Assembly: GCA_944548615.1 (NCBI GenBank)
Contig: OX155963.1
Location: 20,020,261 to 20,084,260 of the forward strand
Length of the DNA: 64,000 bases
Origin: Micropterix aruncella
Taxonomy: Eukaryota; Arthropoda; Insecta; Lepidoptera; Micropterigidae
Reading direction: 5' to 3'
This document shows, one piece after another, positions 1 through 64,000 of the stretch. The translations under genes were made by a program, and so were the position numbers. The notes under the pieces are model-generated. The model saw nothing but the letters and a program-made list of their open reading frames with translations, was not told the DNA's origin and did no database searches. Position 1 is the stretch's first letter; the number at the start of each line of letters is the position of its first letter.

Positions 1-285
1 CATAAGCCACAGGCATAAGCCGCGGCTGACGGACGCGTCCAATAATGTGTTTGCCCCTTTGTTTGCCCCTAAGCGTGTGCCGTTAGAGTATTAATATTTA
101 TATGATCAGTGAGTATTAATAATAAAATAGAGCGCGAGCGCGCGAGTGTGAACAGTAGACACGGGTGGACACGGGTGTGAACAATGCATCGACCGCCCGG
201 CTAAGGCCCGCAGTCGTTCGCGAGCGCTTGTGAAGTGATATAGTTGGGAATTTGTAGAGCATTTTTATTGTTTTTAAGAAGAAAG
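1..285. other. Sequence upstream of the P-like transposase relic
   Basis: No coding frame is recognised. The stretch includes a GC-rich purine/pyrimidine word (GAGCGCGAGCGCGCGAG near 131) and the duplicated word ACACGGGTG near 160 and 170. It may hold the promoter and 5' terminal repeat of the P-like element that follows, but I could not identify a terminal inverted repeat, so the left boundary of that element is unresolved and could lie outside the window. Confidence 0.3.
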
Positions 286-3200
286 ATGGTTAAATGTGCA
301 ATCGATCATTGTAAAAATGATACTAGAAAACACACAAAACACAAATCTAGTGTCACATATCATCGATAAGCAATTTTGAATTACTTTTCAACCAAATAAA
401 AGTTATCCATTACGGGGGTGAAGCGAGGAGCGCGACGTAAGCGGATGAGGAACACACTGCCCCACCCTTCGTCTTGCTCGACCGCAATCGGTCGCAATTG
501 GTGTTCACTAATCGAGAATCGAGATATTTTAAAAGCAAAATCGATAATCGATAATATTTTTTTATAAAAATTGACAAATCACTTTTTTTAATTATAGGTA
601 GTAATGGTAAAAAAATCTTATGTTAATATAAGTATAGAGTATATATGGAATATGATAAATAATCCATAATAAGGCCAATAAGGGATTCCTTTTTGACCAC
701 TCACATAGGTTTATCCAATTGCTTCAGATGGAGCGTAGATGTTTTTAGGGCGTACCTTTATATGCTGATATTATGCATGTATGAGTGTCTGAACGTAGAG
801 AACGAACGTCTTGACGGGTTTTGACGTAAGTATGAGGTGTCGTTGGATTCGACGTGATACGGTGGTGCGAATACGTTATATTAAAAACCGACCAAAAAAT
901 AATTTTAATAATATTATTATTATTAACTTAGAAACTTACCTTACTTTTAGGTTTCCAAAAGACAAAACAAATATGATGAAGTAGATTGATGCTGTAAAGA
1001 AGACCAATTGGGAACCAAACTTTTGGAGTAGAATCTGTTCAGTACATTTTCCGGATTCAAACATGTATGAAACCAAAAATGGAATCCGTAGATTAACAAA
1101 CGACGCTGTACCTTCGCTTTTTCTACAACAATCTCCATTTTCCGGTCAACAGTCGGAGGTTGCAGGGCTTTCCAATTCAGGACTGGTACACGACACTCCA
1201 AGGAAACGAAAGTTTAAAACAGAAATTATCCGTTTAAAAGACATTGCAAAACGCCGACGTATGCGGGGCAAGGCACTACACGCTGCTAATCGGCGTTTGA
1301 AAAAGAAAGTTGACAATTTATCTAAGGTATTAAAAGAACTGAAGCAAAAAAGACTGATCAACCAAGAACAAGTGGATATTCTGGAAGTGTGCCGGCTTTC
1401 TACAGCAGCTCTTTTGAAAAGGATGACTCATAAAGGGAGAGAATATCCACCTGAACTGCGTACATTTGCGCTAACCCTCCATTTCTATTCTCCAAAGGCC
1501 TACTCTTACGTACGTAGTACCTTTAACACATGTCTACCACATACAAGCAGCATAAGAAAATGGTACCAATGCATAAACGCCACGCCAGGTTTCACTGCAG
1601 AAGCTTTTAAAGCACTTGATCAAAAGGTCAAGTCTTCTGACAAGAAAATTCTATGCAATTTGGTAATAGACGAGATGTCGATTCGACAATTAAAGGAATT
1701 TGACGGTAATGCAGTCCAAGGATATGTAGATTTTGGTGCTGGGTTTGATGTTACCGGAGTTTCAATGCACCATGCAAACAAGCTCTGGTGTTCCTTTTAG
1801 TTGCCATTAACGAGCAGTGGAAAATTCCAGTAGGATATTTTCTGGTAATCGGCGTAACAGGTGAGCAAAGAGCCAATCTAGTAAGGATATGCCTTTCTAA
1901 TTGCCACGATGTAGGCGTGGTAGTTGTATCTATGACATTTGATGGTTGCCCAGCAAATATAGCCATGGCTCAAGAGCTTGGCTGTTCGTTTAACTACCAA
2001 CGTCAACTAAAAACCTATTTCGAACATCCTGCAACAAAAGAACCAGTTTTTGTATTTTTTGACCCATGTCACATGGTGAAACTGGTCAGAAATACATTAC
2101 AAAGTAAAAAGGTTCTTAGAGATAATAACGGCGGCCTAATCAAATGGCAATATTTTGAAGAATTAAACACGCTCCAACTAAATGAAAATTTTCACTAGGG
2201 AAATAAATTATCGACACAACACATCAACTTTCAAAATCAAATATTGAAAGTAAAGCTAGCAATACAGCTGTTAAGTGCCAGTGTTGCGAACGCTATTGAA
2301 TTTTGCGACAAAAAATTACGTATACTTAATTTTGCTCACTCACAACCAACAGTGAATTTCATCAACACAATGAACAATCTGACTGACATTCTTAATTCAA
2401 GAAAGTTTCCTGGCATTGACTTTAAAGCACCAATCAATGAGAAAAACGAAACGAAGTATCTAACGTTCATGGATAATGCAAAAACTTATTTGGAACATCT
2501 AGTTTTGATGGACAATGAAACACCGATCATGAATACCAGAAATAAAGTAGGTTTCCTTGGATTGTGCGTGTGCATAGACAGCATGAAAGGATTGTACAAC
2601 GAGCTCGTTAAACAAGAAAAAACATTGGATTTTTTACCAATGTACAAGTTAAGCCAAGACCACTTAGAGATATTTTTTTCAGTAGTACGGTCCCACGGCG
2701 GGTTCAACAATAATCCATCGGCCCTGCAATTTATGGCAACTTACAAAAAGCTCTTGGTTCACATGGAGTTAAAAGAGAATTTCAGGGGAAACTGTGCTCC
2801 TCTGGAACACATAACTTTGTTAACGTGTTCGTCGTCAACTGAGCATATTAACTTGACAACGAAGGGTTATAGATCAGGATCACAAGTGGATATGGTCGAC
2901 GAACAATTCATGAGCAATTTGAAGGAGGAAGATCTGAGTTTACCTGCCGGTTTCCATTCAGTATTTTCACAACATGTTGTGGCATACGTTGCCGGGTATG
3001 TTGTTAGATATTTACTATCTAGACTAAATTGCACTGATTGCTTGGGAGCATTAGTCGCAAACACACCTAAACAAGCTCATTTATTTATTGTGTTTAAAGA
3101 CAGAAGTGGACTTATCTATCCATCAAATGATGTAATCCGAATTTGTAATGCCGCAGAATCAGTAGTAAGGGTTAATTTTGACAAAAGTAATAAATCCGAT

Positions 3201-3440
3201 CGCGATCCTATAAATATGGTTACAAAAACGTTAAAATTATTCATCGGATCCGATATTTTCACGATCCTTCATGCCCATTTATTTGAGCAGGAACCGTGCA
3301 GTAATCATTTGCTTCATCTGCTAAGGGCCGTTATCCAAAAATATGTCGATATACGGATAAAATATTTAGTTTGTAAGTCAAATGTAAAACAAACCAAGAG
3401 GCAACTATACAACAAGCTCACTCTTTTAAAAGGGCAATAA
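286..3440 (+). pseudogene. P-element / THAP9-type transposase, broken copy
   Basis: Relic of a DNA transposase of the P superfamily, which cuts and pastes DNA through an RNase H-like fold fed by an N-terminal THAP zinc finger. Exon 1 (286-365) starts MVKCAIDHC and supplies the first two zinc cysteines (C-x4-C). Exon 2 opens after an AG at 949-950 with FPKD and supplies C-S-V-H (from 1036) and the DAVPSLF box that closes a THAP domain. A lysine-rich coiled coil follows (about 1260-1370), then the conserved YPPELRTFALTLHFYSPKAY block (1444 on). Candidate catalytic acids are D at 1669 (VIDEMS), D at 2061 (FDPCHM) and E at 2667 (DHLEIFFS), in the order expected for the family. Breaks: TAG at 982-984, a one-base frameshift between about 1775 and 1788, and TAG at 2196-2198. 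The remaining frame runs to TAA at 3438-3440. An AATAAA lies at 3651. Family assignment is strong; it cannot make a full protein as it stands. Confidence 0.9.
366..950 (+). other. Intron-like gap within the THAP domain
   Basis: The two THAP half-domains sit in exons 1 and 2, so 366-950 is read as an intron. The reading phase fits: exon 1 ends on CG and exon 2 begins with G, giving an arginine at the join. The acceptor TTACTTTTAG at 941-950 is good. The expected donor position reads ATAAG rather than GTAAG, which suggests a donor mutation or a slightly different boundary. The interior is AT-rich with TCGATAATCGATAAT near 540. Confidence 0.6.
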
Positions 3441-4689
3441 CGGATACTTAAGGGTTTGGATCCTCCAAGCGGGCGATCTGAATACAGTCTAGTCGAATAC
3501 TAGCTGACTGCGCTTAGACCAGATTCTATGATTCTACCTACGTCTGAGGTTTTAGTTATTATTGCTCAATGGAAGCTGTAATTTTTGAGAACAGAATTGT
3601 ATTTCTGTTATCAAAATTACATCTTCCTGTACCTTTGTATTTTCCACTAAAATAAACCTTAGGCATACATCCAATCATATAAAACTACATTGCTTGTCCT
3701 ATTTTATCGTGAACACTGAAGATCGAGTAGATATAATTTGTTGATTTGAATAATTTTCGACAAAAAAATAATGGCGGCCTTATAAGAGCCTTAATTAGAA
3801 TATTATTTTGTAGATATTCTAAAATGTGATTAAAATAAACACGTTTAAAACATCATGAACTATTTTTTTTATTTCTTACCTTTATGGCATATTGGGGTCA
3901 AATGGTTACAAACCAATAAACATTTTTATAAATGTATATACATTTCTTATGTTTTAAAAAATAATTTTAAGCTTCTCTTTACTACACTAGATTTTTGTCG
4001 CCGCCACTGACAGGGAGTGTTTTTATTCATCTATGAGATGGCAAAATACAGCATCGCCGCACAGCACTCATATCTTCTCTTTCCTGCGCAAGAAATTATG
4101 GGAGGCGGAGCGACGTTGGTTGACATCCTTACGAGAAGACGACGTAATTGAGCGTGTATGTCAGTAAACTGTTACAATGTCAACAATTACAATGTACAAC
4201 AATTTACAATGTCGAGTCGAGTGAGTGCTATCCGTAATCGACTAGTCGATTGGCGAGCGCGTGGTCACTCCCTATTTCTCGCATCTCCATCAATATACGG
4301 TATAAACATCTATAGCACACCTGTCTACTTTCGGCTCCAAGCGACCCGTTTGAAGCGCGCGCTAATTGTTGGAAAGCCGTAGCCTGAAATAGCACGCCAT
4401 CTATTATTTTCTTCATTGAACATGTGATTTGTAGCGTAGAAGGAAATGCAATAGATAGCGCTAATAATTGAATACTAATTTCGTTGAAACTGCTTGAATT
4501 ATTGGGTTTTTAGAATCAATCGATCCTTTATAATTAAAACTTAATTATCAATGTTAATATAGATATCCAAATAAATTCCTATACTTTTCGACGTCAGCAC
4601 TACCAGTGCCATCTGCGTAGTGACGGCGAGAAATATGCTGCCATTTTCTTGTATGAGATGGTGCTATCTATTACACTATAAAATCAATG
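3441..4689. other. 3' flank of the P-like relic, no gene recognised
   Basis: Contains a polyadenylation-type AATAAA at 3651-3656, fitting the end of the transposase transcript. From about 3990 to 4680 the composition changes and there are two GAGATGG words (4035 and 4657) and a CCAGTGCCATCTGCG word near 4606. I looked for a terminal inverted repeat matching the left side and did not find one. The short open frames at 4158-4416 show no family features. Confidence 0.4.
3651..3656 (+). terminator. Polyadenylation signal of the P-like gene
   Basis: A canonical AATAAA about 210 bases after the transposase stop codon, in AT-rich sequence and on the same strand. It is the first such hexamer downstream of the reading frame, so it is the natural candidate. 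No experimental support. Confidence 0.45.
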
Positions 4690-5060
4690 GTTTTATTAAA
4701 CTATTATTTCTAGCATTTGATGTATGGTTAGTCTCTCATGATTCGATAACCATTTCTTTAATTTATTTTTGAATTCCCTAAATGTCAAATTCCTTTTTAT
4801 TTCCATATTGATTAGATTGTAAAATCTCGGCGCAATCAAAGAGTAATGTCTTTGTCGAAATGATGTTTTCCTTCTGGGTATTATTAAGCTATTTTCTAAA
4901 ACTTGTGTCGTTGGTCGCCGGTTTTGAATTATTCCTAAATTTGAGTTATTGTCCAAAAATAGCCTTAGGAGGGAAGTTTTTAGAAATAGTTGCTTATAAT
5001 CAAAAAAATTAGCTTCCTTATAAAGTTTAATAGTGGGATGGAGATTATTGACTATTGACT
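4690..5060 (-). mobile_element. Non-LTR retrotransposon 3' fragment (C-terminal tail of ORF2)
   Basis: Read on the minus strand, an uninterrupted frame from about 5055 down to 4696 encodes the tail that follows the reverse-transcriptase domain in many insect LINEs of the CR1/Jockey type. Visible landmarks are HPTIKLYKEANFF, then the arginine-rich RRPTTQ, then SFRQRHYSLIAPRFYN and FREFKNKLKKWL, which is the usual 'aligned tail' of such proteins. The reverse-transcriptase and endonuclease parts are missing, so the copy is 5'-truncated, the normal outcome of incomplete reverse transcription. The frame here is intact over more than 110 codons, which suggests a fairly young fragment. Confidence 0.75.
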
Positions 5061-5329
5061 ATGTTTTAACTATTTTTATTTTTTAAGTTATTGCGTAACA
5101 ATATTTTATTCTAAGTTAATATTAACTGTTGTTTATTTTCCCGTTCAACTTAAATTATATTAGTGAAATAATTTTTATACCTTCCGAATTTAACTTTTAA
5201 TACCAAAGTGATTTTGAACTATTATTATAATATGTGTTTATTTATATTTATTGTTGAATGTAACAAAAATATTGTACGCCTAATAAGCAGGTTGTGCGGC
5301 ACTAAATAATTGTAGATATACATTTACCG

Positions 5330-5560
5330 AATTTCAAATCTCTAAGTCCAATATTTCCCCTGGTGGACCGATTTTAACCACAACTCTAACAACCGATTTT
5401 AACTCTTTTCGACTCTTGCCATGAACAAATGATGCATGAATGCCAAATTTCAGCTCAATCGGATGAGGCGCTTGGGCGCTATCACGCACACAATACACAC
5501 ACACATACACACACACACACACACAGACAAGTGCGTTCACAATAATATCCCTCTGCCGGA
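5330..5560 (-). repeat. Dispersed repeat with 'CATCCGATTG' core and CA microsatellite
   Basis: Copy of a dispersed repeat also seen at 23,690-23,850 (same orientation) and 41,270-41,790 (opposite orientation). Shared landmarks read on the minus strand are GTGAACGCAC, a GT-rich run, AGCGC-CAAGCGC, TCATCCGATTGA and AAATTT-GCATGCA. The ORF-like 68-residue frame here is only the microsatellite and flanks. No coding capacity is seen; it resembles non-autonomous insect repeats whose autonomous partner is unknown. Confidence 0.6.
5470..5526. repeat. (CA)n microsatellite
   Basis: Alternating CACACA broken by a few T bases, inside the dispersed repeat described above. The same position of the family carries shorter CA/GT runs at 23,790-23,810 and 41,635-41,660, so the tract is part of the repeat and expands or contracts between copies. 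Confidence 0.85.
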
Positions 5561-5844
5561 AATATAAAATAGCTTTCGTATGTTCGTTGGGATATATAAA
5601 CTATTTAGGATATATGTAAGCACTGGCGTACAGTGCAATAAACAAAATTAAAAAAACAGGGGGAAAACACGTCTTAAGAATTTCTTGTAGTTTCATATTT
5701 CATTTTAGCAAAAAGTTTTTTTACTGTGAATATAGTAGTTTGTTCGACATAAATACTACGATTGATCATGAAGCGACTCTTTAGCAGTCTACCCATTTTT
5801 TTTTTGAATTTATACTTTTGTGTATACATTGTATTTAAAAAAGA

Positions 5845-6254
5845 GTGGACTCCAGATATTGCAGAAATATATTTGATAAAGTAGGCACAGAATTACCATC
5901 AGCACTTGAAACGTTTGACGGCTACCTTTTGCAACGCTCAATCAACACAGCTGTTGGAGTGAGGCGGGTTATCCTAACCCTCATATTGTTGTATAGGCCG
6001 CGATGCAACGAACAGTGGAAAGCACTCCGGGCAGCGGGTGTCGCAACGCGTGGGTGTCGACGTGGAGGGCGGGCGGAATCGGCGCTGAATGCCGCGCGAG
6101 GGCGGTAATTGCCCTCCCGCCTCCCGGGGGGCGCCCTTACAATAACAAAAAGATATGTTCGCGGCTTACGATAATGCCATGTCTAGATTTATGTGGCGGA
6201 TTTCGGCGTGGGACTGACGCGAACGCTCGTGAGGGACGCACGGCGAATCGGGGA
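5845..6254. other. GC-rich patch of unknown nature
   Basis: The stretch near 6000-6250 is much richer in G and C than its surroundings (for example CTCCCGCCTCCCGGGGGGCG near 6113). Overlapping short open frames in two phases are expected in such sequence. I recognise no domain. It may be the degraded 5' part of the LINE fragment that follows or an unrelated insert. Confidence 0.3.
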
Positions 6255-6315
6255 GCGCATTGCCAAACTGTAAGCTCTCTTATATGATAAGAGAGCATAC
6301 AGTCTGGCAATTCGC
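6255..6315. repeat. Near-perfect inverted repeat (29-nt arms)
   Basis: Arms 6255-6283 and 6287-6315 pair with three mismatches around a 3-nt ATG loop. Each arm contains ATTGCCAAACTGTA or a one-base variant. The core TGCCAAACTGTA also occurs singly near 18,945 and, inverted, near 9,110 and (variant) 9,022, so it may be a terminal sequence of a small DNA transposon whose two ends have become joined here. Confidence 0.8.
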
Positions 6316-6319
6316 ATCT

Positions 6320-7085
6320 CGATGCTTTATGTGATAAATTGGAAAGAGCGTGCTATACACTCTATCGCATCGCTTCAGTTCTCGATCCGAGCTGCGCATG
6401 TGTTACTTTGCATGTGTCCAATCACTGCTAACGTACGGCGCGGAGTGTTGGGGGCGAGCAGCCGACAAGCAGAGGGCCTTCGTTATGCAGAAGCGTGCAG
6501 TCCGCACAATAGCGCGTGTGAAGCTTGGTACGCCCGCTAGGCCTCTGTTTAGAGATATCTGCATCATGACGCTGCCGTCCATTTATATAATGGAAGTAGT
6601 GCTGTTCGCTCGCAGAAATCTAGCCGATTTTAAAGTGAATGGTGTGCATCACCACTATCCAACAAGATCCCGAGGCATGTTACGTTCGGTAAGTCATGCA
6701 ATATCCAAGTCGGAGAGGCTAGCCTATATCGCCGGCCCAGCGGTTTACAACAAACTCAGCGAGTACATTAGACAGGCGCAATCTCTTGACGTGTTTTAGA
6801 GCCGCCTTAAGAGGTACCTCACAGATAAGGCGTTTTACTCACTGGAGGAATATTACTCGAGTGAAGTCTAAAATGCTTTGGTGGCTAAAGTATTTAATGA
6901 TCTCTCTGCATTTTCTCTTGTATTTCCTCTTTTTACATTATTCTTGTGTTTTCATTTGTTTTAATCTTTTATTTTTATTTTTTTTTTACGATAGGAAAAA
7001 ATGTTTGTTTGCTAATCTGTATGGATGTTTGCTAATCTGTATCTGACTTTTATATCAGTATACTAATAAAATGAATATGAATATA
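6320..7085 (+). mobile_element. Non-LTR retrotransposon 3' fragment with UTR
   Basis: The plus frame 6350-6799 encodes the region after the reverse-transcriptase domain of an insect LINE: LTYGAECWGR, then QKRAVRTIARV, HHYPTRSRG and YNKLSEYIRQ, the same order as the better-preserved copy at 24.2 kb. A TAG at 6797-6799 interrupts the frame, which then continues in phase as RLKRYLTDKAFYSLEEYY to TAA at 6869-6871. A T-rich 3' UTR follows with a duplicated word GTTTGCTAATCTGTAT (about 7007 and 7025) and an AATAAAATGAATATGAATAT tail near 7064. The upstream frame (6310-6400) is shifted relative to the main one, so the copy is decayed as well as 5'-truncated. Confidence 0.75.
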
Positions 7086-7600
7086 ATAAAGTTTCGCAGG
7101 TATGATAAGCGATTCGTTTTGCCGAACGGTACACCGAGGCCAACGCCATTGGTAAGGCCATAGCGAAACTCAAAAAAAAAAATTTATTAATTACAAAAAC
7201 GAAAAATATATTTTTTTTATATAAAAAACACATTATTATGGTTATCAAACTTAAACCTAATATTATTATTGTTGAGTATCCCTTTCGGTGTAGGGGAGAG
7301 CGAGGGGATTAAAGTATACTAAGGGAAATTGTTGATAAAAACCACATTTGTTTACTTTGATATAATTTTTAATTAGGAATTTAAATCTCGTTTATTTGTC
7401 TATCTTTTCATTACAATTTAAATCAGGTAAAGGTACAATAAAGATTTTACAAAAAAAGTCAATCGCTCCTACTACACCATACGTTTGGGTAATGAGTGCC
7501 TGTTTAACGCTCATATGGGAAATGGGTACCATAATATTTACGCGACTGCCCAACAAAAAAAGGAGTGTAATGTGTTCAGGGTTCATCTATGTATGTTTCC
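7086..7600. other. No gene recognised
   Basis: AT-rich sequence with homopolymer runs of A near 7170 and T near 7210. The open frame 7396-7860 on the plus strand has no recognisable domain, and its second half overlaps a dispersed repeat, so I do not call it a gene. Confidence 0.4.
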
Positions 7601-7609
7601 TGTCTCTTT

Positions 7610-7800
7610 TTTGCACCAAAACTTCTCAACGCTTGAACCGATTTAGAAGTGTGTCGTATCGTTCGAATCGTTATGTTTGTGTCTATATGGATAAATACAT
7701 AAACCAGAATTATAAATATAACAGAGTTATGTATACACAGAATTATAAAGTAATTATAAATATAACAGTCCATTTTCTGTCACGGCAGTCCTGCTTTTTT
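7610..7800 (-). repeat. Dispersed repeat family A, copy 1
   Basis: One of four copies of a non-coding repeat (others 19,780-20,110, 22,440-22,680 and 63,425-63,740). On the minus strand it reads GACTGCCGTGACAGAAAATGG, then ATTTATAATT-type AT blocks, then GTTTATGTATTTATCCATAT and finally CTAAATCGGTTCAAGCGTTG. This copy lacks the middle part seen at 19.8 kb. No terminal repeats or reading frame were identified. Confidence 0.65.
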
Positions 7801-7860
7801 ATTATATTTACTTGTAAACAAGCTTTTCTTCTTCTACAATCTGTTTTACGCGGCATCTAA

Positions 7861-9918
7861 AACAAAAGAAATATAAACCTAAATTGTATCTATCAATCTA
7901 TTTTTAGAAATATAATCCTAAAATTAGATTGTGAACTATAATGGTGTAATGGTAGCTATGTCGAGTAGTGACAGCCATGTAGGCTCACATTACCCGCTGA
8001 TCACACTTTTTGAAAAGTTATAAACAAATATCTTATTCGACTTCCAATCACAATCAAACGAATGGCACTTAAAAGAATCTAGTATCTTCATTCTTACCTG
8101 GACGCTGTTAATTGGCAGTTTATTATAAGCGCGGAGCGAAAAACACACAACTGTCCCTCGTGACTCAACGCAGGGCACTAACGACTAGTACGCGCCAGGC
8201 GAACTTTCTCGATGGTTATCGGAAACGGCAGAGTTCTTAAGAGCCTTATTACAAAATAGCGTAGGTATTCTTTTAAAATGAGTTGAAAAAATGAACGCAT
8301 TTTTTTTTGGATGTAACTATAAAAGATAGGATAAATAAATAAATAAATAAATAAATAACTATTCAACCCTGGGAGAAAACCGCGGCACTGAGCGCTCTTC
8401 TCTTGCGCAAGCAAATATATACACAATTTCTAATTGTTTTTTGCAGTGTTTTCTCCTTTCTAATGACAATAATTTATATTATGTCGTATTGCTAAAAGAG
8501 TGAACTTTAATATAGTATAAGTATTATATAAGAATCTTATTTTATTTCTGAGAAAATTAGAATGATACAGGAAGATTTTTTTTTAATTTTGTGTAATTGT
8601 AAGTAATGTATACCTAGGATATGTGGTCAAAAAACGAAAAAATAAAGCCGTAGTGTACATCAAGAATACATGACGGACATAAAAAAAAATAGTATACGGT
8701 TTTCGTTGTAGTGATATTACTGTATTAAGGAGCTCAAAGTTTGCCTTCCGAGCGTTTTACGAATAACGACTTTCGGAAAATGGGCTGAATAAGTAAATAA
8801 TATTCGTTATATCTAAAATTAAAGGCCGCTATGGTCAACATCAAGAAATGGTCCAGGTAATTCAGTAATTAAAGTTTGTAGAAATCTCTTCATTTCTTGG
8901 AATTAGAACGCCAAAAATCCACTTTTCTTGCCTTTCTGGAAAAAATATGTGATAGGGCTCTTAAGATCACCCGACTGTGCATAGGTTCCGTCCAATCGCT
9001 CCCATTACTCTATGGTCTCCTATACAGTTTGACAATCATTAGTTTACTATGCCTGCCAAAATTATTTACGTGCCAGAGCTTTCGTCACGGCAATGGCTCT
9101 GAAAGAAACATACAGTTTGGCAATACGCAGCGGGGATTTAGCCATAGAAAATGCCACCCAATGTCCCGCAATCAATAACTTCACAATGCGGCGAGTGGAC
9201 CTTACGATTTCAGTCCGGCCACTCGGAAGAATCGGTTATGACACTAATAACCGCAATACTTAGACAAAATATCACTCTTGTAGGTATGTATTCAGGAAAA
9301 GGTACAGCCAACATACTGAAGGAAGTGAAATCGACCACTTTGCAAACAGGGAGAGGAAACTGATATAGCAGAAAATATGAACGTTCCAAGACGGTCGACA
9401 AGTGGTGAGTCAGAGCCTATGCCACAATACAATGCCTTTTACCAAAACACTTGTAACAGTGTCATGTACTGAAATATTGTAACATTAAAACTTCAAGAGT
9501 AAAAGACTTCCAAGGTTCCAACGTCCAACGAAGCGTATATTCTCAGTTGTTTAGTGTATGCTAAAAACAACATACACGGATGTACGCTAACATGCACGTA
9601 CATGATCACGACACTCGAAACAAAGCCAACATAGCGCTCCTCGAAGTCCGTTTGACTATAATCCAAAAGTCATTTGTGTAAGGCCACATTTTGGCTTTTA
9701 AACTCTTCTAATAACGTTCCAAAGTCAATACGAGATTTAGAACATGTTCGAATATAGAGTTAAACAATGGCTCATCACACATCACTATTTGTTTCGAAAA
9801 AATATGACATTATCTTAAATATACATATATATTTATTCCGAAAAATAATATCATAATCTAAGAAACCTTTGTTATTTGTATGTAACATACGAGCTGAAGC
9901 ACGTAGAAATAATTTGAT
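7861..9918. other. No gene recognised
   Basis: Two kilobases of mostly AT-rich sequence. It contains a short (AAAT)n tract (8332-8358) and inverted single copies of the TGCCAAACTGTA word near 9,022 and 9,110, about 90 bases apart. Open frames at 8897-9178 and 9151-9363 show no domain, no codon-like regularity and no start context worth calling. Confidence 0.4.
8332..8358. repeat. (AAAT)n microsatellite
   Basis: About six consecutive AAAT units (ataaataaataaataaat). Short tandem tract, no other signal. Confidence 0.85.
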
Positions 9919-10222
9919 ATTGGGCCCAATTGCGTTTCTTAGTGAGCTAAAATTGGAAATAGTTCACGTGAACGAGACAGGGCAATGCGTTAGGGCGGAA
10001 TGTGAAATAAACTATTGTCACATTTCCGCATTAAAACTACTCATCGAATAAAAAGCAGCTGAATCTAAGACCGCACGAAATGTGTTCAAACTTATTCGGA
10101 CGGTAGTTTTGTTGCGGGAAAATCGGCGATCTTTCCATATTTCGCTCTTAACGCTTTGCTCTGACTTTTGCATGAACTAATTTCCAATTTTAGTCCATGA
10201 AGAAACGCAATCGAGCCCAATG
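9919..10222. mobile_element. Foldback MITE family B, copy 1
   Basis: About 304 bp whose two ends are imperfect inverted copies: left TTGGGCCCAATTGCGTTTCT and GAGCTAAAATTGGAA, right CCAATTTTAGTCCATGA and GAAACGCAATCGAGCCCAA. Inner parts also pair (AACGAGACAGGGCAAT against the GCTTTGCTCTGACTT region), so the arms are roughly 80-100 nt. It has no coding capacity. A second copy lies at 27,441-27,745. The 60-residue frame within it is a by-product of the repeat. Confidence 0.8.
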
Positions 10223-10440
10223 TTTGATTATTTATTATAATTACTGTCGTTTACCTATGTGATTATTGAGCATTTATCTTTTACTTTATCCGACTTTAGT
10301 TATTACTAGTATTATTAAAAAATATATATGTGTTGCATTTGTTTAGGCTATTGATTTCTTTCTTTGCATTTTGATTATTTGCGTTGATTATTTCCAACTA
10401 TATTTGCAACTTTATATGAATAAAAGACTATTGACTATTG
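10223..10440 (+). repeat. Possible LINE 3' end with GACTATT tail
   Basis: AT-rich stretch ending in AATAAAAGACTATTGACTATT (10,419-10,439), a polyadenylation-like hexamer followed by a short heptameric repeat. Such oligomeric tails are common at 3' ends of insect LINEs. A related word ATTGACTATTGACTATG occurs near 5046, next to the LINE fragment there. No reading frame is present, so the class is an inference. Confidence 0.35.
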
Positions 10441-10552
10441 TTGACAACATACATATCCCTGTATCGACCCATGGTACCATAGAAAAGACGGCGCATTTTA
10501 CTTCCCATAAGAAACATACAGAAACATGCAGAGAAGAAACATAAAGAAACAT

Positions 10553-10672
10553 GTTCTCTTCCACGCTAGGAGGCTACTTAATAGGAGCCGAATCGTAAGT
10601 TGGACCGATCCGAAAACACAGTGGATCTTATGGCCCAAGCTGCACGAAGTCGTTCGCTACCTATTATCAGAT
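10553..10672 (+). repeat. 0.9-kb repeat family C, 3'-end piece
   Basis: Matches the right-hand end of family C: GGAGGCTACTTAATAGGAGC, GTTGGACCGATCCGAAAACA and GGCCCAAGCTGCACGAAG, then CGTTCGCTACCT. It lies directly before another unit that starts at about 10,686, so the two are arranged head to tail. Confidence 0.75.
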
Positions 10673-10685
10673 TAACAAACAAATA

Positions 10686-11410
10686 GAGCTGTCAACTACA
10701 AAGGGCGAACCCTTCACCTCAGAAAGTTTTAACGATAATGTTCGCTTTGTCTCCCATGAGGTGAGTGCAGAAGACTTGGGACGAAAAACAATCCACAGTC
10801 TAGTTACGCCACCTGCCCGTCAGAGGCCAAGCTGGATGCTGGCACTGGGCCAGGATACCGGTATACCGGTACCGATCCCCATGCCTGTCAGAGGCCAACG
10901 CCTCACAGCGAGGCACCGCGAAAGGTAAAACAGCAGGCAGCCGCGCCCCTTGACTGCTAGTTTGGCAAGATATCTCCGTCTGGAATTAACTTTCAGAAAA
11001 CCTCCTACCTCCTGACTGGTTACAGGATCGAGGTCGCTTGCGCGGTCCTCTTCCTTATGAAGCGGTGACACGGTGTCTACCGAATCTATCGCGGACCACG
11101 CCATCCTTTGCCCGGCGTATTCACCCGGGATCGGTGACCGAATGTTCGTTTTAAGAGCAGTTTCCATAAGGTTAACAACCACCCCCGCTCCATAGGAAAC
11201 AATACTGTTTCCAGACTCCCTCGGCTGTCGGTCGGAATGCACAATCGATTGGCTGACGCAGGAGCGCCCAGATTAACTCCCAGTGGAAACTGGCCCGCAA
11301 GGCAGAGTCCTACCCGGGCTAGCACTTTTACGTGGAGGTCGCCGGATGGGTGTTGACCCGTGCGTTTGGCCGACCCTACACATGGGTCTTAGTGGCCAAA
11401 TTGCAATAGG
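10686..11410 (+). repeat. 0.9-kb repeat family C, copy 1
   Basis: Starts GTCAACTACAAAGGGCGAA and continues through GTCAGAGGCCAACGCC, GATATCTCCGTCTGGAATTA (10,969), the Ser/Arg-like CTTGCGCGGTCCTCTTCC, TCGCGGACCACGCCATCC, and CAATCGATTGGCTGACGC. It is GC-rich compared with its surroundings. The minus-strand open frames (140 and 79 residues) are not shared in phase with other copies, so I do not treat them as genes. Near 10,825-10,890 the beginning of the GTCAGAGGCCAA segment appears twice, an internal duplication specific to this copy. Confidence 0.75.
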
Positions 11411-12700
11411 GCCCATTAGCTGTTTAACAAACAAATAATCGACAGAAATACGTTACGTTTTCTATAAGACGCAAAGCGTATTGCACCGTGAATACATGGT
11501 TTAAAAATGTAGCGAATCGCTAGCAATTGTATAGAAGTCGGTTACAAACAGCCCTGTGACGTTACTTCACACCTTCTACCCCTGAATTATTTACACTAAA
11601 AATAAGTGATCCCAGCCTCGACAGTTAATCTACATACTTAATTAATTTATCCCATTTTCTGCTCCTCTAACCTAATTCGCCCGCCTGGCGGAGGCGATAC
11701 TACGTCTCTAATAAAGTGCTATCATTCTAGCCTTTCTACACCTTTGTTATAAGGCAGGCTTTTCAGAAGCCGTCGAGGCTCGCTGGGGAAATTTAGATAT
11801 TTCATCGCAGGACGAAAGTGATAATAACGTTTTAATTATGTAATTTGATAAACAGATTCTTAGGTCATTGGCAGTGCGAGTGCGAGTAGACAACGCAGAA
11901 AAATATAACGATGTCAGAAATACGCATGTTTCAACAAGGCTTAAGTAAATAACCCTGACTATGGTCCATACGTATGAATTAACATTACGCGTAACGGTGT
12001 TAGCGTGACGGTAGCTTCCGTGATTAAAACATAATGTTACTTCATTACGTCCCGATCTTGGGATATCGCTTCGAACATGACAGCATGTAGTAGTATACGT
12101 GCGGTTATAGTCAGAAACATGAATCATGTTGAAGCTACTGTATAGTATCATTATACAATTATTCTATTCATTTTATTTCCGCATTAACCGTAAGGAAACT
12201 GTTGATATATATAATCGAGTAATGGAGTTCAAGAAAATTCCATGTAATTCAACAAAATTACGATTTAAAAGTCGTTATTTCTTTATTTCTTTAAATATTT
12301 CTTTATTTCTTAAGAAACATACAACATTGCTAAACTATTTTACAAATGTGATCGTAACAATTAATGTGAGACCGTTTACTTGTTGTCAAGGTTTTACAAT
12401 AAGTGTTTAGTAGTTTTATTAAACTTTGATTTATTTAAGTTATCCAATCCGGAGGAGTAGAGATAGAAGGGGAATGGTTTGCAGTTTAAACATACATACA
12501 TATACACGTATACATTTTTTTATACATTTACATACATATATACATAATATACATATTAATAAATACATACAGAAATAAATAAATACATAAATACAGAGAA
12601 TAAATACAGAGAATAAATACATACATAAATGTCATCAAAATAATACGTATATCTTATGTTATATCTATCTTATAATGTTACGTCCTTGCGTTCGGCGTTC
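11411..12700. other. No gene recognised
   Basis: Unique-looking moderately AT-rich sequence. The longest frame (134 codons, minus strand, 11,747-12,151) shows no domain and an irregular composition. A duplicated word TTTCTTTATTTCTTTAAATA and TTTCTTTATTTCTTAAG occurs at 12,278-12,312. From 12,485 to 12,630 there is an ATAC/AATA-rich simple-sequence tract. Confidence 0.4.
12485..12630. repeat. ATAC/AATA-rich simple repeat
   Basis: Degenerate ATACAT units followed by AATAAATAC units, with GAGAATAAATACA present twice in tandem (12,596-12,620). It resembles the ACATACGTATGC minisatellite that flanks the LTR element at 46.7 and 56.7 kb but is not the same unit. Confidence 0.7.
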
Positions 12701-12965
12701 GGCAGTGGGAACATTTTAAGAAGAGGGTTCCACGTAGAAGAGAGTTTGTAACCGCCGCCTCTGTTGAAGTTTGGGGATCTTCTTATTTCAATGGCTTCCC
12801 GGATCATGCGAGGAAAATCGGCGATCTGCGAACGTATATTGGATAGCGGAAGTAACCACTGGGTGCAGTTTCAAAATCCCATTGTGCTATCCAAGGAACA
12901 ATTCTACTTTGAGAGATTCTCGATTCTCGAGCTCAGGAGACTAGCCAGCCCAGTCTCCTGAGCTC
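12700..12965. mobile_element. Rearranged Penelope-like C-terminal fragment
   Basis: On the minus strand, 12,820 down to 12,715 encodes PRMIREAIEIRR followed by NFNRGGGYKLSSTWNP, the signature C-terminal end of insect Penelope-like (GIY-YIG associated) proteins. On the plus strand, 12,853-12,925 encodes NHWVQFQNPIVLSKEQFYFE, which resembles the segment that normally lies immediately before PRMIREAIEI. The two halves are therefore on opposite strands and inverted with respect to each other. Both are short and the second match is weaker. No reverse-transcriptase part is present. Confidence 0.55.
12929..12965. repeat. Perfect 14-nt hairpin
   Basis: GAGCTCAGGAGACT (12,929-12,942) and its exact complement AGTCTCCTGAGCTC (12,952-12,965) enclose a 9-nt loop. 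AATAATAAAA follows within ten bases. It sits at the edge of the Penelope-like fragment and just before the palindromic element at 13.0 kb, so it may be a terminal structure. Confidence 0.9.
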
Positions 12966-13002
12966 AACCGAATAATAAAACACTGTGAGGTATGAAATTG
13001 AA

Positions 13003-13205
13003 TACTATCGCGGTTGTTTGCCATTATAAATAAGATAAAAACGAATTTACAGCGTGAAGTTTGTAGCAGCCGACGTTTCGGCGATGTACCAACCACCGTT
13101 GTCTAGGGTAGTCTATCCTAGACAACGGCTGTTACAACATCACCGAAACGTCGGGTGCTACAAACTTCGAGTGGAAATTTCGTTTTTATTTTATTTATAA
13201 CATTT
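13003..13205. mobile_element. Palindromic element family D, copy 1
   Basis: About 200 bp that folds back on itself. Left arm: GAATTTACAGCGTGAAGTTTG, GCCGACGTTTCGGCGATG, CCGTTGTCTAGG. Right arm: CCTAGACAACGG, CATCACCGAAACGTCGGGTG, CTACAAACTTC. Outer flanks CATTATAAATAAGATAAAAACG and CGTTTTTATTTTATTTATAA also pair. Copy 2 is at 14,534-14,740. No coding potential. It may be a foldback derivative of the Penelope-like element next to it; that link is inference from adjacency only. Confidence 0.8.
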
Positions 13206-13474
13206 GTGGGATATTTTGAAGTGTACGAGTAATCTACGGAATCACTCAATAACGTCGGAAGAAACACTGAAAAATGTTTTGAATCAAGAATGGCGGGGGT
13301 TCCCTAAGATACCGTGCGGCTAGCTAGTAAAGAGTTTGCCGAAAAGAATTGCTGCTGTAATTAAGGCTAAAAGTGGCCTAAGAACCTGTGGCCTGGCCTA
13401 AAGTTGGTATATCTGTCCAAGCTTTATAGACCATGAAAGGGCACAAATATGTATTTTTTTTACAAAGAAGGATG

Positions 13475-13800
13475 TAATGGTATCCGCTTTGTTGTAACTC
13501 GCCACTAGATGGCGCTGCAGCGCATCAACTTCTAAAATGTTGAACCGATCGCGATGAAAATTGGTATACATAGACATTTGAGCACGCGTCCTATGTTTGC
13601 GCTTTGTCGTAACTTGCCACTAGGCAGCGCTGCAGCAGGTCAACTTCTATGCCGTTCAACCCATCGCCATGAAAGTTGGTATACATAGGTATTTGAGAAG
13701 GGATAATATTTTCGCCCTATCCACTTTGTTGTAGCTCGCCACTAGATTGCGCTGCAGCAAATCAACTATCTACTATACCGTTCAATCGATCGCCATTAAA
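13475..13800 (+). repeat. Tandem array of ~118-bp units with CTCF-like motif (cluster 1)
   Basis: Three tandem units with spacing 115 and 122 bp. Each contains TTGT-GTAACTCGCCACTAGATGG-like sequence, then GCGCTGCAGC, a CAACTTCTA word and a GAACCGATCGC-ATGAAA-TTGGTATACATAG word. The segments at 13,502-13,518, 13,617-13,633 and 13,739-13,755 match CCACTAGATGGCGCTGC with 0, 3 and 1 differences, close to the known insect CTCF binding motif. An inverted cluster is at 32,490-32,875. Confidence 0.85.
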
Positions 13801-14533
13801 AATTTATAAAAGAGAATTAGGAAGTTGAAAGGACCAATAAACCGATGTAATTTTTTGAATAGATATAGCTGAAGGAACGGTGAGTAACATAGGCTAGATG
13901 GGTATGTGGGGGGGGGAGTGAAGGGTAAGAGTGAGAGGGGAAAGAAGCGGATACCCACCCGAGCAGTCTACAAAATGTTCCACTAGTAGTCTATAAAAAA
14001 AAATATTTGAATAGGCTAGCATTCTTAGTTTCCGAGATATTAAGGTTTATTATGTTGGTGACCCGGATTCATTACCTCCGAGTGTAGTAAGTATATTTTA
14101 TTGATTAGAAGAAGGTTGTGTTTATTACTCTGCATTGAATATTGAATAGTTAGCATGTTCACTGTGTACACATCGTCAATATTTCAGATAGCTTATATAG
14201 CTTACTATTTTGATATACGGGTATCGAGGCAGCGATGAGCGAAGCCTCGTGCGGAATCTTGTTTGCCAGGCTGATCGCGGTCGCTCCTTTCCTCGTCGCT
14301 CGCACCAAGTAAACGCTGATTCAATTTGGCACGCGATCCGCCTAGCGCAAATCCCAATCGACACATCGCAAATACAGCCAGCCGGCACATACCCACGATC
14401 TATGCGAATATAGATATTTAGGCTGCGTATTCTAAGCAATAGGGGACAAAACATGCGAACGCGGAAATGCTGTTTTGCGAGTCCCCAAAAAAGAAGTGTT
14501 ACGTGTTTATTTATTTTTATTTTATAATATAAA
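13801..14533. other. No gene recognised; purine-rich tract and GC-rich patch
   Basis: At 13,905-13,950 there is a G-rich purine tract with a run of nine or more Gs. At 14,210-14,415 a GC-richer patch is open in one frame on the plus strand and two on the minus strand, none with a recognisable domain. It could be unique host sequence, such as a regulatory region, but nothing decides this. Confidence 0.35.
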
Positions 14534-14740
14534 ATCGATGACTATCGCGGTTGTTGGACATTATAAATAGGATACAAAACGAATTTACCGCGTGAAGTTT
14601 GTAGCACCCGACGTTTCGGTGACGTTGCAGCCGTCGTTGTCTAGGGTAGACTCTAGACAATGGCGGCTGCAAACGTCACCGAAACATCAGGTGCTACAAA
14701 TTTCACGCGGTAAATTCGTTTTGTATCCTATTTTACTTTA
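14534..14740. mobile_element. Palindromic element family D, copy 2
   Basis: Second copy of the foldback element at 13.0 kb, with better preserved symmetry. Left: ACGAATTTACCGCGTGAAG, GTAGCACCCGACGTTTCGG, CGTTGTCTAGGG. Right: CTCTAGACAATGGCGG, GTCACCGAAACATCAGGTGC, CTTCACGCGG-like and TTCGTTTTGTATCCTATTT. Both copies share the left lead-in ACTATCGCGGTTGTT. Confidence 0.8.
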
Positions 14741-16800
14741 TTTGGTTAACAAACAGCGTTAATAAATAACAAACATAAAAAGATAAAAATAAAACTATGA
14801 CTAATTATATGTTAACACTATTTACCCTGAGTTTTATGTGTACAATATCTCCGTTATTATACCTTATATAATACATACATTTCTTTAGCAGTGATTAATT
14901 GTTAAAGAAAAAAAAAAGATTCATGTATGTATGTTTTCCGTTTCTTTATTCCACATGCCAAATATGATCATGTCATCATCGGAATTAGAATATAAAAATA
15001 ATGAATTGTAATAAAATAATAATAATAATAATTTAAAAAAACACTTTATTTGCTTATTCAAAAATACGAGCTTATTGCTTAAATGCAATATTTTACAGTT
15101 AACCTTAACCTAGTGTTAATAAACTAATTAATTAAATTTATAAAGGCAATTCAGCAGAAATAAAAACAATAAATTTAAGAAGAAAACAATCAATAAACCT
15201 ATAATGACGCAGCGGACGCAGGGGGGAGGGGAGGGGGGGAGTTTATGAGCGTGGGTTAAAGTGTTCTTTGAGCACTAATATTATAGTAGTGTTCTTTGAG
15301 CACAAATAATCATTCTTAAAATAGTCATAGGTAAAAATAGTCACTAAAAATTAAGACATTAAAAAAGAAAGACAATAAAAAGGTATAAAATAATAGTAGA
15401 TAGTCAACATATTGATGGTGGGATATTGAAAGTATATTTACAAATCAAGCAGAAGTCTTAAAAATGTGGGAAGTGAAACATCTTCTCATCTTTATTTATA
15501 TTTTTAACCTGTATAAATTACCTACTCATATTATTAAGATAAGTTAAATTATAATGAAGGTTCAACCAATAGAAATAAAATAAATGGGTTCAGAAAATTG
15601 CGACGATTTAAGAAAAATCCCTCACTTTCTCAATATCATAGCTTCAGCGTGTATAGCTTTCTATCGGATATTAGGGTTTATATCTCTTAAGTTATTAACC
15701 TTATCAGTCATTTATGTAATTCTGATAAAGAAGCTCACATTTCTGGCATATACGAGTATATTATTTGTACTAAAGACATAATGTCTTTGATACACACATA
15801 TGGCGTTTAAGTCCTATCTATCCTATTTCAGAAAACGCTATCAGGTATTCACAATTTAAAATTTGTCGCGGTTCTTTTCGGTGGGCTCTCGCTACCTACT
15901 CTTTAGTTATTAACTATATCCATGTCATTGGAGAGTCTTTCCTAAATTCTAATAAATTATTCTACGAAGATATACTTTTCTGTTATATTACGAAGATTAT
16001 ATTAAGATATACTATAAGATATAATTCAGCGAAGTCAACGATATAATAAACGATATATCGGAAGCCCAAGCATAAGCGGTGTGTGTCCTCTTTAAGTCGG
16101 TACGTTGAAAACAACGGTGACCCATAAAAAGCAAGAGGTCTGCCCCAGGCAAAGGCGGAAATTGTCCCGACCTTTACGCAATTATTCCCCCGATACCGCG
16201 ACGCTTCCCTTTATCCTCACTAGCAATACAATAACGCAAAGAAAATCCTTCTTCATTTTCTTCCGTTTTCGCCAGGCGACTCTCAACCGACGCATAAGGC
16301 CGAAGGACTAATCCTTTAACAGTTCGTCTTCCTTTTCTACAAGTCTTGTCCTTGAACAAAGGAAGAAAAAAATCTTAGTTGCTTTATAGTCGGTCATTGC
16401 CAAGAGTAGAGTAACCGAAATGGTGCATTTTAATACGTTTCGTCAATACGGTTAGAAAGTTTTATTGTGTTAAAAATGTACAACACTATCTATCTGCAAG
16501 CTGAATTTCACATACTTGGAAGAAGACTTTTAGAACATTCACGAAAAAGACGGGAAGACTTTTAAAACCGTTCCTTTTTAGTGTCAAGAATATGACTATA
16601 TTTATTATGGATTTTGTCAAAAAAAAATCCAAACAAGTCACAGGAACAGCATTTTTACTTCCCTAAAAATATACCGTGTTACATGAAGTATGTAAATAGG
16701 GTAAGTTTTGTTTTCAAAAAAATAATAGAATTCAAGTTTGCACCGGATATACACGTTTTGAGATCCTGGGAAACTATAAATGGTGATTTCTTGAAAATGC
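14741..16800. other. No gene recognised
   Basis: AT-rich sequence. Points of note: (AAT)n near 15,011-15,032, a G-rich tract at 15,221-15,240, the 16-base word AGTGTTCTTTGAGCAC twice (about 15,260 and 15,287), and CGATATAATAAACGATATAT near 16,038. Open frames at 15,584-15,781, 16,105-16,311 and 16,614-17,060 have no domain features and the last runs through a microsatellite. Confidence 0.4.
15221..15240 (+). repeat. G-rich tract with G-quadruplex potential
   Basis: Three uninterrupted G runs (six, four and seven Gs), separated by single A bases, with enough Gs for four stacked G-tracts. Nothing nearby shows that it has a role. Confidence 0.7.
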
Positions 16801-16807
16801 GTATCTA

Positions 16808-16888
16808 TGTGCGTGCGTGCGTGCTCGCGTGCGTGCGTGCGTGCGTGCGTGCGTGTGTGTGTGTAAGTGTGTGTGTGTGTGTGTGTAC
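16808..16888. repeat. (TGCG)n/(TG)n microsatellite
   Basis: About 50 bases of GCGT units followed by about 30 of GT, an uninterrupted alternating purine-pyrimidine tract apart from two breaks. Such tracts can adopt left-handed DNA. The ACA/RA-rich peptide frame across it is an artefact of the repeat. Confidence 0.9.
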
Positions 16889-19140
16889 ATCAGACACTAC
16901 ACGACCAATAACGACCAAATTACGTACAAAAATAATTCAAGCTCATGACGAGATTTCAAAGGCTGATAGAGATATTCGTATTTTTTTCGAAATTGAGGCC
17001 TTTTCAAAATTAAAAAAAAAACATAAATCCACTGATTATAGTCTTAGAAAAAAATATTAAATGAATACGACCTAGAATTGGTTGTAAGAGATTGTCATAT
17101 GAGAACAAATCCGCCGATTGTGATTTCACAATAAAGAGTAAAAACAAACAAACAAAACAATTCTAAGAACATTTTCCTACAACTCTTGCTTCGCCACTCA
17201 TTACGTTTGGCAGCTTTTGAATTAAAATTGTTCTCTGAAAATTGAATACTTGATAGCTCCGTTATTATTAATGTTAGAAAGGAAAGTATACAAGTATCAG
17301 AATCCTGAGAATAATGCGCCTAACTTTGATGTATTTCTATAATCTTTAGTAGTTTACGAGGTTATTATTAAAAAAAATTAAATGATGGGTAGAAAATAAT
17401 GCATTTGAAAATGAAACCTGAAAATCACGATTATTATAGCCCAAAACTAGAACAGTGACGCATTATTTGTAGCTTAATCAAGACGAAATTTGGGAATGTA
17501 CATGATACCGTGTATCAACCGTATACTTTTTTAATCATTCGCTAATAAATATCTACGACTTGGACGACTATACGTATAAGCATATGACATAATACTCGTC
17601 AATAATGGCATACTCTAGTTATATTAATAATGTCATACCGTAGTAATGTGTCATTTCCTTCGATGGTTTAACTTCTTACCTGGAAAGAAAGAAAGCAAGC
17701 ATTTTAGAAATAGTCTTTAAAAATATTTAAATTTATTAAATAATTTTAATTTATTAAAATATTATATTAAAATCACAGTTTTTGCTTTAAACCTAAAATA
17801 TAGAGAAGCTACAGTCTGAAAATAAAAGTAGATCCTACGTTTTGGGAAAAATATTTATATTGTAACACAGTAATGTGAGAATAGTAAGACTGAATAATCT
17901 TGGGTCATGTCTCCGTACCGTCTCCCAAGAGGCGTATTGTACTCAAAACTAGTGTTTCTGCTCCTTTACTGATTCTATCACATAATATCTATGTTTGAAT
18001 GATTATGAGCTTGAAAGAAGAAGATAGAAAGTGTCGTGTCTCCGTTACATAACACAGGCCAACAGATGTTTTGGTGCCGAGGCATAAGGAGCTGATTTCA
18101 CGTGAATTTGACGCCCTGAACTCATACGGCGTTTGTGTTTGTCTAGGAGCTCAAATTTCTAAGATACAACATGTTCGTTACACTATTCTGAGTTAAAACC
18201 GTGGATCAAATGAGGTAAACAGGGAATTTTGGTTATAATATTATACAAATATTATTATATACTAAAATACCTAGTCGCCGAATCTTTCGAAAGGTTTTTT
18301 CTTCTTCTTCTTCGCATATGTAAATACACATTAGGATGGTTTACACATTTTCTTCTTATTGAACTCAATTTATTTCTGTTCAATAAAACAACATGTTTTA
18401 TGTTAATTTTATAACAACTCCTTCCTAAATACAAAAAATCCGCCTTACGAGCTTTGATGTCCGCCCGCCGCCAGAGATTATACCAGCGAGGGAGAATTCC
18501 TCTCTTTAAGTGATGGGTGTTCTGAAGAGCTGATATAGAAAAACCGATTTCGTATTCAGATTCAGTGCCCCAAATATAGCTAAAATCAGTTCTAAAATCA
18601 TAGGCACCATTTTTTTTGTTTTTCTTGTAGGCCTGTGTAATAGTTAATTTTGACTACGATTGAGACACTTGGGCACCAACAATTTGTAGTTAAACTATAC
18701 GAAATGTCACACAAAACATGACGTTAAACTGTACCTAGAAGTGAATTTTGAAACACTGACAATGATTCTTTAGCTCCGCTTCGTATAGTTTTGTTCATTT
18801 TTAACGCAAAAAAACGTAAATAGCGAGAATAAATAACAAAGTGAACGCAATTTCATGAACATAACCCACAGGATACAACTCATCTGACACAAAGGTTAGT
18901 GTTGCCACGTCAAATTATTTTTCCCTTACTTTTTTTGGTCTTTTTGCCAAACTGTACATATCCGTTGATTTTACCGTTGTCACTGGGGCTGGAGTCTGTG
19001 CCAAGTGTGCGCTAATGCTGCGATGGGCGACGGGCGACGGGCCCAGACTGCGATGGGCGACACAACGGTGCATCCTATTTACAATCCGGGATGCGAATCA
19101 ACCGGCCGCCCAGTCTAAGCGGTGGTGACCACATTTGAAA
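16889..19140. other. No gene recognised
   Basis: Mostly AT-rich. A TTCTTC run at 18,299-18,315. One TGCCAAACTGTA word near 18,945. From about 18,975 to 19,135 the sequence is GC-richer, with CGATGGGCGACGGGCGACGG and CTGCGATGGGCGACACAACG (19,020-19,066), a short imperfect tandem of GATGGGCGAC. Confidence 0.35.
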
Positions 19141-19141
19141 T

Positions 19142-19595
19142 ATGAATATCTCTCTTTCCTCCTCACTCTCGAAAACCTGGAGCATTTCGAAAGTCACTCA
19201 GCCGAGTAAACGCAAGCGCGCCAGACCGCAAATTGGAACGCGTTTACCCGCAAATCCGAAAGGCTTTCCGTTTATGTCAGGACGGATCGTTAAAATACAC
19301 AAAACAGAAAAGATCGGAGGATTTGGGGACGACGCGTCGGGCATCCATGCAAAAAATCTCCATTCACCTCGGCGGGAGAGGTACTTCACGGGAAAGCAAA
19401 TACTACGGATATGGCGACTGTTTCAATCAAAGGGGGACAAAGAACGAGGACGCGGAATATTTGAGGAATATAATATAATGATTTGTTGGAGAATTGGCGC
19501 CGCAAATCGCGATCAAATATGGACTTGATGGAGCGGATTTATCAAGATATTCGCGGAGGACTACAAGATTTGAAAAATAGGAAGGTATGGTAACC
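19142..19595 (+). other. GC-richer, coding-looking patch of unknown identity
   Basis: Plus-strand frames are open over most of this stretch in more than one phase: 19,142-19,528 (128 codons, basic, with KRKRARPQIGTRLP), 19,233-19,478, and a short frame ending at about 19,590 that reads DLLENWRRK then DLMERIYQDIRGGLQDLKN. I recognise no family. The change of phase along the stretch would fit a decayed coding sequence, and AAG followed by GTATGG at 19,581 looks like a splice donor. This is weak evidence and chance openness in GC-rich DNA is the alternative. Confidence 0.25.
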
Positions 19596-19689
19596 TCGAA
19601 GTCGAAGAATGTTGTTGCTACCTCATTTTTAAACAAAGGACAGACAGGGTTAATGTTGTATAAAAATAAGCTATTTACTCTTGCTGTGT

Positions 19690-19770
19690 TATTTTGTAAT
19701 TATCATTATTTTAATATTAATAATGATATTATTACTATTATTAATAATAATAATAATAAGTGGTAATTTT
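19690..19770. repeat. (ATT/AAT)n-rich tract
   Basis: ATTATTTTAATATTAATAAT followed by repeated AATAAT units. It is simple sequence at the left edge of the family A copy that follows. Confidence 0.6.
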
Positions 19771-19779
19771 AGTAATTTA

Positions 19780-20110
19780 AAGAATGAGTCGAGAACTGCC
19801 GTTACAGAAAGTGAAAGATTGTATTTATAATTATTTTTATTATGGTTTTTTATGAAATATTTGTGGTTGATGTATTTATCTATATAGATACACGTATATT
19901 TCCGAAATGTACTCAATCAGACCTTTCATTTGACACTAAACACGATATATTTATGTTAATTTATTGACATCTGGACATTCAGACATTTAGACAACTACTT
20001 GCTCGATATTTGGAGACTTAATGTACTCTATGATACTCGGGATGACACGATTCTAACAATACTATACACTTCTAAATCGGCTCAAACGTTTAGAAGTTTC
20101 TCTTCCACCT
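19780..20110 (+). repeat. Dispersed repeat family A, copy 2 (longest)
   Basis: Longest and clearest copy. It reads GACTGCCGTTACAGAAAGTG (variant), AT-rich block, TTTGTGGTTGATGTATTTAT, ATATAGATACACGTATAT, TTCCGAAATGTACTCAATCAG, ACACGATATATTTA, GACATCTGGACATTCAGACA, then GATACTCGGGATGACACGAT and CTTCTAAATCGGCTCAAACG. The copies at 7.6 and 22.5 kb are partial and inverted; the one at 63.4 kb is same-strand. After it, TCAATAATTCGAATGGATAC (20,123) recurs with changes at 20,226. Confidence 0.7.
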
Positions 20111-20339
20111 CTCCTACAGCTGTCAATAATTCGAATGGATACCTACAACAAGTTAATCACCGTAATAACCAAAAAAGCCAGTAAAAAGTTTTATAATCAA
20201 AATAGAAGCCTAATAATCGAAAAAGTCAATAATTCGAATAGATACGTACTAAAATGTATTCATCGTAATATCCAAAGAAGTCGGTAAAATGTTAAATAAT
20301 CAAATTAAATCTACATAATACATTTAAAAACTAAAAATA

Positions 20340-20990
20340 ATTTTTTTTTTTTCAATTTCAATTTATTTCCAAAAAAAAATCCTAATAGATTGTAGAAACT
20401 TAATATTTAGGTACATTTAAATTACAGTCTATTAGTCCGTTTTTACAATATTTAAATTTATCACCAAGTACATACAGTTACTTCATTATTGCTTTAAGGG
20501 CATCAAAATCATTTTAAAGATTTATTTACTAAAACCGTATATAATTTTAAAAAAAAATATATATTTAATATAAGATGAAATAAAATAACCAGACAAAAAA
20601 GCTCTGTTTTTTAGGTATTTTTGAAAGATCATGCGTCTCAAATTCCGTTAGATTATAGAACACTTAACTAATAACCATCCCTTCATCATCATTATCATTT
20701 AAATGGGTACAATGTTTAAACATTCATGGCCCTTGAATTAGGTCAGATCATAGAGAGGGTGGCCTATCAGGATGTCCTTAATGTTTTTATTTTTTTATTT
20801 TATGTCTTCCAGCTGTTTAATAGTGGTAGGGAGTATATTATAGTATTTAATGCTAAGGTATCAGAAGTAGATTTTGTGTAATTTTGCCAATCTTATTCGG
20901 GGTGCGTATAAAAAAGAGCTACCGCGAGTATTATGAGAGTAAATGTCAGCATTCGTTGCGCTTTCTATTAGGTGCTGACTGGCATACCTT
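20340..20990 (-). mobile_element. LINE 3' relic with poly(A) tail
   Basis: Oriented on the minus strand. A run of T at 20,341-20,352 on the plus strand is the poly(A) tail, preceded on the minus strand by GGAAATAAATTGAAATTGAA. Near 20,930-20,810 the minus strand encodes RGSSFLYAPRIRLAKLHKIY, a stop, then YLSIKYYNILPTTIKQLEDI, the C-terminal tail of CR1-like insect LINE proteins. The reverse-transcriptase part is absent, so it is 5'-truncated, and the in-frame stop shows decay. Confidence 0.6.
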
Positions 20991-21414
20991 AAACATTGGT
21001 ATATAATCATGGTTCTGGCACTGTAGACGTAAATTTAATGCTGAGCGACGTTAGGTAAGTGCGTAGATAATTAGGTGAGTAGGTAGGTAGGTTGATGCCT
21101 GTTTGTTAAGTACCTACTTAAATTTACTAAAATATAGGTATATCGAATACGTTATACGAGTGATAAATACTGTCACATAAAGTCAGCACCAACTCAATTG
21201 TTACAGTAAAATTTTGGGAACTGGCTCTAGATCTATAAATCAAAAATACGTAAACGTAAATAATTATAAAAAAAATGCATTTCTGCTGTGATGGACACAC
21301 CACTTGTCAATTGTGTGTGTTCTAGCAACCCTCTGGTGATTCAGCGCAGTGTAGGTAATCATTTTGAAAACTGGATGGAGATGATCTAATTATTTTTTAC
21401 TATGGTTCAGAGCT
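20991..21414. other. No gene recognised
   Basis: Includes TAGGTGAGTAGGTAGGTAGGTT and TAAGTACCTACTTA near 21,070-21,120, words typical of lepidopteran intergenic DNA. No reading frame or repeat recognised otherwise. Confidence 0.4.
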
Positions 21415-21785
21415 GTAGGCCAAGAGCCAGAGACAAAAAGTGCAAGAGTTTTGGAAAAGCTGTTACTTTCAGATCAGACAGTATTTTAGTCGTAGAATGC
21501 CGGGGGTACAGTCAGCAAACCAGATAACGGGACACCTGGCGCTGGCGTACTAGGCAATTTGTTATTTTAATTAGTATCCCGTAATTGTTTTGGAAAATCT
21601 GAAAATTCGCTGACTGCAGCTTTTCCTTAGTACACTTTGCGGGTACTAAATAAAATCACACCTTTCCTAGTACGCCAGCGCCAGCTGGCCCGGAATCTGG
21701 CCTGCTGACTGTATCCCGGCATTCCATGGCCAAAATACTGTCTGATATGAAAGTCTCAACTTGTCGCTGGCTCCCTAACTATTAG
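21415..21785. mobile_element. Foldback MITE family E, complete copy
   Basis: Two inverted halves of about 180 bp. The plus-strand half reads GAGCCAGAGACAAAAAGTGC, TTTTGGAAAAGCTGTTACTT, CAGATCAGACAGTATTTTAG, GACACCTGGCGCTGGCGTAC and AATTAGTATCCCG. The other half repeats this in reverse: TAGTACGCCAGCGCCAG, CCAAAATACTGTCTGATATG and TTGTCGCTGGCTCCC. Other copies are at 25,060-26,190 (interrupted by a hAT MITE) and, as two separated halves, at 38,335-38,515 and 38,940-39,135. No coding frame. Confidence 0.85.
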
Positions 21786-22144
21786 GGTTATATCGTCATG
21801 TTTCTGGCATTGTAGATGTAAATGTATTCCTGCAGCTGCAATTTATACCTAACGAGATTCAGCGGCATTCGGCTCCAAAGCGAAAGAATGAAACAATTAA
21901 TGGGGACAACAAGGCGAGAAGTGGTGGAGCAAAGGCACGGGCCGCAGCGCCTGCAGGGGGCGGCAGGTCGTGCCAACTCTTCACCATCTACTCTCCGCTA
22001 ACGACGTGCGCTTCTTTTTCGTGTGTCGGCGTCGACGGAGCCCCGACGCGACGGGGCGCCGTGCTTGAACCCATTCGGATCACGATCCGCCCGCGAACAT
22101 TTTTATTTTATGTGCGAGATTTTCAACCGACGAAGCTACCAATA

Positions 22145-22300
22145 TATATATACAGAGTGTTTCAGCAGTCATATGAGGGTGCATTGAAACGAGACCTTAA
22201 GCGGAATACGATATTAAATCAAGTTTAATGTCTTCAAAACTATACACATACACCACCGCTCAAAAGTATTTGGGCAGTAGTGAGTAACGTACTAATTATA
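22145..22300. mobile_element. Possible ends of small DNA transposons
   Basis: ACAGAGTGTTTCAGCAGTCA near 22,152 and ACACCACCGCTCAAAAGTAT at 22,249 both resemble terminal sequences of insect MITEs; the second is like Tc1-type ends (CCGGTCAAAAGT). I did not find matching partner ends nearby, so these are single-ended candidates only. Confidence 0.3.
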
Positions 22301-22439
22301 TAAAAGTGTATTTAGAAAAACTTGATTAAAGCACATTTGAGTACTTCCCCGAAGTGCATTTATATCACTCATAAAACAAACTAGTTTAGGCGTTATAACA
22401 TATTTTCTTATTGTAGCTTATTTAGGCGTCGTACGTCTA

Positions 22440-22680
22440 ATATCAAGTAAGCATTTGTCTAAATGTAAAAAATTCAATAAATTAACATAGATATATCGTG
22501 TTTAAAGTCAAATGAAAGGTCTGAGTACATTCTGGAAATATACATGTATCTATATGGATAAATACATAACTCACAAGGTTTTCATAAAAAAAACCGTAAT
22601 AAAAATGATTATAAATACAATAGGACACTTTCTGTAACGACAGTCGTGTCTTTTTATTTATTTTAATATATTTACTTGTT
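22440..22680 (-). repeat. Dispersed repeat family A, copy 3
   Basis: Inverted relative to the copy at 19.8 kb. The plus strand reads ACATAGATATATCGTGTTTA, CAAATGAAAGGTCTGAGTAC, ATTCTGGAAATATACATGTA, ATATGGATAAATACATAACT and CACTTTCTGTAACGACAGTC, each the complement of a family A landmark. Confidence 0.7.
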
Positions 22681-22689
22681 ACGGAGGTT

Positions 22690-23685
22690 TAAATGTTGCT
22701 ATCTTTCAGAAATAAAACATATGCTTTTGCTTCTAAACCGCCAGAAACAGCACAGCTACTAACGATTATCGGAAACTCGTCGCGGCGGAGACCTCGAGAA
22801 TAACATTAACCTTCACGTCGTCTCGGCGAAAAGTTTCGTTGAAAATTAATCTCCAATCTTGCGCATCCATTTATTTGGAAACCGATGAATCATTAACGTC
22901 GAACTTCGGCCGCTTAATGTGTTGCTCGAACACGCTCCGCCCCGACCTACCCGCCAATCACAAGTGAAACCGTTAATAAACAATTTGGGCGGCTCTTACA
23001 AGTCTGCCTCTATCATTCGCTGTAATTTCAACGTGACATACAAAGTTGTAGTATATAATATTGGGTCCTTACCTATGAAGTTGCTGTTTTATAAAGGAGA
23101 TATAAGGCCAAAAACTTTGTATGAAAAATAGTTATTTAATTAATAGAAATATAGTCCCCTATTATCTATGCAGATTTGCCATTTTAATGGGAGTTGCCTA
23201 ATTCCTTTGATGTAAAAGTCTCGTGGACAGGAACCAATGAATTCTTTGAAGACGTTTTGCACCGACTCTTCAAATTCGTTTTTTTCCTTATAAAAAGTTA
23301 TCTAAATTCTGAAAACAAAAGAAACTCTATTGGAGCAAGGTCTGGCGAGTACGGTTGGTGATCAAGCGTCTCCAGTCACAACTCTGCGACAGTTTGCATT
23401 GAAATCTGTGGTTATACGTTGTTATGCAGAAGCAGTGGCGATGAGCAATTGACCAAGCTCGGTTATTTAATCACGAGCTTCTCCATCATTGTTTGCAGTT
23501 CTTAACAGTGCACAATTACGGTAGCTGTATAGCCAGACTGCAAAAAGCTGTAATAGAAAACACCGGCAAAGGATCTCATATTCGAAAATATTACAAATTT
23601 TCAACAGTACCATGCCTGCACAAACGAAAATATTTGAGAAAAAAAGAAAAAAGAAAATAAACACGAAGAATGACTAACGTGGGCC
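22690..23685. other. Unique-looking sequence, no gene recognised
   Basis: From about 22,735 to 23,045 the sequence is less AT-rich and shows no similarity to the repeats in the window (CGTCGCGGCGGAGACC, GGAAACCGATGAATCATTAA). It could be a host regulatory region. The short frames at 22,919 and 23,467 lack features. Confidence 0.35.
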
Positions 23686-23689
23686 GATT

Positions 23690-23850
23690 TCAACCACAAT
23701 CTTTTCAACTTTTGCCTTGACCAAATGGTGCCTGCATGCAAAATTTCAGGTCAATCGGATGAAGCGCTTGGGCGCTGTCGTGGAGGAATACACACAAACA
23801 CACAGATGTGCGTTCACAATACTTTCCTCTGCTGGGAAAGTAAAATACTA
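23690..23850 (-). repeat. Dispersed repeat with 'CATCCGATTG' core, copy 2
   Basis: Same family as 5,330-5,560. The plus strand reads CCGATTTCAACCACAATC, GTGCCTGCATGCAAAATTTC, TCAATCGGATGAAGCGCTTG, GGGCGCTGTCGTGGAGGAAT and GTGCGTTCACAATACTTTCC, ending with TGCTGGGAAAGTAAAAT. Confidence 0.7.
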
Positions 23851-24085
23851 AATATACCTAATACATAAGAAAAAGGTCTTTCATGGAGGCATACAACATC
23901 TACTGACGTTCAACATTTAAGCGAGTGAAGCTGCTGTCAAAACCTAGATTATGATATTATACTTGAACGATTTCAATAAGAAGGCGGGGACAGCAGGAGG
24001 GATGTATGTCATTAAGGTCAGCTTTGAGCGGGCGTTGATACAATGATTTATTGTCACAAGCCACGAGCAAGGAAACATCCAAACG

Positions 24086-24122
24086 ACCGTATGGCGCTAG
24101 CATAATGCTCGCGCCATACGGT
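24086..24122. repeat. 37-nt near-perfect palindrome
   Basis: Arms ACCGTATGGCGC plus AGCAT on the left and ATGCT plus GCGCCATACGGT on the right, with a single unpaired A at the centre and one mismatched pair (T/C). It lies about 30 bases upstream of the LINE fragment at 24.15 kb and could be a target or terminal structure. Confidence 0.9.
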
Positions 24123-24149
24123 TAGGTTTACTTTCATAATATACTATAC

Positions 24150-24960
24150 TATACCATTTAATATAACTCTAGACAACAGTACTCTAGAATTAGGCAAATC
24201 GACAAAGTTCCTAGGTATCATGATCGATCATCATCTTAGCTGGAACATCTATATTAATGAACTGTGTAGTGCGCTTTCTTCGGCAATATATGCGATAAAA
24301 AAGATTAAATTCTTAGCTGGTGAAATCGCTGCATTAACTGCGTATCATGCCTGTTTCCATTCTAAAATGACTTATGGTATACTGATATGGGGGAATGCCA
24401 CAGACAGTTCTAGGGTTTTCATTTTACAGAAAAGTGCACTAAGAGCAATTGCAGGAGTATCCCGTGACACGCACTGCGAACCATATTTCCTTAAGTACAA
24501 AATACTGACTTTTACGTCTCAATATATTTTACAATGTCTACTATATGCTAAATCAAATATTAACGAACAAGAGGTAAACGGGAATATGCACTCCCACAAT
24601 ACACGCAGACGTGATGACGTTATCCTGCCAAAAGTACGCCTTACGCAGACACAAAAGTCCTTTGGATATTTGAGCTATAAGCTCTTTAACCAGCTACCAC
24701 TCTCCACAAGAAAGATGGAAACAAAGGCGTTTAAAAGATTTATTAAACAAAAGCTACAATCCACACATGCTTTCTATAAGCTGGGTGATTTTTTTGAGCA
24801 TGCCAATTCCTTCAAATGGGAATAACATTAATATGTAACTTTCAGGTACCTCATTTTAGTTCTTATTGTTTAATAATAATATTATGAATTTAATATTTAA
24901 TATGTAGATTACAATGTGTAATGTAACATACCTGATCATATACATACGTTGTTTTTTCCA
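24150..24960 (+). mobile_element. Non-LTR retrotransposon 3' fragment (best-preserved LINE ORF)
   Basis: An intact frame ends at 24,825 and can be read upstream to at least 24,157. Order of landmarks: LGKSTKFLGIMIDHHLSWN (the 'thumb' that follows the reverse-transcriptase palm), AIKKIKFLAGEIAALTAY, MTYGILIWGNATDS, QKSALRAIAGV, HSHNTRRRDD, then FGYLSYKLFNQLP and FKRFIKQKLQ. This is the C-terminal third of an insect CR1/Jockey-type ORF2 protein. The catalytic FADD part is missing, so the copy is 5'-truncated. The 3' UTR is AT-rich and ends near 24,960, where ACGTTGTTGAAAAAAGCG-like words repeat two or three times. About 220 codons without a stop suggests a recent insertion. Confidence 0.85.
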
Positions 24961-25059
24961 TACGTTGTTGAAAAAAGCGTACGTTGTTGTTGAAAAAAGC
25001 GGAATGTGCTTTTTTCAATCTGATTGATTTAAGGGGCCGTAACTTTTAGTTTAAGAGGC

Positions 25060-25191
25060 AGCGGCAAAACAGTGCAAGAGTTTTGTAAAAGCTAATACTT
25101 TCAGATCAGAGAGTCTAACCATTTGTTTCTCTGTATTACGTTCACTCTCTACCTACTGATGAATTACCAGCTTTTCCAAAACATTTTAAGG
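25060..25191. mobile_element. Foldback MITE family E, interrupted copy (left part)
   Basis: AGGCAGCGGCAAAACAGTGC, AGCTAATACTTTCAGATCAG, then CTACTGATGAATTACCAGCT and TTTTCCAAAACATTTTAAGG match family E. The element resumes at 26,010 after the hAT insertion. The middle of the left half is shorter than in the 21.4-kb copy. Confidence 0.75.
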
Positions 25192-26009
25192 CAGTGGTTC
25201 TCAAAGTGGGCGATAACGCCCCCTTGTGGGCGCTGGTGGCCTAGAGGGGGACGGTAAGGGGCCCAGAAAAAATGTGGGGTGTTGAAGTGGTTTAGGGGGG
25301 CTATGGCTGAATTGTAATTTCATCTACTTAATATTTTAAAATCCGCTGAAATTAAAACTTAGGTACCTACTACACAACATCGATTATTTAGTTCAAATTT
25401 CTGCCCTGTTTGATTGTATATAACTTAAAAATATTTAACATAGCTTTCGTAGGATATCCCGTGAGAAATCAAGTGTAACGTATATTTTGTGTGTTCTATA
25501 GGAATAGAAAACTCGGAAAAGTAAGTATGTTAATAAAACCTGTAAATTTGTACTGTATTATTTTTATTTTGACTACTGGCAAAAGGTTCGTAAATTCGCC
25601 TTGTCCTGTCAAGAGTGACCGTACTGACGTCACGGCTTCTCCTGCGCGTGCGCCGGCCATCGAGCTGCGTTGGTTCGCGATTATTAATGCGGGCAAGTCG
25701 TTTTGGCTGCGTTTATGCCATACTGAAAGTCATTATTTAATTCATCATAATAAATCATGAGATTCATCCTTCACATTAGGTTAGTTTAAAAATTAAAATT
25801 GATTATGTTTGTTTTAATTTGAATAAAAGATACTCTTAATATTATAAAGTTGCGTTTTAATTGCTCCCACTGGTAAAAAGTCTCGTTTAGAACTAAAGTA
25901 ATGAAAGTCATTGTGGTTTTTAAGATGTTGTAAAATAAAATAAAAAAATGGGGGGCGCTGAAAAATAATTGATTTTCGGCGGTAGACGAAATAAGTTTGA
26001 AAACCACTG
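25192..26009. mobile_element. hAT-type MITE
   Basis: 818 bp with terminal inverted repeats CAGTGGTTCTCAAAGTGGGC at the left and TTTGAAAACCACTG at the right, the classic hAT pattern. Flanking 8-mers TTTTAAGG (25,184-25,191) and CTTTCAGG (26,010-26,017) agree at six of eight positions, as expected for an aged target duplication. Just inside, CGCCCCCTTGTGGGCG (left) and GGGGGGCGCTG (right) continue the symmetry. No transposase frame; the 89-residue open frame has no BED or dimerisation features. Confidence 0.88.
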
Positions 26010-26190
26010 CTTTCAGGTAATAATTAAAACTACACATTTCCTAGTACTTCAGCGCCAGGTATCCCGGAGTCTGTCCTGTTGACTTTACCCCAGTATTCTA
26101 TGGCCAAAATACTGTCTGATCGAAAGTATCAGCTTTTACAAAACTCTTGCACTTTTTAGTCGCTGGCTCCCCAACTATTTTAAACGAATG
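26010..26190. mobile_element. Foldback MITE family E, interrupted copy (right part)
   Basis: TAATAATTAAAACTACACATTTC, CTTCAGCGCCAGGTATCCCGG, CCAAAATACTGTCTGATCG and TAGTCGCTGGCTCCCC match the right half of the 21.4-kb copy. Joined with 25,060-25,191 it makes one element split by the hAT MITE. Confidence 0.8.
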
Positions 26191-26327
26191 ATTGAATTTA
26201 AAGAATTCTTCTGCCAATTAGTTTTATTTATCCTAAGTATGAGCTGATTGGAGTTGCCATATAGAAATCGATTCCAGCCCAGCGCTAGCCTATTGAACTG
26301 TACGTATCATTTGTTAAACTTGGGTAG

Positions 26328-27310
26328 CGAACGGTTTCGTGCAGCTTGGGCCATAAGATCCATTGTGTTCTCGGATCAGCCTATCTCACCATTTAACCCC
26401 TATTCAGTAGCCTCCTCGTAAGGAAGGCTTACCCGGGTAAGACTCTCGTGTCTCAGGCCTCACGGCTGGTGGATCGGTTTATTCTGGCGGATTGCCTCCC
26501 GGCACTACTGGACAGTTAGCGCACCTTTCGGCTATACCAATCGCTTGTGCACTCTGACTAATTGGTGATGGAGTCTGGAGACTATGGAAATATACTGTCT
26601 CCTAAGCAGCGTGGGAGGATGTTGACCTGTCGTCAACCACTCTTAAAATGACCAAATGGCAACCTGATCCTGAATTCAAAGCCAGGTAAAAAATGCCTTT
26701 GGTCCGCGATAGATTCAAGCTGAATCACCGCTGAATATACGGCAGGTAGAGGTCGCGCAAGCGACTTCGGACCCATAACCAGTCGGGAGGTTGGAGGTAT
26801 CCTGGTGGTTAATTCCAGACGGAGATATCCTACCAAAACGGGTAGACAGGGGCGAGGCTGGCAGCTGTATACCATTCACGGTGCCTCGCCGTAAAGCGTT
26901 GGCCTCTGTCGGGGTGGTTGGCTTAGCTAGACGGTAGATTTGTATTGTATGTAAGTCATCTATCACCTCACAGGATAGAACGATCACTATCGTTAAAATA
27001 TCCTGAGGTTGTAGTTGCCCGTTGTAGCTGACATTCCTAGTTGTACGCATCATCTTACTACTAGTTCTATCTTTTTTTAAATGTCACAAATAATATAAAT
27101 ACCACTCAATGTTGCAATAATAGAATATACCATCCAATGTTGCATATTTATATTAACGTCATATTATTTATTTTATATTTAGTAATTAGCGAGGTATTTT
27201 GTTTAATAATATCTATTTTCAATGGCATGAATGCTATTAATCTAAGTATCTACCTAATAATCATTTTTTATTGTGTTTCTTGATTTTGGGCATATAAAAA
27301 GGCACTTTTC
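26328..27310 (-). repeat. 0.9-kb repeat family C, copy 2 (near full length)
   Basis: Longest inverted copy. The plus strand reads, in order, GTAGCGAACGGTTTCGTGC, AGCTTGGGCCATAAGATCC, CCTCACGGCTGGTGGATCGG, TTGCCTCCCGGCACTACTGG, GTCGCGCAAGCGACTTCGG, TAATTCCAGACGGAGATATC, CGTAAAGCGTTGGCCTCTG, and ends in AT-rich DNA whose counterpart is the lead-in of the copy at 59.6 kb (GCATATAAAAAGGCAC against GGGCCTTTTTATAGACCC). The minus-strand frames of 80 and 112 codons are not conserved in other copies. Confidence 0.8.
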
Positions 27311-27440
27311 CACAAAAAAATAATGAATTGAGGCGTTGTTTTAGAAAATATACTATAAAATACTAGCTGAACAAAAATACCATTGTAATATTATAGATAC
27401 TAGTTTATGGCTAATATGTGTTGATGGTTTTGACGTTACA

Positions 27441-27745
27441 TAGGGCTCGATTGCGTTTCTTCGTGAACTAAAATCGGAACTTAGTCCGTGTGAACGAGAC
27501 AGGGCAATACGCTAGAGCGGAGTGTGCGATGACCGGTTGTCACTTTTTCGCATTAAAACTGCGCGCCAAGGTCAAATCTTACACCGCACGAAATATGCTC
27601 GAATTTATTCGGACGAGTATAAGTTCAACAGGTAGTATTTATCGACGATCGTTCGTTTCATATTCCGCTCTAACGTATTGCTCTGTCTCGTTCGCTTGGA
27701 CTAATTTTAGTTTTAGTTCACAAAGAAACGCAATCGGGCCCATAG
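27441..27745. mobile_element. Foldback MITE family B, copy 2
   Basis: Left arm TAGGGCTCGATTGCGTTTCT, GTGAACTAAAATCGGAACTT, AACGAGACAGGGCAATACGC, TAGAGCGGAGTGTG. Right arm in reverse: TATTCCGCTCTAACGTATTG, CTCTGTCTCGTTCGCTTGG, TAGTTCACAAAGAAACGC, AATCGGGCCCATAG. Arms of roughly 85 nt pair imperfectly around a centre of about 130 nt. The 108-residue open frame on the plus strand is produced by the arms. Confidence 0.82.
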
Positions 27746-28190
27746 TCTATGTTAGCAGCTTCTTAGTTTACTGCCATAGACACACAAAAAATCACCAATT
27801 TTGTTACGTATACTAAACTTTACAGAACCGCTATATCTATTAATGTTAAATTCATCCTAGTTAGTTTTAAAGCGACGACATTTTACAATAAAGAGTAGAA
27901 ACAAACAAACAACTTTATTAAAGAGAAACGCAATTATATCGGATACCTTAACTAAATTGAGAGAGGCGACCCTTCTGCTCGCTCGCAAGTAGTCTCTTTG
28001 ACGGGGTATACAAACCGCAACTTCAGTCAACTTCTAATTGATACGCTATCGAATAATGAACGCTCTCGCTAAAATTGAAATAGCACGGCGCCAAAACTCC
28101 CATTAAAGATCTCTTTAATGAGCGCTGCTAAAAGCATTGGATGGCTTCCAAACGACGTTCATGTCTGCGTGACAGTATTCTTAGCGCGGC
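27746..28190. other. Unique-looking sequence, no gene recognised
   Basis: From about 27,950 to 28,190 there is a less AT-rich segment without similarity to the window's repeats, containing CATTAAAGATCTCTTTAATG (28,101-28,120), a perfect 20-nt palindrome. A regulatory role is possible but unsupported. Confidence 0.35.
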
Positions 28191-28197
28191 TAATTGC

Positions 28198-28955
28198 ACA
28201 CTTCCCCGCAATTCAATTGGGTAGTACATTTTCTTTTCTCAATATTAAACTTCTTTATTTTGGTTTTTTTTTTATACTTAGCGGTTATTAAGGTTTGTAG
28301 TATGGTAGTCTCGGGCGGGCCATCAAGAGGTTACGAACTGTGTATTACGAACTGTGTAAAGTCCGCAGTGTGGTCGCTGAGCCGCGGTAGGCGTTTCGGT
28401 TGCGAGAGGGAAAGTGGAGTCGTGTTGGTCACTTAGGCAATAGTAATGTGCAAGGTTTATTTGCTGTAAATCGATCCAGCACAAAACTATTTCCCGAAAT
28501 TCGATTAGGTATTCAAATTTTCAAAAATAAAATTAGGTATCTAATAATATTTAAAATTAGCTAATGATAATAAACAAAGTAGGTACAAATTAATCATTAA
28601 TCTAAAAACTATGTTATTGATATGACAATGCGTCTGTCAGTCTAAGTCAGTCTGCGAATAATATTATCAAAATACCTATTATAAAATACATATTAAAATA
28701 ATTATGAAAGGAATTTCATTAACACGTGAAAAATATAAATAAAAATAAACATTGAACTTTGATGGAGTCGTGGTGGTCACGAAGGCAATAGTGATGTGGA
28801 AAAGTTTATTTTCTGTAGACCGATCCAGCACAAAACTCTTTCCCGAAATTTAATTGGGTAGTACATTTCTTTTTCTGAACAATACATTTCTATATTTGGG
28901 AATTTAAAAAAAAATACTATAGCGGCTATTAAGGTTTGTAGTAATACGCTACTTA
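28198..28955 (+). repeat. Two-module direct repeat
   Basis: Module A (28,198-28,300: CAATTGGGTAGTACATTTTC ... GCGGTTATTAAGGTTTGTAG) and module B (28,405-28,515: GTGGAGTCGTGTTGGTCAC ... GATCCAGCACAAAACTATTT) occur first in the order A, B. At 28,760-28,950 both recur fused as B then A (GGAGTCGTGGTGGTCACG ... CCAGCACAAAACTCTTTCCC ... GGGTAGTACATTTC ... GGCTATTAAGGTTTGTAGTA). This fits a tandem array of a B-A unit that begins and ends mid-unit. Confidence 0.75.
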
Positions 28956-28989
28956 AAAATGTAATTATTAGTCGTAGTCTATTATGCAT

Positions 28990-29485
28990 AAAATAGATGA
29001 ACGCGGGGCGTATGTGTGAGGAGTCTTGGGCGAAGGATAGAGTTTAAAAAGAAATAAATTTGTATGCTCATCGAACGCGCATCTCGATAGAATTTGAAAG
29101 TTAAAATTGCGCGCAACTCCCGATTTAAACAAATTTGCAAGTTAAGTTCGCAAAATGCGAAAACGGTTGAGCAGGCAGCGCAAAGCCCGACTGCAGGGAG
29201 GTGGAAGTTTTAACGACGCGCCATCGGACAAAGACAAATGGAATACGTTCAACTCTAACAAGTCTCGAGACGCATCTTGCAACGCGGCGCCGTTTGGCGA
29301 ACGCCACGACGCCCCAGCGTATATTATTAATGGAGAAAGAAGGGCGATAAATCATTCAATGTGTACACAGATGTGCAAGTAAACTTGGCTAGGTTAGTTT
29401 GTATCAGACAATTTCTAGCGAAGGCAGCGAACGGTGAGATTACAACGCTATAAACTTAGCGATTTTGACGAGCTCGTACAACGGA
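28990..29485. other. GC-richer patch, no gene recognised
   Basis: 29,150-29,340 is open in both directions for about 75 codons with no recognisable domain. No repeat copies were noticed here. Confidence 0.3.
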
Positions 29486-29487
29486 AA

Positions 29488-29690
29488 AGGACGGTGTCGA
29501 CTACAATGGATGAACCCGTCACCCCAAGCTGGTATAACGACATGTGACCGTTCTTTCAGGCGTAGGATGAGCGTCGGCGGCACAAGCCTACCGTGCAGCA
29601 ATTCCACGAGCCCGTCAGAGACCAACGCCTTACGGCGAGGCACCAGGGAAAGGTACCCAGCGGAAAGCTTCGCTCCCTGACTATATTTTT
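29488..29690 (+). repeat. 0.9-kb repeat family C, partial copy 3
   Basis: GTGTCGACTACAATGGATGA, ACCCGTCACCCCAAGCTGGT, GACCGTTCTTTCAGGCG, GAGACCAACGCCTTACGGCG and GGCACCAGGGAAAGGTACC match the first 200 bp of family C. It stops before the GATATCTCC segment. Closest in wording to the copy at 43.55 kb. Confidence 0.75.
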
Positions 29691-30560
29691 AATTTAAATA
29701 TTTAATTATCTAAAAAGATATTCAATGTCTCCTGACGTACAATATGGATAGCATGCACTCAATCTATTTAATATATATATGAAATTTTAATATCTTTAAT
29801 GTTCATTGGTAGGCTGTTTGAGGGCATGTACATAACTGGGTTGCTCAAAAGCGGACCTTTTAAGAAATTGCAAGCGGACCTTATTGCTTCGTTGGATCGG
29901 TTAGTTTTATTAGTTTCGTTGGATCTTCTCGTCACATGAGTTTGTTGGCTTTTTTGTTGATCTTCTAAATCGCGCTGGAATTTAGTAAGAGCAATAGTTA
30001 ACAAAATAATGTTTATAAAAATATATCAGTTATATAAATATAATAGCAATATCAGTTAAAACAATCAGGAATCAGAATTTTGTCCCGTTAGATTGTTCTA
30101 CTCGATACGCTTTTCAAAATACGACAAAAAGCTAAACGATGTATTTATTTTACTGTCTTGAGCAAGTCTTATAAATATTTAAGTTTGGGGTTAGAAGTAT
30201 CTGCCATACCAGGAAAACTTATTACCGGTTATGTGGCGCAGTTTATTTCTTTATATTTGCAAGATAAACTTTGTAGGCAAATTCACTCTCGTGGGTTTTC
30301 TCTTCCCCTGACAATCATTTCATAAGTGCTTTCAACCCTCGTTCTAGGAGTTTTACATCTTTGCTAGCATCCACAAAAAAAAACGCTTTAACGGTCTAGT
30401 TTCAAGCATAGCAAGAAATCTCAATACAAAAGTTTCAAACTTTACAGTGAAGGCACAACGTCTATAGCAAAAGTTTCAAGATGTGTTTCAAAAGGTATAA
30501 AGGGGAGGCAAACTATTTGTTATTCAAAGCTGGGCACGATTTCAGCAAGGAATAGGGTTT
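29691..30560. other. No gene recognised
   Basis: AT-rich. GTTGGATCGGTTAGTTTTATTA and TTCGTTGGATCTTCTCG near 29,892-29,930 form a short imperfect duplication. No reading frame of interest. Confidence 0.35.
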
Positions 30561-30566
30561 ATTATT

Positions 30567-30990
30567 CGTGCCCACGGAAGCAGAAATGAGTTTGGAGCGG
30601 TAAAGGGAAATAATATGTATTGAATATCCGCTACTCGATCAAGCAGAAAGTAATATATCAAATCTCTAATTCTCATTTTATATGTACTTTCCATTTATAG
30701 ACCCTTTCCTAAAAATCACAGCGATGGTGTTTAGGTGAAAACATGTGCATTGAATATGGATTTCAATAATGTCTGGAAATCCAAGATTTCCTTCTTCATT
30801 CAGATATAATAATAATAATAATATTGTTGAGTAATAAAAACATTGATATCGTAACTGTTCTTGTTTAATTTTGCCTTCCAATATGAGTGTGTGTGTGACA
30901 CACCTCATGCGCTTGCTTAAGTTTTTTTAGCGTGCCTACTTAAGAATTATTCTCCGTTGCATGTGGCCACGGAAACGGAAATTATTTTGG
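30567..30990 (+). repeat. Tandem block, unit 1
   Basis: First of three related units: GCCCACGGAAGCAGAAATG, GGAGCGGTAAAGGG, ATATGTATTGAATATCCGCT, ATATCAAATCTCTAATT, AGCGATGGTGTTTAGGTG, GTAATAAAAACATTGAT, TTGCCTTCCAATATGAGTGT, GTGCCTACTTAAGAATTATT, then CGTTGCATGTGGCCACGG which begins the next unit. It keeps an uninterrupted version of the site where a MITE is inserted in unit 3. Confidence 0.75.
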
Positions 30991-32120
30991 AGCGGTAAAG
31001 GGTAATAATTGCCCGTATTCCGTTTCTTGCCAGCTTACACTAAGCTGGTCATAAAAAATAGGAACTTTAGGCCCGTCGTTATTTTGTTGATATTCTGCTT
31101 CATCAAAATTAAGAACCGGTCTTAAATCTTAAAATTTTCCGATTTGTCTATGACCGTTCTAAAGCGGGGTCCTAATTTTGACAGCTCGGTCAATGGCTCA
31201 CCCGCCCACCGTCGTCTCGTCGCCGCACGCTCAGTGTCGCCCCGTTTTCCTTTGTATTAAAATATACAAATATAAAAGGCATTTTTATCATACAATATAT
31301 AAGGCTAAAAAAATATATGTACTAGGCTTTTTATCATAATCTACAAAAAATATTGAAACTCGATTTTCAGAGCAAAACGATTAGAGATTAACGATTACAA
31401 ACGATAATCGGCGCTCATCGTCCATTCTTCGATTTAGAAGCCAATCCTAAGCAAACATCTTTGAAATCGCGACAAAAAAATCTTCGAAATCACGAGAGAC
31501 ACAAGAGCTACACGTTGTCAGACAGACTGTTCGATTTAGACGTTCTTAGTTAAGACCCCGACCAAGAACCATCCGCCATGAAAAAAACGGAATACGAAAA
31601 AGGGTCCAGCCGGTGCTTACCATCAATTTAAGAGCCTGATAGCCTCTTCATAAGCACGCTCTAGTTAGGACCCATGAAAGGGAATACCAAAAAGTCAGTT
31701 CATAATTAAGCGTCATTTTAGCGCATTTTTAGACCCCAAGTTAGGCACCTATCAGAAAAGGCCAATATGTATTGTATATCCGCTGTTCCATCGAGCACAA
31801 AGTAATATATCAAATTTCTAATAATTGTCATTTTGTAGCTACTTTCCTTTAATACACCCTCTCCTTATATTGGTAAAGAACAGCGATGGTATTTAGGTGG
31901 AAACATATATACTGAAAAAGAATTTTTAAAAAATCTGGAAGTACACGATTTTCTTCTTGTAATTCAGATATAATATTCAATGTTTCAACATTGAACCCGG
32001 TAACAATATTCTAGTTTAGTAATAAAGACATTGATTTCGAACCTGTTTATTGTTTAATTTTGACTTCCAATATTGATGTGTATGTGACCTACTAGAGAGT
32101 TAACTACCGTTGCATGTGCC
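30968..32120 (+). repeat. Tandem block, unit 2, interrupted
   Basis: Begins GGCCACGGAAACGGAAATTA and GGAGCGGTAAAGGGTAATAA (to about 31,015), then resumes at about 31,755 with AATATGTATTGTATATCCGC and runs to TGCATGTGCCCATGGAATCG. The roughly 740 bases between are not present in units 1 or 3 and are read as an insertion of unknown type. Confidence 0.65.
31016..31754. other. Insert of unknown type within tandem unit 2
   Basis: No terminal repeats or coding frame recognised. It includes an inverted-looking pair CCAGCTTACACTAAGCTGG (31,030-31,048) near its left edge and repeated words AATCGCGACAAAAAAATCTT and CGAAATCACGAGAGAC. A GC-richer segment lies at 31,190-31,245. Confidence 0.3.
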
Positions 32121-32263
32121 CATGGAATCGGAAATAATATGTATTAAATATCTGCTATTATCGAGAACAAAATAATACATAAAATCTCTAATTATCATTT
32201 TATAGCAAATTTTCTTTTACACACCCTTTCCTAATATTGTTAAAGAGCAGCGATGATATTTAG

Positions 32264-32379
32264 CCATGGAATTACTAAAAAGTGCCAGAATCGAAATGAA
32301 TTATATTTTAGAATGGTTACAATTTCGTAACTATGTATAATCATAATGTGTGTTTTCCTGAATAAATAAATAAATATAT
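32264..32379 (+). mobile_element. Short A-tailed retroposon insertion
   Basis: 116 bp starting CCATGGAATTACTAAAAAGT and ending AATAAATAAATAAATAT, flanked on both sides by ATATTTAG (32,256-32,263 and 32,380-32,387), an 8-bp target duplication. The host sequence (GATATTTAG then GTGGAAACAT) continues as in units 1 and 2. Either a short SINE or the extreme 3' end of a LINE. Confidence 0.75.
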
Positions 32380-32489
32380 ATATTTAGGTGGAAACATATG
32401 CACTGAATAAGGATTTCAGTAGGTATTGTATGAAATTACAAAATTTTCTTTTTGTAATTTAGATAACTAGTTGAATATTACTCGGTGTT

Positions 32490-32875
32490 AACGAGGTGGC
32501 GTTCATGGCGATCGGTTGAACGGTATAGAAGTTGATGTGCTGCAGCGCCATCTAGTGGCGAGCTACAACAAAGTGGAATATCCCCATGTATACCAATTTT
32601 CATGGCGATTCGCTGAATGGTACAGAAGTTGATGTACTGCAACGCCATCTAGTGGCAAGTTACAAGAAAGTGGATAGCGCAAAAAAATTATCCGGGCTCA
32701 AATACCTACCCAAATACCAATTTTCATAGTGATCGGTTGGACGATATAGAAGTTGTGTTGCAGCGCCATCTAGTTGCGAGTTGCAATAAAGTGGATAGCA
32801 TAAAAACCTTCTCCATGAAAAAATACGTATGTGTGCCAACTTTCATAGTGAACGGTTAAATAGTGTTAAGCACAA
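32490..32875 (-). repeat. Tandem array with CTCF-like motif (cluster 2)
   Basis: Inverted counterpart of 13,475-13,800. Motifs GCAGCGCCATCTAGTGG at 32,542-32,558, GCAACGCCATCTAGTGG at 32,639-32,655 and GCAGCGCCATCTAGTTG at 32,760-32,775. Between them run GGCGATCGGTTGAACGGTAT, GAAGTTGATGT and TACCAATTTTCATGGCGAT, so whole units and not only the motif are conserved. Confidence 0.85.
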
Positions 32876-33050
32876 TTATACAAACACCTAATTTTATATA
32901 GTTGTATATAAACTATAATGATATTCTTGTTCAGTAATAAAAACATTGATTTCGTAACTGTTTGTTGTTTAATTTTGCCTTGCAATATTGGCGTGTGTGT
33001 GACACATCTCACGCGCCTACTTATGTTTTTTTTTTAGCAGCCCTACTTAA

Positions 33051-33653
33051 GGGGGAGCCTGGTTTAAAAGGGCAAAAAAGTTTTCATGTTTAAAAAAAAA
33101 ATAAGTTGAAATCTTATCATGAATCTTTTTACCTGGAATAGCTGATTAGTCTCAAATTTCAGTAAGTTTAAAAAAAATACTACCTTTCTTTGAAAAAAGC
33201 TTTGAGCGCGTTTTTCTCAAAACCATATTATTTAGTTTTGCGCCGGTGAAAAAAAACTACTTGAAGAATCGAGCTGTTCCATAAAAAAATTATTAAGTGT
33301 GTACGAAAATTGATTTTATTTTGGTCAATCATTGAAAAATTATCAAAAATTATAGGTTTTAGTTATTTTTTTAAATTCATCTGGCAACGTATTTTTTTAA
33401 AGTCATCAATACATATTTAACAATTAATATCTTACTTATTTTTATTGTTTCAGACAAAATTACGCTCGTTATTACCGGGGCAAGCAGATACCGCAATTTG
33501 CCATCTCAAAAATAGTTTTTTTGTTACTATTACAAATTTTATTTTGTCTTTCAAATGTTAATGAAAATGATGTAACTCATGAATATATTTCAACTTTAGG
33601 TAAAAAATAAATCATGAAAAACATATATTTTTTGGCCTTCTAAACCAGGCCCC
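33051..33653. mobile_element. TTAA-flanked MITE
   Basis: 603 bp bounded by TTAA at 33,047-33,050 and 33,654-33,657. Ends are inverted: GGGGGAGCCTGGTTTAAAAG at the left and CTAAACCAGGCCCC at the right, with further symmetry CAAAAAAG and TTTTTTGG. Interior AT-rich, no frame. TTAA targeting is characteristic of the piggyBac superfamily, although the terminal CCC usual for that family is not seen, so the superfamily is an inference. An uninterrupted copy of the target lies in tandem unit 1 at 30,931-30,950. Confidence 0.85.
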
Positions 33654-33657
33654 TTAA

Positions 33658-34145
33658 GAATTGACAGTTAAGAGTTATACTGACATTGCTAGGATTATTA
33701 GTCGAAATGTGCTGATTACATAATCTCGTATTTATGATTTTATTCCACGCCATCTCTACCATTGATAGACTCATAAAACCCAGTCCCTAAGCCCCGCAAA
33801 GCCCTCTAACGATAATGAAGCCATCGTAAAAAGTCCTCGTTGGGCACGATAATGTGAGCAAAGCTGATCTTAGATAATCCCCAGCTCGATGATTGGGCCC
33901 AAAAGCGATGTAAATTTCATATTAATATAGCAGCCACGAACTGGAGCGTCGTATAAATAAGGTGATATTGGCTAAACCACATGCTATTCTGGGATAGACA
34001 ACGTAAATAACGTGAAGTAGAATTAATAGTTTACCGCTTGCCTATATTTATATTGAAATTATATCTCCGAAATAAGGCATACAACGTAGATAGCTTATCC
34101 TTTACATCGCTGAGGTGGTTACGCCAATTCAACTTATCGTCTATA
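33658..34145. other. Unique-looking sequence, no gene recognised
   Basis: Continues tandem unit 3 for a few tens of bases (GAATTGACAGTTAAGAG), then mixed-composition DNA (33,730-34,000) with no similarity to the window's repeats. Includes GGGCACGATAATGTGAGC and CATATTAATATAGCAGCC. Possibly host regulatory DNA. Confidence 0.35.
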
Positions 34146-34147
34146 TC

Positions 34148-34270
34148 AGTGATTCCTAAAGTGGTCTATATCGACCCCCAGGGCTCCATTTCGAATTGCA
34201 GGGGGTCCATGTTAGTAGACATCGTTATAAACATTAAGGCGTTCGTAAATGTCTTATTACACCTAAAACA
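34148..34270 (+). mobile_element. Possible left end of a hAT-like element
   Basis: CAGTGATTCCTAAAGTGGTC followed by GACCCCCAGGGCTCC resembles hAT ends (CAGTG-TTCCCAAAGTGG type). No matching right end was found, so the element is truncated or the match is chance. Confidence 0.4.
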
Positions 34271-34689
34271 GATTCTGTGTACAACATAGTATTTTAAAGT
34301 TATATTAATCGCAATAAACAAACACGAGCGTCTCAGGCGTCATGGAAGAAAATCAACGCACAACTCAAATTGTCACACTAGTCGATTAAGGAGGCCAGCT
34401 CACATGACTAACGAGGGAAAGTGCGAGCGAGATATGTGAGTAAATTGCTCTTTAACGGGTATCTGTGCGAGCGAGTACAATAGACGCATCATACAAATGA
34501 CCAAGCGAGACTGTGCTACATGTGCAGTTTTGTGTGGATTTCTCAAACGCTTCGTATTAAAGGTCGTGGTCGCTTAGAAATTAATGCGCAACGTTCAAAA
34601 TTTAGGTACTTTTAAATTTTTTACGACTATCCACTTTACCAAAAACTTTATAACCTATAACCGTGAGCGATTAGTACTGCACCAGCTGT

Positions 34690-34800
34690 CAAAAACATAT
34701 AATTAGAAGGCAGGGGGTCTACGGGAGACAAAAAAAGCGTCCTTTGCCTGCCTACCCTTGGGATCGGTTGGCCAACGAGTTGTTTCAAGAGTTTCTGACG
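34690..34800. repeat. Short fragment related to diverged family C
   Basis: GGGATCGGTTGGCCAACGAG followed by TTGTTTCAAGAGT resembles GATCGGGTGGCCAACGAGAC and GTGTTTCAAGCGT at 62,795-62,826 in the diverged family C copy. Only about 45 bases are shared. Confidence 0.4.
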
Positions 34801-35943
34801 TTATGTCATCGTATTTGCCGCAGCTTATGGCGTAGATTGACATAGTAGTATTCCAGTTTTAACATTTTGTATATTTAATTGAAAAAACAACTCGCAACAT
34901 ATCTAACTAAGAAACCAATGAAATAGATTAAAAATATTTTTGTAATTTTAAAAATAGTAATAATAATTTGCAGGAAACTTAAATAGGAAAAAAATAAAAT
35001 GAAATTATTTAAAAGCATCATTCTGAGGGACCTTTAGATTATATTTATGTTAAAATTTTGCAGCGTATCGTTTTTGGTGTCTCCCTCTGACCTGTTGATA
35101 ACGATATTTTAATTTTACTATGCATATGGTTGCTTAGTATATTATAGTAGCCTTCGTCAACTATCCCCGACAAAATTGCCGATATCATCTGAGAGACACA
35201 GCGGCAATCGATACTCTCACATTAAGCAAAAGAGCATCGTCGAATGATGCGATATGGACCAGGTACATTGTTGTCAACATGCTACCTTCTGAGATATTTG
35301 AGTTGCACCAACCTACTCGTGTGCCTACCAGTCTCGGTCTCCCCTAAACATTTGTTTTTTTTATATATCTTTGTTCTTCTATTGTTCTTCTAATTGTTCT
35401 CTATTAACTATGCTGTCAATTTAGCCGAAGTTTTAAAAAATCATATTCCCCTCAGCTGGGACCCTTTTAAACGCATATTCCCCCCCCCCCCCCTCCTCCC
35501 ATTGGACTTTAGATTTCGGTTAAGGAGAGTAAAGGCAGATCTCACGAATATTCTAATAAATTATTCCCGCCCATCAAAGAATACGTAGCTATAAAAAACG
35601 AGTAAAAAAAGTAAAAAACGAGGTTGAATTTCCATTGCGCCCGGGGGATAGCCGTGGCACTCGAGACGCTCGAGAGAGTCAACATCGCGAAATCCTCCCG
35701 AGAAATTCGCTTCGAATATGACGGTGAATTGAAATAGGGGGGGATTTATTTCGATAAAGGTATTGTCGAATCTCATTTATTTATTCATCTCGTCAAATGT
35801 TAAGTAAGTAATGTTTTTATAGCACAATAAAGGTATTATATTCTATTCTATTATATTCTAGAAACCATTAGAATTACGCCGTACGCTGACCTTTGTACGG
35901 ATCGGCAAGAACGAGTTACCATCAGCAGCGTTATTTTATTTGA
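34801..35943. other. No gene recognised; C-rich run and a retroposon-like tail
   Basis: A run of C bases at 35,480-35,493. From about 35,810 to 35,862 AATAAAGGTATTATATTCTA followed by TTCTATTATATTCTA looks like the polyadenylation hexamer and oligomeric tail of an insect LINE; upstream 35,640-35,780 may be its UTR. No coding part recognised. Confidence 0.35.
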
Positions 35944-36117
35944 AACTAGCTGACCCAACAGACGATGTGCTGTCCAAATGTCAATAAATTTGTTTGTGAT
36001 TATTTTGTGAATTTGTGAAATGGAATACGTAATATGTATATGTAAACAAAGTAAAAAATCTGTTGTGTCACACCAAGACTTTCCCGGCAATCAGACAAAA
36101 CCCACGTCAAACTTCTT

Positions 36118-36215
36118 AACACCCCCAACCCCTTCCCCTAAACTCCACCCCCCCTTAACTCACCCCGCCCTCAACCTCTACCCCCCGTCCAAACTCCACC
36201 CCCCCCCCCTAATTC
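36118..36215. repeat. C-rich imperfect tandem tract
   Basis: Repeated CCCCCTAAACTCCACCCC-like words (for example CCCCTAAACTCCACCCCCCC and CCGTCCAAACTCCACCCC). The complementary strand is G-rich with many G runs and could form quadruplexes. Confidence 0.75.
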
Positions 36216-36600
36216 TCCAAACGATCAATTTGAATTGCTGCAAAGCTTTGGCCACTGCACATTTCTTCTAATGGTTGCAAGTTGCCGTTGATTTGAATAT
36301 TCAACGGCAACTTAAGTGTTGAATGAGCTATTCGACCGCCTTCCAACAACGCAGCTGCAATTCCTGATGAAGCAACTGGAAGTGAAATTTCATTCTGCAA
36401 GCGAATCGTTGCCTAAATCAATGCGATAAAAAAAAAACCAGTTCCACCGGGAGCGTCCAAGAAGAAAATCCCTTTTGTTCCATCGTCCACAACTTTCATG
36501 AGTGTCGTTTGCAGATTTTTGTTGCCGATTTAACAGCGGAACATTCATTCGAACTGATTCTCACAATGCATCGCAATCATATTGTTTCATCTCTTCTATA
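36205..36600 (-). pseudogene. Helitron Pif1-like helicase, relic
   Basis: The minus strand encodes the motif I-Ia region of the helicase that Helitron rolling-circle transposons use to unwind donor DNA. Landmarks: TTLMKVVDDG, then FLDAPGGTG (Walker A, about 36,450-36,475), then NEISLPVASSGIAAALLEGG and AHSTLKLPL. The lysine that binds ATP after GGTG is replaced by phenylalanines encoded by a run of T (minus strand), and a TAG stop follows eight or so codons later. Upstream reading (36,600-36,480) is shifted. The Rep domain and the remaining helicase motifs are absent. Identity is strong, function is lost. Confidence 0.8.
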
Positions 36601-37092
36601 GATGCGTCGTGCCTCGGACGATTGGGCGCAAAATACAGATCAATACCGAAATAAATAAATTGGAGTATAAATAAAATAACTACATTTGTCGGCCAGATCG
36701 TGAAACAACACAAAAGTAGAAAAATGTAATTTTATTTTAATTTGCGCTGGAATGCGTTTTACCGGAATTTCTCAAGAACTTCCAGATTTTTTTCAATTTA
36801 ATACATTTGATTGAAATATTTTCATCCCACGAGCATAGCGATAAAAAAACACCTAATATGTCGGTCCTATTAAAAAAAGAATTACGGATATTCATCGTTC
36901 GAATCGTAAGTAGAAAAACAGCATTTACAGTTTTTCCCGAATTTTCCAATTTGCCAGGCAACTTTTCTAATTTTCCTTTCCGTTAGAGCCTTATATGGAC
37001 TATTACGAACATTAAAAAAATGCCAAATCGGTTCAGCCGTTACACCTAATATGCGGTTACCAACGAACAGCACTTCATTTTTATTTATATAG

Positions 37093-38334
<1,242 letters not shown>

Positions 38335-38515
38335 ATCCACTGTCTACTGATGAATTTTCAGCTTTTCCACTTTGGGGGTACTAATTAAAAGCACACCTTT
38401 CCTAGTACACCAGCGCCAGGTGTCCCGGAGTCTGGCCTGCTGACTCTACCCCAACATTCTTTGTACAAAATACTGTCTGATCTAAAATGTATCAGCTTTT
38501 ACAATGAGGCCGGAA
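38335..38515. mobile_element. Foldback MITE family E, half copy (right-hand type)
   Basis: CTACTGATGAATTTTCAGCT, GGGGGTACTAATTAAAAGCA, TAGTACACCAGCGCCAGGTG, CAAAATACTGTCTGATCT and ATCAGCTTTTACAATG correspond to one half of the element at 21.4 kb. Confidence 0.75.
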
Positions 38516-38625
38516 ATTTTCAAATAACCCTCGTACGTCTTCATCTCGAAAAATATTTTTTGCACGTTCATAATACTTTCCCTCCTCGCCGATCAGTGGG
38601 CCGGGAAAGTAAAAGGTTAAAGAAG
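38516..38625. repeat. Fragment with paired TACTTTCCC / GGGAAAGTA words
   Basis: TCGTACGTCTTCATCTCG then TTCATAATACTTTCCCTCCT and GGGCCGGGAAAGTAAAAG. The GGGAAAGTA end is shared with the 'CATCCGATTG' repeat at 23.84 kb, so this may be a terminal fragment of that family. Confidence 0.4.
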
Positions 38626-38939
38626 AAAATAAAATACCGAAGATATTTTTCGAAAACAGTTCAACATCGACTGTCGTAAACGAAACATCGATTGCACCGA
38701 ATAAATCGAGTACAACCGAGCCGCGTCATTAGGGAGGATTCTTTTAATGCTTGCGGATAGAACGATGCTCTAGCGAAGCGTCCGCCTCATCTGACTTCAT
38801 TACGTGCACGCTGGTATTTCGGTTCAAACTCAGAGTGCGCGACGAGACGGGATCGATTGATTGGAGGTAAATATTTCTCTATCGTTGTCTGGGGGAACGA
38901 GAAGTGGGAACATTGTTACATTGTTACATTGTAAGCTAA

Positions 38940-39135
38940 AATTATTCCAAGAGCCAGCGACAAAAAAGTGCAAGCGTTTTGGAAAAGCTGATACTTTCAG
39001 ATCAGAGAGTATTTTAGCGGGAGAGTCAGCAGTCCAGATTCCGTAACACCTGATGCTGACGTACTAGGAAAAGTGTAATTTTAATTAGTACCCCTAAATG
39101 TTTTGAAGAAGCTGAAAATTCATCAGTAGACAGGG
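38940..39135. mobile_element. Foldback MITE family E, half copy (left-hand type)
   Basis: GAGCCAGCGACAAAAAAGTG, TTTTGGAAAAGCTGATACTT, CAGATCAGAGAGTATTTTAG, GTCAGCAGTCCAGATTCCG, GATGCTGACGTACTAGG, AATTAGTACCCCTAAATG and AATTCATCAGTAGACA. It is inverted relative to the half at 38.3 kb, with about 420 bp of unrelated DNA between, so the pair may be one element carrying an insertion at its centre. Confidence 0.75.
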
Positions 39136-40149
39136 AATACAATAAAAAAAACTTGAAACATATGGTCAGACTGCTTCATAATCGAATGCGTGGCGTCAGC
39201 ATCTCCATACATGTCACGCATCGGCCTATGATGCGTCGGTCTACTGTGCCGCGCAATATGATGATCGCAACGACGCAATATAATTATATGATCGCAATGT
39301 AACGGCAAACGAAATGGAGCTGGGTGATATTTTTTTACCCGTTTAATTTTTCTTGTGATATGTATTATATTAAATTCACGTATGTTCATATGAGTTATCT
39401 TAAACGGTCGTACAAAAAAACAAAAGCGATCGTCCCCTTGACCTACCTTTATAATTAGATAACATTTTTACCCTTTATGACTCTCGGGCCGCAGGCGGTG
39501 CGGGCATTGATTATATAGTAATAGATTTCTCGACTCCGTTTTGGAAACCCTTCTGAAACGGTAAAATGCATTCGGCGGTGATAGCATTAAACACCAAACT
39601 AATAGCAATTTATTTGGCTATCTATAACGATATTGATAAAGAATGGTTTTTTATAAATTGACTCCTTATAAAAACCCAAAAATATAGCTAATGATAACTA
39701 TAATAACATTCAATTACTAGTGCTATCTATCCCATTTTTTTATATAGGCTGATTGCATTACAGAAATAATACTGAGATATAGAATGCCACTTTTTTTAAT
39801 AATATTATTCAGTATAAGAAATAGATTTTGGCAAAAACAAAAATATAAATAATGCAATAATATTTTATATAACTTTTTTTTTTGCGAAGTAGATAAAATG
39901 GCATTTGTATGGATTTTATCACCCCACTAGATTTGTTATATCTGCTCTGGGGTGATAGTATTAAAACCATAGTGACTTTTTAAATATATATATTCAATCG
40001 CTCATTCATATATTAGTCGATCTGAATATTAAAGTGCGTAATTATTGCGCATTAAAACCTGTATACCTAATTAAAAATTAACATCTTTATGTAAATAATA
40101 TTAAAATAAGTTAACAGTGAAAACTATTTTTTTAAGCAACCTTTTATTA
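39136..40149. other. No gene recognised
   Basis: AT-rich. The block 39,690-39,745 (AACATTCAATTACTAGTGCT) matches 58,900-58,950 (AACATTCAATTATTAGTTTC) for about 55 bases, a small dispersed repeat. GGGTGATAT/GGTGATAGCATTAAA (39,575) recurs as GGTGATAGTATTAAAACC (39,951). Confidence 0.35.
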
Positions 40150-40154
40150 AAATG

Positions 40155-40540
40155 CTCTGAAACGAGCCAACCTTGGGTGCAGCAGCTATGTCATAGTGAA
40201 ACTAAGAAAGGGCTATCATAATTGAATGCGTAAACAAAATTTCGTTTCTGTGCTGTTGACCGTTAAGGAGTCCCCTCGTTGGAAGCCAACCCTGGCTGCA
40301 GCAGCCCTGTGGCGGTGAAACTTATAACGGGCTATCGTAATTGGATGCGTATACAAAAAATCGTTTCTGTGCTGTTGACCGTTGAGGAGCTCCTCGTCGG
40401 GGGCCAACCGTGGACGCATCTGCCATGTCATAGTGAAATTTAGAACGGGCTATCGTCATTGAATGCGTATACAAAATTGTGTGTCTGTGCTGTTGACCGT
40501 GGAAGAGTACCCTCGTCGGGAGCCGATCCTGGGTCATCGG
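40155..40540 (+). repeat. Tandem array, period about 119 bp
   Basis: Three full units plus a stub. Each unit has GAGCCAACC-TGGGTGCAGC, CTATGTCATAGTGAAAC, GGGCTATCGTAATTGAATGC, ACAAAA-TCGTTTCTGTGCT and GTTGACCGTTGAGGAG-CCC. Unit starts lie near 40,162, 40,282, 40,402 and 40,520. The minus-strand open frames of 71 codons come from the repeat. Pairwise divergence is clearly above 10 percent by eye. Confidence 0.85.
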
Positions 40541-40734
40541 AACTGAACCAACATGTAAAATTTCAACTTCATAGGATAATAGAAAGAGGTTTTGATTCAG
40601 TTTGTAAAATTTGACTTAAACAAACATACTAACAAACATTGCAAGGTAATTAAAAGCTTGTAATAATAAGAGCTATGATTTAAAAATTCGATTGTTATTA
40701 TATTATTATTTTACACAGTAAATACGTGTTTAGA

Positions 40735-41030
40735 GCGCCATCTACAGTGCGCCGCCACTGTAGAAAGTTATACCAAGAAAGTCGCCATATTGAAAATAAT
40801 AATAAATGATTAATACATTTTTTGAAAGTAGTAGGACGTTGAGAAATCGAATGATGCTATATAATCAACAATGCGGTCAGGCACGTCCGGTGACTGCCAA
40901 ATGTCATGTCCATAGCTACCCATTTAGCTGAAAAAATCGACGGTGGCAAATGTCCAGACAGACGGAGGTAGAGCGTAGTCTCACTAATAGGGTTACGTTT
41001 GCACGCTTTGGTACGGAACCCTACAAATTA
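40735..41030 (-). repeat. Lepidopteran GGGTTCCGTACC-type repeat fragment
   Basis: The minus strand starts TGTAGGGTTCCGTACCAAAG and runs through GTAACCCTATTAGTGAGAC, CTCCGTCTGTCTGGACATTT, TCGATTTTTTCAGCTAAATG and GGTAGCTATGGACATGACAT. The GGGTTCCGTACC start is very common in moth and butterfly repeats. A further word GAGCGCCATCTACAGTGCG at 40,735 is weakly CTCF-like. Confidence 0.6.
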
Positions 41031-41269
41031 AAATAAAAGGCGGTAAAGTTTAGCTGTTTAATCGGTGAGGGGTGTGTTCGTGAAGCATTCTCAATGACTT
41101 TCCGATTTCGCATTAAATGGGGACGAGGCCTTTGCTGCACGGATGCTTTGATTGCTAATGGAATTACTTATTCGTTTACTTGCCCAGGTTTCTCTGCAAT
41201 AAATCTACAACGTATGCAGTGTAACCTTTTCACGCGTCTGTGTTAATTGTTTTCTTTTTACGTACATTT

Positions 41270-41790
41270 TTTACTTTCACGGCCTAAGAGAAAGTATTGT
41301 GAACGCGCTAAGAAAAACCTTTGAGATAAAAACGAAAATATCCATTTTGCATTATCCCCCCCTGAGACGCCGGTAGCTCCGTAACATCCCTTGCGGGACC
41401 AACGGCGGACTCCCCCAATTTCCAGGTTATAATTTTTTATATGTCAAATGCGATCATTTTGCAGTATTTTTTTTTATGATCCGTATAGTGGTTTTCAAGT
41501 TATGGTCGTTTGTATCAAGGTCGGTCGACTCGCGCCGATTTTACGCGCGAAAATGTCGCGCGCAAAAGTGATAGCTGAATTTTTACTTCGCGAGAGGAGG
41601 GGTGAACATTTCTAGACTGAAGTCTGTCTGTGATTCTATGTGTGTATTTGTGTGAGTATTCCTCCACGATAGTGCTCAAACGCTTCATCCGATTGGGCTG
41701 AAATTTGGCATGCAGGCATCATTCGGTCATGGCAAGAGTTGAAAAGATTGTAGTTCAAAATGGATCCACCAGAGGGCGCGCTAGTCATAC
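41270..41790 (+). repeat. Dispersed repeat with 'CATCCGATTG' core, copy 3
   Basis: TTACTTTCACGGCCTAAGAG and AAAGTATTGTGAACGCGC at 41,270-41,310 give one end. After an insert-like stretch, 41,625-41,760 reads CTGTGTGTATTTGTGTGAGT-like text, TATTCCTCCACGATAGTGCT, CAAACGCTTCATCCGATTGG, GCTGAAATTTGGCATGCAGG and GGTCATGGCAAGAGTTGAAA. It continues with TGGATCCACCAGAGGGCGCG. Orientation is opposite to the other two copies. Confidence 0.65.
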
Positions 41791-43550
41791 TTCAATCTCG
41801 AAATATTGCAGTTAGAGACTTGAAATTCGGTACTCTGTTGCCTTTGACCGAAATCACGGACGTAAATATAATTTAAAGTTCGCTATATTTAAGAAAATAC
41901 TACATCATTTTTGGAAATGCACCATTTTAATACCACGGAAAAGAGCTTCCGTTGGCGCGGGGGAGGTTAAGGGGGGGGGGCGGCGAGTAGCTTGTCTTCT
42001 TGCCGGGAAAGTTTTGGGGTGACAACCGATTTTTCAATTTCGTGTATTTTGCAGTGGTAACGGATTTTCCAGAACGCGTAGCAATGGCATTTATTCGTTT
42101 AAAAAAAAACGAATACAGTAAATTTAAAAAAGATTGAGGTTTAATATGTAGTAATTAGTTATAGAAATACTGACGTACAATGTAATAAAATATTTTTAAA
42201 AATCTATTGTCACCCTACTTCAAAAGTAATAGTAAAAAGTTTTTTTATTTTTATTTTTTTTTCTTTCACTTTTAACATTTTTTACTGTCACAATTCAAAC
42301 AACTGATTAATATGTTTTGACACAGTAATATAGAATAGACTTTCATCTTAGTATCTATAGTAGTTTGGTAAATATTTGCTAAAAGATTATTGTGGCAGTT
42401 AAGTAAAAGATAACTAGACAGTTTTTTTTTCAAAATACTTTATAAAATATTTAAAAACTGTTTAACAAATTTTCGAAAACATTTATTGAATATTAATTTA
42501 TGTTTTATTTCATCAGTTTATTTATTTAATCAGCAATTTACTTTAACTTGTATTATTTATGAACGATTTTTTATCACTGGGATAAGCCGCGCGCTCCAAG
42601 TCATTATAGCTATGAAATGGTTAAGTTAACTAAAAGAATACAGATAATCTACAATAGGTGATCGTTTGATATGTTACTATTTAAAAAGTATTATTAGAAC
42701 CCTACGAATGAAAAAAAAAACTAATATTTTTTTACTTTTTTCGATGGATCCTACTTTACAGGTAAAGATTGAAAAAATACGTATTCGTTTTTCACATTTA
42801 TTATTTTTATAGTCCTTATTTAACCAGTTGTATAAAATGTTTGGCAAAGTAGTGTAAATCAGATTATCATTTTTATATTGATAGTAGTGTCGTTAATAAT
42901 CGCTGAAAAGAAACATTTTTCTTATCAAATTACATTCCAAAACCCTATAAATCTAAACCGAAGGAAAATCGACCTACAGATAATAACTTTTTTCGATGGA
43001 TTTTGACGCAGTTTATGGCGATTTGACTTAGTTATGACGTAGTCATTTTGGGACAGAACATAATGTATAAAGATCTGGTATTCAATACAAATTGCAAGCA
43101 AAAAGCAATGTCCAGGAAACGAGACAGCGTTGCTGGGAGAGAGTGTAATAGCAATGCTGAGATTGGCAATACAGATTTCGTATTTTATTTGGATAACCGT
43201 TACACCGACGTAGTGATTAACGTTAACAGGGTTAGTAACTGACTATAAAAATACTACATATAAAAACCTATTATTAAATTATATTTTAATCGATTTCTTA
43301 TTCGAAAGAATTTTGCACACTGTGCGACTTGTGGCGCTGTCGCCGCTCTTTACTCTGCTTGGCTGCCACAGCGGCGTGGGAACGGCCAACTTTCACCAAC
43401 TTTGGCCCCAACTTTGCCTGAGGAGAGATCAGCAAACAGCAACCGAGTCGACACGTACCTAGATGTAACCATTCGAGTTTGATACACGAACGGATTTTTC
43501 TTTTTCAGCCGCCGTATCCGATATCGAACATAGGCGTCTATGAATGGCAG
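41791..43550. other. No gene recognised; low-complexity AT-rich DNA
   Basis: A G run at 41,968-41,980. From 42,040 to 43,050 it is AT-rich with many homopolymers. The word TTTTTTCGATGGAT occurs at about 42,735 and 42,989 on the plus strand, each after ACTAATATTT- or CAGATAATAAC-like text, a weak direct repeat about 250 bp apart. Frames at 43,048 and 43,350 lack features. Confidence 0.4.
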
Positions 43551-43554
43551 TTGG

Positions 43555-44245
43555 GCGGTGTCGACTACAAAGAACGAACCCGTCACCCCAGGCTAGTATA
43601 ATGATGTGATCGTTCTTTCAGCCGTGAGATGGGCGTAGAAGACTTTAGGACGTTACAAACCTATGAACCAGCAATTCCACGAGCCGTTTAGAGGCCAACG
43701 ACTTACGGCGAGGCACCGGGAAAGGTACCAAGCGGGCAACCCAGTTTTGGAAGGATATCTCCGTCTGGACTTAACCTTCAGGATACCTCCAACCTCCCGA
43801 CTGGTCACGGGTCCAAAGTAATTTGCGCGACCTCTACCTGTCGCATGTTTAACGGTGATTCAGTTTGAATCTCTTGCGGACCAAAGGCATCTTTTCCCCG
43901 GCTCTGAATTCAGGATCAGGTAGCCTAATGGTAATTTCAAGAGTAGTTGACGACAGGTCAACATCCACCCCCCGCTGCTTAGAAGACAGTGTATTTCCAT
44001 TTCCATAATCACAACCAATTGGCATCGACGAACGGTGCGCAAACCATCCAGTACTACCAGGAGGCAATTCTCAGGAGAAACCAATCCACCAACCGTGAGG
44101 CCTGAGACGCGAGAGTTTTACCCGGGGTAGCCTTCCACACGAGGAGGCTTCTGAATAGGAGTTGAATCGTGAGTTGAGCCGATCCGAGAACAAAATTATG
44201 GCTCAAGCCACACGAAACCATCCGCTATCATCTCTTCCTGGCTGA
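43555..44245 (+). repeat. 0.9-kb repeat family C, copy 4
   Basis: GGTGTCGACTACAAAGAACG, ACCCGTCACCCCAGGCTAG, GTTTAGAGGCCAACGACTTA, GGATATCTCCGTCTGGACTT, CCTCCAACCTCCCGACTGG, CGACCTCTACCTGTCGC, GTTGACGACAGGTCAACATC, AGGCAATTCTCAGGAGAAAC, AGGCTTCTGAATAGGAGTTG and GGCTCAAGCCACACGAAACC. It covers almost the whole unit. The two overlapping minus-strand frames of 72 and 74 codons are not shared with other copies. Confidence 0.8.
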
Positions 44246-45740
44246 TAGAATGCCATATTTATGCATCTTGAGTTCGCCACCATCGTGTAACTAGGAAACA
44301 TCGTGGTGGTTTGATTTGCCTTCCACGTCGCCGTTGGAAAGCTGCGCCGTTGATTCCATTGCGCCGCTTCATATCGTGTGTAGAACTGAAGACCGCTCTT
44401 AACATTTCGCTTCTAGTTAGTATTGAAAAACCAGCTATCAATTCCCAAAAATGGTTTTCCAGACAGGGGAAATCGCCCTTAGGTCAGGTTTCTACAACCA
44501 TCGGTAAAGTGGAAGTAAAAATCGTTACTTCACTTTAACATTACCTCTAAGTGTATATTTACGGCAAAGCTACGTTTTTCTACTTTAATTTCGGCAAAAC
44601 TAAAGCTAACAGAGTTTCTATTGTTCAGATACGATGTTTCCTTAGATATGTCATTTCTAGGCATAGCCACAGTATACTGAGTTAGAACAGTAAGCGCACT
44701 CTTGAGTGGCAAGGCGTTGCGGGGATAGGGTGCGAGAGAAGTGAGCAGAGCGATACGCTACGGAAAACGCTTGTGGTGGGCGTTACGCGGGAGGAGAGGT
44801 TGTTAAATTTCTCGAACGTTTGAATATCTGCGTCGGCGGAGTGGCTGCATTATGTCGACGCACTTGCCCGTTTGCTTCTGCGAATTTCGTTCGACGGCAC
44901 CATAGTCGTTAATTGTATTACGATTTGTGGTAGCCCTTAGGAGTCGTGACGTCGCTGGCTTCATTTAATCTGTTCTAAGAATACCTACTATCTGTATACT
45001 ATGGCATAGCGGACGGTTTTTTTTCAAAGGTTTCGAAGTTTTATGCCTACTCATGTACCTGTCGACTACCTAGCGCAACTGCACGGCCTCTGCGTCGCCT
45101 ATGACAAATCAGCTAGTGCAGTGCGTCTTTTTGCGGGTTATATTTTTTTGGCGTATTTTCGAGTCGATTATCCTAAATTGCATTGCTTTTGCAAAAATTT
45201 TAATTTATGCAAATAAAAATGAAGGCTCTGAATTGTCTGGTCATGTCTTTCGACATTCTAAACCGAAATTCAAAATCTGCGACTCTCCATCCCTGAATAT
45301 ATATTTTTTCTCTTTTTAATTGCCAAATAATACTCGAAAATGAGGACATATTCGTCAGATCGATGACGTCGAATAGTAAACTGCTAGCATAGTTAATCGC
45401 AAAGTGTGTCAAAGTTGCAAGCCGACAAAAAATACAGCTCGAACACAGCCACGAAATTACGAAAGAAATGCAACGAACTGTTAGACAAAACAGTTGATAA
45501 CAGGCGGTCATGACACATAACATTTTACCTTACTTGTATGGGCCATCTAGCGGTAATAACAGTTACATGTAAAGTAAACGTTGAAAACACGTGGAGACAC
45601 AGATTTCTGACAATTTAACGCTTACTTTTACTTTGACCCTTACTTTTGCTTTAACCGAGAGACCGGCCCTTGGTGAGTGAATGCCATTATGATATCCCGT
45701 TGCGTATACATACGTATATGTACGTGTATGTCAGAGTATC
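44246..45740. other. No gene recognised
   Basis: 44,505-44,540 contains a near-inverted pair GTAAAGTGGAAGTAA and TTACTTCACTTTAAC. 44,690-44,960 is GC-richer and unique-looking (GCGTCGGCGGAGTGG, CGTTCGACGGCACC). The longest minus-strand frame (45,200-45,523) has no domain. No repeats recognised. Confidence 0.35.
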
Positions 45741-45789
45741 TGAGATACACTAATTATACCCACAAGAACCTTCAGTGGATTGAATATCG

Positions 45790-46390
45790 CCAAAACATTG
45801 CGTCGAGAGCGACGAAACCCGCGTATTCACATCTATTTTATAATAATTACAGAGTAACTGCCCTGCAATACGTCGTGATGTCCTGGATGATGCAGAACGC
45901 CTAAAGGTGATAGATGATCCAAGACACTCACTGCACGGACAAGAACCACAGCACAATCGCCTCATATCGCGAAATTCGTTCATGAGCCGAACACAACCAC
46001 TCCATGGCAGCCAATCATCGAATCGCATAACTCAATGGAGGGCTTCACTTGGTGAGGCTGTTAAGGAACAGATAGCACCGGGGTCTCATCTCCCGTATAC
46101 CACTTGGCGCAGTCTCAACAGACTGAGGGTGGGTGTGACAAGATGCCGGGCTAATCTCGTTCGCTGGGGCTACACAGAGAACCCGATATGGATATGTGGA
46201 GCGCTGCAGGATGAAAACCACCTCCAATCCTGCCAAAACTGCCATCACACACCAGGGCCATCATCCATCACACACCAGGGCCTACATAAGGCAAACGATA
46301 AGGCCATCCAGGCCGCATAGTTTTGTAGAGACGTGTCCTAAATTGGCCCGGACACGTTAACGAACGAACAACTTTAACAACGAGTAACTT
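45790..46390 (+). mobile_element. Non-LTR retrotransposon 3' fragment (zinc-knuckle tail)
   Basis: A plus-strand frame ending at 46,320 can be read from about 45,860: IRRDVLDDAERLKVIDDPRH, then TTWRSLNRLRVGVTRCRANL, VRWGYTENPIWICGALQDEN and HLQSCQNC. The W..LNRLR.G..R...NL..WGY...C.CG....HL..C pattern is the C-terminal cysteine-histidine tail of Jockey-like insect retrotransposon proteins. A short duplication ACACACCAGGGCC (46,244 and 46,269) follows. The polymerase part is absent. A poly(A) or oligomeric tail is not obvious. Confidence 0.7.
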
Positions 46391-46699
46391 TATATCATAT
46401 CTTACCAATAGCTAAATTAGGCTCGTAATCACATCCTTAAGGTCGAAGAACTCACCTGGAACAATAAGATATGCTTTTGTTAATATTACATTGCGAAACC
46501 CACAACAAATAGATAACAGTCATGGTGGTGTCGTAAAACGCATTTCGTGAGTTGTAAAAGTTACAGATTTGGATCCATAGGAGGATAATCATTGTCTAAA
46601 ATATATGAATAACGAGGAGAAGAACCATATGCAAAGTAGAATGCAGTAGTGTGCGAAATAATATTAACAATCATTTTAAAAATTTAATTTAGTGGCTAT

Positions 46700-46768
46700 T
46701 ATACATTTAATTATATATAGGTACATACACTACGTTTGTACATACTTAACATAAACCTATTTAAACAT
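46700..46768. repeat. ACATAAACCTATTT minisatellite, left of the LTR element
   Basis: AGGTACATACACTACGTTTG, TACATACTTAACATAAACCT and ATTTAAACAT lead into the LTR. The same unit continues to the right of the element at 56,707, showing the element sits inside a minisatellite. Confidence 0.75.
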
Positions 46769-47002
46769 TGTGACGAACTACTCGTCACGAGAATTTACCT
46801 CTTTAAAATATATTAATAAAACTCTCATATAATTCACTTTACACTTCGCCACAATCTAATCGGCACATAAACAAATTATCTCGACTTCCAACCGTTGCCG
46901 TAATCGCATCATGCGATACAACAACGCACACCCCTAGTCGGATTCGGCGGCAAAAGTTGCCAGACGAATAAATTAAAAACCCGACCGGATCGAGCGTCCC
47001 AC

Positions 47003-47008
47003 TATATA
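47003..47008 (+). promoter_or_regulatory. TATA box of the left LTR
   Basis: ACTATATACC about 235 bases from the LTR start, with GC-rich sequence on both sides. It is the only good TATA in the first 500 bases. It would place the U3/R border near 47,030-47,040. The same sequence is at 55,234-55,239. Confidence 0.6.
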
Positions 47009-47052
47009 CCCTCTCTTAGTTTTGAACCGCCGAACGCAGCGGAAGTGCCCGT

Positions 47053-47082
47053 GGCCGCTGGGGGTCAAACCCCTCAGCGGTC
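47053..47082 (+). other. Leader hairpin in R
   Basis: CCGCTGGGGG and CCCCTCAGCGG pair around a TCAAA loop with one bulged base. If transcription starts just after the TATA box, this stem lies within the first 50 bases of the RNA at both ends. A role in strand transfer, packaging or translation control is possible but only inferred. Confidence 0.6.
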
Positions 47083-47783
47083 CACATTTTATTCGAAAGC
47101 CGAGCCGCAGTGACACGTTTTAAAGTGCATCTGGAATCCAATAGTTTCACCAAGCGATATCAGTGCGCAATCCCGCAGTCAGCCGCAACGAACCCCAGCC
47201 TCCGAGGGACCTACCTTCCATATCAGGCGAGTTTCTAGGGTTCACGTTTTTCTGACTCCCCAAACTTTAAAACCCCAGAGTTCAGCTAATAACTGTTATA
47301 TTTCATATCAAAGAATTTAATCAATCGAACCTAGTGCAAGAGCGCTCTCTATAGTTCGCCTCAGGGCATTTTTCCCGTTTAATCGTCAATCGACACACTT
47401 TTCAACCTACCCAAGCGCGAGAGAGAGTCCAAGGTTTCAGCGCGTAAATCCCGTGAAGCCGTGGGACGATCCAGAGGACGCCCCCATAGTAGTCGGCGGC
47501 GTCCAGACCGACGTAACGCGAGGCCCCGCGCGCCGCGGTTGTTGAAGGTTCCCCCCTTTTTAGAAGTTCCCTTGCATAAACAATATGAAAGCGTATCGAT
47601 AGAGATGTTCCCAGAATTCCTTCCGAAATTCCCATAATACCCGTAAGCACCTACCTACCGTGAGTTTAGCGACCTACCTACCGTGACTTTCCACGCACGC
47701 TCCGGCGATTCCTCCGCTCCGAAGGGCTTGCAAGGGCACTAAAGGTCCTCCCGAATATACATTTAATATACTTAAATCAGAGA

Positions 47784-47815
47784 AATAAAACATCTGTAAT
47801 TTTATGAGTAATAAA
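47784..47815 (+). terminator. Polyadenylation signals of the LTR
   Basis: AATAAA at 47,784-47,789 and again at 47,810-47,815, in the last half of the LTR. Copies in the right LTR at 56,015 and 56,041 would define the 3' end of the element's RNA. Confidence 0.6.
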
Positions 47816-48480
47816 TCTTGTATTATACTTCGGGTCTTTCTCTTTAAAAGGGTTAATCTCTCGTACACGGAGAGAAATTCTATTCTTGCTTATGATATAA
47901 ATGGTGCAAGCTCAGATTAGTAATATAAGAAAGTAACTGCTCCGAATCGGCGCGAAGTTCGCCGCTACACATCGACGCAGAAACCGCCGCGCAACGATCT
48001 GACAGCTCAGATCGCGCGTGACTTCACAGCGGTCGAATATCTATTTTATTTTCCAGATTCGGCGATAAGCCCACAGTAAGTACATATTATATCCCTATTT
48101 ATTACTCCTCCACTCTTCTTTCCCTAGTTTTCCCCCTTTCTCACAATAGAAGCAAGGCTGTCCTTCTCTTCCAGAAGCTCTCCTTTTCTCCGCGCAGGAT
48201 TCCTTGGGTTCACCACGACCCTTTCCACTGAGCTACCGCGGTCCCAAATCCTGTCGCGTATCCCCATCTGCGGCGTTCAAGGTCAGGCAGCGACCACGCC
48301 TGCTCTTTCTCGTAACGACCCGAATTCCCAATCATCCAAGATTTCCGTGGTGGCGCCCACATACACACATCATTAAAGCATTACACCTTCTTTTTTCCAC
48401 GGTAATCCTAAATTCCACGAAAGATATTTCCCCATGACCTAACAACAGGCTTTTCCTTAATCGGGTAACGTTACAGAAAT

Positions 48481-48498
48481 TGGCGCCCGACGTTGGGC
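48481..48498 (+). promoter_or_regulatory. Primer-binding site, tRNA-Lys(CUU)-like
   Basis: TGGCGCCCGACGTTGGGC, five bases after the left LTR. From knowledge of insect tRNAs, the 3' end of tRNA-Lys(CUU) ends CCCCACGTTGGGCG plus CCA, whose complement is TGGCGCCCAACGTGGGGC. The site differs at two positions (9 and 14), one of which still allows a G-U pair. Minus-strand DNA synthesis would start here. Confidence 0.7.
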
Positions 48499-48499
48499 A

Positions 48500-48665
48500 T
48501 ATTCGTTACAAAGACGGCCCCTTGGTCGTTACAGAAATTTTGCAACTTTGTCATAACGTGGGGCATAATTTTTTCAAAACTCTATCTAAAATCTTTTTAA
48601 TTTTTTTCTTTTTCCCCACGCTGAACGTTACAGAATTTGGCTTCCAACGCGGGGTCTTACAATTC
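48500..48665 (+). repeat. Array of degenerate LTR-end plus primer-site copies
   Basis: After the primer site, the LTR end word CGTTACA recurs at 48,504, 48,528 and 48,625. The second is followed by GAAATTTTGCAACTTTG and ATAACGTGGGGCATAA; the third by GAATTTGGCTTCCAACGCGG and GGTCT. Each looks like a diverged LTR-end/primer-site junction. Confidence 0.65.
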
Positions 48666-49616
48666 TCAAAATACGGATACATCTTAAATAAAATATACAT
48701 TTTTCTTTTCTTATAATTCCCACTTTAATTCCAGAAATTGGGCCAAATTTTTTTTTTTACATACATATTAAACTGTACTATTTCAGTAAACAAAGTGATT
48801 CCCACCCAATCCCGCCCTAAAATACTCTTTTTATATTTTTTTCAAGGTCATCTTTATTATTATTTAATAGTATTATACAAATTTAATTCCTGATTTTTTC
48901 TGCTGTCTTTTTGATTATTTTATGAATTATTTTTTATTAGATCTCTTTTAATTAGATCTCCATAAAAACACGACATATTACACACGCAAGCGCGATTTTA
49001 AATATTTTTTTATTCAAAAATATCATTAAAGTAGTACTTGTTTACCAACCATTTTACAACATTCAATAATTTTGACCTACAATATAACCACCTTCCCACA
49101 GCCATCCATCACCCAAAACACTTCCTACACCTCTATCAAGCGGAAACCCTTGTCTCACGGCACAAAACCATATATAACACCCCCTAATTAATATAAAAAC
49201 TATAGAAAACGACAAAACATCTCACGGCAGCCATTAAGCCATTCGAGCTGTCAAAACAAACGTAGCAACATTTTCGTTCGCGCGGACAAAATACCACGCG
49301 ATTCACAAAATATACTGTCCCATATCAATATTCTCCATACATCGTTGTACGCAACAAATAAAAAAATACCACCCCATAAATGTACCACTTCTGGCTAAAA
49401 AAATACTACGCTCCGCAGCCTATTGGCTTGAACGATTTCAGATACAAAATCGAATAGACGTTCGATTTCATTTTAGCGCAGCCACTTCGTGCAAATTTTG
49501 CAACGAACTTTCGACATCTACATCGGAAAGAAGCAGTATAAAGGTACGTCCGCATCTGGTGCTTTGTTTTTCAGCTTTCTTTCTGTCAGCTTGCCCCGTC
49601 TTCATACTATTCCCTT

Positions 49617-50230
49617 GCATTCCTTCGTGACAGCTCATTGATACGCTCCGACGATACACGGACATCAAGAAATAAGGACCATCATACACCATCGCGATTA
49701 ATATTCTCAAACAAATATTTTATTTTCATAAAATAATATATACACAAGTATACAATAATAAATACAGCGATAACACACATAATACCACACACCTTTCGAA
49801 CATTTCTTCTTCTTCATCAGCACTATTTACTACTTAATATAGAATTCGAAACAAAATCAACGACACATAGAAATTCATTTTCTCTTTTTCAAATTATTAT
49901 TTTCCTTTTAACTCGCATCGTATTCGGTACTAGCCACTCGCATTTCTTTGTGACGAAGCAACTTCAACACGCTTCAATAACATACAAAAAATACTCTGCA
50001 TAAGGAAAATAAAGACCGTTACACACTATCACAAATAATATTTTCGAGCAAATATCTTCTTCTTCATAAAATATTAATTACACAAACTTACAACACTAAA
50101 TACAAGGATCACACACATAACATAGTACCCGCTTCGAATATTTCTTCTTCTTCTTCATCATTATTTAGCACTTATAAAATTCGAAACAACATCAACACAA
50201 TATAGGAATTTATTTTCTTCAAATAAATAT
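49617..50230 (+). repeat. Tandem duplication, period about 335 bp
   Basis: Two diverged units. Unit 1 has GCATTCCTTCGTGACAGC, AAATAAGGACCATCATACAC, CAAACAAATATTTTATTTTC, ATAACACACATAATACCACA, CGAACATTTCTTCTTCTTC and AGAATTCGAAACAAAATCAA. Unit 2 has GCATTTCTTTGTGACGAAGC, AAATAAAGACCGTTACACAC, CGAGCAAATATCTTCTTC, TCACACACATAACATAG, CGAATATTTCTTCTTCTTC and AAATTCGAAACAACATCAA. Confidence 0.75.
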
Positions 50231-50338
50231 TTATTTCTTTTATTTGTTTATTTTTCTTTTATCCACATTAGCTTTAATAACTAGTTTTCCTTCTTCTTCT
50301 TCTTTTCACACCACTTTCTAGAATTGTACAAGTAACAA

Positions 50339-50520
50339 CAACATAATAACTCTTCACTTTCTCAACTCATTTTCATTTGAATTATTCCGGCTTTTCTCTC
50401 ATTTTTATTATTTATTTTTTTAATTCAAAACATAATAGCACTTCACTTTACTAACTCACTTTCATTTAAGTTCTTTTTGGTTTTCTTTCATTTTTATTTT
50501 AATTCAAATTAATATTAACG
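50339..50520 (+). repeat. Tandem duplication, period about 93 bp
   Basis: ACATAATAACTCTTCACTTT, CTCAACTCATTTTCATTTGA and ATTCAA recur as ACATAATAGCACTTCACTTT, ACTAACTCACTTTCATTTAA and ATTCAA. AT-rich and coding-free. Confidence 0.65.
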
Positions 50521-50534
50521 GACACATTATCTTT

Positions 50535-50755
50535 TTCGCAACACACACACATATTTATACACACATCCACACAAGTCTGCCATCAAAATACACAGTATTC
50601 ATACAATTTTAAATCTTAATTTGTTAGCGATTACTACTTCAACACACACGTGCGCACACTTCCACATATTACCATACATAATTGCACACACCTACACTCA
50701 CTAGTACACACATTTACACACATACCTACACGCATACATTCACACACACGGTGTC
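50535..50755 (+). repeat. CA-rich degenerate simple sequence
   Basis: Repeated ACACAC and CACATA-type words (ACACACACACATATTTATAC, TGCGCACACTTCCACATA, ACACACATTTACACACATAC, CATTCACACACACGG). Almost no G on the plus strand. Confidence 0.7.
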
Positions 50756-51182
50756 ACAAGGGTTACATTCTTTAGCCGACGAAAGCGGTCGCGGCAGAGG
50801 AGTGCATCACGTAAAGGACCTTGCAAGGAACTAGTAGCTTAAAAGACAGACGCGCACGAAAGGCAGGAGAAGGGAGCTGAAGGGAAAATACCGGTGACGT
50901 TCCGAAGGAAGCTCTAACAGACGTATTAAAATCAAAAAACGAAAGGAAAAACAAGATGCTAAAAGGGTACATAAACTTAAAATAAACAAACTTCCCCCGC
51001 CGTGAGACAAACAAGCAAACAAATCCCTCAAAAATAGCTTAAACTAAATTCAATGAACCTACAATACGAAGTACCAAAAGGTCAAAAAAAAAATTAGTCG
51101 ACAAGTTAGGCATTTATACAAAAAAAAAAATACTTTCATATTTTATTTCATTATTTTTTTATTTTTTTTTATATAAAACCCC

Positions 51183-51209
51183 ATACCAGACGGCAGCGCC
51201 ATCTGGTAT
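51183..51209. other. Hairpin with CTCF-like core inside the LTR element
   Basis: ATACCAGACGGC and GCCATCTGGTAT pair around AGC with one mismatch. The minus strand reads CCAGATGGCGCTGC, close to the motif in the two tandem arrays at 13.5 and 32.5 kb. Confidence 0.6.
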
Positions 51210-54200
51210 GTCATTTTACCGTCGCATAATTTTTATATTACGATACGTAATTCCCTTAATATATTTTATTTTTATATCATTTAAACAAACAACGACCTAC
51301 TCCCTTAGATAAGCCTTGTGAACCTACCTAGAATCGAGGTAATTCCCGACCTAAGACCATACGTTATATGCGTCTATATTTTATTATTGTATTGGGTTCG
51401 GTGGCACATATATCCCTGCCTATTTGAGACGAAAAACACCGCAGTAGTCCGACCGAATTAAAATCTGTCGCGATCTATTGATTTTTTTATGGGTACACAC
51501 GTACCAATTTTATACATTTTTTTTTTTTACTATATTTTTTATGTTTGTACAACACGGAATAGCTTCGAACAACTGTCCAGCGAAACAGGCCCTAGTAGAA
51601 CGCGAAACCGTCGTGACAACAATTTTATTCACAGCTTGCGAATGTCCTTGATTCAACCTTGCTATCCGTCAAGGTGCGGTTATATTTCCGCAGATAGGCT
51701 TTTACATGACCTAAATAAAAGGTTTTAGCTCATTTAGTTTGCCCCTAATCATTCGATCCTTCCCTTGAGAAGGAAAATAAGCATCAAAACAAAACGATTT
51801 ACCAATACGCTTTACATTTTAACACTAAAGAATATTTGTCAAGGATTATACGAAAGTATGAGACCAAAGGTTTAGTATGAAAGGAGAGCGAAAGGAACAT
51901 GCTGAATGGAGACGAAAGAAAAGAGAATGAACACATGGCGAAAGGAAAATTTGAAGTCAACTACCCAAAATATTATCCTCCCTCGACATAAATCTTACCA
52001 GTACATCGTATAGTAATTTTGTTAGTTTTGAACACTCAGGATCTCACAAGTCCTACTGTTAGGTGTATCCGATTCCGATAAAGTAGTTGTGACCGAAAAT
52101 CACCGAAACACGGAAAAGGAGCATATAATAACATTACACCGAGAATATAGACAATTGAGAGTCTTTAACACTCAAGAACCAACTGCTTGACGTTAAAAGC
52201 ATGACAGTTGTCACGTCCCTAATAAACTGAATATTGTAGGTTCCACAAAAAGAACATCCCAAAATATTAAAACATAACACCCCAAAACAAAATCAAACAT
52301 TCCACAAACACGAAAATTCTCACGTTCGGCATATTTAAATTATACCCATATAAAACAGGTTATCTATAACAAACCCTGTGACATAAAATTTTATTATTAT
52401 ATATTATCTATACTTCTCGCGTAAAGGAGGATGACAACGACTCGCGGAAATTAAAATTCCGTGGTGTCGGAACTACCACATATAATATAGTCCGTCATTC
52501 CGACTGAAAGCACGAGTCACTTAAAACAGGCCGGTTCAGCCAGGTCACTACGACCCTATTATCACTCGACATTACGCTCCTTATAGCGATGTCATATATT
52601 TTTTTCTCTTATTATTTTTAAAATCTTTATTTACACTGTCCGGTTCCTGAAAAACAACATATATTTGTTTACATTTTTACTCTGTAAGCCGAACAAATTT
52701 CCCAGAACCTCACAACAACCCCGGCCGCGTAAGCACACAAATTTACAATCTTTTTTACTCATACCAAAGTTGCTTGTCAACGTGTAATTTTGTAATCATA
52801 TTTTCTTTCTCATTTCACCTCATTTCCCTGAACTCACAAACGGTTTGACTGCGGGGATACACGGCGAAACCAAATTTTAAATCAGACAACTACGTGGCAG
52901 AAATACTGCGTATTATTAGGACATCTTCTATGTCATTGCATATTTTTTTTTCCTCTTCTTTTTTTTTCATTTTTTATATAAGAGGTCACATATACATCAC
53001 CCGTAAGATTCGAAATGCCGTACGCAATATCCGTCAAAAAAGACATTGCGTACAGTAATGGACGAAGCAAAAGCAAATACCTTTCTTTTTTTTAATATTT
53101 TATTAACACCTATGTTTAAACTTTACCTGCCATCAGCAGGGAGGAACGAAACCTCATATGTCAAGTGACTCACTTCAATCGCATTTTTCTCTTAAAGCGT
53201 CAATTATTAAACGCCACTTAGCGCAAGTAAGCAAAGCCAAAAACTTTGCGAAACCTTTCTTCATTTTTGTTTCTATTTTAACGGTTTTCTTATCTTCTAT
53301 TTTCTTATTGTTATTTTCTATTTTCCATTTTCTTATTTCTTTATTTTACTTTGTTATCTCACATAGATAACACTAATCTCTCTCGAAAAGTAGCATAGAT
53401 TAAACTTGTATTTCTTGCTTACTTATATTTTTCTTTGAACGGTTTTTCTTTTATTTTATCGTTATTTTCCTATCTTTATTTGTTAAATTACAACTTGCGA
53501 GATGGTAAAAAAAAAAATGTACTTAGGAAAATTCACTACTATTCTTTTGGAAATGTAAAGATAGCGTTCCCGCACTAGTCCTTTCTTAAATAAAAAAAAA
53601 ACAAAAGTCAGAAGGAACCCTGCCTGTCCTTTCCCAACCTATTCTGCCAATATGAACTTCCAAATACGAACATTTACGGCTCGGAAAATGCACTTTGCAA
53701 TACATGGACACCGTACGAGCAAGCAGAATCATGACAACACCCATGACCTGGACTGCAGCAGCACCGCAGCGACTAAGCAACCAACGCTTATTGCTCGCGC
53801 GGCACTACTTGGGCGATGACAGCGAGGTGGCACATCCCACTGACGCAGGCATCACAACCCCATCGGATAACGCCACGTAGGCATCAGCCTACGGAACCGA
53901 GACGCGCTCGCGCAGCGGGACGAAATCCCTCCGCAGCAGCAGTCTTCGGCACACAGCGACCCGAAGCAGCACACCGGTTAAAGGCAGTATACAAACTTTC
54001 CTTAATAACGACGAATTGTTGCCGGACATTTTATATGATAGTGCACAATCCTCTTGCACACAATTGGGGCTTTAAATATGGGACACTAAACCAGTGATAA
54101 TAGTTAAAGTTACTAAGTGCTAAGTAGTCATTAAAGTGAAAGTGTATCGCAGCGTCATAATATCAGACAATTTCTCCTATAATGCGATGATAAAGAACGC

Positions 54201-54409
54201 TCACTGTTCTCTTGACACCGGTCGACAGTGGCCTTTATCTGTAAACTTTATCAAAGCACGATGCCACTTGTCAATATCCAGGCAGCATTGCTAACGCACA
54301 ACTTTTTCTCCATTGTTCGAGGCATACAAGGACGGGACGAGCACAGCCAACAACCCGGCTGTCCCCAAACCGGTTTCAACCCGAAACCGCTTCTCCAGCT
54401 GACGCGACA

Positions 54410-54560
54410 CCACGGCCACCCCGGCCGATGGAACTACGAGAACGACGAGCCGACGCGAGACCACGGCCACCCCGGCCGATGGAACTACGTGGACGAGGAG
54501 CCGCCGCGAGACCACGGCCACCCCGGCCGCTAGAGCGACGACGAGTGACCGACGACGAAC
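54410..54560 (+). repeat. 51-bp GC-rich minisatellite
   Basis: CCACGGCCACCCCGGCC recurs at 54,410, 54,461 and 54,512, each followed by GATGGAACTACG or, in the last, GCTAGAGCGACG. Fifty-one is a multiple of three. The plus frame 54,228-54,533 reads DHGHPGRWNY and EPPRDHGHPGR repeats of 17 residues, the minus frames read GRGGRGLA repeats. It is open on both strands, so coding is not proven. Located 440 bp before the right LTR. Confidence 0.85.
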
Positions 54561-54999
54561 ACCGACTCGACAACTCTCGTAAATGTTGCCTAGCAAGCCA
54601 TTCAGCTCATATCTTCTTCATTTCCATGAATCCGAACTCCTTCAATACAATTCCATAAATCCCATCTCAAAGGTAACTGTTAGAGTAAGAATTCCTTACA
54701 AAGGCCCATTATTTTATCTTTTCTTCCTAAATGCCATTAATTTTCCTTCGGGACACTTTTGTTTTCTTATTTTTCTTTTATCTCCATTATCACAAGGTGT
54801 ACCATAGGAATAGAACTCTTATACCTTCGGTAGTCATTACAACCACCTAATTAGTGGACTCTCATCTTTAATATTTTTCTCTTTATTTCATCTCTGTATT
54901 TTTCTTTATTTCTTTTTTTTTTATTCTTTGTTTTTTTTTATAAACCTGTTAGTTATGTGTGGTAAAGCGCCGGGACGTCGCTACCCCATACTGACGGCC

Positions 55000-56706
55000 T
55001 GTGACGAACTACTCGTCACGAGAATTTACCTCTTTAAAATATATTAATAAAACTCTCATATAATTCACTTTACACTTCGCCACAATCTAATCGGCACATA
55101 AACAAATTATCTCGACTTCCAACCGTTGCCGTAATCGCATCATGCGATACAACAACGCACACCCCTAGTCGGATTCGGCGGCAAAAGTTGCCAGACGAAT
55201 AAATTAAAAACCCGACCGGATCGAGCGTCCCACTATATACCCTCTCTTAGTTTTGAACCGCCGAACGCAGCGGAAGTGCCCGTGGCCGCTGGGGGTCAAA
55301 CCCCTCAGCGGTCCACATTTTATTCGAAAGCCGAGCCGCAGTGACACGTTTTAAAGTGCATCTGGAATCCAATAGTTTCACCAAGCGATATCAGTGCGCA
55401 ATCCCGCAGTCAGCCGCAACGAACCCCAGCCTCCGAGGGACCTACCTTCCATATCAGGCGAGTTTCTAGGGTTCACGTTTTTCTGACTCCCCAAACTTTA
55501 AAACCCCAGAGTTCAGCTAATAACTGTTATATTTCATATCAAAGAATTTAATCAATCGAACCTAGTGCAAGAGCGCTCTCTATAGTTCGCCTCAGGGCAT
55601 TTTTCCCGTTTAATCGTCAATCGACACACTTTTCAACCTACCCAAGCGCGAGAGAGAGTCCAAGGTTTCAGCGCGTAAATCCCGTGAAGCCGTGGGACGA
55701 TCCAGAGGACGCCCCCATAGTAGTCGGCGGCGTCCAGACCGACGTAACGCGAGGCCCCGCGCGCCGCGGTTGTTGAAGGTTCCCCCCTTTTTAGAAGTTC
55801 CCTTGCATAAACAATATGAAAGCGTATCGATAGAGATGTTCCCAGAATTCCTTCCGAAATTCCCATAATACCCGTAAGCACCTACCTACCGTGAGTTTAG
55901 CGACCTACCTACCGTGACTTTCCACGCACGCTCCGGCGATTCCTCCGCTCCGAAGGGCTTGCAAAGGCACTAAAGGTCCTCCCGAATATACATTTAATAT
56001 ACTTAAATCAGAGAAATAAAACATCTGTAATTTTATGAGTAATAAATCTTGTATTATACTTCGGGTCTTTCTCTTTAAAAGGGTTAATCTCTCGTACACG
56101 GAGAGAAATTCTATTCTTGCTTATGATATAAATGGTGCAAGCTCAGATTAGTAATATAAGAAAGTAACTGCTCCGAATCGGCGCGAAGTTCGCCGCTACA
56201 CATCGACGCAGAAACCGCCGCGCAACGATCTGACAGCTCAGATCGCGCGTGACTTCACAGCGGTCGAATATCTATTTTATTTTCCAGATTCGGCGATAAG
56301 CCCACAGTAAGTACATATTATATCCCTATTTATTACTCCTCCACTCTTCTTTCCCTAGTTTTCCCCCTTTCTCACAATAGAAGCAAGGCTGTCCTTCTCT
56401 TCCAGAAGCTCTCCTTTTCTCCGCGCAGGATTCCTTGGGTTCACCACGACCCTTTCCACTGAGCTACCGCGGTCCCAAATCCTGTCGCGTATCCCCATCT
56501 GCGGCGTTCAAGGTCAGGCAGCGACCACGCCTGCTCTTTCTCGTAACGACCCGAATTCCCAATCATCCAAGATTTCCGTGGTGGCGCCCACATACACACA
56601 TCATTAAAGCATTACACCTTCTTTTTTCCACGGTAATCCTAAATTCCACGAAAGATATTTCCCCATGACCTAACAACAGGCTTTTCCTTAATCGGGTAAC
56701 GTTACA
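55000..56706 (+). repeat. Right LTR (1,707 bp)
   Basis: Same length as the left LTR with one substitution seen by eye (A at 55,965). Ends CGGGTAACGTTACA followed by ACAT. Carries the same TATATA (55,234), hairpin (about 55,284) and AATAAA hexamers. Confidence 0.95.
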
Positions 56707-56885
56707 ACATACGTATGCATACACAAATCTATTTAGACGTAAGTATACATACATAAACCTATTTGTACATACGTATGCATACATAAACCTATTTATACAT
56801 ACGTATATATACATAAACTTATTTATACATACATACATAAACATACATAAACCTATGTATAGATATGTAAATATACATAAACCAA
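56707..56885. repeat. ACATACGTATGCATACATAAACCTATTT minisatellite
   Basis: About five units of roughly 30 bp: ACATACGTATGCATACACAA, ATACATAAACCTATTTGTAC, ATACGTATGCATACATAAAC, ATACGTATATATACATAAAC and so on. Continues the tract seen at 46,700-46,768. The 93-residue minus-strand open frame is a translation of the repeat. Confidence 0.9.
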
Positions 56886-56889
56886 GTTT

Positions 56890-57080
56890 GATTTATTAAT
56901 GAACAGTTTAATAAGTATACTTTTCTCCATTAGCTTTAATAACTTGTTGGAAGGTTTGGGTATCTCATGAGTTTCTTGCAGTTTTTAATGACTTCACTTT
57001 AATGATCAGGAACTCATACCCGAATTACTGACTAATGCATCTTTGCTTCTGCCTATCGAAGTTTGGACTTTAAAATACCC
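56890..57080 (-). pseudogene. Tc1-like transposase C-terminus, relic
   Basis: The minus strand near 57,010-56,910 reads SEVIKNCKKLMRYPN, then after a frameshift FQQVIKANGEKYTY and a stop. This matches the usual end of Tc1-type transposases (…E.I..c..LV.SMP.R...VI.A.G..TKY stop). Only about 35 residues are recognisable and the DDE core is not visible. Confidence 0.5.
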
Positions 57081-57479
57081 CTAATAATTGCAAATAGGAT
57101 ACATTTCAGGATAAGTCCCGTAAGATTCATTTTCATCGGAATCATATGACCTCTTGATTTATTAAGTAATTCTTAGATAATTAATTTTAGACTATGTCGC
57201 ATGGCTGAAAACCTTTCTGAAAGATTGCTACACCATTGGAGTAAGTTTTTCAATTTCCAGTGGCATTGTGGTTCGAAATAATTTGTATTTCTGAGTTATA
57301 CGAGGCAACTACAAAGACGTGAGAAATACGTACAAAGAGTGTGTTTGAACCCAATTGATCTGAAAAAAACTAAACTTAAAAAAACTGACCTAACGTTATA
57401 GCGATCTTTTAACAAAATTTAGCCTCATGCTATTTCATCGTAGGTAATAATGAAGTTTATCTAAGCCCATTTAATCTAA

Positions 57480-57600
57480 CTAAGGTATTGAAAAATTACT
57501 TCCAATACTATAAATGGCTCATGCGGCTTGAAAGACAGGGAAACTAACGGAACTTAAATCCCATTGACAATTATGGAGCTATTTGTAGGTCCAGGCTTTG
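57480..57600 (+). pseudogene. Tc1-like transposase DLNPIE-region scrap
   Basis: The plus strand reads KWLMRLERQGN, a stop, RNLNPIDN and then, in another frame, LWSYL, resembling the conserved stretch around SPDLNPIENLW that carries the last catalytic acid of Tc1 transposases. It is on the opposite strand to the C-terminal scrap at 56.9 kb, so the two are separate relics or one inverted relic. Confidence 0.35.
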
Positions 57601-58500
57601 CATAGTATAACAGTCAATTTATATATCCGACCGCGAAAGGTCACGTGGTTCTATTTTTCTATATGTTGTTAGGACGTGTCACAATACTGAGAAACCAAGT
57701 TTGCAGAATCGAAGTAAGAAATTTGAGATCTACCGAAGAGTAATTATTTTTTAAATGAATCCCTTATGTTGTAAATTATTTTTCATCAATAGTATGTAGA
57801 TATTTTTTTAACTAAGATATTTGTTAGGCGCTAATAAGATATGATGGTATATATCCAATCAATAAGGTATCTTTAATTTTATTATTTATTTTATTTTAAT
57901 TTCAAACCAGTTGATAGGAATTCCTACACTTGGTTATGTCAAAAACTAACAAAAATAACAAGTATAATATTTAAATATACCTATTAAAGTATAAGGTATG
58001 AACGTCGGTATTGCAAGTTATGAACGTTGAACATCCAAGCGCAGATTTTCTAGGTTATATAGGAGAAACAACATTTTCCAATAGTTTCAATCAAACTTCT
58101 TACATAATTTCGTAGAATGTTCATGTGGACAATAGTACTAAATAATCAAACAAATATTGGATAATTTCACAAATTACCATACGGCAAGATATTTTAAAGA
58201 AAAAACACAAATACAAACAAATCAGTAATAATAATAATAGTAAATAGCCAATAGTTAGAAGAAAAAAAACGCAATTGTAAAATAGTCTATAATAGAAAGA
58301 ATAAGGAATAATAATAGTCAAGTAGGTTAATAGAGCTGCGAAAAATTGATATTGTCGAAATCCTCAATGCTATAAATGGGGTTTTTAATCAAAATACCCT
58401 GTACCTTTTTCTTAAAGTGAACCTCGTTTGTGTTCCTAATATTCTAAATAAATAAATCTCATATACGGTCCATAGCAGAGGGGCGCAGTGAGGTTTCCGC
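57601..58500. other. No gene recognised
   Basis: AT-rich sequence, with the short minus-strand frame 58,121-58,321 hydrophobic only because of its A/T composition. GAACGTCGGTATTGCAAGTT and ATGAACGTTGAACATCC near 58,000 are unremarkable. Confidence 0.4.
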
Positions 58501-58503
58501 GAT

Positions 58504-58541
58504 ATCTCTCTCTCCCTCTCCCTCTCTCTCTCTCTCTCTGG
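58504..58541. repeat. (CT)n microsatellite
   Basis: CTCTCTCTCCCTCTCCCTCT followed by a pure CT run. A polypyrimidine tract of about 38 bases. Confidence 0.9.
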
Positions 58542-59340
58542 GATGTGGGCAAATTGACTTTCGCAGATAAAGTAACGGACTACGTCACGGATCCCAATTT
58601 ACCGACGGAAATGTGGTTTAGCTTCACTGGACGAACGCTGCAGCGCGTGCAGCTGTGCTTCCAATAAAGTTGCCAAACGCTAACTAACCCGAAACGATAG
58701 TAATTCCATATTGGTTTAGTTAAGCTGAAAGCGCTAGACTTTATGTAATTTGACCGCAAATCCCTCTTTAGCTTTGCGAATGGCGTAGCATGAAATGATA
58801 GTTGGCTTGGGAAATGTTACGGTTCAGGTGAATAATCTAATCAAGAGAATGAATAATCGCCAGTGATTATATAAAATAAGTAACTATTTTTTAAAGTAAT
58901 AATTTAACCAATGATAACAATCATAACATTCAATTATTAGTTTCATCTATCGCATTTATATATCGTACGGTCGCTTTAATTGCAAGGTCAGACTATCAAA
59001 CCTCAAATCGTAAAATTCGCAACTGTAATATAGCTCCTGCTACATTTCACTACTAAATGATTTTTAATAAATAAAAGTCATCGGTACGTGTAGTGTTAAC
59101 ATGCATCTAGCGAAATTGTCCCTTTAATAGTGATAGGCGATAACACAGAATATTTTATATATCGAAACAAAAGACGAACAAGGAAACCCTGGTAATACTT
59201 CACCAATCATTTTAATTGCATGTTGGACGTTCTGACCCAGAGCGCTATTTTACGATAACGAGCTGACCGTTATAATTCATAGGTTGCTAGTTTCTGGACA
59301 TTCTTGCAGTTTGTAAGCCGTAATAGTGTTAGAGTTCTAA
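58542..59340. other. No gene recognised
   Basis: Mostly unique-looking DNA. 58,900-58,960 shares about 55 bases with 39,690-39,745. The less AT-rich part is 58,550-58,800 (ACGAACGCTGCAGCGCGTGC). No domain-bearing frame. Confidence 0.35.
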
Positions 59341-59344
59341 CTCT

Positions 59345-59560
59345 ATAGTTGTCAACTACAACGGGCGAATCCGTCACCTCATGAAGTTTTGTCTTCCGTG
59401 AGATAAGCGTAGATTACTTAGACATACAAATCTACTGTCTAGCTAAGCCAACATACCCGACAGAGGTCAACGCCTTACGGAGAGGCACTGAGAAAGGTAC
59501 CCAGCGGGTAGCCTCGCCCCCTGTCTACCATTTTCATAAGGATATCTCCTCCTGGAATTA
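59345..59560 (+). repeat. 0.9-kb repeat family C, partial copy 5
   Basis: GTTGTCAACTACAACGGGCG, AATCCGTCACCTCATGAAG, CTACTGTCTAGCTAAGCCAA, GACAGAGGTCAACGCCTTAC, CCTCGCCCCCTGTCTACC and GGATATCTCCTCCTGGAATT, then it is cut off by the lead-in of the next copy at about 59,570. The two copies are head to tail. Confidence 0.8.
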
Positions 59561-59569
59561 TTTATTAAA

Positions 59570-60475
59570 TGTTGGTGGTAAAGGGCCTTTTTATAGACCC
59601 AAAATTAAGAAATACAATATAAAAATATTATTAGGTAGATACTTAGATTTATGGCATTTAGGCAAATGAAAATAGATATTATTAGACAAAATACCTCGCT
59701 AATTAAAACATATTGAAGGAATAATACGACGTTAATATAAATATGAAACATTGGGTGGTATGTATATTAGTTGTTATTTATTATTATTTGTTTTTTGTTT
59801 AGTTTTGACGACAGCGATCGTTCTACCTCCCGTCAGGTAAGCGTAGATGACTTAAATAAAAATATAACGTCTAGCTGAGCCAACATGTCCGACAAATGCC
59901 AACGCCTTAAGTCAAGGCACCGGGAAAGGTACGCAGCGGCCGGCCTCTCCCCCTGTCTACCAGTTTAGGAAGAATATCTCCGTCTGGAATTAACCATCAG
60001 GATACCTCCCTCCTCCCGATTGGCTACGGGACCGAAGTCGCGTACCTCTACCTGTTGTATTTCAGCAGTAACTCAATAAGAATTTATCGCGGACCTGGGC
60101 GTTGTTTGCCCGTCGTACCACTCAAGATCGGGTAGCCGATAGGTCATTTCAAGAATGGCATGGCAACATGTCTACATCCATCCCCACTTCCCCGCAGGAG
60201 TATATTTCTAGTCTCCAGATTCCTTCAGTAATTGGTAAGAGTGCACAATCGATTGGCGTCGCCGAACGGTGCGCAAACCGTCAAGTAGCACCGGGAGGCA
60301 ATCCTTCAGGAGAAACCAATCCACTAGCCGTGAGCCCTGAGACGCGAGTCTTACTCGGGGTAGCCTTCCACACGAGTAGGTTTCTGAATAGGAGTTGGAC
60401 CGATTGGAAAACACGATGGATCTTATGGCCCAAGCTGCACGAAACCGTTCGCTACCTAAAAGCCCGTAATAGCTT
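59570..60475 (+). repeat. 0.9-kb repeat family C, copy 6 (near full length)
   Basis: Starts with the AT-rich lead-in GGGCCTTTTTATAGACCCAA, GGTAGATACTTAGATTTATG, CGCTAATTAAAACATATTG, TAATATAAATATGAAACATT, then the GC-richer body CGATCGTTCTACCTCCCGTC, AATGCCAACGCCTTAAG, GAATATCTCCGTCTGGAATT, CGACCTCTACC-like text, TCGCGGACCTGGGCG, GCACAATCGATTGGCGTCGC, GCACCGGGAGGCAATCC, and ends GATCTTATGGCCCAAGCTGC and ACGAAACCGTTCGCTACC. Together with 26,328-27,310 it defines both ends of the unit. The 149-residue open frame from 60,102 is not conserved in phase in other copies. Confidence 0.8.
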
Positions 60476-60790
60476 AATAGTTAGTGTAAGCCGTAATAGT
60501 TCACTGCAATGTAATTTATTTTATAGGAGGGTCAGATCGTACAAACTTTAATTCGTCTAATATTATACGCACTGAACTATCCTGCCAATCGCGATAAAAT
60601 CGTGTGAGGCTCTTCCAATTTGGACGTTCTCAGAACTTCCAATTTGGGCGTAATGACGTTTGGAGTGTCCTTTTGATTGTTCCTTTTAACTACAAATGTC
60701 AATGCCCGCTCTGCTATACTATCCATCCAGGTGGAGATAAGCGTCTCGGAGACAGTTTGCTTCACGGAATTAATGCCTGGGATTCGGGAA
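60476..60790. other. No gene recognised
   Basis: Between family C and a GC-rich open patch. A short duplication CTTCCAATTTGGACGTT and CTTCCAATTTGGGCGTA at 60,612 and 60,637. The minus-strand frame of 74 codons has no domain. Confidence 0.35.
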
Positions 60791-60794
60791 GAAT

Positions 60795-61049
60795 GTGGCA
60801 ATTTATCGCAACGGATATCACGTCGCCGCTACGACCGCAGCCGCGGGTCTACGATCCGCACATACGCCTAGATACATCTACGGGCTACGCCTCTACGATC
60901 GCTACGAGCGGTTCTACGGTTTCGGGCTTGCGCGACCGCAGTTACCTCGTCGTTATAGCCGGGCGCAGCGAATTGATTTGTTCGAAAATAGCTCGACCGG
61001 CTTGGAAAATGGCGAATGGAAATGGATGGATAATATTACCACCTTTTAA
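60795..61049 (+). other. GC-rich open frame of unknown identity
   Basis: All three plus frames are open for 60 or more codons. The 84-codon frame ending TAA at 61,049 is rich in Arg and Tyr (YIYGLRLYDRYERFYGFG, then RPQLPRRYSRAQ) and ends GEWKWMDNITTF. The word CTACG occurs at least six times between 60,848 and 60,916, which explains some of the Tyr/Arg bias. It differs sharply in composition from its neighbours. It could be a decayed or genuine exon, or simple GC-rich DNA; I recognise no family. Confidence 0.25.
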
Positions 61050-62425
61050 TACATTCATACTTTTAACAGACCTAACTGTTCTTACTTACTTTTAACATAT
61101 CTACCTATTTTTTTACTTTAAGATTCACAAAATAAATTAGAATTACTACTCCTTGACACGTGTCTGAAAAACTCCTTTACAAGCGACAGCTATATACGCT
61201 GGGCTGCGCTATGTTTTCGTGTAGGAAAAAATAGCACAAAATACTTTGATCTTGAACAGGAAAATTAGGGAAAATTCTTGTTATAAATATCATTACATGT
61301 ATATATCTATAAAGTTAGCAGGGATCGTCTGTACTTAAGCAAAAAAAAATAAAACAGCATTCACTCTGTTAATATAACTCTTTGTTCCTATTTATTGCGA
61401 ATGTGTTTTTTAGATATGACGACTATCATTACCACATTAAGCCACTCTGCATTAGTTTAAATATTTTTTCCAGAATTTTAGAATGCATATTTCTGGCTAA
61501 AGGACGTTTTTATTGAAAAGGGCATAAACCCCATTAGACCTCAAAAATCTATCCCTTTCGCAAGCAAGCAGCTTAATTTCCACAGCAGTCTTTCTATGAT
61601 TTCAGCGCCCGTGCATGCCGAAAAGCCTGGTATAGTCACCTAGTTTGAAGGCAGATCCATTCGAGGGTTGTAAATTCTAAATATAATTCCATTTACATAT
61701 AAAACATGTACAACATTAAATAAAATATCACATACTCGGGTCCACGTTTATTTAAAGAATTTATACTGTTATTTAGGATAAGAATAGATGAGATACCAAT
61801 GTAAAAAAACTGCCAATTATTCGCATAAAGTTAGGTTATGTCAGTTAGTCAGTTAAAATGTCAGTCAGTCAGTTAAAAATGACGAGTGACGCTTGCCTGA
61901 CGCAGGTGGCGGCTGTCAGTTCTACCTCTCTTGGGCCGTAGAGAAATACTTCAAAAAAGATATGGTTAATTTGATTTGCCATGGGAAATAAAATAATTTT
62001 GGTAGTGCATTTGAGTCTTTTTTTAATTTCATTTACTTAGTCAGTTTATACTGTTCTTTCAAGATAGTGACTTGTAAATATGTTTTTTCCTTCCATTATC
62101 ATGTTTAAATAAATGTTTCTAAAGTGTACTCAAACATTATCATGGCTAAAGGTTTTGGTTTGTAACAGTCAAGAATTATATTTAAATATAAAACCATGGT
62201 TTCGAAAATTCAAGCATGACAAATAGCTACAGGAATCGGCCAAAGGCTGACAAACCAGTGCAAGAATTGACTCTCGTAACGAATAAGGACTATACAAAGA
62301 AATCAACTCGTGACCAAACTTGATCATACACTTCACGACGCGACGTGCGGAATTCGCGTCCTCCCCTCCAAATCGAGTCCTCCCCATCCTTTATAAGTCA
62401 ACCGCTACGTCCCTGCAGACATTGA
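61050..62425. other. No gene recognised
   Basis: AT-rich sequence. GTCAGTTAGTCAGTTAAAAT and GTCAGTCAGTCAGTTAAAAA (61,839-61,879) form a short tandem of GTCA. The minus frame 62,169-62,387 shows no domain. Confidence 0.4.
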
Positions 62426-62429
62426 AAGG

Positions 62430-63190
62430 TGTTAATTGCTAAGCGCGAACCAGCCACTCCAGGAAGTGATAATGACCGATTGCCATTCTCACTCCCATGG
62501 AGTGAACGCAAAGACTTAGAGGACAAACAAATACACAGTCCAATTACGCAAGCAGCCCGTAAGAGTCCGACACCTTACTGCGAGAAGTGCCTCCAAGCGG
62601 ACTTCCTCGGGCCCTTACTACTAGATTTGGATTTATTTCTCTATCATACAGTCTGGTCACAGATTCAAGGTCGCTAGCGCGGTTTCTACCGGCAAATTAG
62701 TTGGACTAGCGGTACCGGTAAATTAGATAGTTAGCGGTAAATCAATTCGACTATATCGCGGACGGTGGCGCTCTTTGTCTGTCTTTCACACAGATCGGGT
62801 GGCCAACGAGACGTGTTTCAAGCGTACATAGCTGTCACCAGGTCAAATACCACCCCCGTTGCTTATTAAACGTACGTTTCTAGACCCCCCCCCCCCTCCC
62901 TCCGTTACTAGCCGGGGTGCAAGTCGATTGGCAACGCCGCACGATGCACAAGCCGACCAGTATTGCCTGAGGTGTTCCCTCAGATCGGATCCTATGTCAC
63001 CTGTCCTTGACAAAACCGTGACAGGATTAACACAGTATTTTTTAGGCAAGTCCCTCTTCGAAGAGACTACCGGATGGGAGTTGAACCGTGAGTTGAGCCA
63101 ACCCAAAATAACGAACAAGTCATCAGGCCCGTTACACGGAACCGTAAGATACCTGTCTCTGCAGATAATCAATATATACAATCGGTCGAT
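62430..63190 (+). repeat. 0.9-kb repeat family C, diverged copy 7
   Basis: Recognisable by order of landmarks: CAGTCCAATTACGCAAGC, CACCTTACTGCGAGAAGTGC, TCAAGGTCGCTAGCGCGG, ATCGCGGACGGTGGC, GATCGGGTGGCCAACGAG, CCACCCCCGTTGCTTATTAA, CAAGTCGATTGGCAACGCC, GGGAGTTGAACCGTGAGTTG and ACACGGAACCGTAAGATACC. It is much more diverged than the other copies, with a C-run insertion at 62,886-62,898 and a short duplication CGGTAAATTAG/GCGGCAAATTAG near 62,690-62,730. Open frames across it (112 and 144 codons) are not conserved. Confidence 0.6.
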
Positions 63191-63424
63191 ATACAGTCAG
63201 CAGATTAAACCGCTAGGATACAGCTCTGAGCTAGAGGCAACCGCTCTGGCAACCGCTAGAGCAGCGGTGCCAGCGCGCTATCCATTATTATAACATCAAT
63301 ATATAAATTAATGAGGCAATTCAATAAACCGTTTTAATATCGCTAAAGGGTCATTGAAAGTCAAACAAATAAAGCTGGAACTACCACCTGATTTATTAGA
63401 GAAACAAGTAACTATATTGAAAGG

Positions 63425-63740
63425 AATAAAAAACACGACTGCCGTTACAAAAAGTGAACTGTTGTATTTATAATTCTTTTATTACATTTATTTTTAAATA
63501 CATATTTGTGGTTTATGTATTTAGCCATATAGACATGTATATTTCCAGAATGTACTCAATCAGTCCTTACATTCGACAAAACACGATATATTTATTTGGA
63601 CATTAGATATTTAGATTTGTTGTCAAGTATTTGTTGACATTTGGACAGTTTAGTAATCCTATGACACTCAGGATGTCATAACGATTCTAACAATATAAAT
63701 GCAAACTTATAAATCGGTTCAAGCATTTAAAAATTATGGT
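63425..63740 (+). repeat. Dispersed repeat family A, copy 4
   Basis: CACGACTGCCGTTACAAAAA, TTTGTGGTTTATGTATTTAG, CCATATAGACATGTATATTT, AGAATGTACTCAATCAGTCC, AAACACGATATATTTATTTG, TGACATTTGGACAGTTTAG and CTTATAAATCGGTTCAAGC. Same order as copy 2 at 19.8 kb. Confidence 0.7.
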
Positions 63741-64000
63741 GGAATAAAAAATCTGGGTTTTATCATTAATACATACCGGTTTTTTTTCGAGTATAATTGC
63801 GTAGTTTTATTATTTTCCAAAATGTTGGATTAGAATAACTTCGTAGAACCAAAAACAATAATTTAAAAATCACTCGTATCATACTGTGGAGTGTAATAAT
63901 TAAACACTTTGTATAATTTATTATGCTAAAATTATATTCCGAATATTTATCTCCGTCACTAGGACTACCTGATCTATTCCTGGCGGCCGCGAAGAGAAAG
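63741..64000. other. No gene recognised at the right edge
   Basis: AT-rich DNA ending in GGCGGCCGCGAAGAGAAAG. Nothing recognisable; continues beyond the window. Confidence 0.4.

What the first reader, a model, noticed from the sequence alone, without database searches (positions are those of the whole stretch)
46769..56706. Very young, apparently non-coding 9.9-kb LTR retrotransposon
Seen: two 1,707-bp direct repeats with one difference by eye (47,734 G / 55,965 A), ACAT on both flanks, TG...CA ends, a primer site and LTR signals, but 6.5 kb of interior with no gag or pol motif in any frame. Known: large retrotransposon derivatives are described mainly from plants, with few animal examples. 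Inference: a non-autonomous element mobilised recently in trans, which implies an active autonomous partner sharing its LTR or packaging signals.
Basis: partly seen in the sequence, partly recalled or inferred. Interest (0 to 1): 0.8.

Follow-up and report, generated by a model that had tools for sequence, protein, structure and literature searches.

The report
Recently inserted non-coding LTR retrotransposon
A 9.9-kb jumping element that inserted very recently although it carries no recognisable protein genes, so it probably borrows another element's machinery; it belongs to a known kind, but oddly lacks the usual start signal for its second DNA strand.

Summary
Two 1,707-bp direct repeats (46769-48475, 55000-56706) differ only at 47734/55965, with TG...CA ends and ACAT on both flanks. 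A tRNA-Lys-type primer site lies at 48481-48498, 16 of 18 bases against a recalled tRNA-Lys(CUU) end. The 6,524-bp interior has no Pfam domain above cut-off in six frames and ORFs of chance length. It is a young non-autonomous LTR retrotransposon, most likely mobilised in trans, probably by a Ty3/gypsy-type partner (inferred).

Two additions. Internal duplications are mostly 73-84% identical (one 51-bp pair 90%) while the LTRs are 99.94% identical, so the interior probably drifted as non-coding sequence long before this insertion. No polypurine tract precedes the 3' LTR: the longest purine run in the last 200 nt is 5, so plus-strand priming is unexplained.

Copy number and partner, the decisive tests, could not be checked: the genome search did not complete (9 attempts). 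The premise 'mainly plants' is outdated: LARD-class repeats are annotated in bees and a moth, though by automated labels. Verdict: new member of a known kind.

The parts
46765..46768 (.). 5' copy of the target-site duplication, ACAT
   Evidence: register of the 30-bp array
46769..48475 (+). 5' LTR, 1,707 bp, TG...CA
   Evidence: one difference from the 3' LTR
47003..47008 (+). candidate TATA box (TATATA, LTR position 235); candidate only
   Evidence: motif reading, not tested
47051..47085 (+). strong RNA hairpin in the LTR, 14-bp stem with one bulge (same sequence in the 3' LTR at 55282-55316); it lies in the most stable 60-nt windows of the element
   Evidence: (81-nt stretch: z -1.9, 8 of 200 shuffles fold as well), ranking
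47784..47815 (+). two candidate poly(A) signals AATAAA (47784, 47810)
   Evidence: motif reading
48476..54999 (+). interior, 6,524 bp, no recognisable coding sequence, mostly C-rich and G-poor on the + strand
48481..48498 (+). primer binding site, TGGCGCCCGACGTTGGGC, 16 of 18 to a tRNA-Lys(CUU) 3' end (tRNA end recalled)
49670..50242 (+). old direct duplication: 49670-49910 and 50007-50242, 75% identical
50340..50513 (+). two-copy 89-bp tandem duplication, 78% (TRF) or 80% over 70 nt (BLAST)
54397..54549 (+). three 51-bp GC-rich tandem repeats (90% and 73% to the first)
54946..54997 (+). stem-loop ending 2 nt before the 3' LTR, where a polypurine tract would be expected
   Evidence: 54940-55040, which also holds the hairpin at the LTR start: z -3.35, 2 of 200 shuffles fold as well, 60 of 1,976 60-nt windows of the element are at least as stable
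55000..56706 (+). 3' LTR, 1,707 bp
56707..56710 (.). 3' copy of the target-site duplication, ACAT

Best explanation
A recently inserted, non-autonomous LTR retrotransposon of the large-derivative (LARD-like) type. Shown: near-identical LTRs, terminal TG...CA, a 4-bp flanking duplication, a Lys-type primer site, and no detectable protein coding. Inferred: a transcript starting in the 5' LTR is packaged by Gag of another, autonomous element, probably Ty3/gypsy; host tRNA-Lys primes minus-strand DNA at 48481-48498; the plus strand starts at a non-canonical site next to the 3' LTR; and the partner's integrase inserts the product with a 4-bp stagger.
For: LTRs 99.94% identical, about 1e5 generations old, 95% range 2.6e3 to 5.6e5, at a recalled rate of 2.9e-9 per site and generation. 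Single best primer site in the right place. Six-frame Pfam without a match above cut-off, while two P-element-like ORFs of the same window are detected clearly. Longest interior ORFs are of chance length: 51 of 200 (+) and 20 of 200 (-) shuffles reach them. Period-3 is at most 1.7 in 18 of 20 interior windows, against 2.5-3.0 for the P-element control. Internal duplications are mostly 73-84% identical, which suggests the interior was non-coding long before this insertion. No part of the element matches the rest of the window at E<=1e-3, so the interior is not a patchwork of the local dispersed repeats. Animal Helenus, a non-autonomous group with 4-bp duplications and, in part, Lys primers, resembles Gypsy at the primer site (PMC10886601, section 3.6 read).
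Against: No polypurine tract, normally essential for plus-strand DNA. No sister copy and no partner shown. Two of 20 windows (53876 and 54176) have period-3 of 2.8 and 1.9, and in 54100-54999 the longest ORFs are reached by only 13 (+) and 5 (-) of 200 shuffles; the 51-bp repeats there can cause both. The 137-aa ORF there has no homologue at E<=0.01 and no Pfam match. The period-3 control is itself weak: its 2.5-3.0 lies between the 95% (2.1) and 99% (3.1) points of the window background. Pfam can miss short remnants: 8 of the 10 ORFs scanned gave no family, among them two that look LINE-like by eye (recalled motifs). Poly(A) signals in the interior are not depleted (18 on +, expected 14.8; 35 on -, expected 21.5), so there is no sign of selection for a full-length transcript.
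Confidence: 0.77

Rival explanations
1. A one-off chimera: during reverse transcription an autonomous element's LTRs and primer site were joined to unrelated host or repeat sequence by template switching, and this copy has no family.
For: The missing polypurine tract and the lack of any match of the interior in the rest of the window would fit foreign interior sequence. Diverged duplications inside would then be host features.
Against: The chimeric RNA must still have primed its plus strand exactly at the 3' LTR border; one would expect some gag, pol or polypurine sequence to remain next to the LTRs (inference), and none is seen.
Confidence: 0.13
2. An older insertion whose two LTRs were homogenised by gene conversion, so that it only looks young, with coding sequence lost by decay.
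For: The near-absence of LTR divergence contrasts with strongly diverged internal duplications.
Against: The flanking ACAT copies are intact; no degraded domain was detected in any frame; conversion over the full 1,707 bp with exact ends is less likely than recent insertion (inference).
Confidence: 0.06
3. An autonomous or partly autonomous element with an unrecognised, fast-evolving protein (for instance a Gag-like ORF in the GC-rich block 54216-54658).
For: ORFs of 137 aa (+) and 108 aa (-) in that block and a period-3 value of 2.8 in window 53876.
Against: Repeats of 51 bp give period-3 without selection; no homologue or domain for the 137-aa ORF; no reverse transcriptase or integrase, which are well conserved, anywhere in the interior.
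Confidence: 0.04

Closest known systems
LARDs (large retrotransposon derivatives; barley and relatives, Kalendar et al. 2004, seen only as a reference; not read)
   Same: LTR ends, primer site, multi-kb interior without coding sequence
   Different: Shorter LTRs and a longer interior than the ~4.4-kb LTRs and ~3.5-kb domain quoted in PMC3532108; no polypurine tract; family status untested; animal host (inferred)
LARD-class repeats annotated in honey bee, bumblebees and Spodoptera littoralis (PMC4028053, PMC4414376, PMC9339325; passages read)
   Same: Insect genomes; annotation class of non-coding LTR-type elements
   Different: Those are automated labels, left out of manual inspection in the two bee papers unless carrying coding features; no sequence comparison with this element was possible
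TRIMs, including PbTRIM of the harvester ant and Helenus (PMC3532108 passages; PMC10886601 passages and section 3.6)
   Same: Non-coding, 4-bp duplication in animals, tRNA primer site; Lys primer in some hymenopteran Helenus
   Different: TRIMs are under 1 kb and have a polypurine tract; Helenus has a tRNA-like sequence in the LTR, while no tRNA or Rfam family matched here
Mouse ETn/MusD and VL30 (recalled; papers seen only in listing)
   Same: Non-autonomous LTR elements with long non-coding interiors, moved in trans (recalled)
   Different: Retroviral relatives with identified partners; mammals; polypurine tract present (all recalled)

Membership tests
LTR retrotransposon | Long direct terminal repeats with TG...CA ends | tested here: met
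LTR retrotransposon | Target-site duplication | tested here: met
   ACAT on both flanks; register of the tandem array supports 4 bp, TRF alone not decisive
LTR retrotransposon | tRNA primer binding site after the 5' LTR | tested here: met
   16 of 18 to a recalled tRNA-Lys end; the host's own tRNA was not available
LTR retrotransposon | Polypurine tract before the 3' LTR | tested here: not met
   longest purine run 5 in the last 200 nt; at most 6 purines in any 10 of the last 30 nt, a value that 2,874 of 6,494 interior positions also have or undercut
LARD (non-autonomous class) | No gag or pol in a multi-kb interior | tested here: met
LARD (non-autonomous class) | Multiple copies with the same non-coding interior | not tested
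   The genome search not answered in 9 attempts
LARD (non-autonomous class) | Autonomous relative sharing LTR ends or primer site | not tested
   same; exact-pattern scans of viral contigs and prokaryote genome contigs found 0, which says little about an insect-type genome
TRIM / Helenus | Total length under 1 kb; tRNA-like LTR for Helenus | tested here: not met
   9,938 bp; no tRNA found in the window, no Rfam match in the element at E<=1
Retrozyme (hammerhead ribozyme in LTR) | Hammerhead motif | tested here: not met
   no Rfam match at E<=1 (that Rfam holds hammerhead models is recalled)
Ty3/gypsy derivative | Pol domain order or sequence kinship to gypsy | not testable with these tools
   no pol found; the 4-bp duplication and Lys primer are only consistent with it

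The most novel reading that the evidence does not exclude
A long-lived family of large non-coding LTR elements in an insect-type genome that has replaced the polypurine tract by another plus-strand start, perhaps the stem-loop at 54946-54997 ending 2 nt before U3, while parasitising a gypsy-type element.
Probability: 0.12. Interest if true: 0.7.

Novelty: new member of a known kind. Interest (0 to 1): 0.42.

Why it matters
If sister copies exist, this is a clean, recently active example of a large non-coding LTR parasite outside plants. Because it contains little but the signals needed in cis, its conserved parts would show which RNA and DNA signals a partner's proteins need. Its lack of a polypurine tract makes a specific point testable: how such an element starts its second strand.

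Tried and rejected
Reverse orientation: read by eye, the other strand shows neither a primer site beginning with TGG at the LTR border nor a purine tract (sequence); it was not compared with a tRNA set. Small-RNA-derived LTR (Helenus, Ajax) and retrozyme: no tRNA in the window and no Rfam match (window at gathering scores; element at E<=1). Nested insertion of local repeats: no match of the element to the rest of the window at E<=1e-3. Selection for a full-length transcript through loss of poly(A) or 5' splice sites: no depletion beyond shuffles. Polypurine tract elsewhere: six purine runs of 11 or more in the interior, the nearest ending at 53517, about 1.5 kb from the 3' LTR. Homologues of the 130-aa ORF at 49238 and the 137-aa ORF at 54245: none at E<=0.01. 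Exact-pattern scans with LTR or primer-site words: 0 in viral contigs (two scans) and 0 in prokaryote genome contigs. Literature on LTR elements without a polypurine tract: of two phrase searches, one gave 0 papers and one gave 2, with 1 listed, on splicing; a broader one (7 papers) was seen only as a listing. So I found none in print, by those three searches only.

Full report
Observation. The repeats are exactly as described: 1,707 bp at 46769-48475 and 55000-56706, one difference (47734 G, 55965 A), TG...CA ends, ACAT on both flanks. The insertion lies at a 30-bp tandem array (56707-56883). Because ACAT is common there, a 4-bp match alone is weak, but removing one ACAT restores an array unit without a gap (25 of 27 bases against the unit at 56757; sequences). 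TRF on the joined flanks gives 231 (one ACAT) against 189 (two) for the 30-bp period, but also a 63/64-bp row of 250 for the two-ACAT join, so TRF alone does not decide.

Primer and orientation. Five bases after the 5' LTR, TGGCGCCCGACGTTGGGC matches the complement of a tRNA-Lys(CUU) 3' end at 16 of 18 positions and that of tRNA-Lys(UUU) at 13 (both tRNA ends recalled). No other place in the 64-kb window, on either strand, reaches 16; three reach 14. This makes the + strand the likely RNA strand.

Interior. Six frames in three overlapping pieces (18 translations) give no Pfam match above cut-off; two chance rows have E 0.5 and 0.32. As a positive control, two P-element-like ORFs in the same window are found with E down to 4.6e-24; the other 8 of the 10 ORFs scanned in that call gave no family, two of them LINE-like by eye, so short remnants can be missed. 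The longest ORFs (137 and 108 aa) are within shuffle expectation over the whole interior (51 and 20 of 200 shuffles reach them), less so within 54100-54999 (13 and 5 of 200). Of 20 period-3 windows (48476-54775), 18 are at 1.7 or less; 53876 has 2.8 and 54176 has 1.9, against 2.5-3.0 in the P-element ORF; the window background has its 95% point at 2.1 and its 99% point at 3.1, so this control is modest. That block holds three 51-bp repeats, which produce periodicity on their own. Two protein searches of interior ORFs found nothing at E<=0.01.

History. By BLAST, internal duplications are 75% (244 nt), 80% (70 nt) and 84% (43 nt) identical, with one further 34-nt pair at 85%. The three 51-bp repeats are 90% and 73% identical to the first, so that array includes a younger step. 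The LTRs are 99.94% identical. The simplest reading is that a non-coding interior drifted through many earlier rounds of copying and that this copy is new. The caveat is that captured host sequence could bring its own old duplications. With recalled rates, one difference means about 1e5 generations (2.6e3 to 5.6e5) at 2.9e-9 per site per generation, or about 2.9e4 at 1e-8.

Missing polypurine tract. The last 200 nt before the 3' LTR have no purine run longer than 5; the last 30 nt are 43% purine. Purine runs of 11 or more exist in the interior only at 53507-53517 and further upstream. At most 6 of any 10 bases in the last 30 nt are purines; 2,874 of 6,494 interior positions are that poor or poorer, so the site looks like background and not like a degenerate tract. 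A stem-loop at 54946-54997 ends 2 nt from the LTR (z -3.35 and 2 of 200 shuffles for a 101-nt stretch that also includes the LTR-start hairpin), but 60 of 1,976 60-nt windows of the element are at least as stable. That it acts as a plus-strand start is speculation.

Host. No taxon is given. The best named match of the P-element-like ORF at 2199-3437 is from the moth Arctia plantaginis at 69%; other named matches include butterflies, beetles, a tick and a rotifer at lower identity (52 matches). Such transposons can move between species (recalled), so this suggests an insect, perhaps a moth or butterfly, and no more.

Literature. Honey bee: LARD row of the repeat table with 301 and 16,406 in the count columns and 3.10% of the genome (PMC4028053, passages). 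Bumblebees: LARD or TRIM 13.8 and 18.8 Mb (PMC4414376, passages). Spodoptera littoralis: LARD 0.19% of repeat coverage (PMC9339325, passages). Animal Helenus elements have 4-bp duplications, some use tRNA-Lys, and they are thought to be moved by Gypsy (PMC10886601, passages and section 3.6).

Mechanism. Shown: structure and youth. Inferred: trans-mobilisation by a Ty3/gypsy-type partner with tRNA-Lys priming. Unexplained: plus-strand priming. Not done: genome-wide copy search and partner search, because the genome search did not complete (9 attempts).

Noticed in passing
985-3437, + strand: P-element-like transposase split over three overlapping or adjacent ORFs (985-1797, 1749-2195, 2199-3437); the first and third were scanned and carry THAP, Tnp_P_element, RNase H-like and THAP9 C-terminal domains; best named relative Arctia plantaginis at 69%. 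One search lists 12 short inverted-repeat pairs in 1-5500, some flanking the ORFs (such as 917/5109 and 339/3984); not evaluated as terminal repeats.
   Followed up: partly
37413-37722: Perfect (TA)155 dinucleotide array.
   Followed up: no
13430-13801 and 32502-32860: Related tandem arrays of about 115-121 bp, in opposite orientation, at two distant places.
   Followed up: no
26320-27009, 43585-44227, 59803-60459: Three copies of a dispersed repeat of about 575-690 bp, 71-77% identical.
   Followed up: no
40164-40532: 119-bp tandem repeat, about three copies, about 80% identical.
   Followed up: no
48476-54999: Strand asymmetry: most of the interior is C-rich and G-poor on the + strand (GC skew from -0.58 to +0.01 in 400-bp windows), unlike the flanks.
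   Followed up: partly
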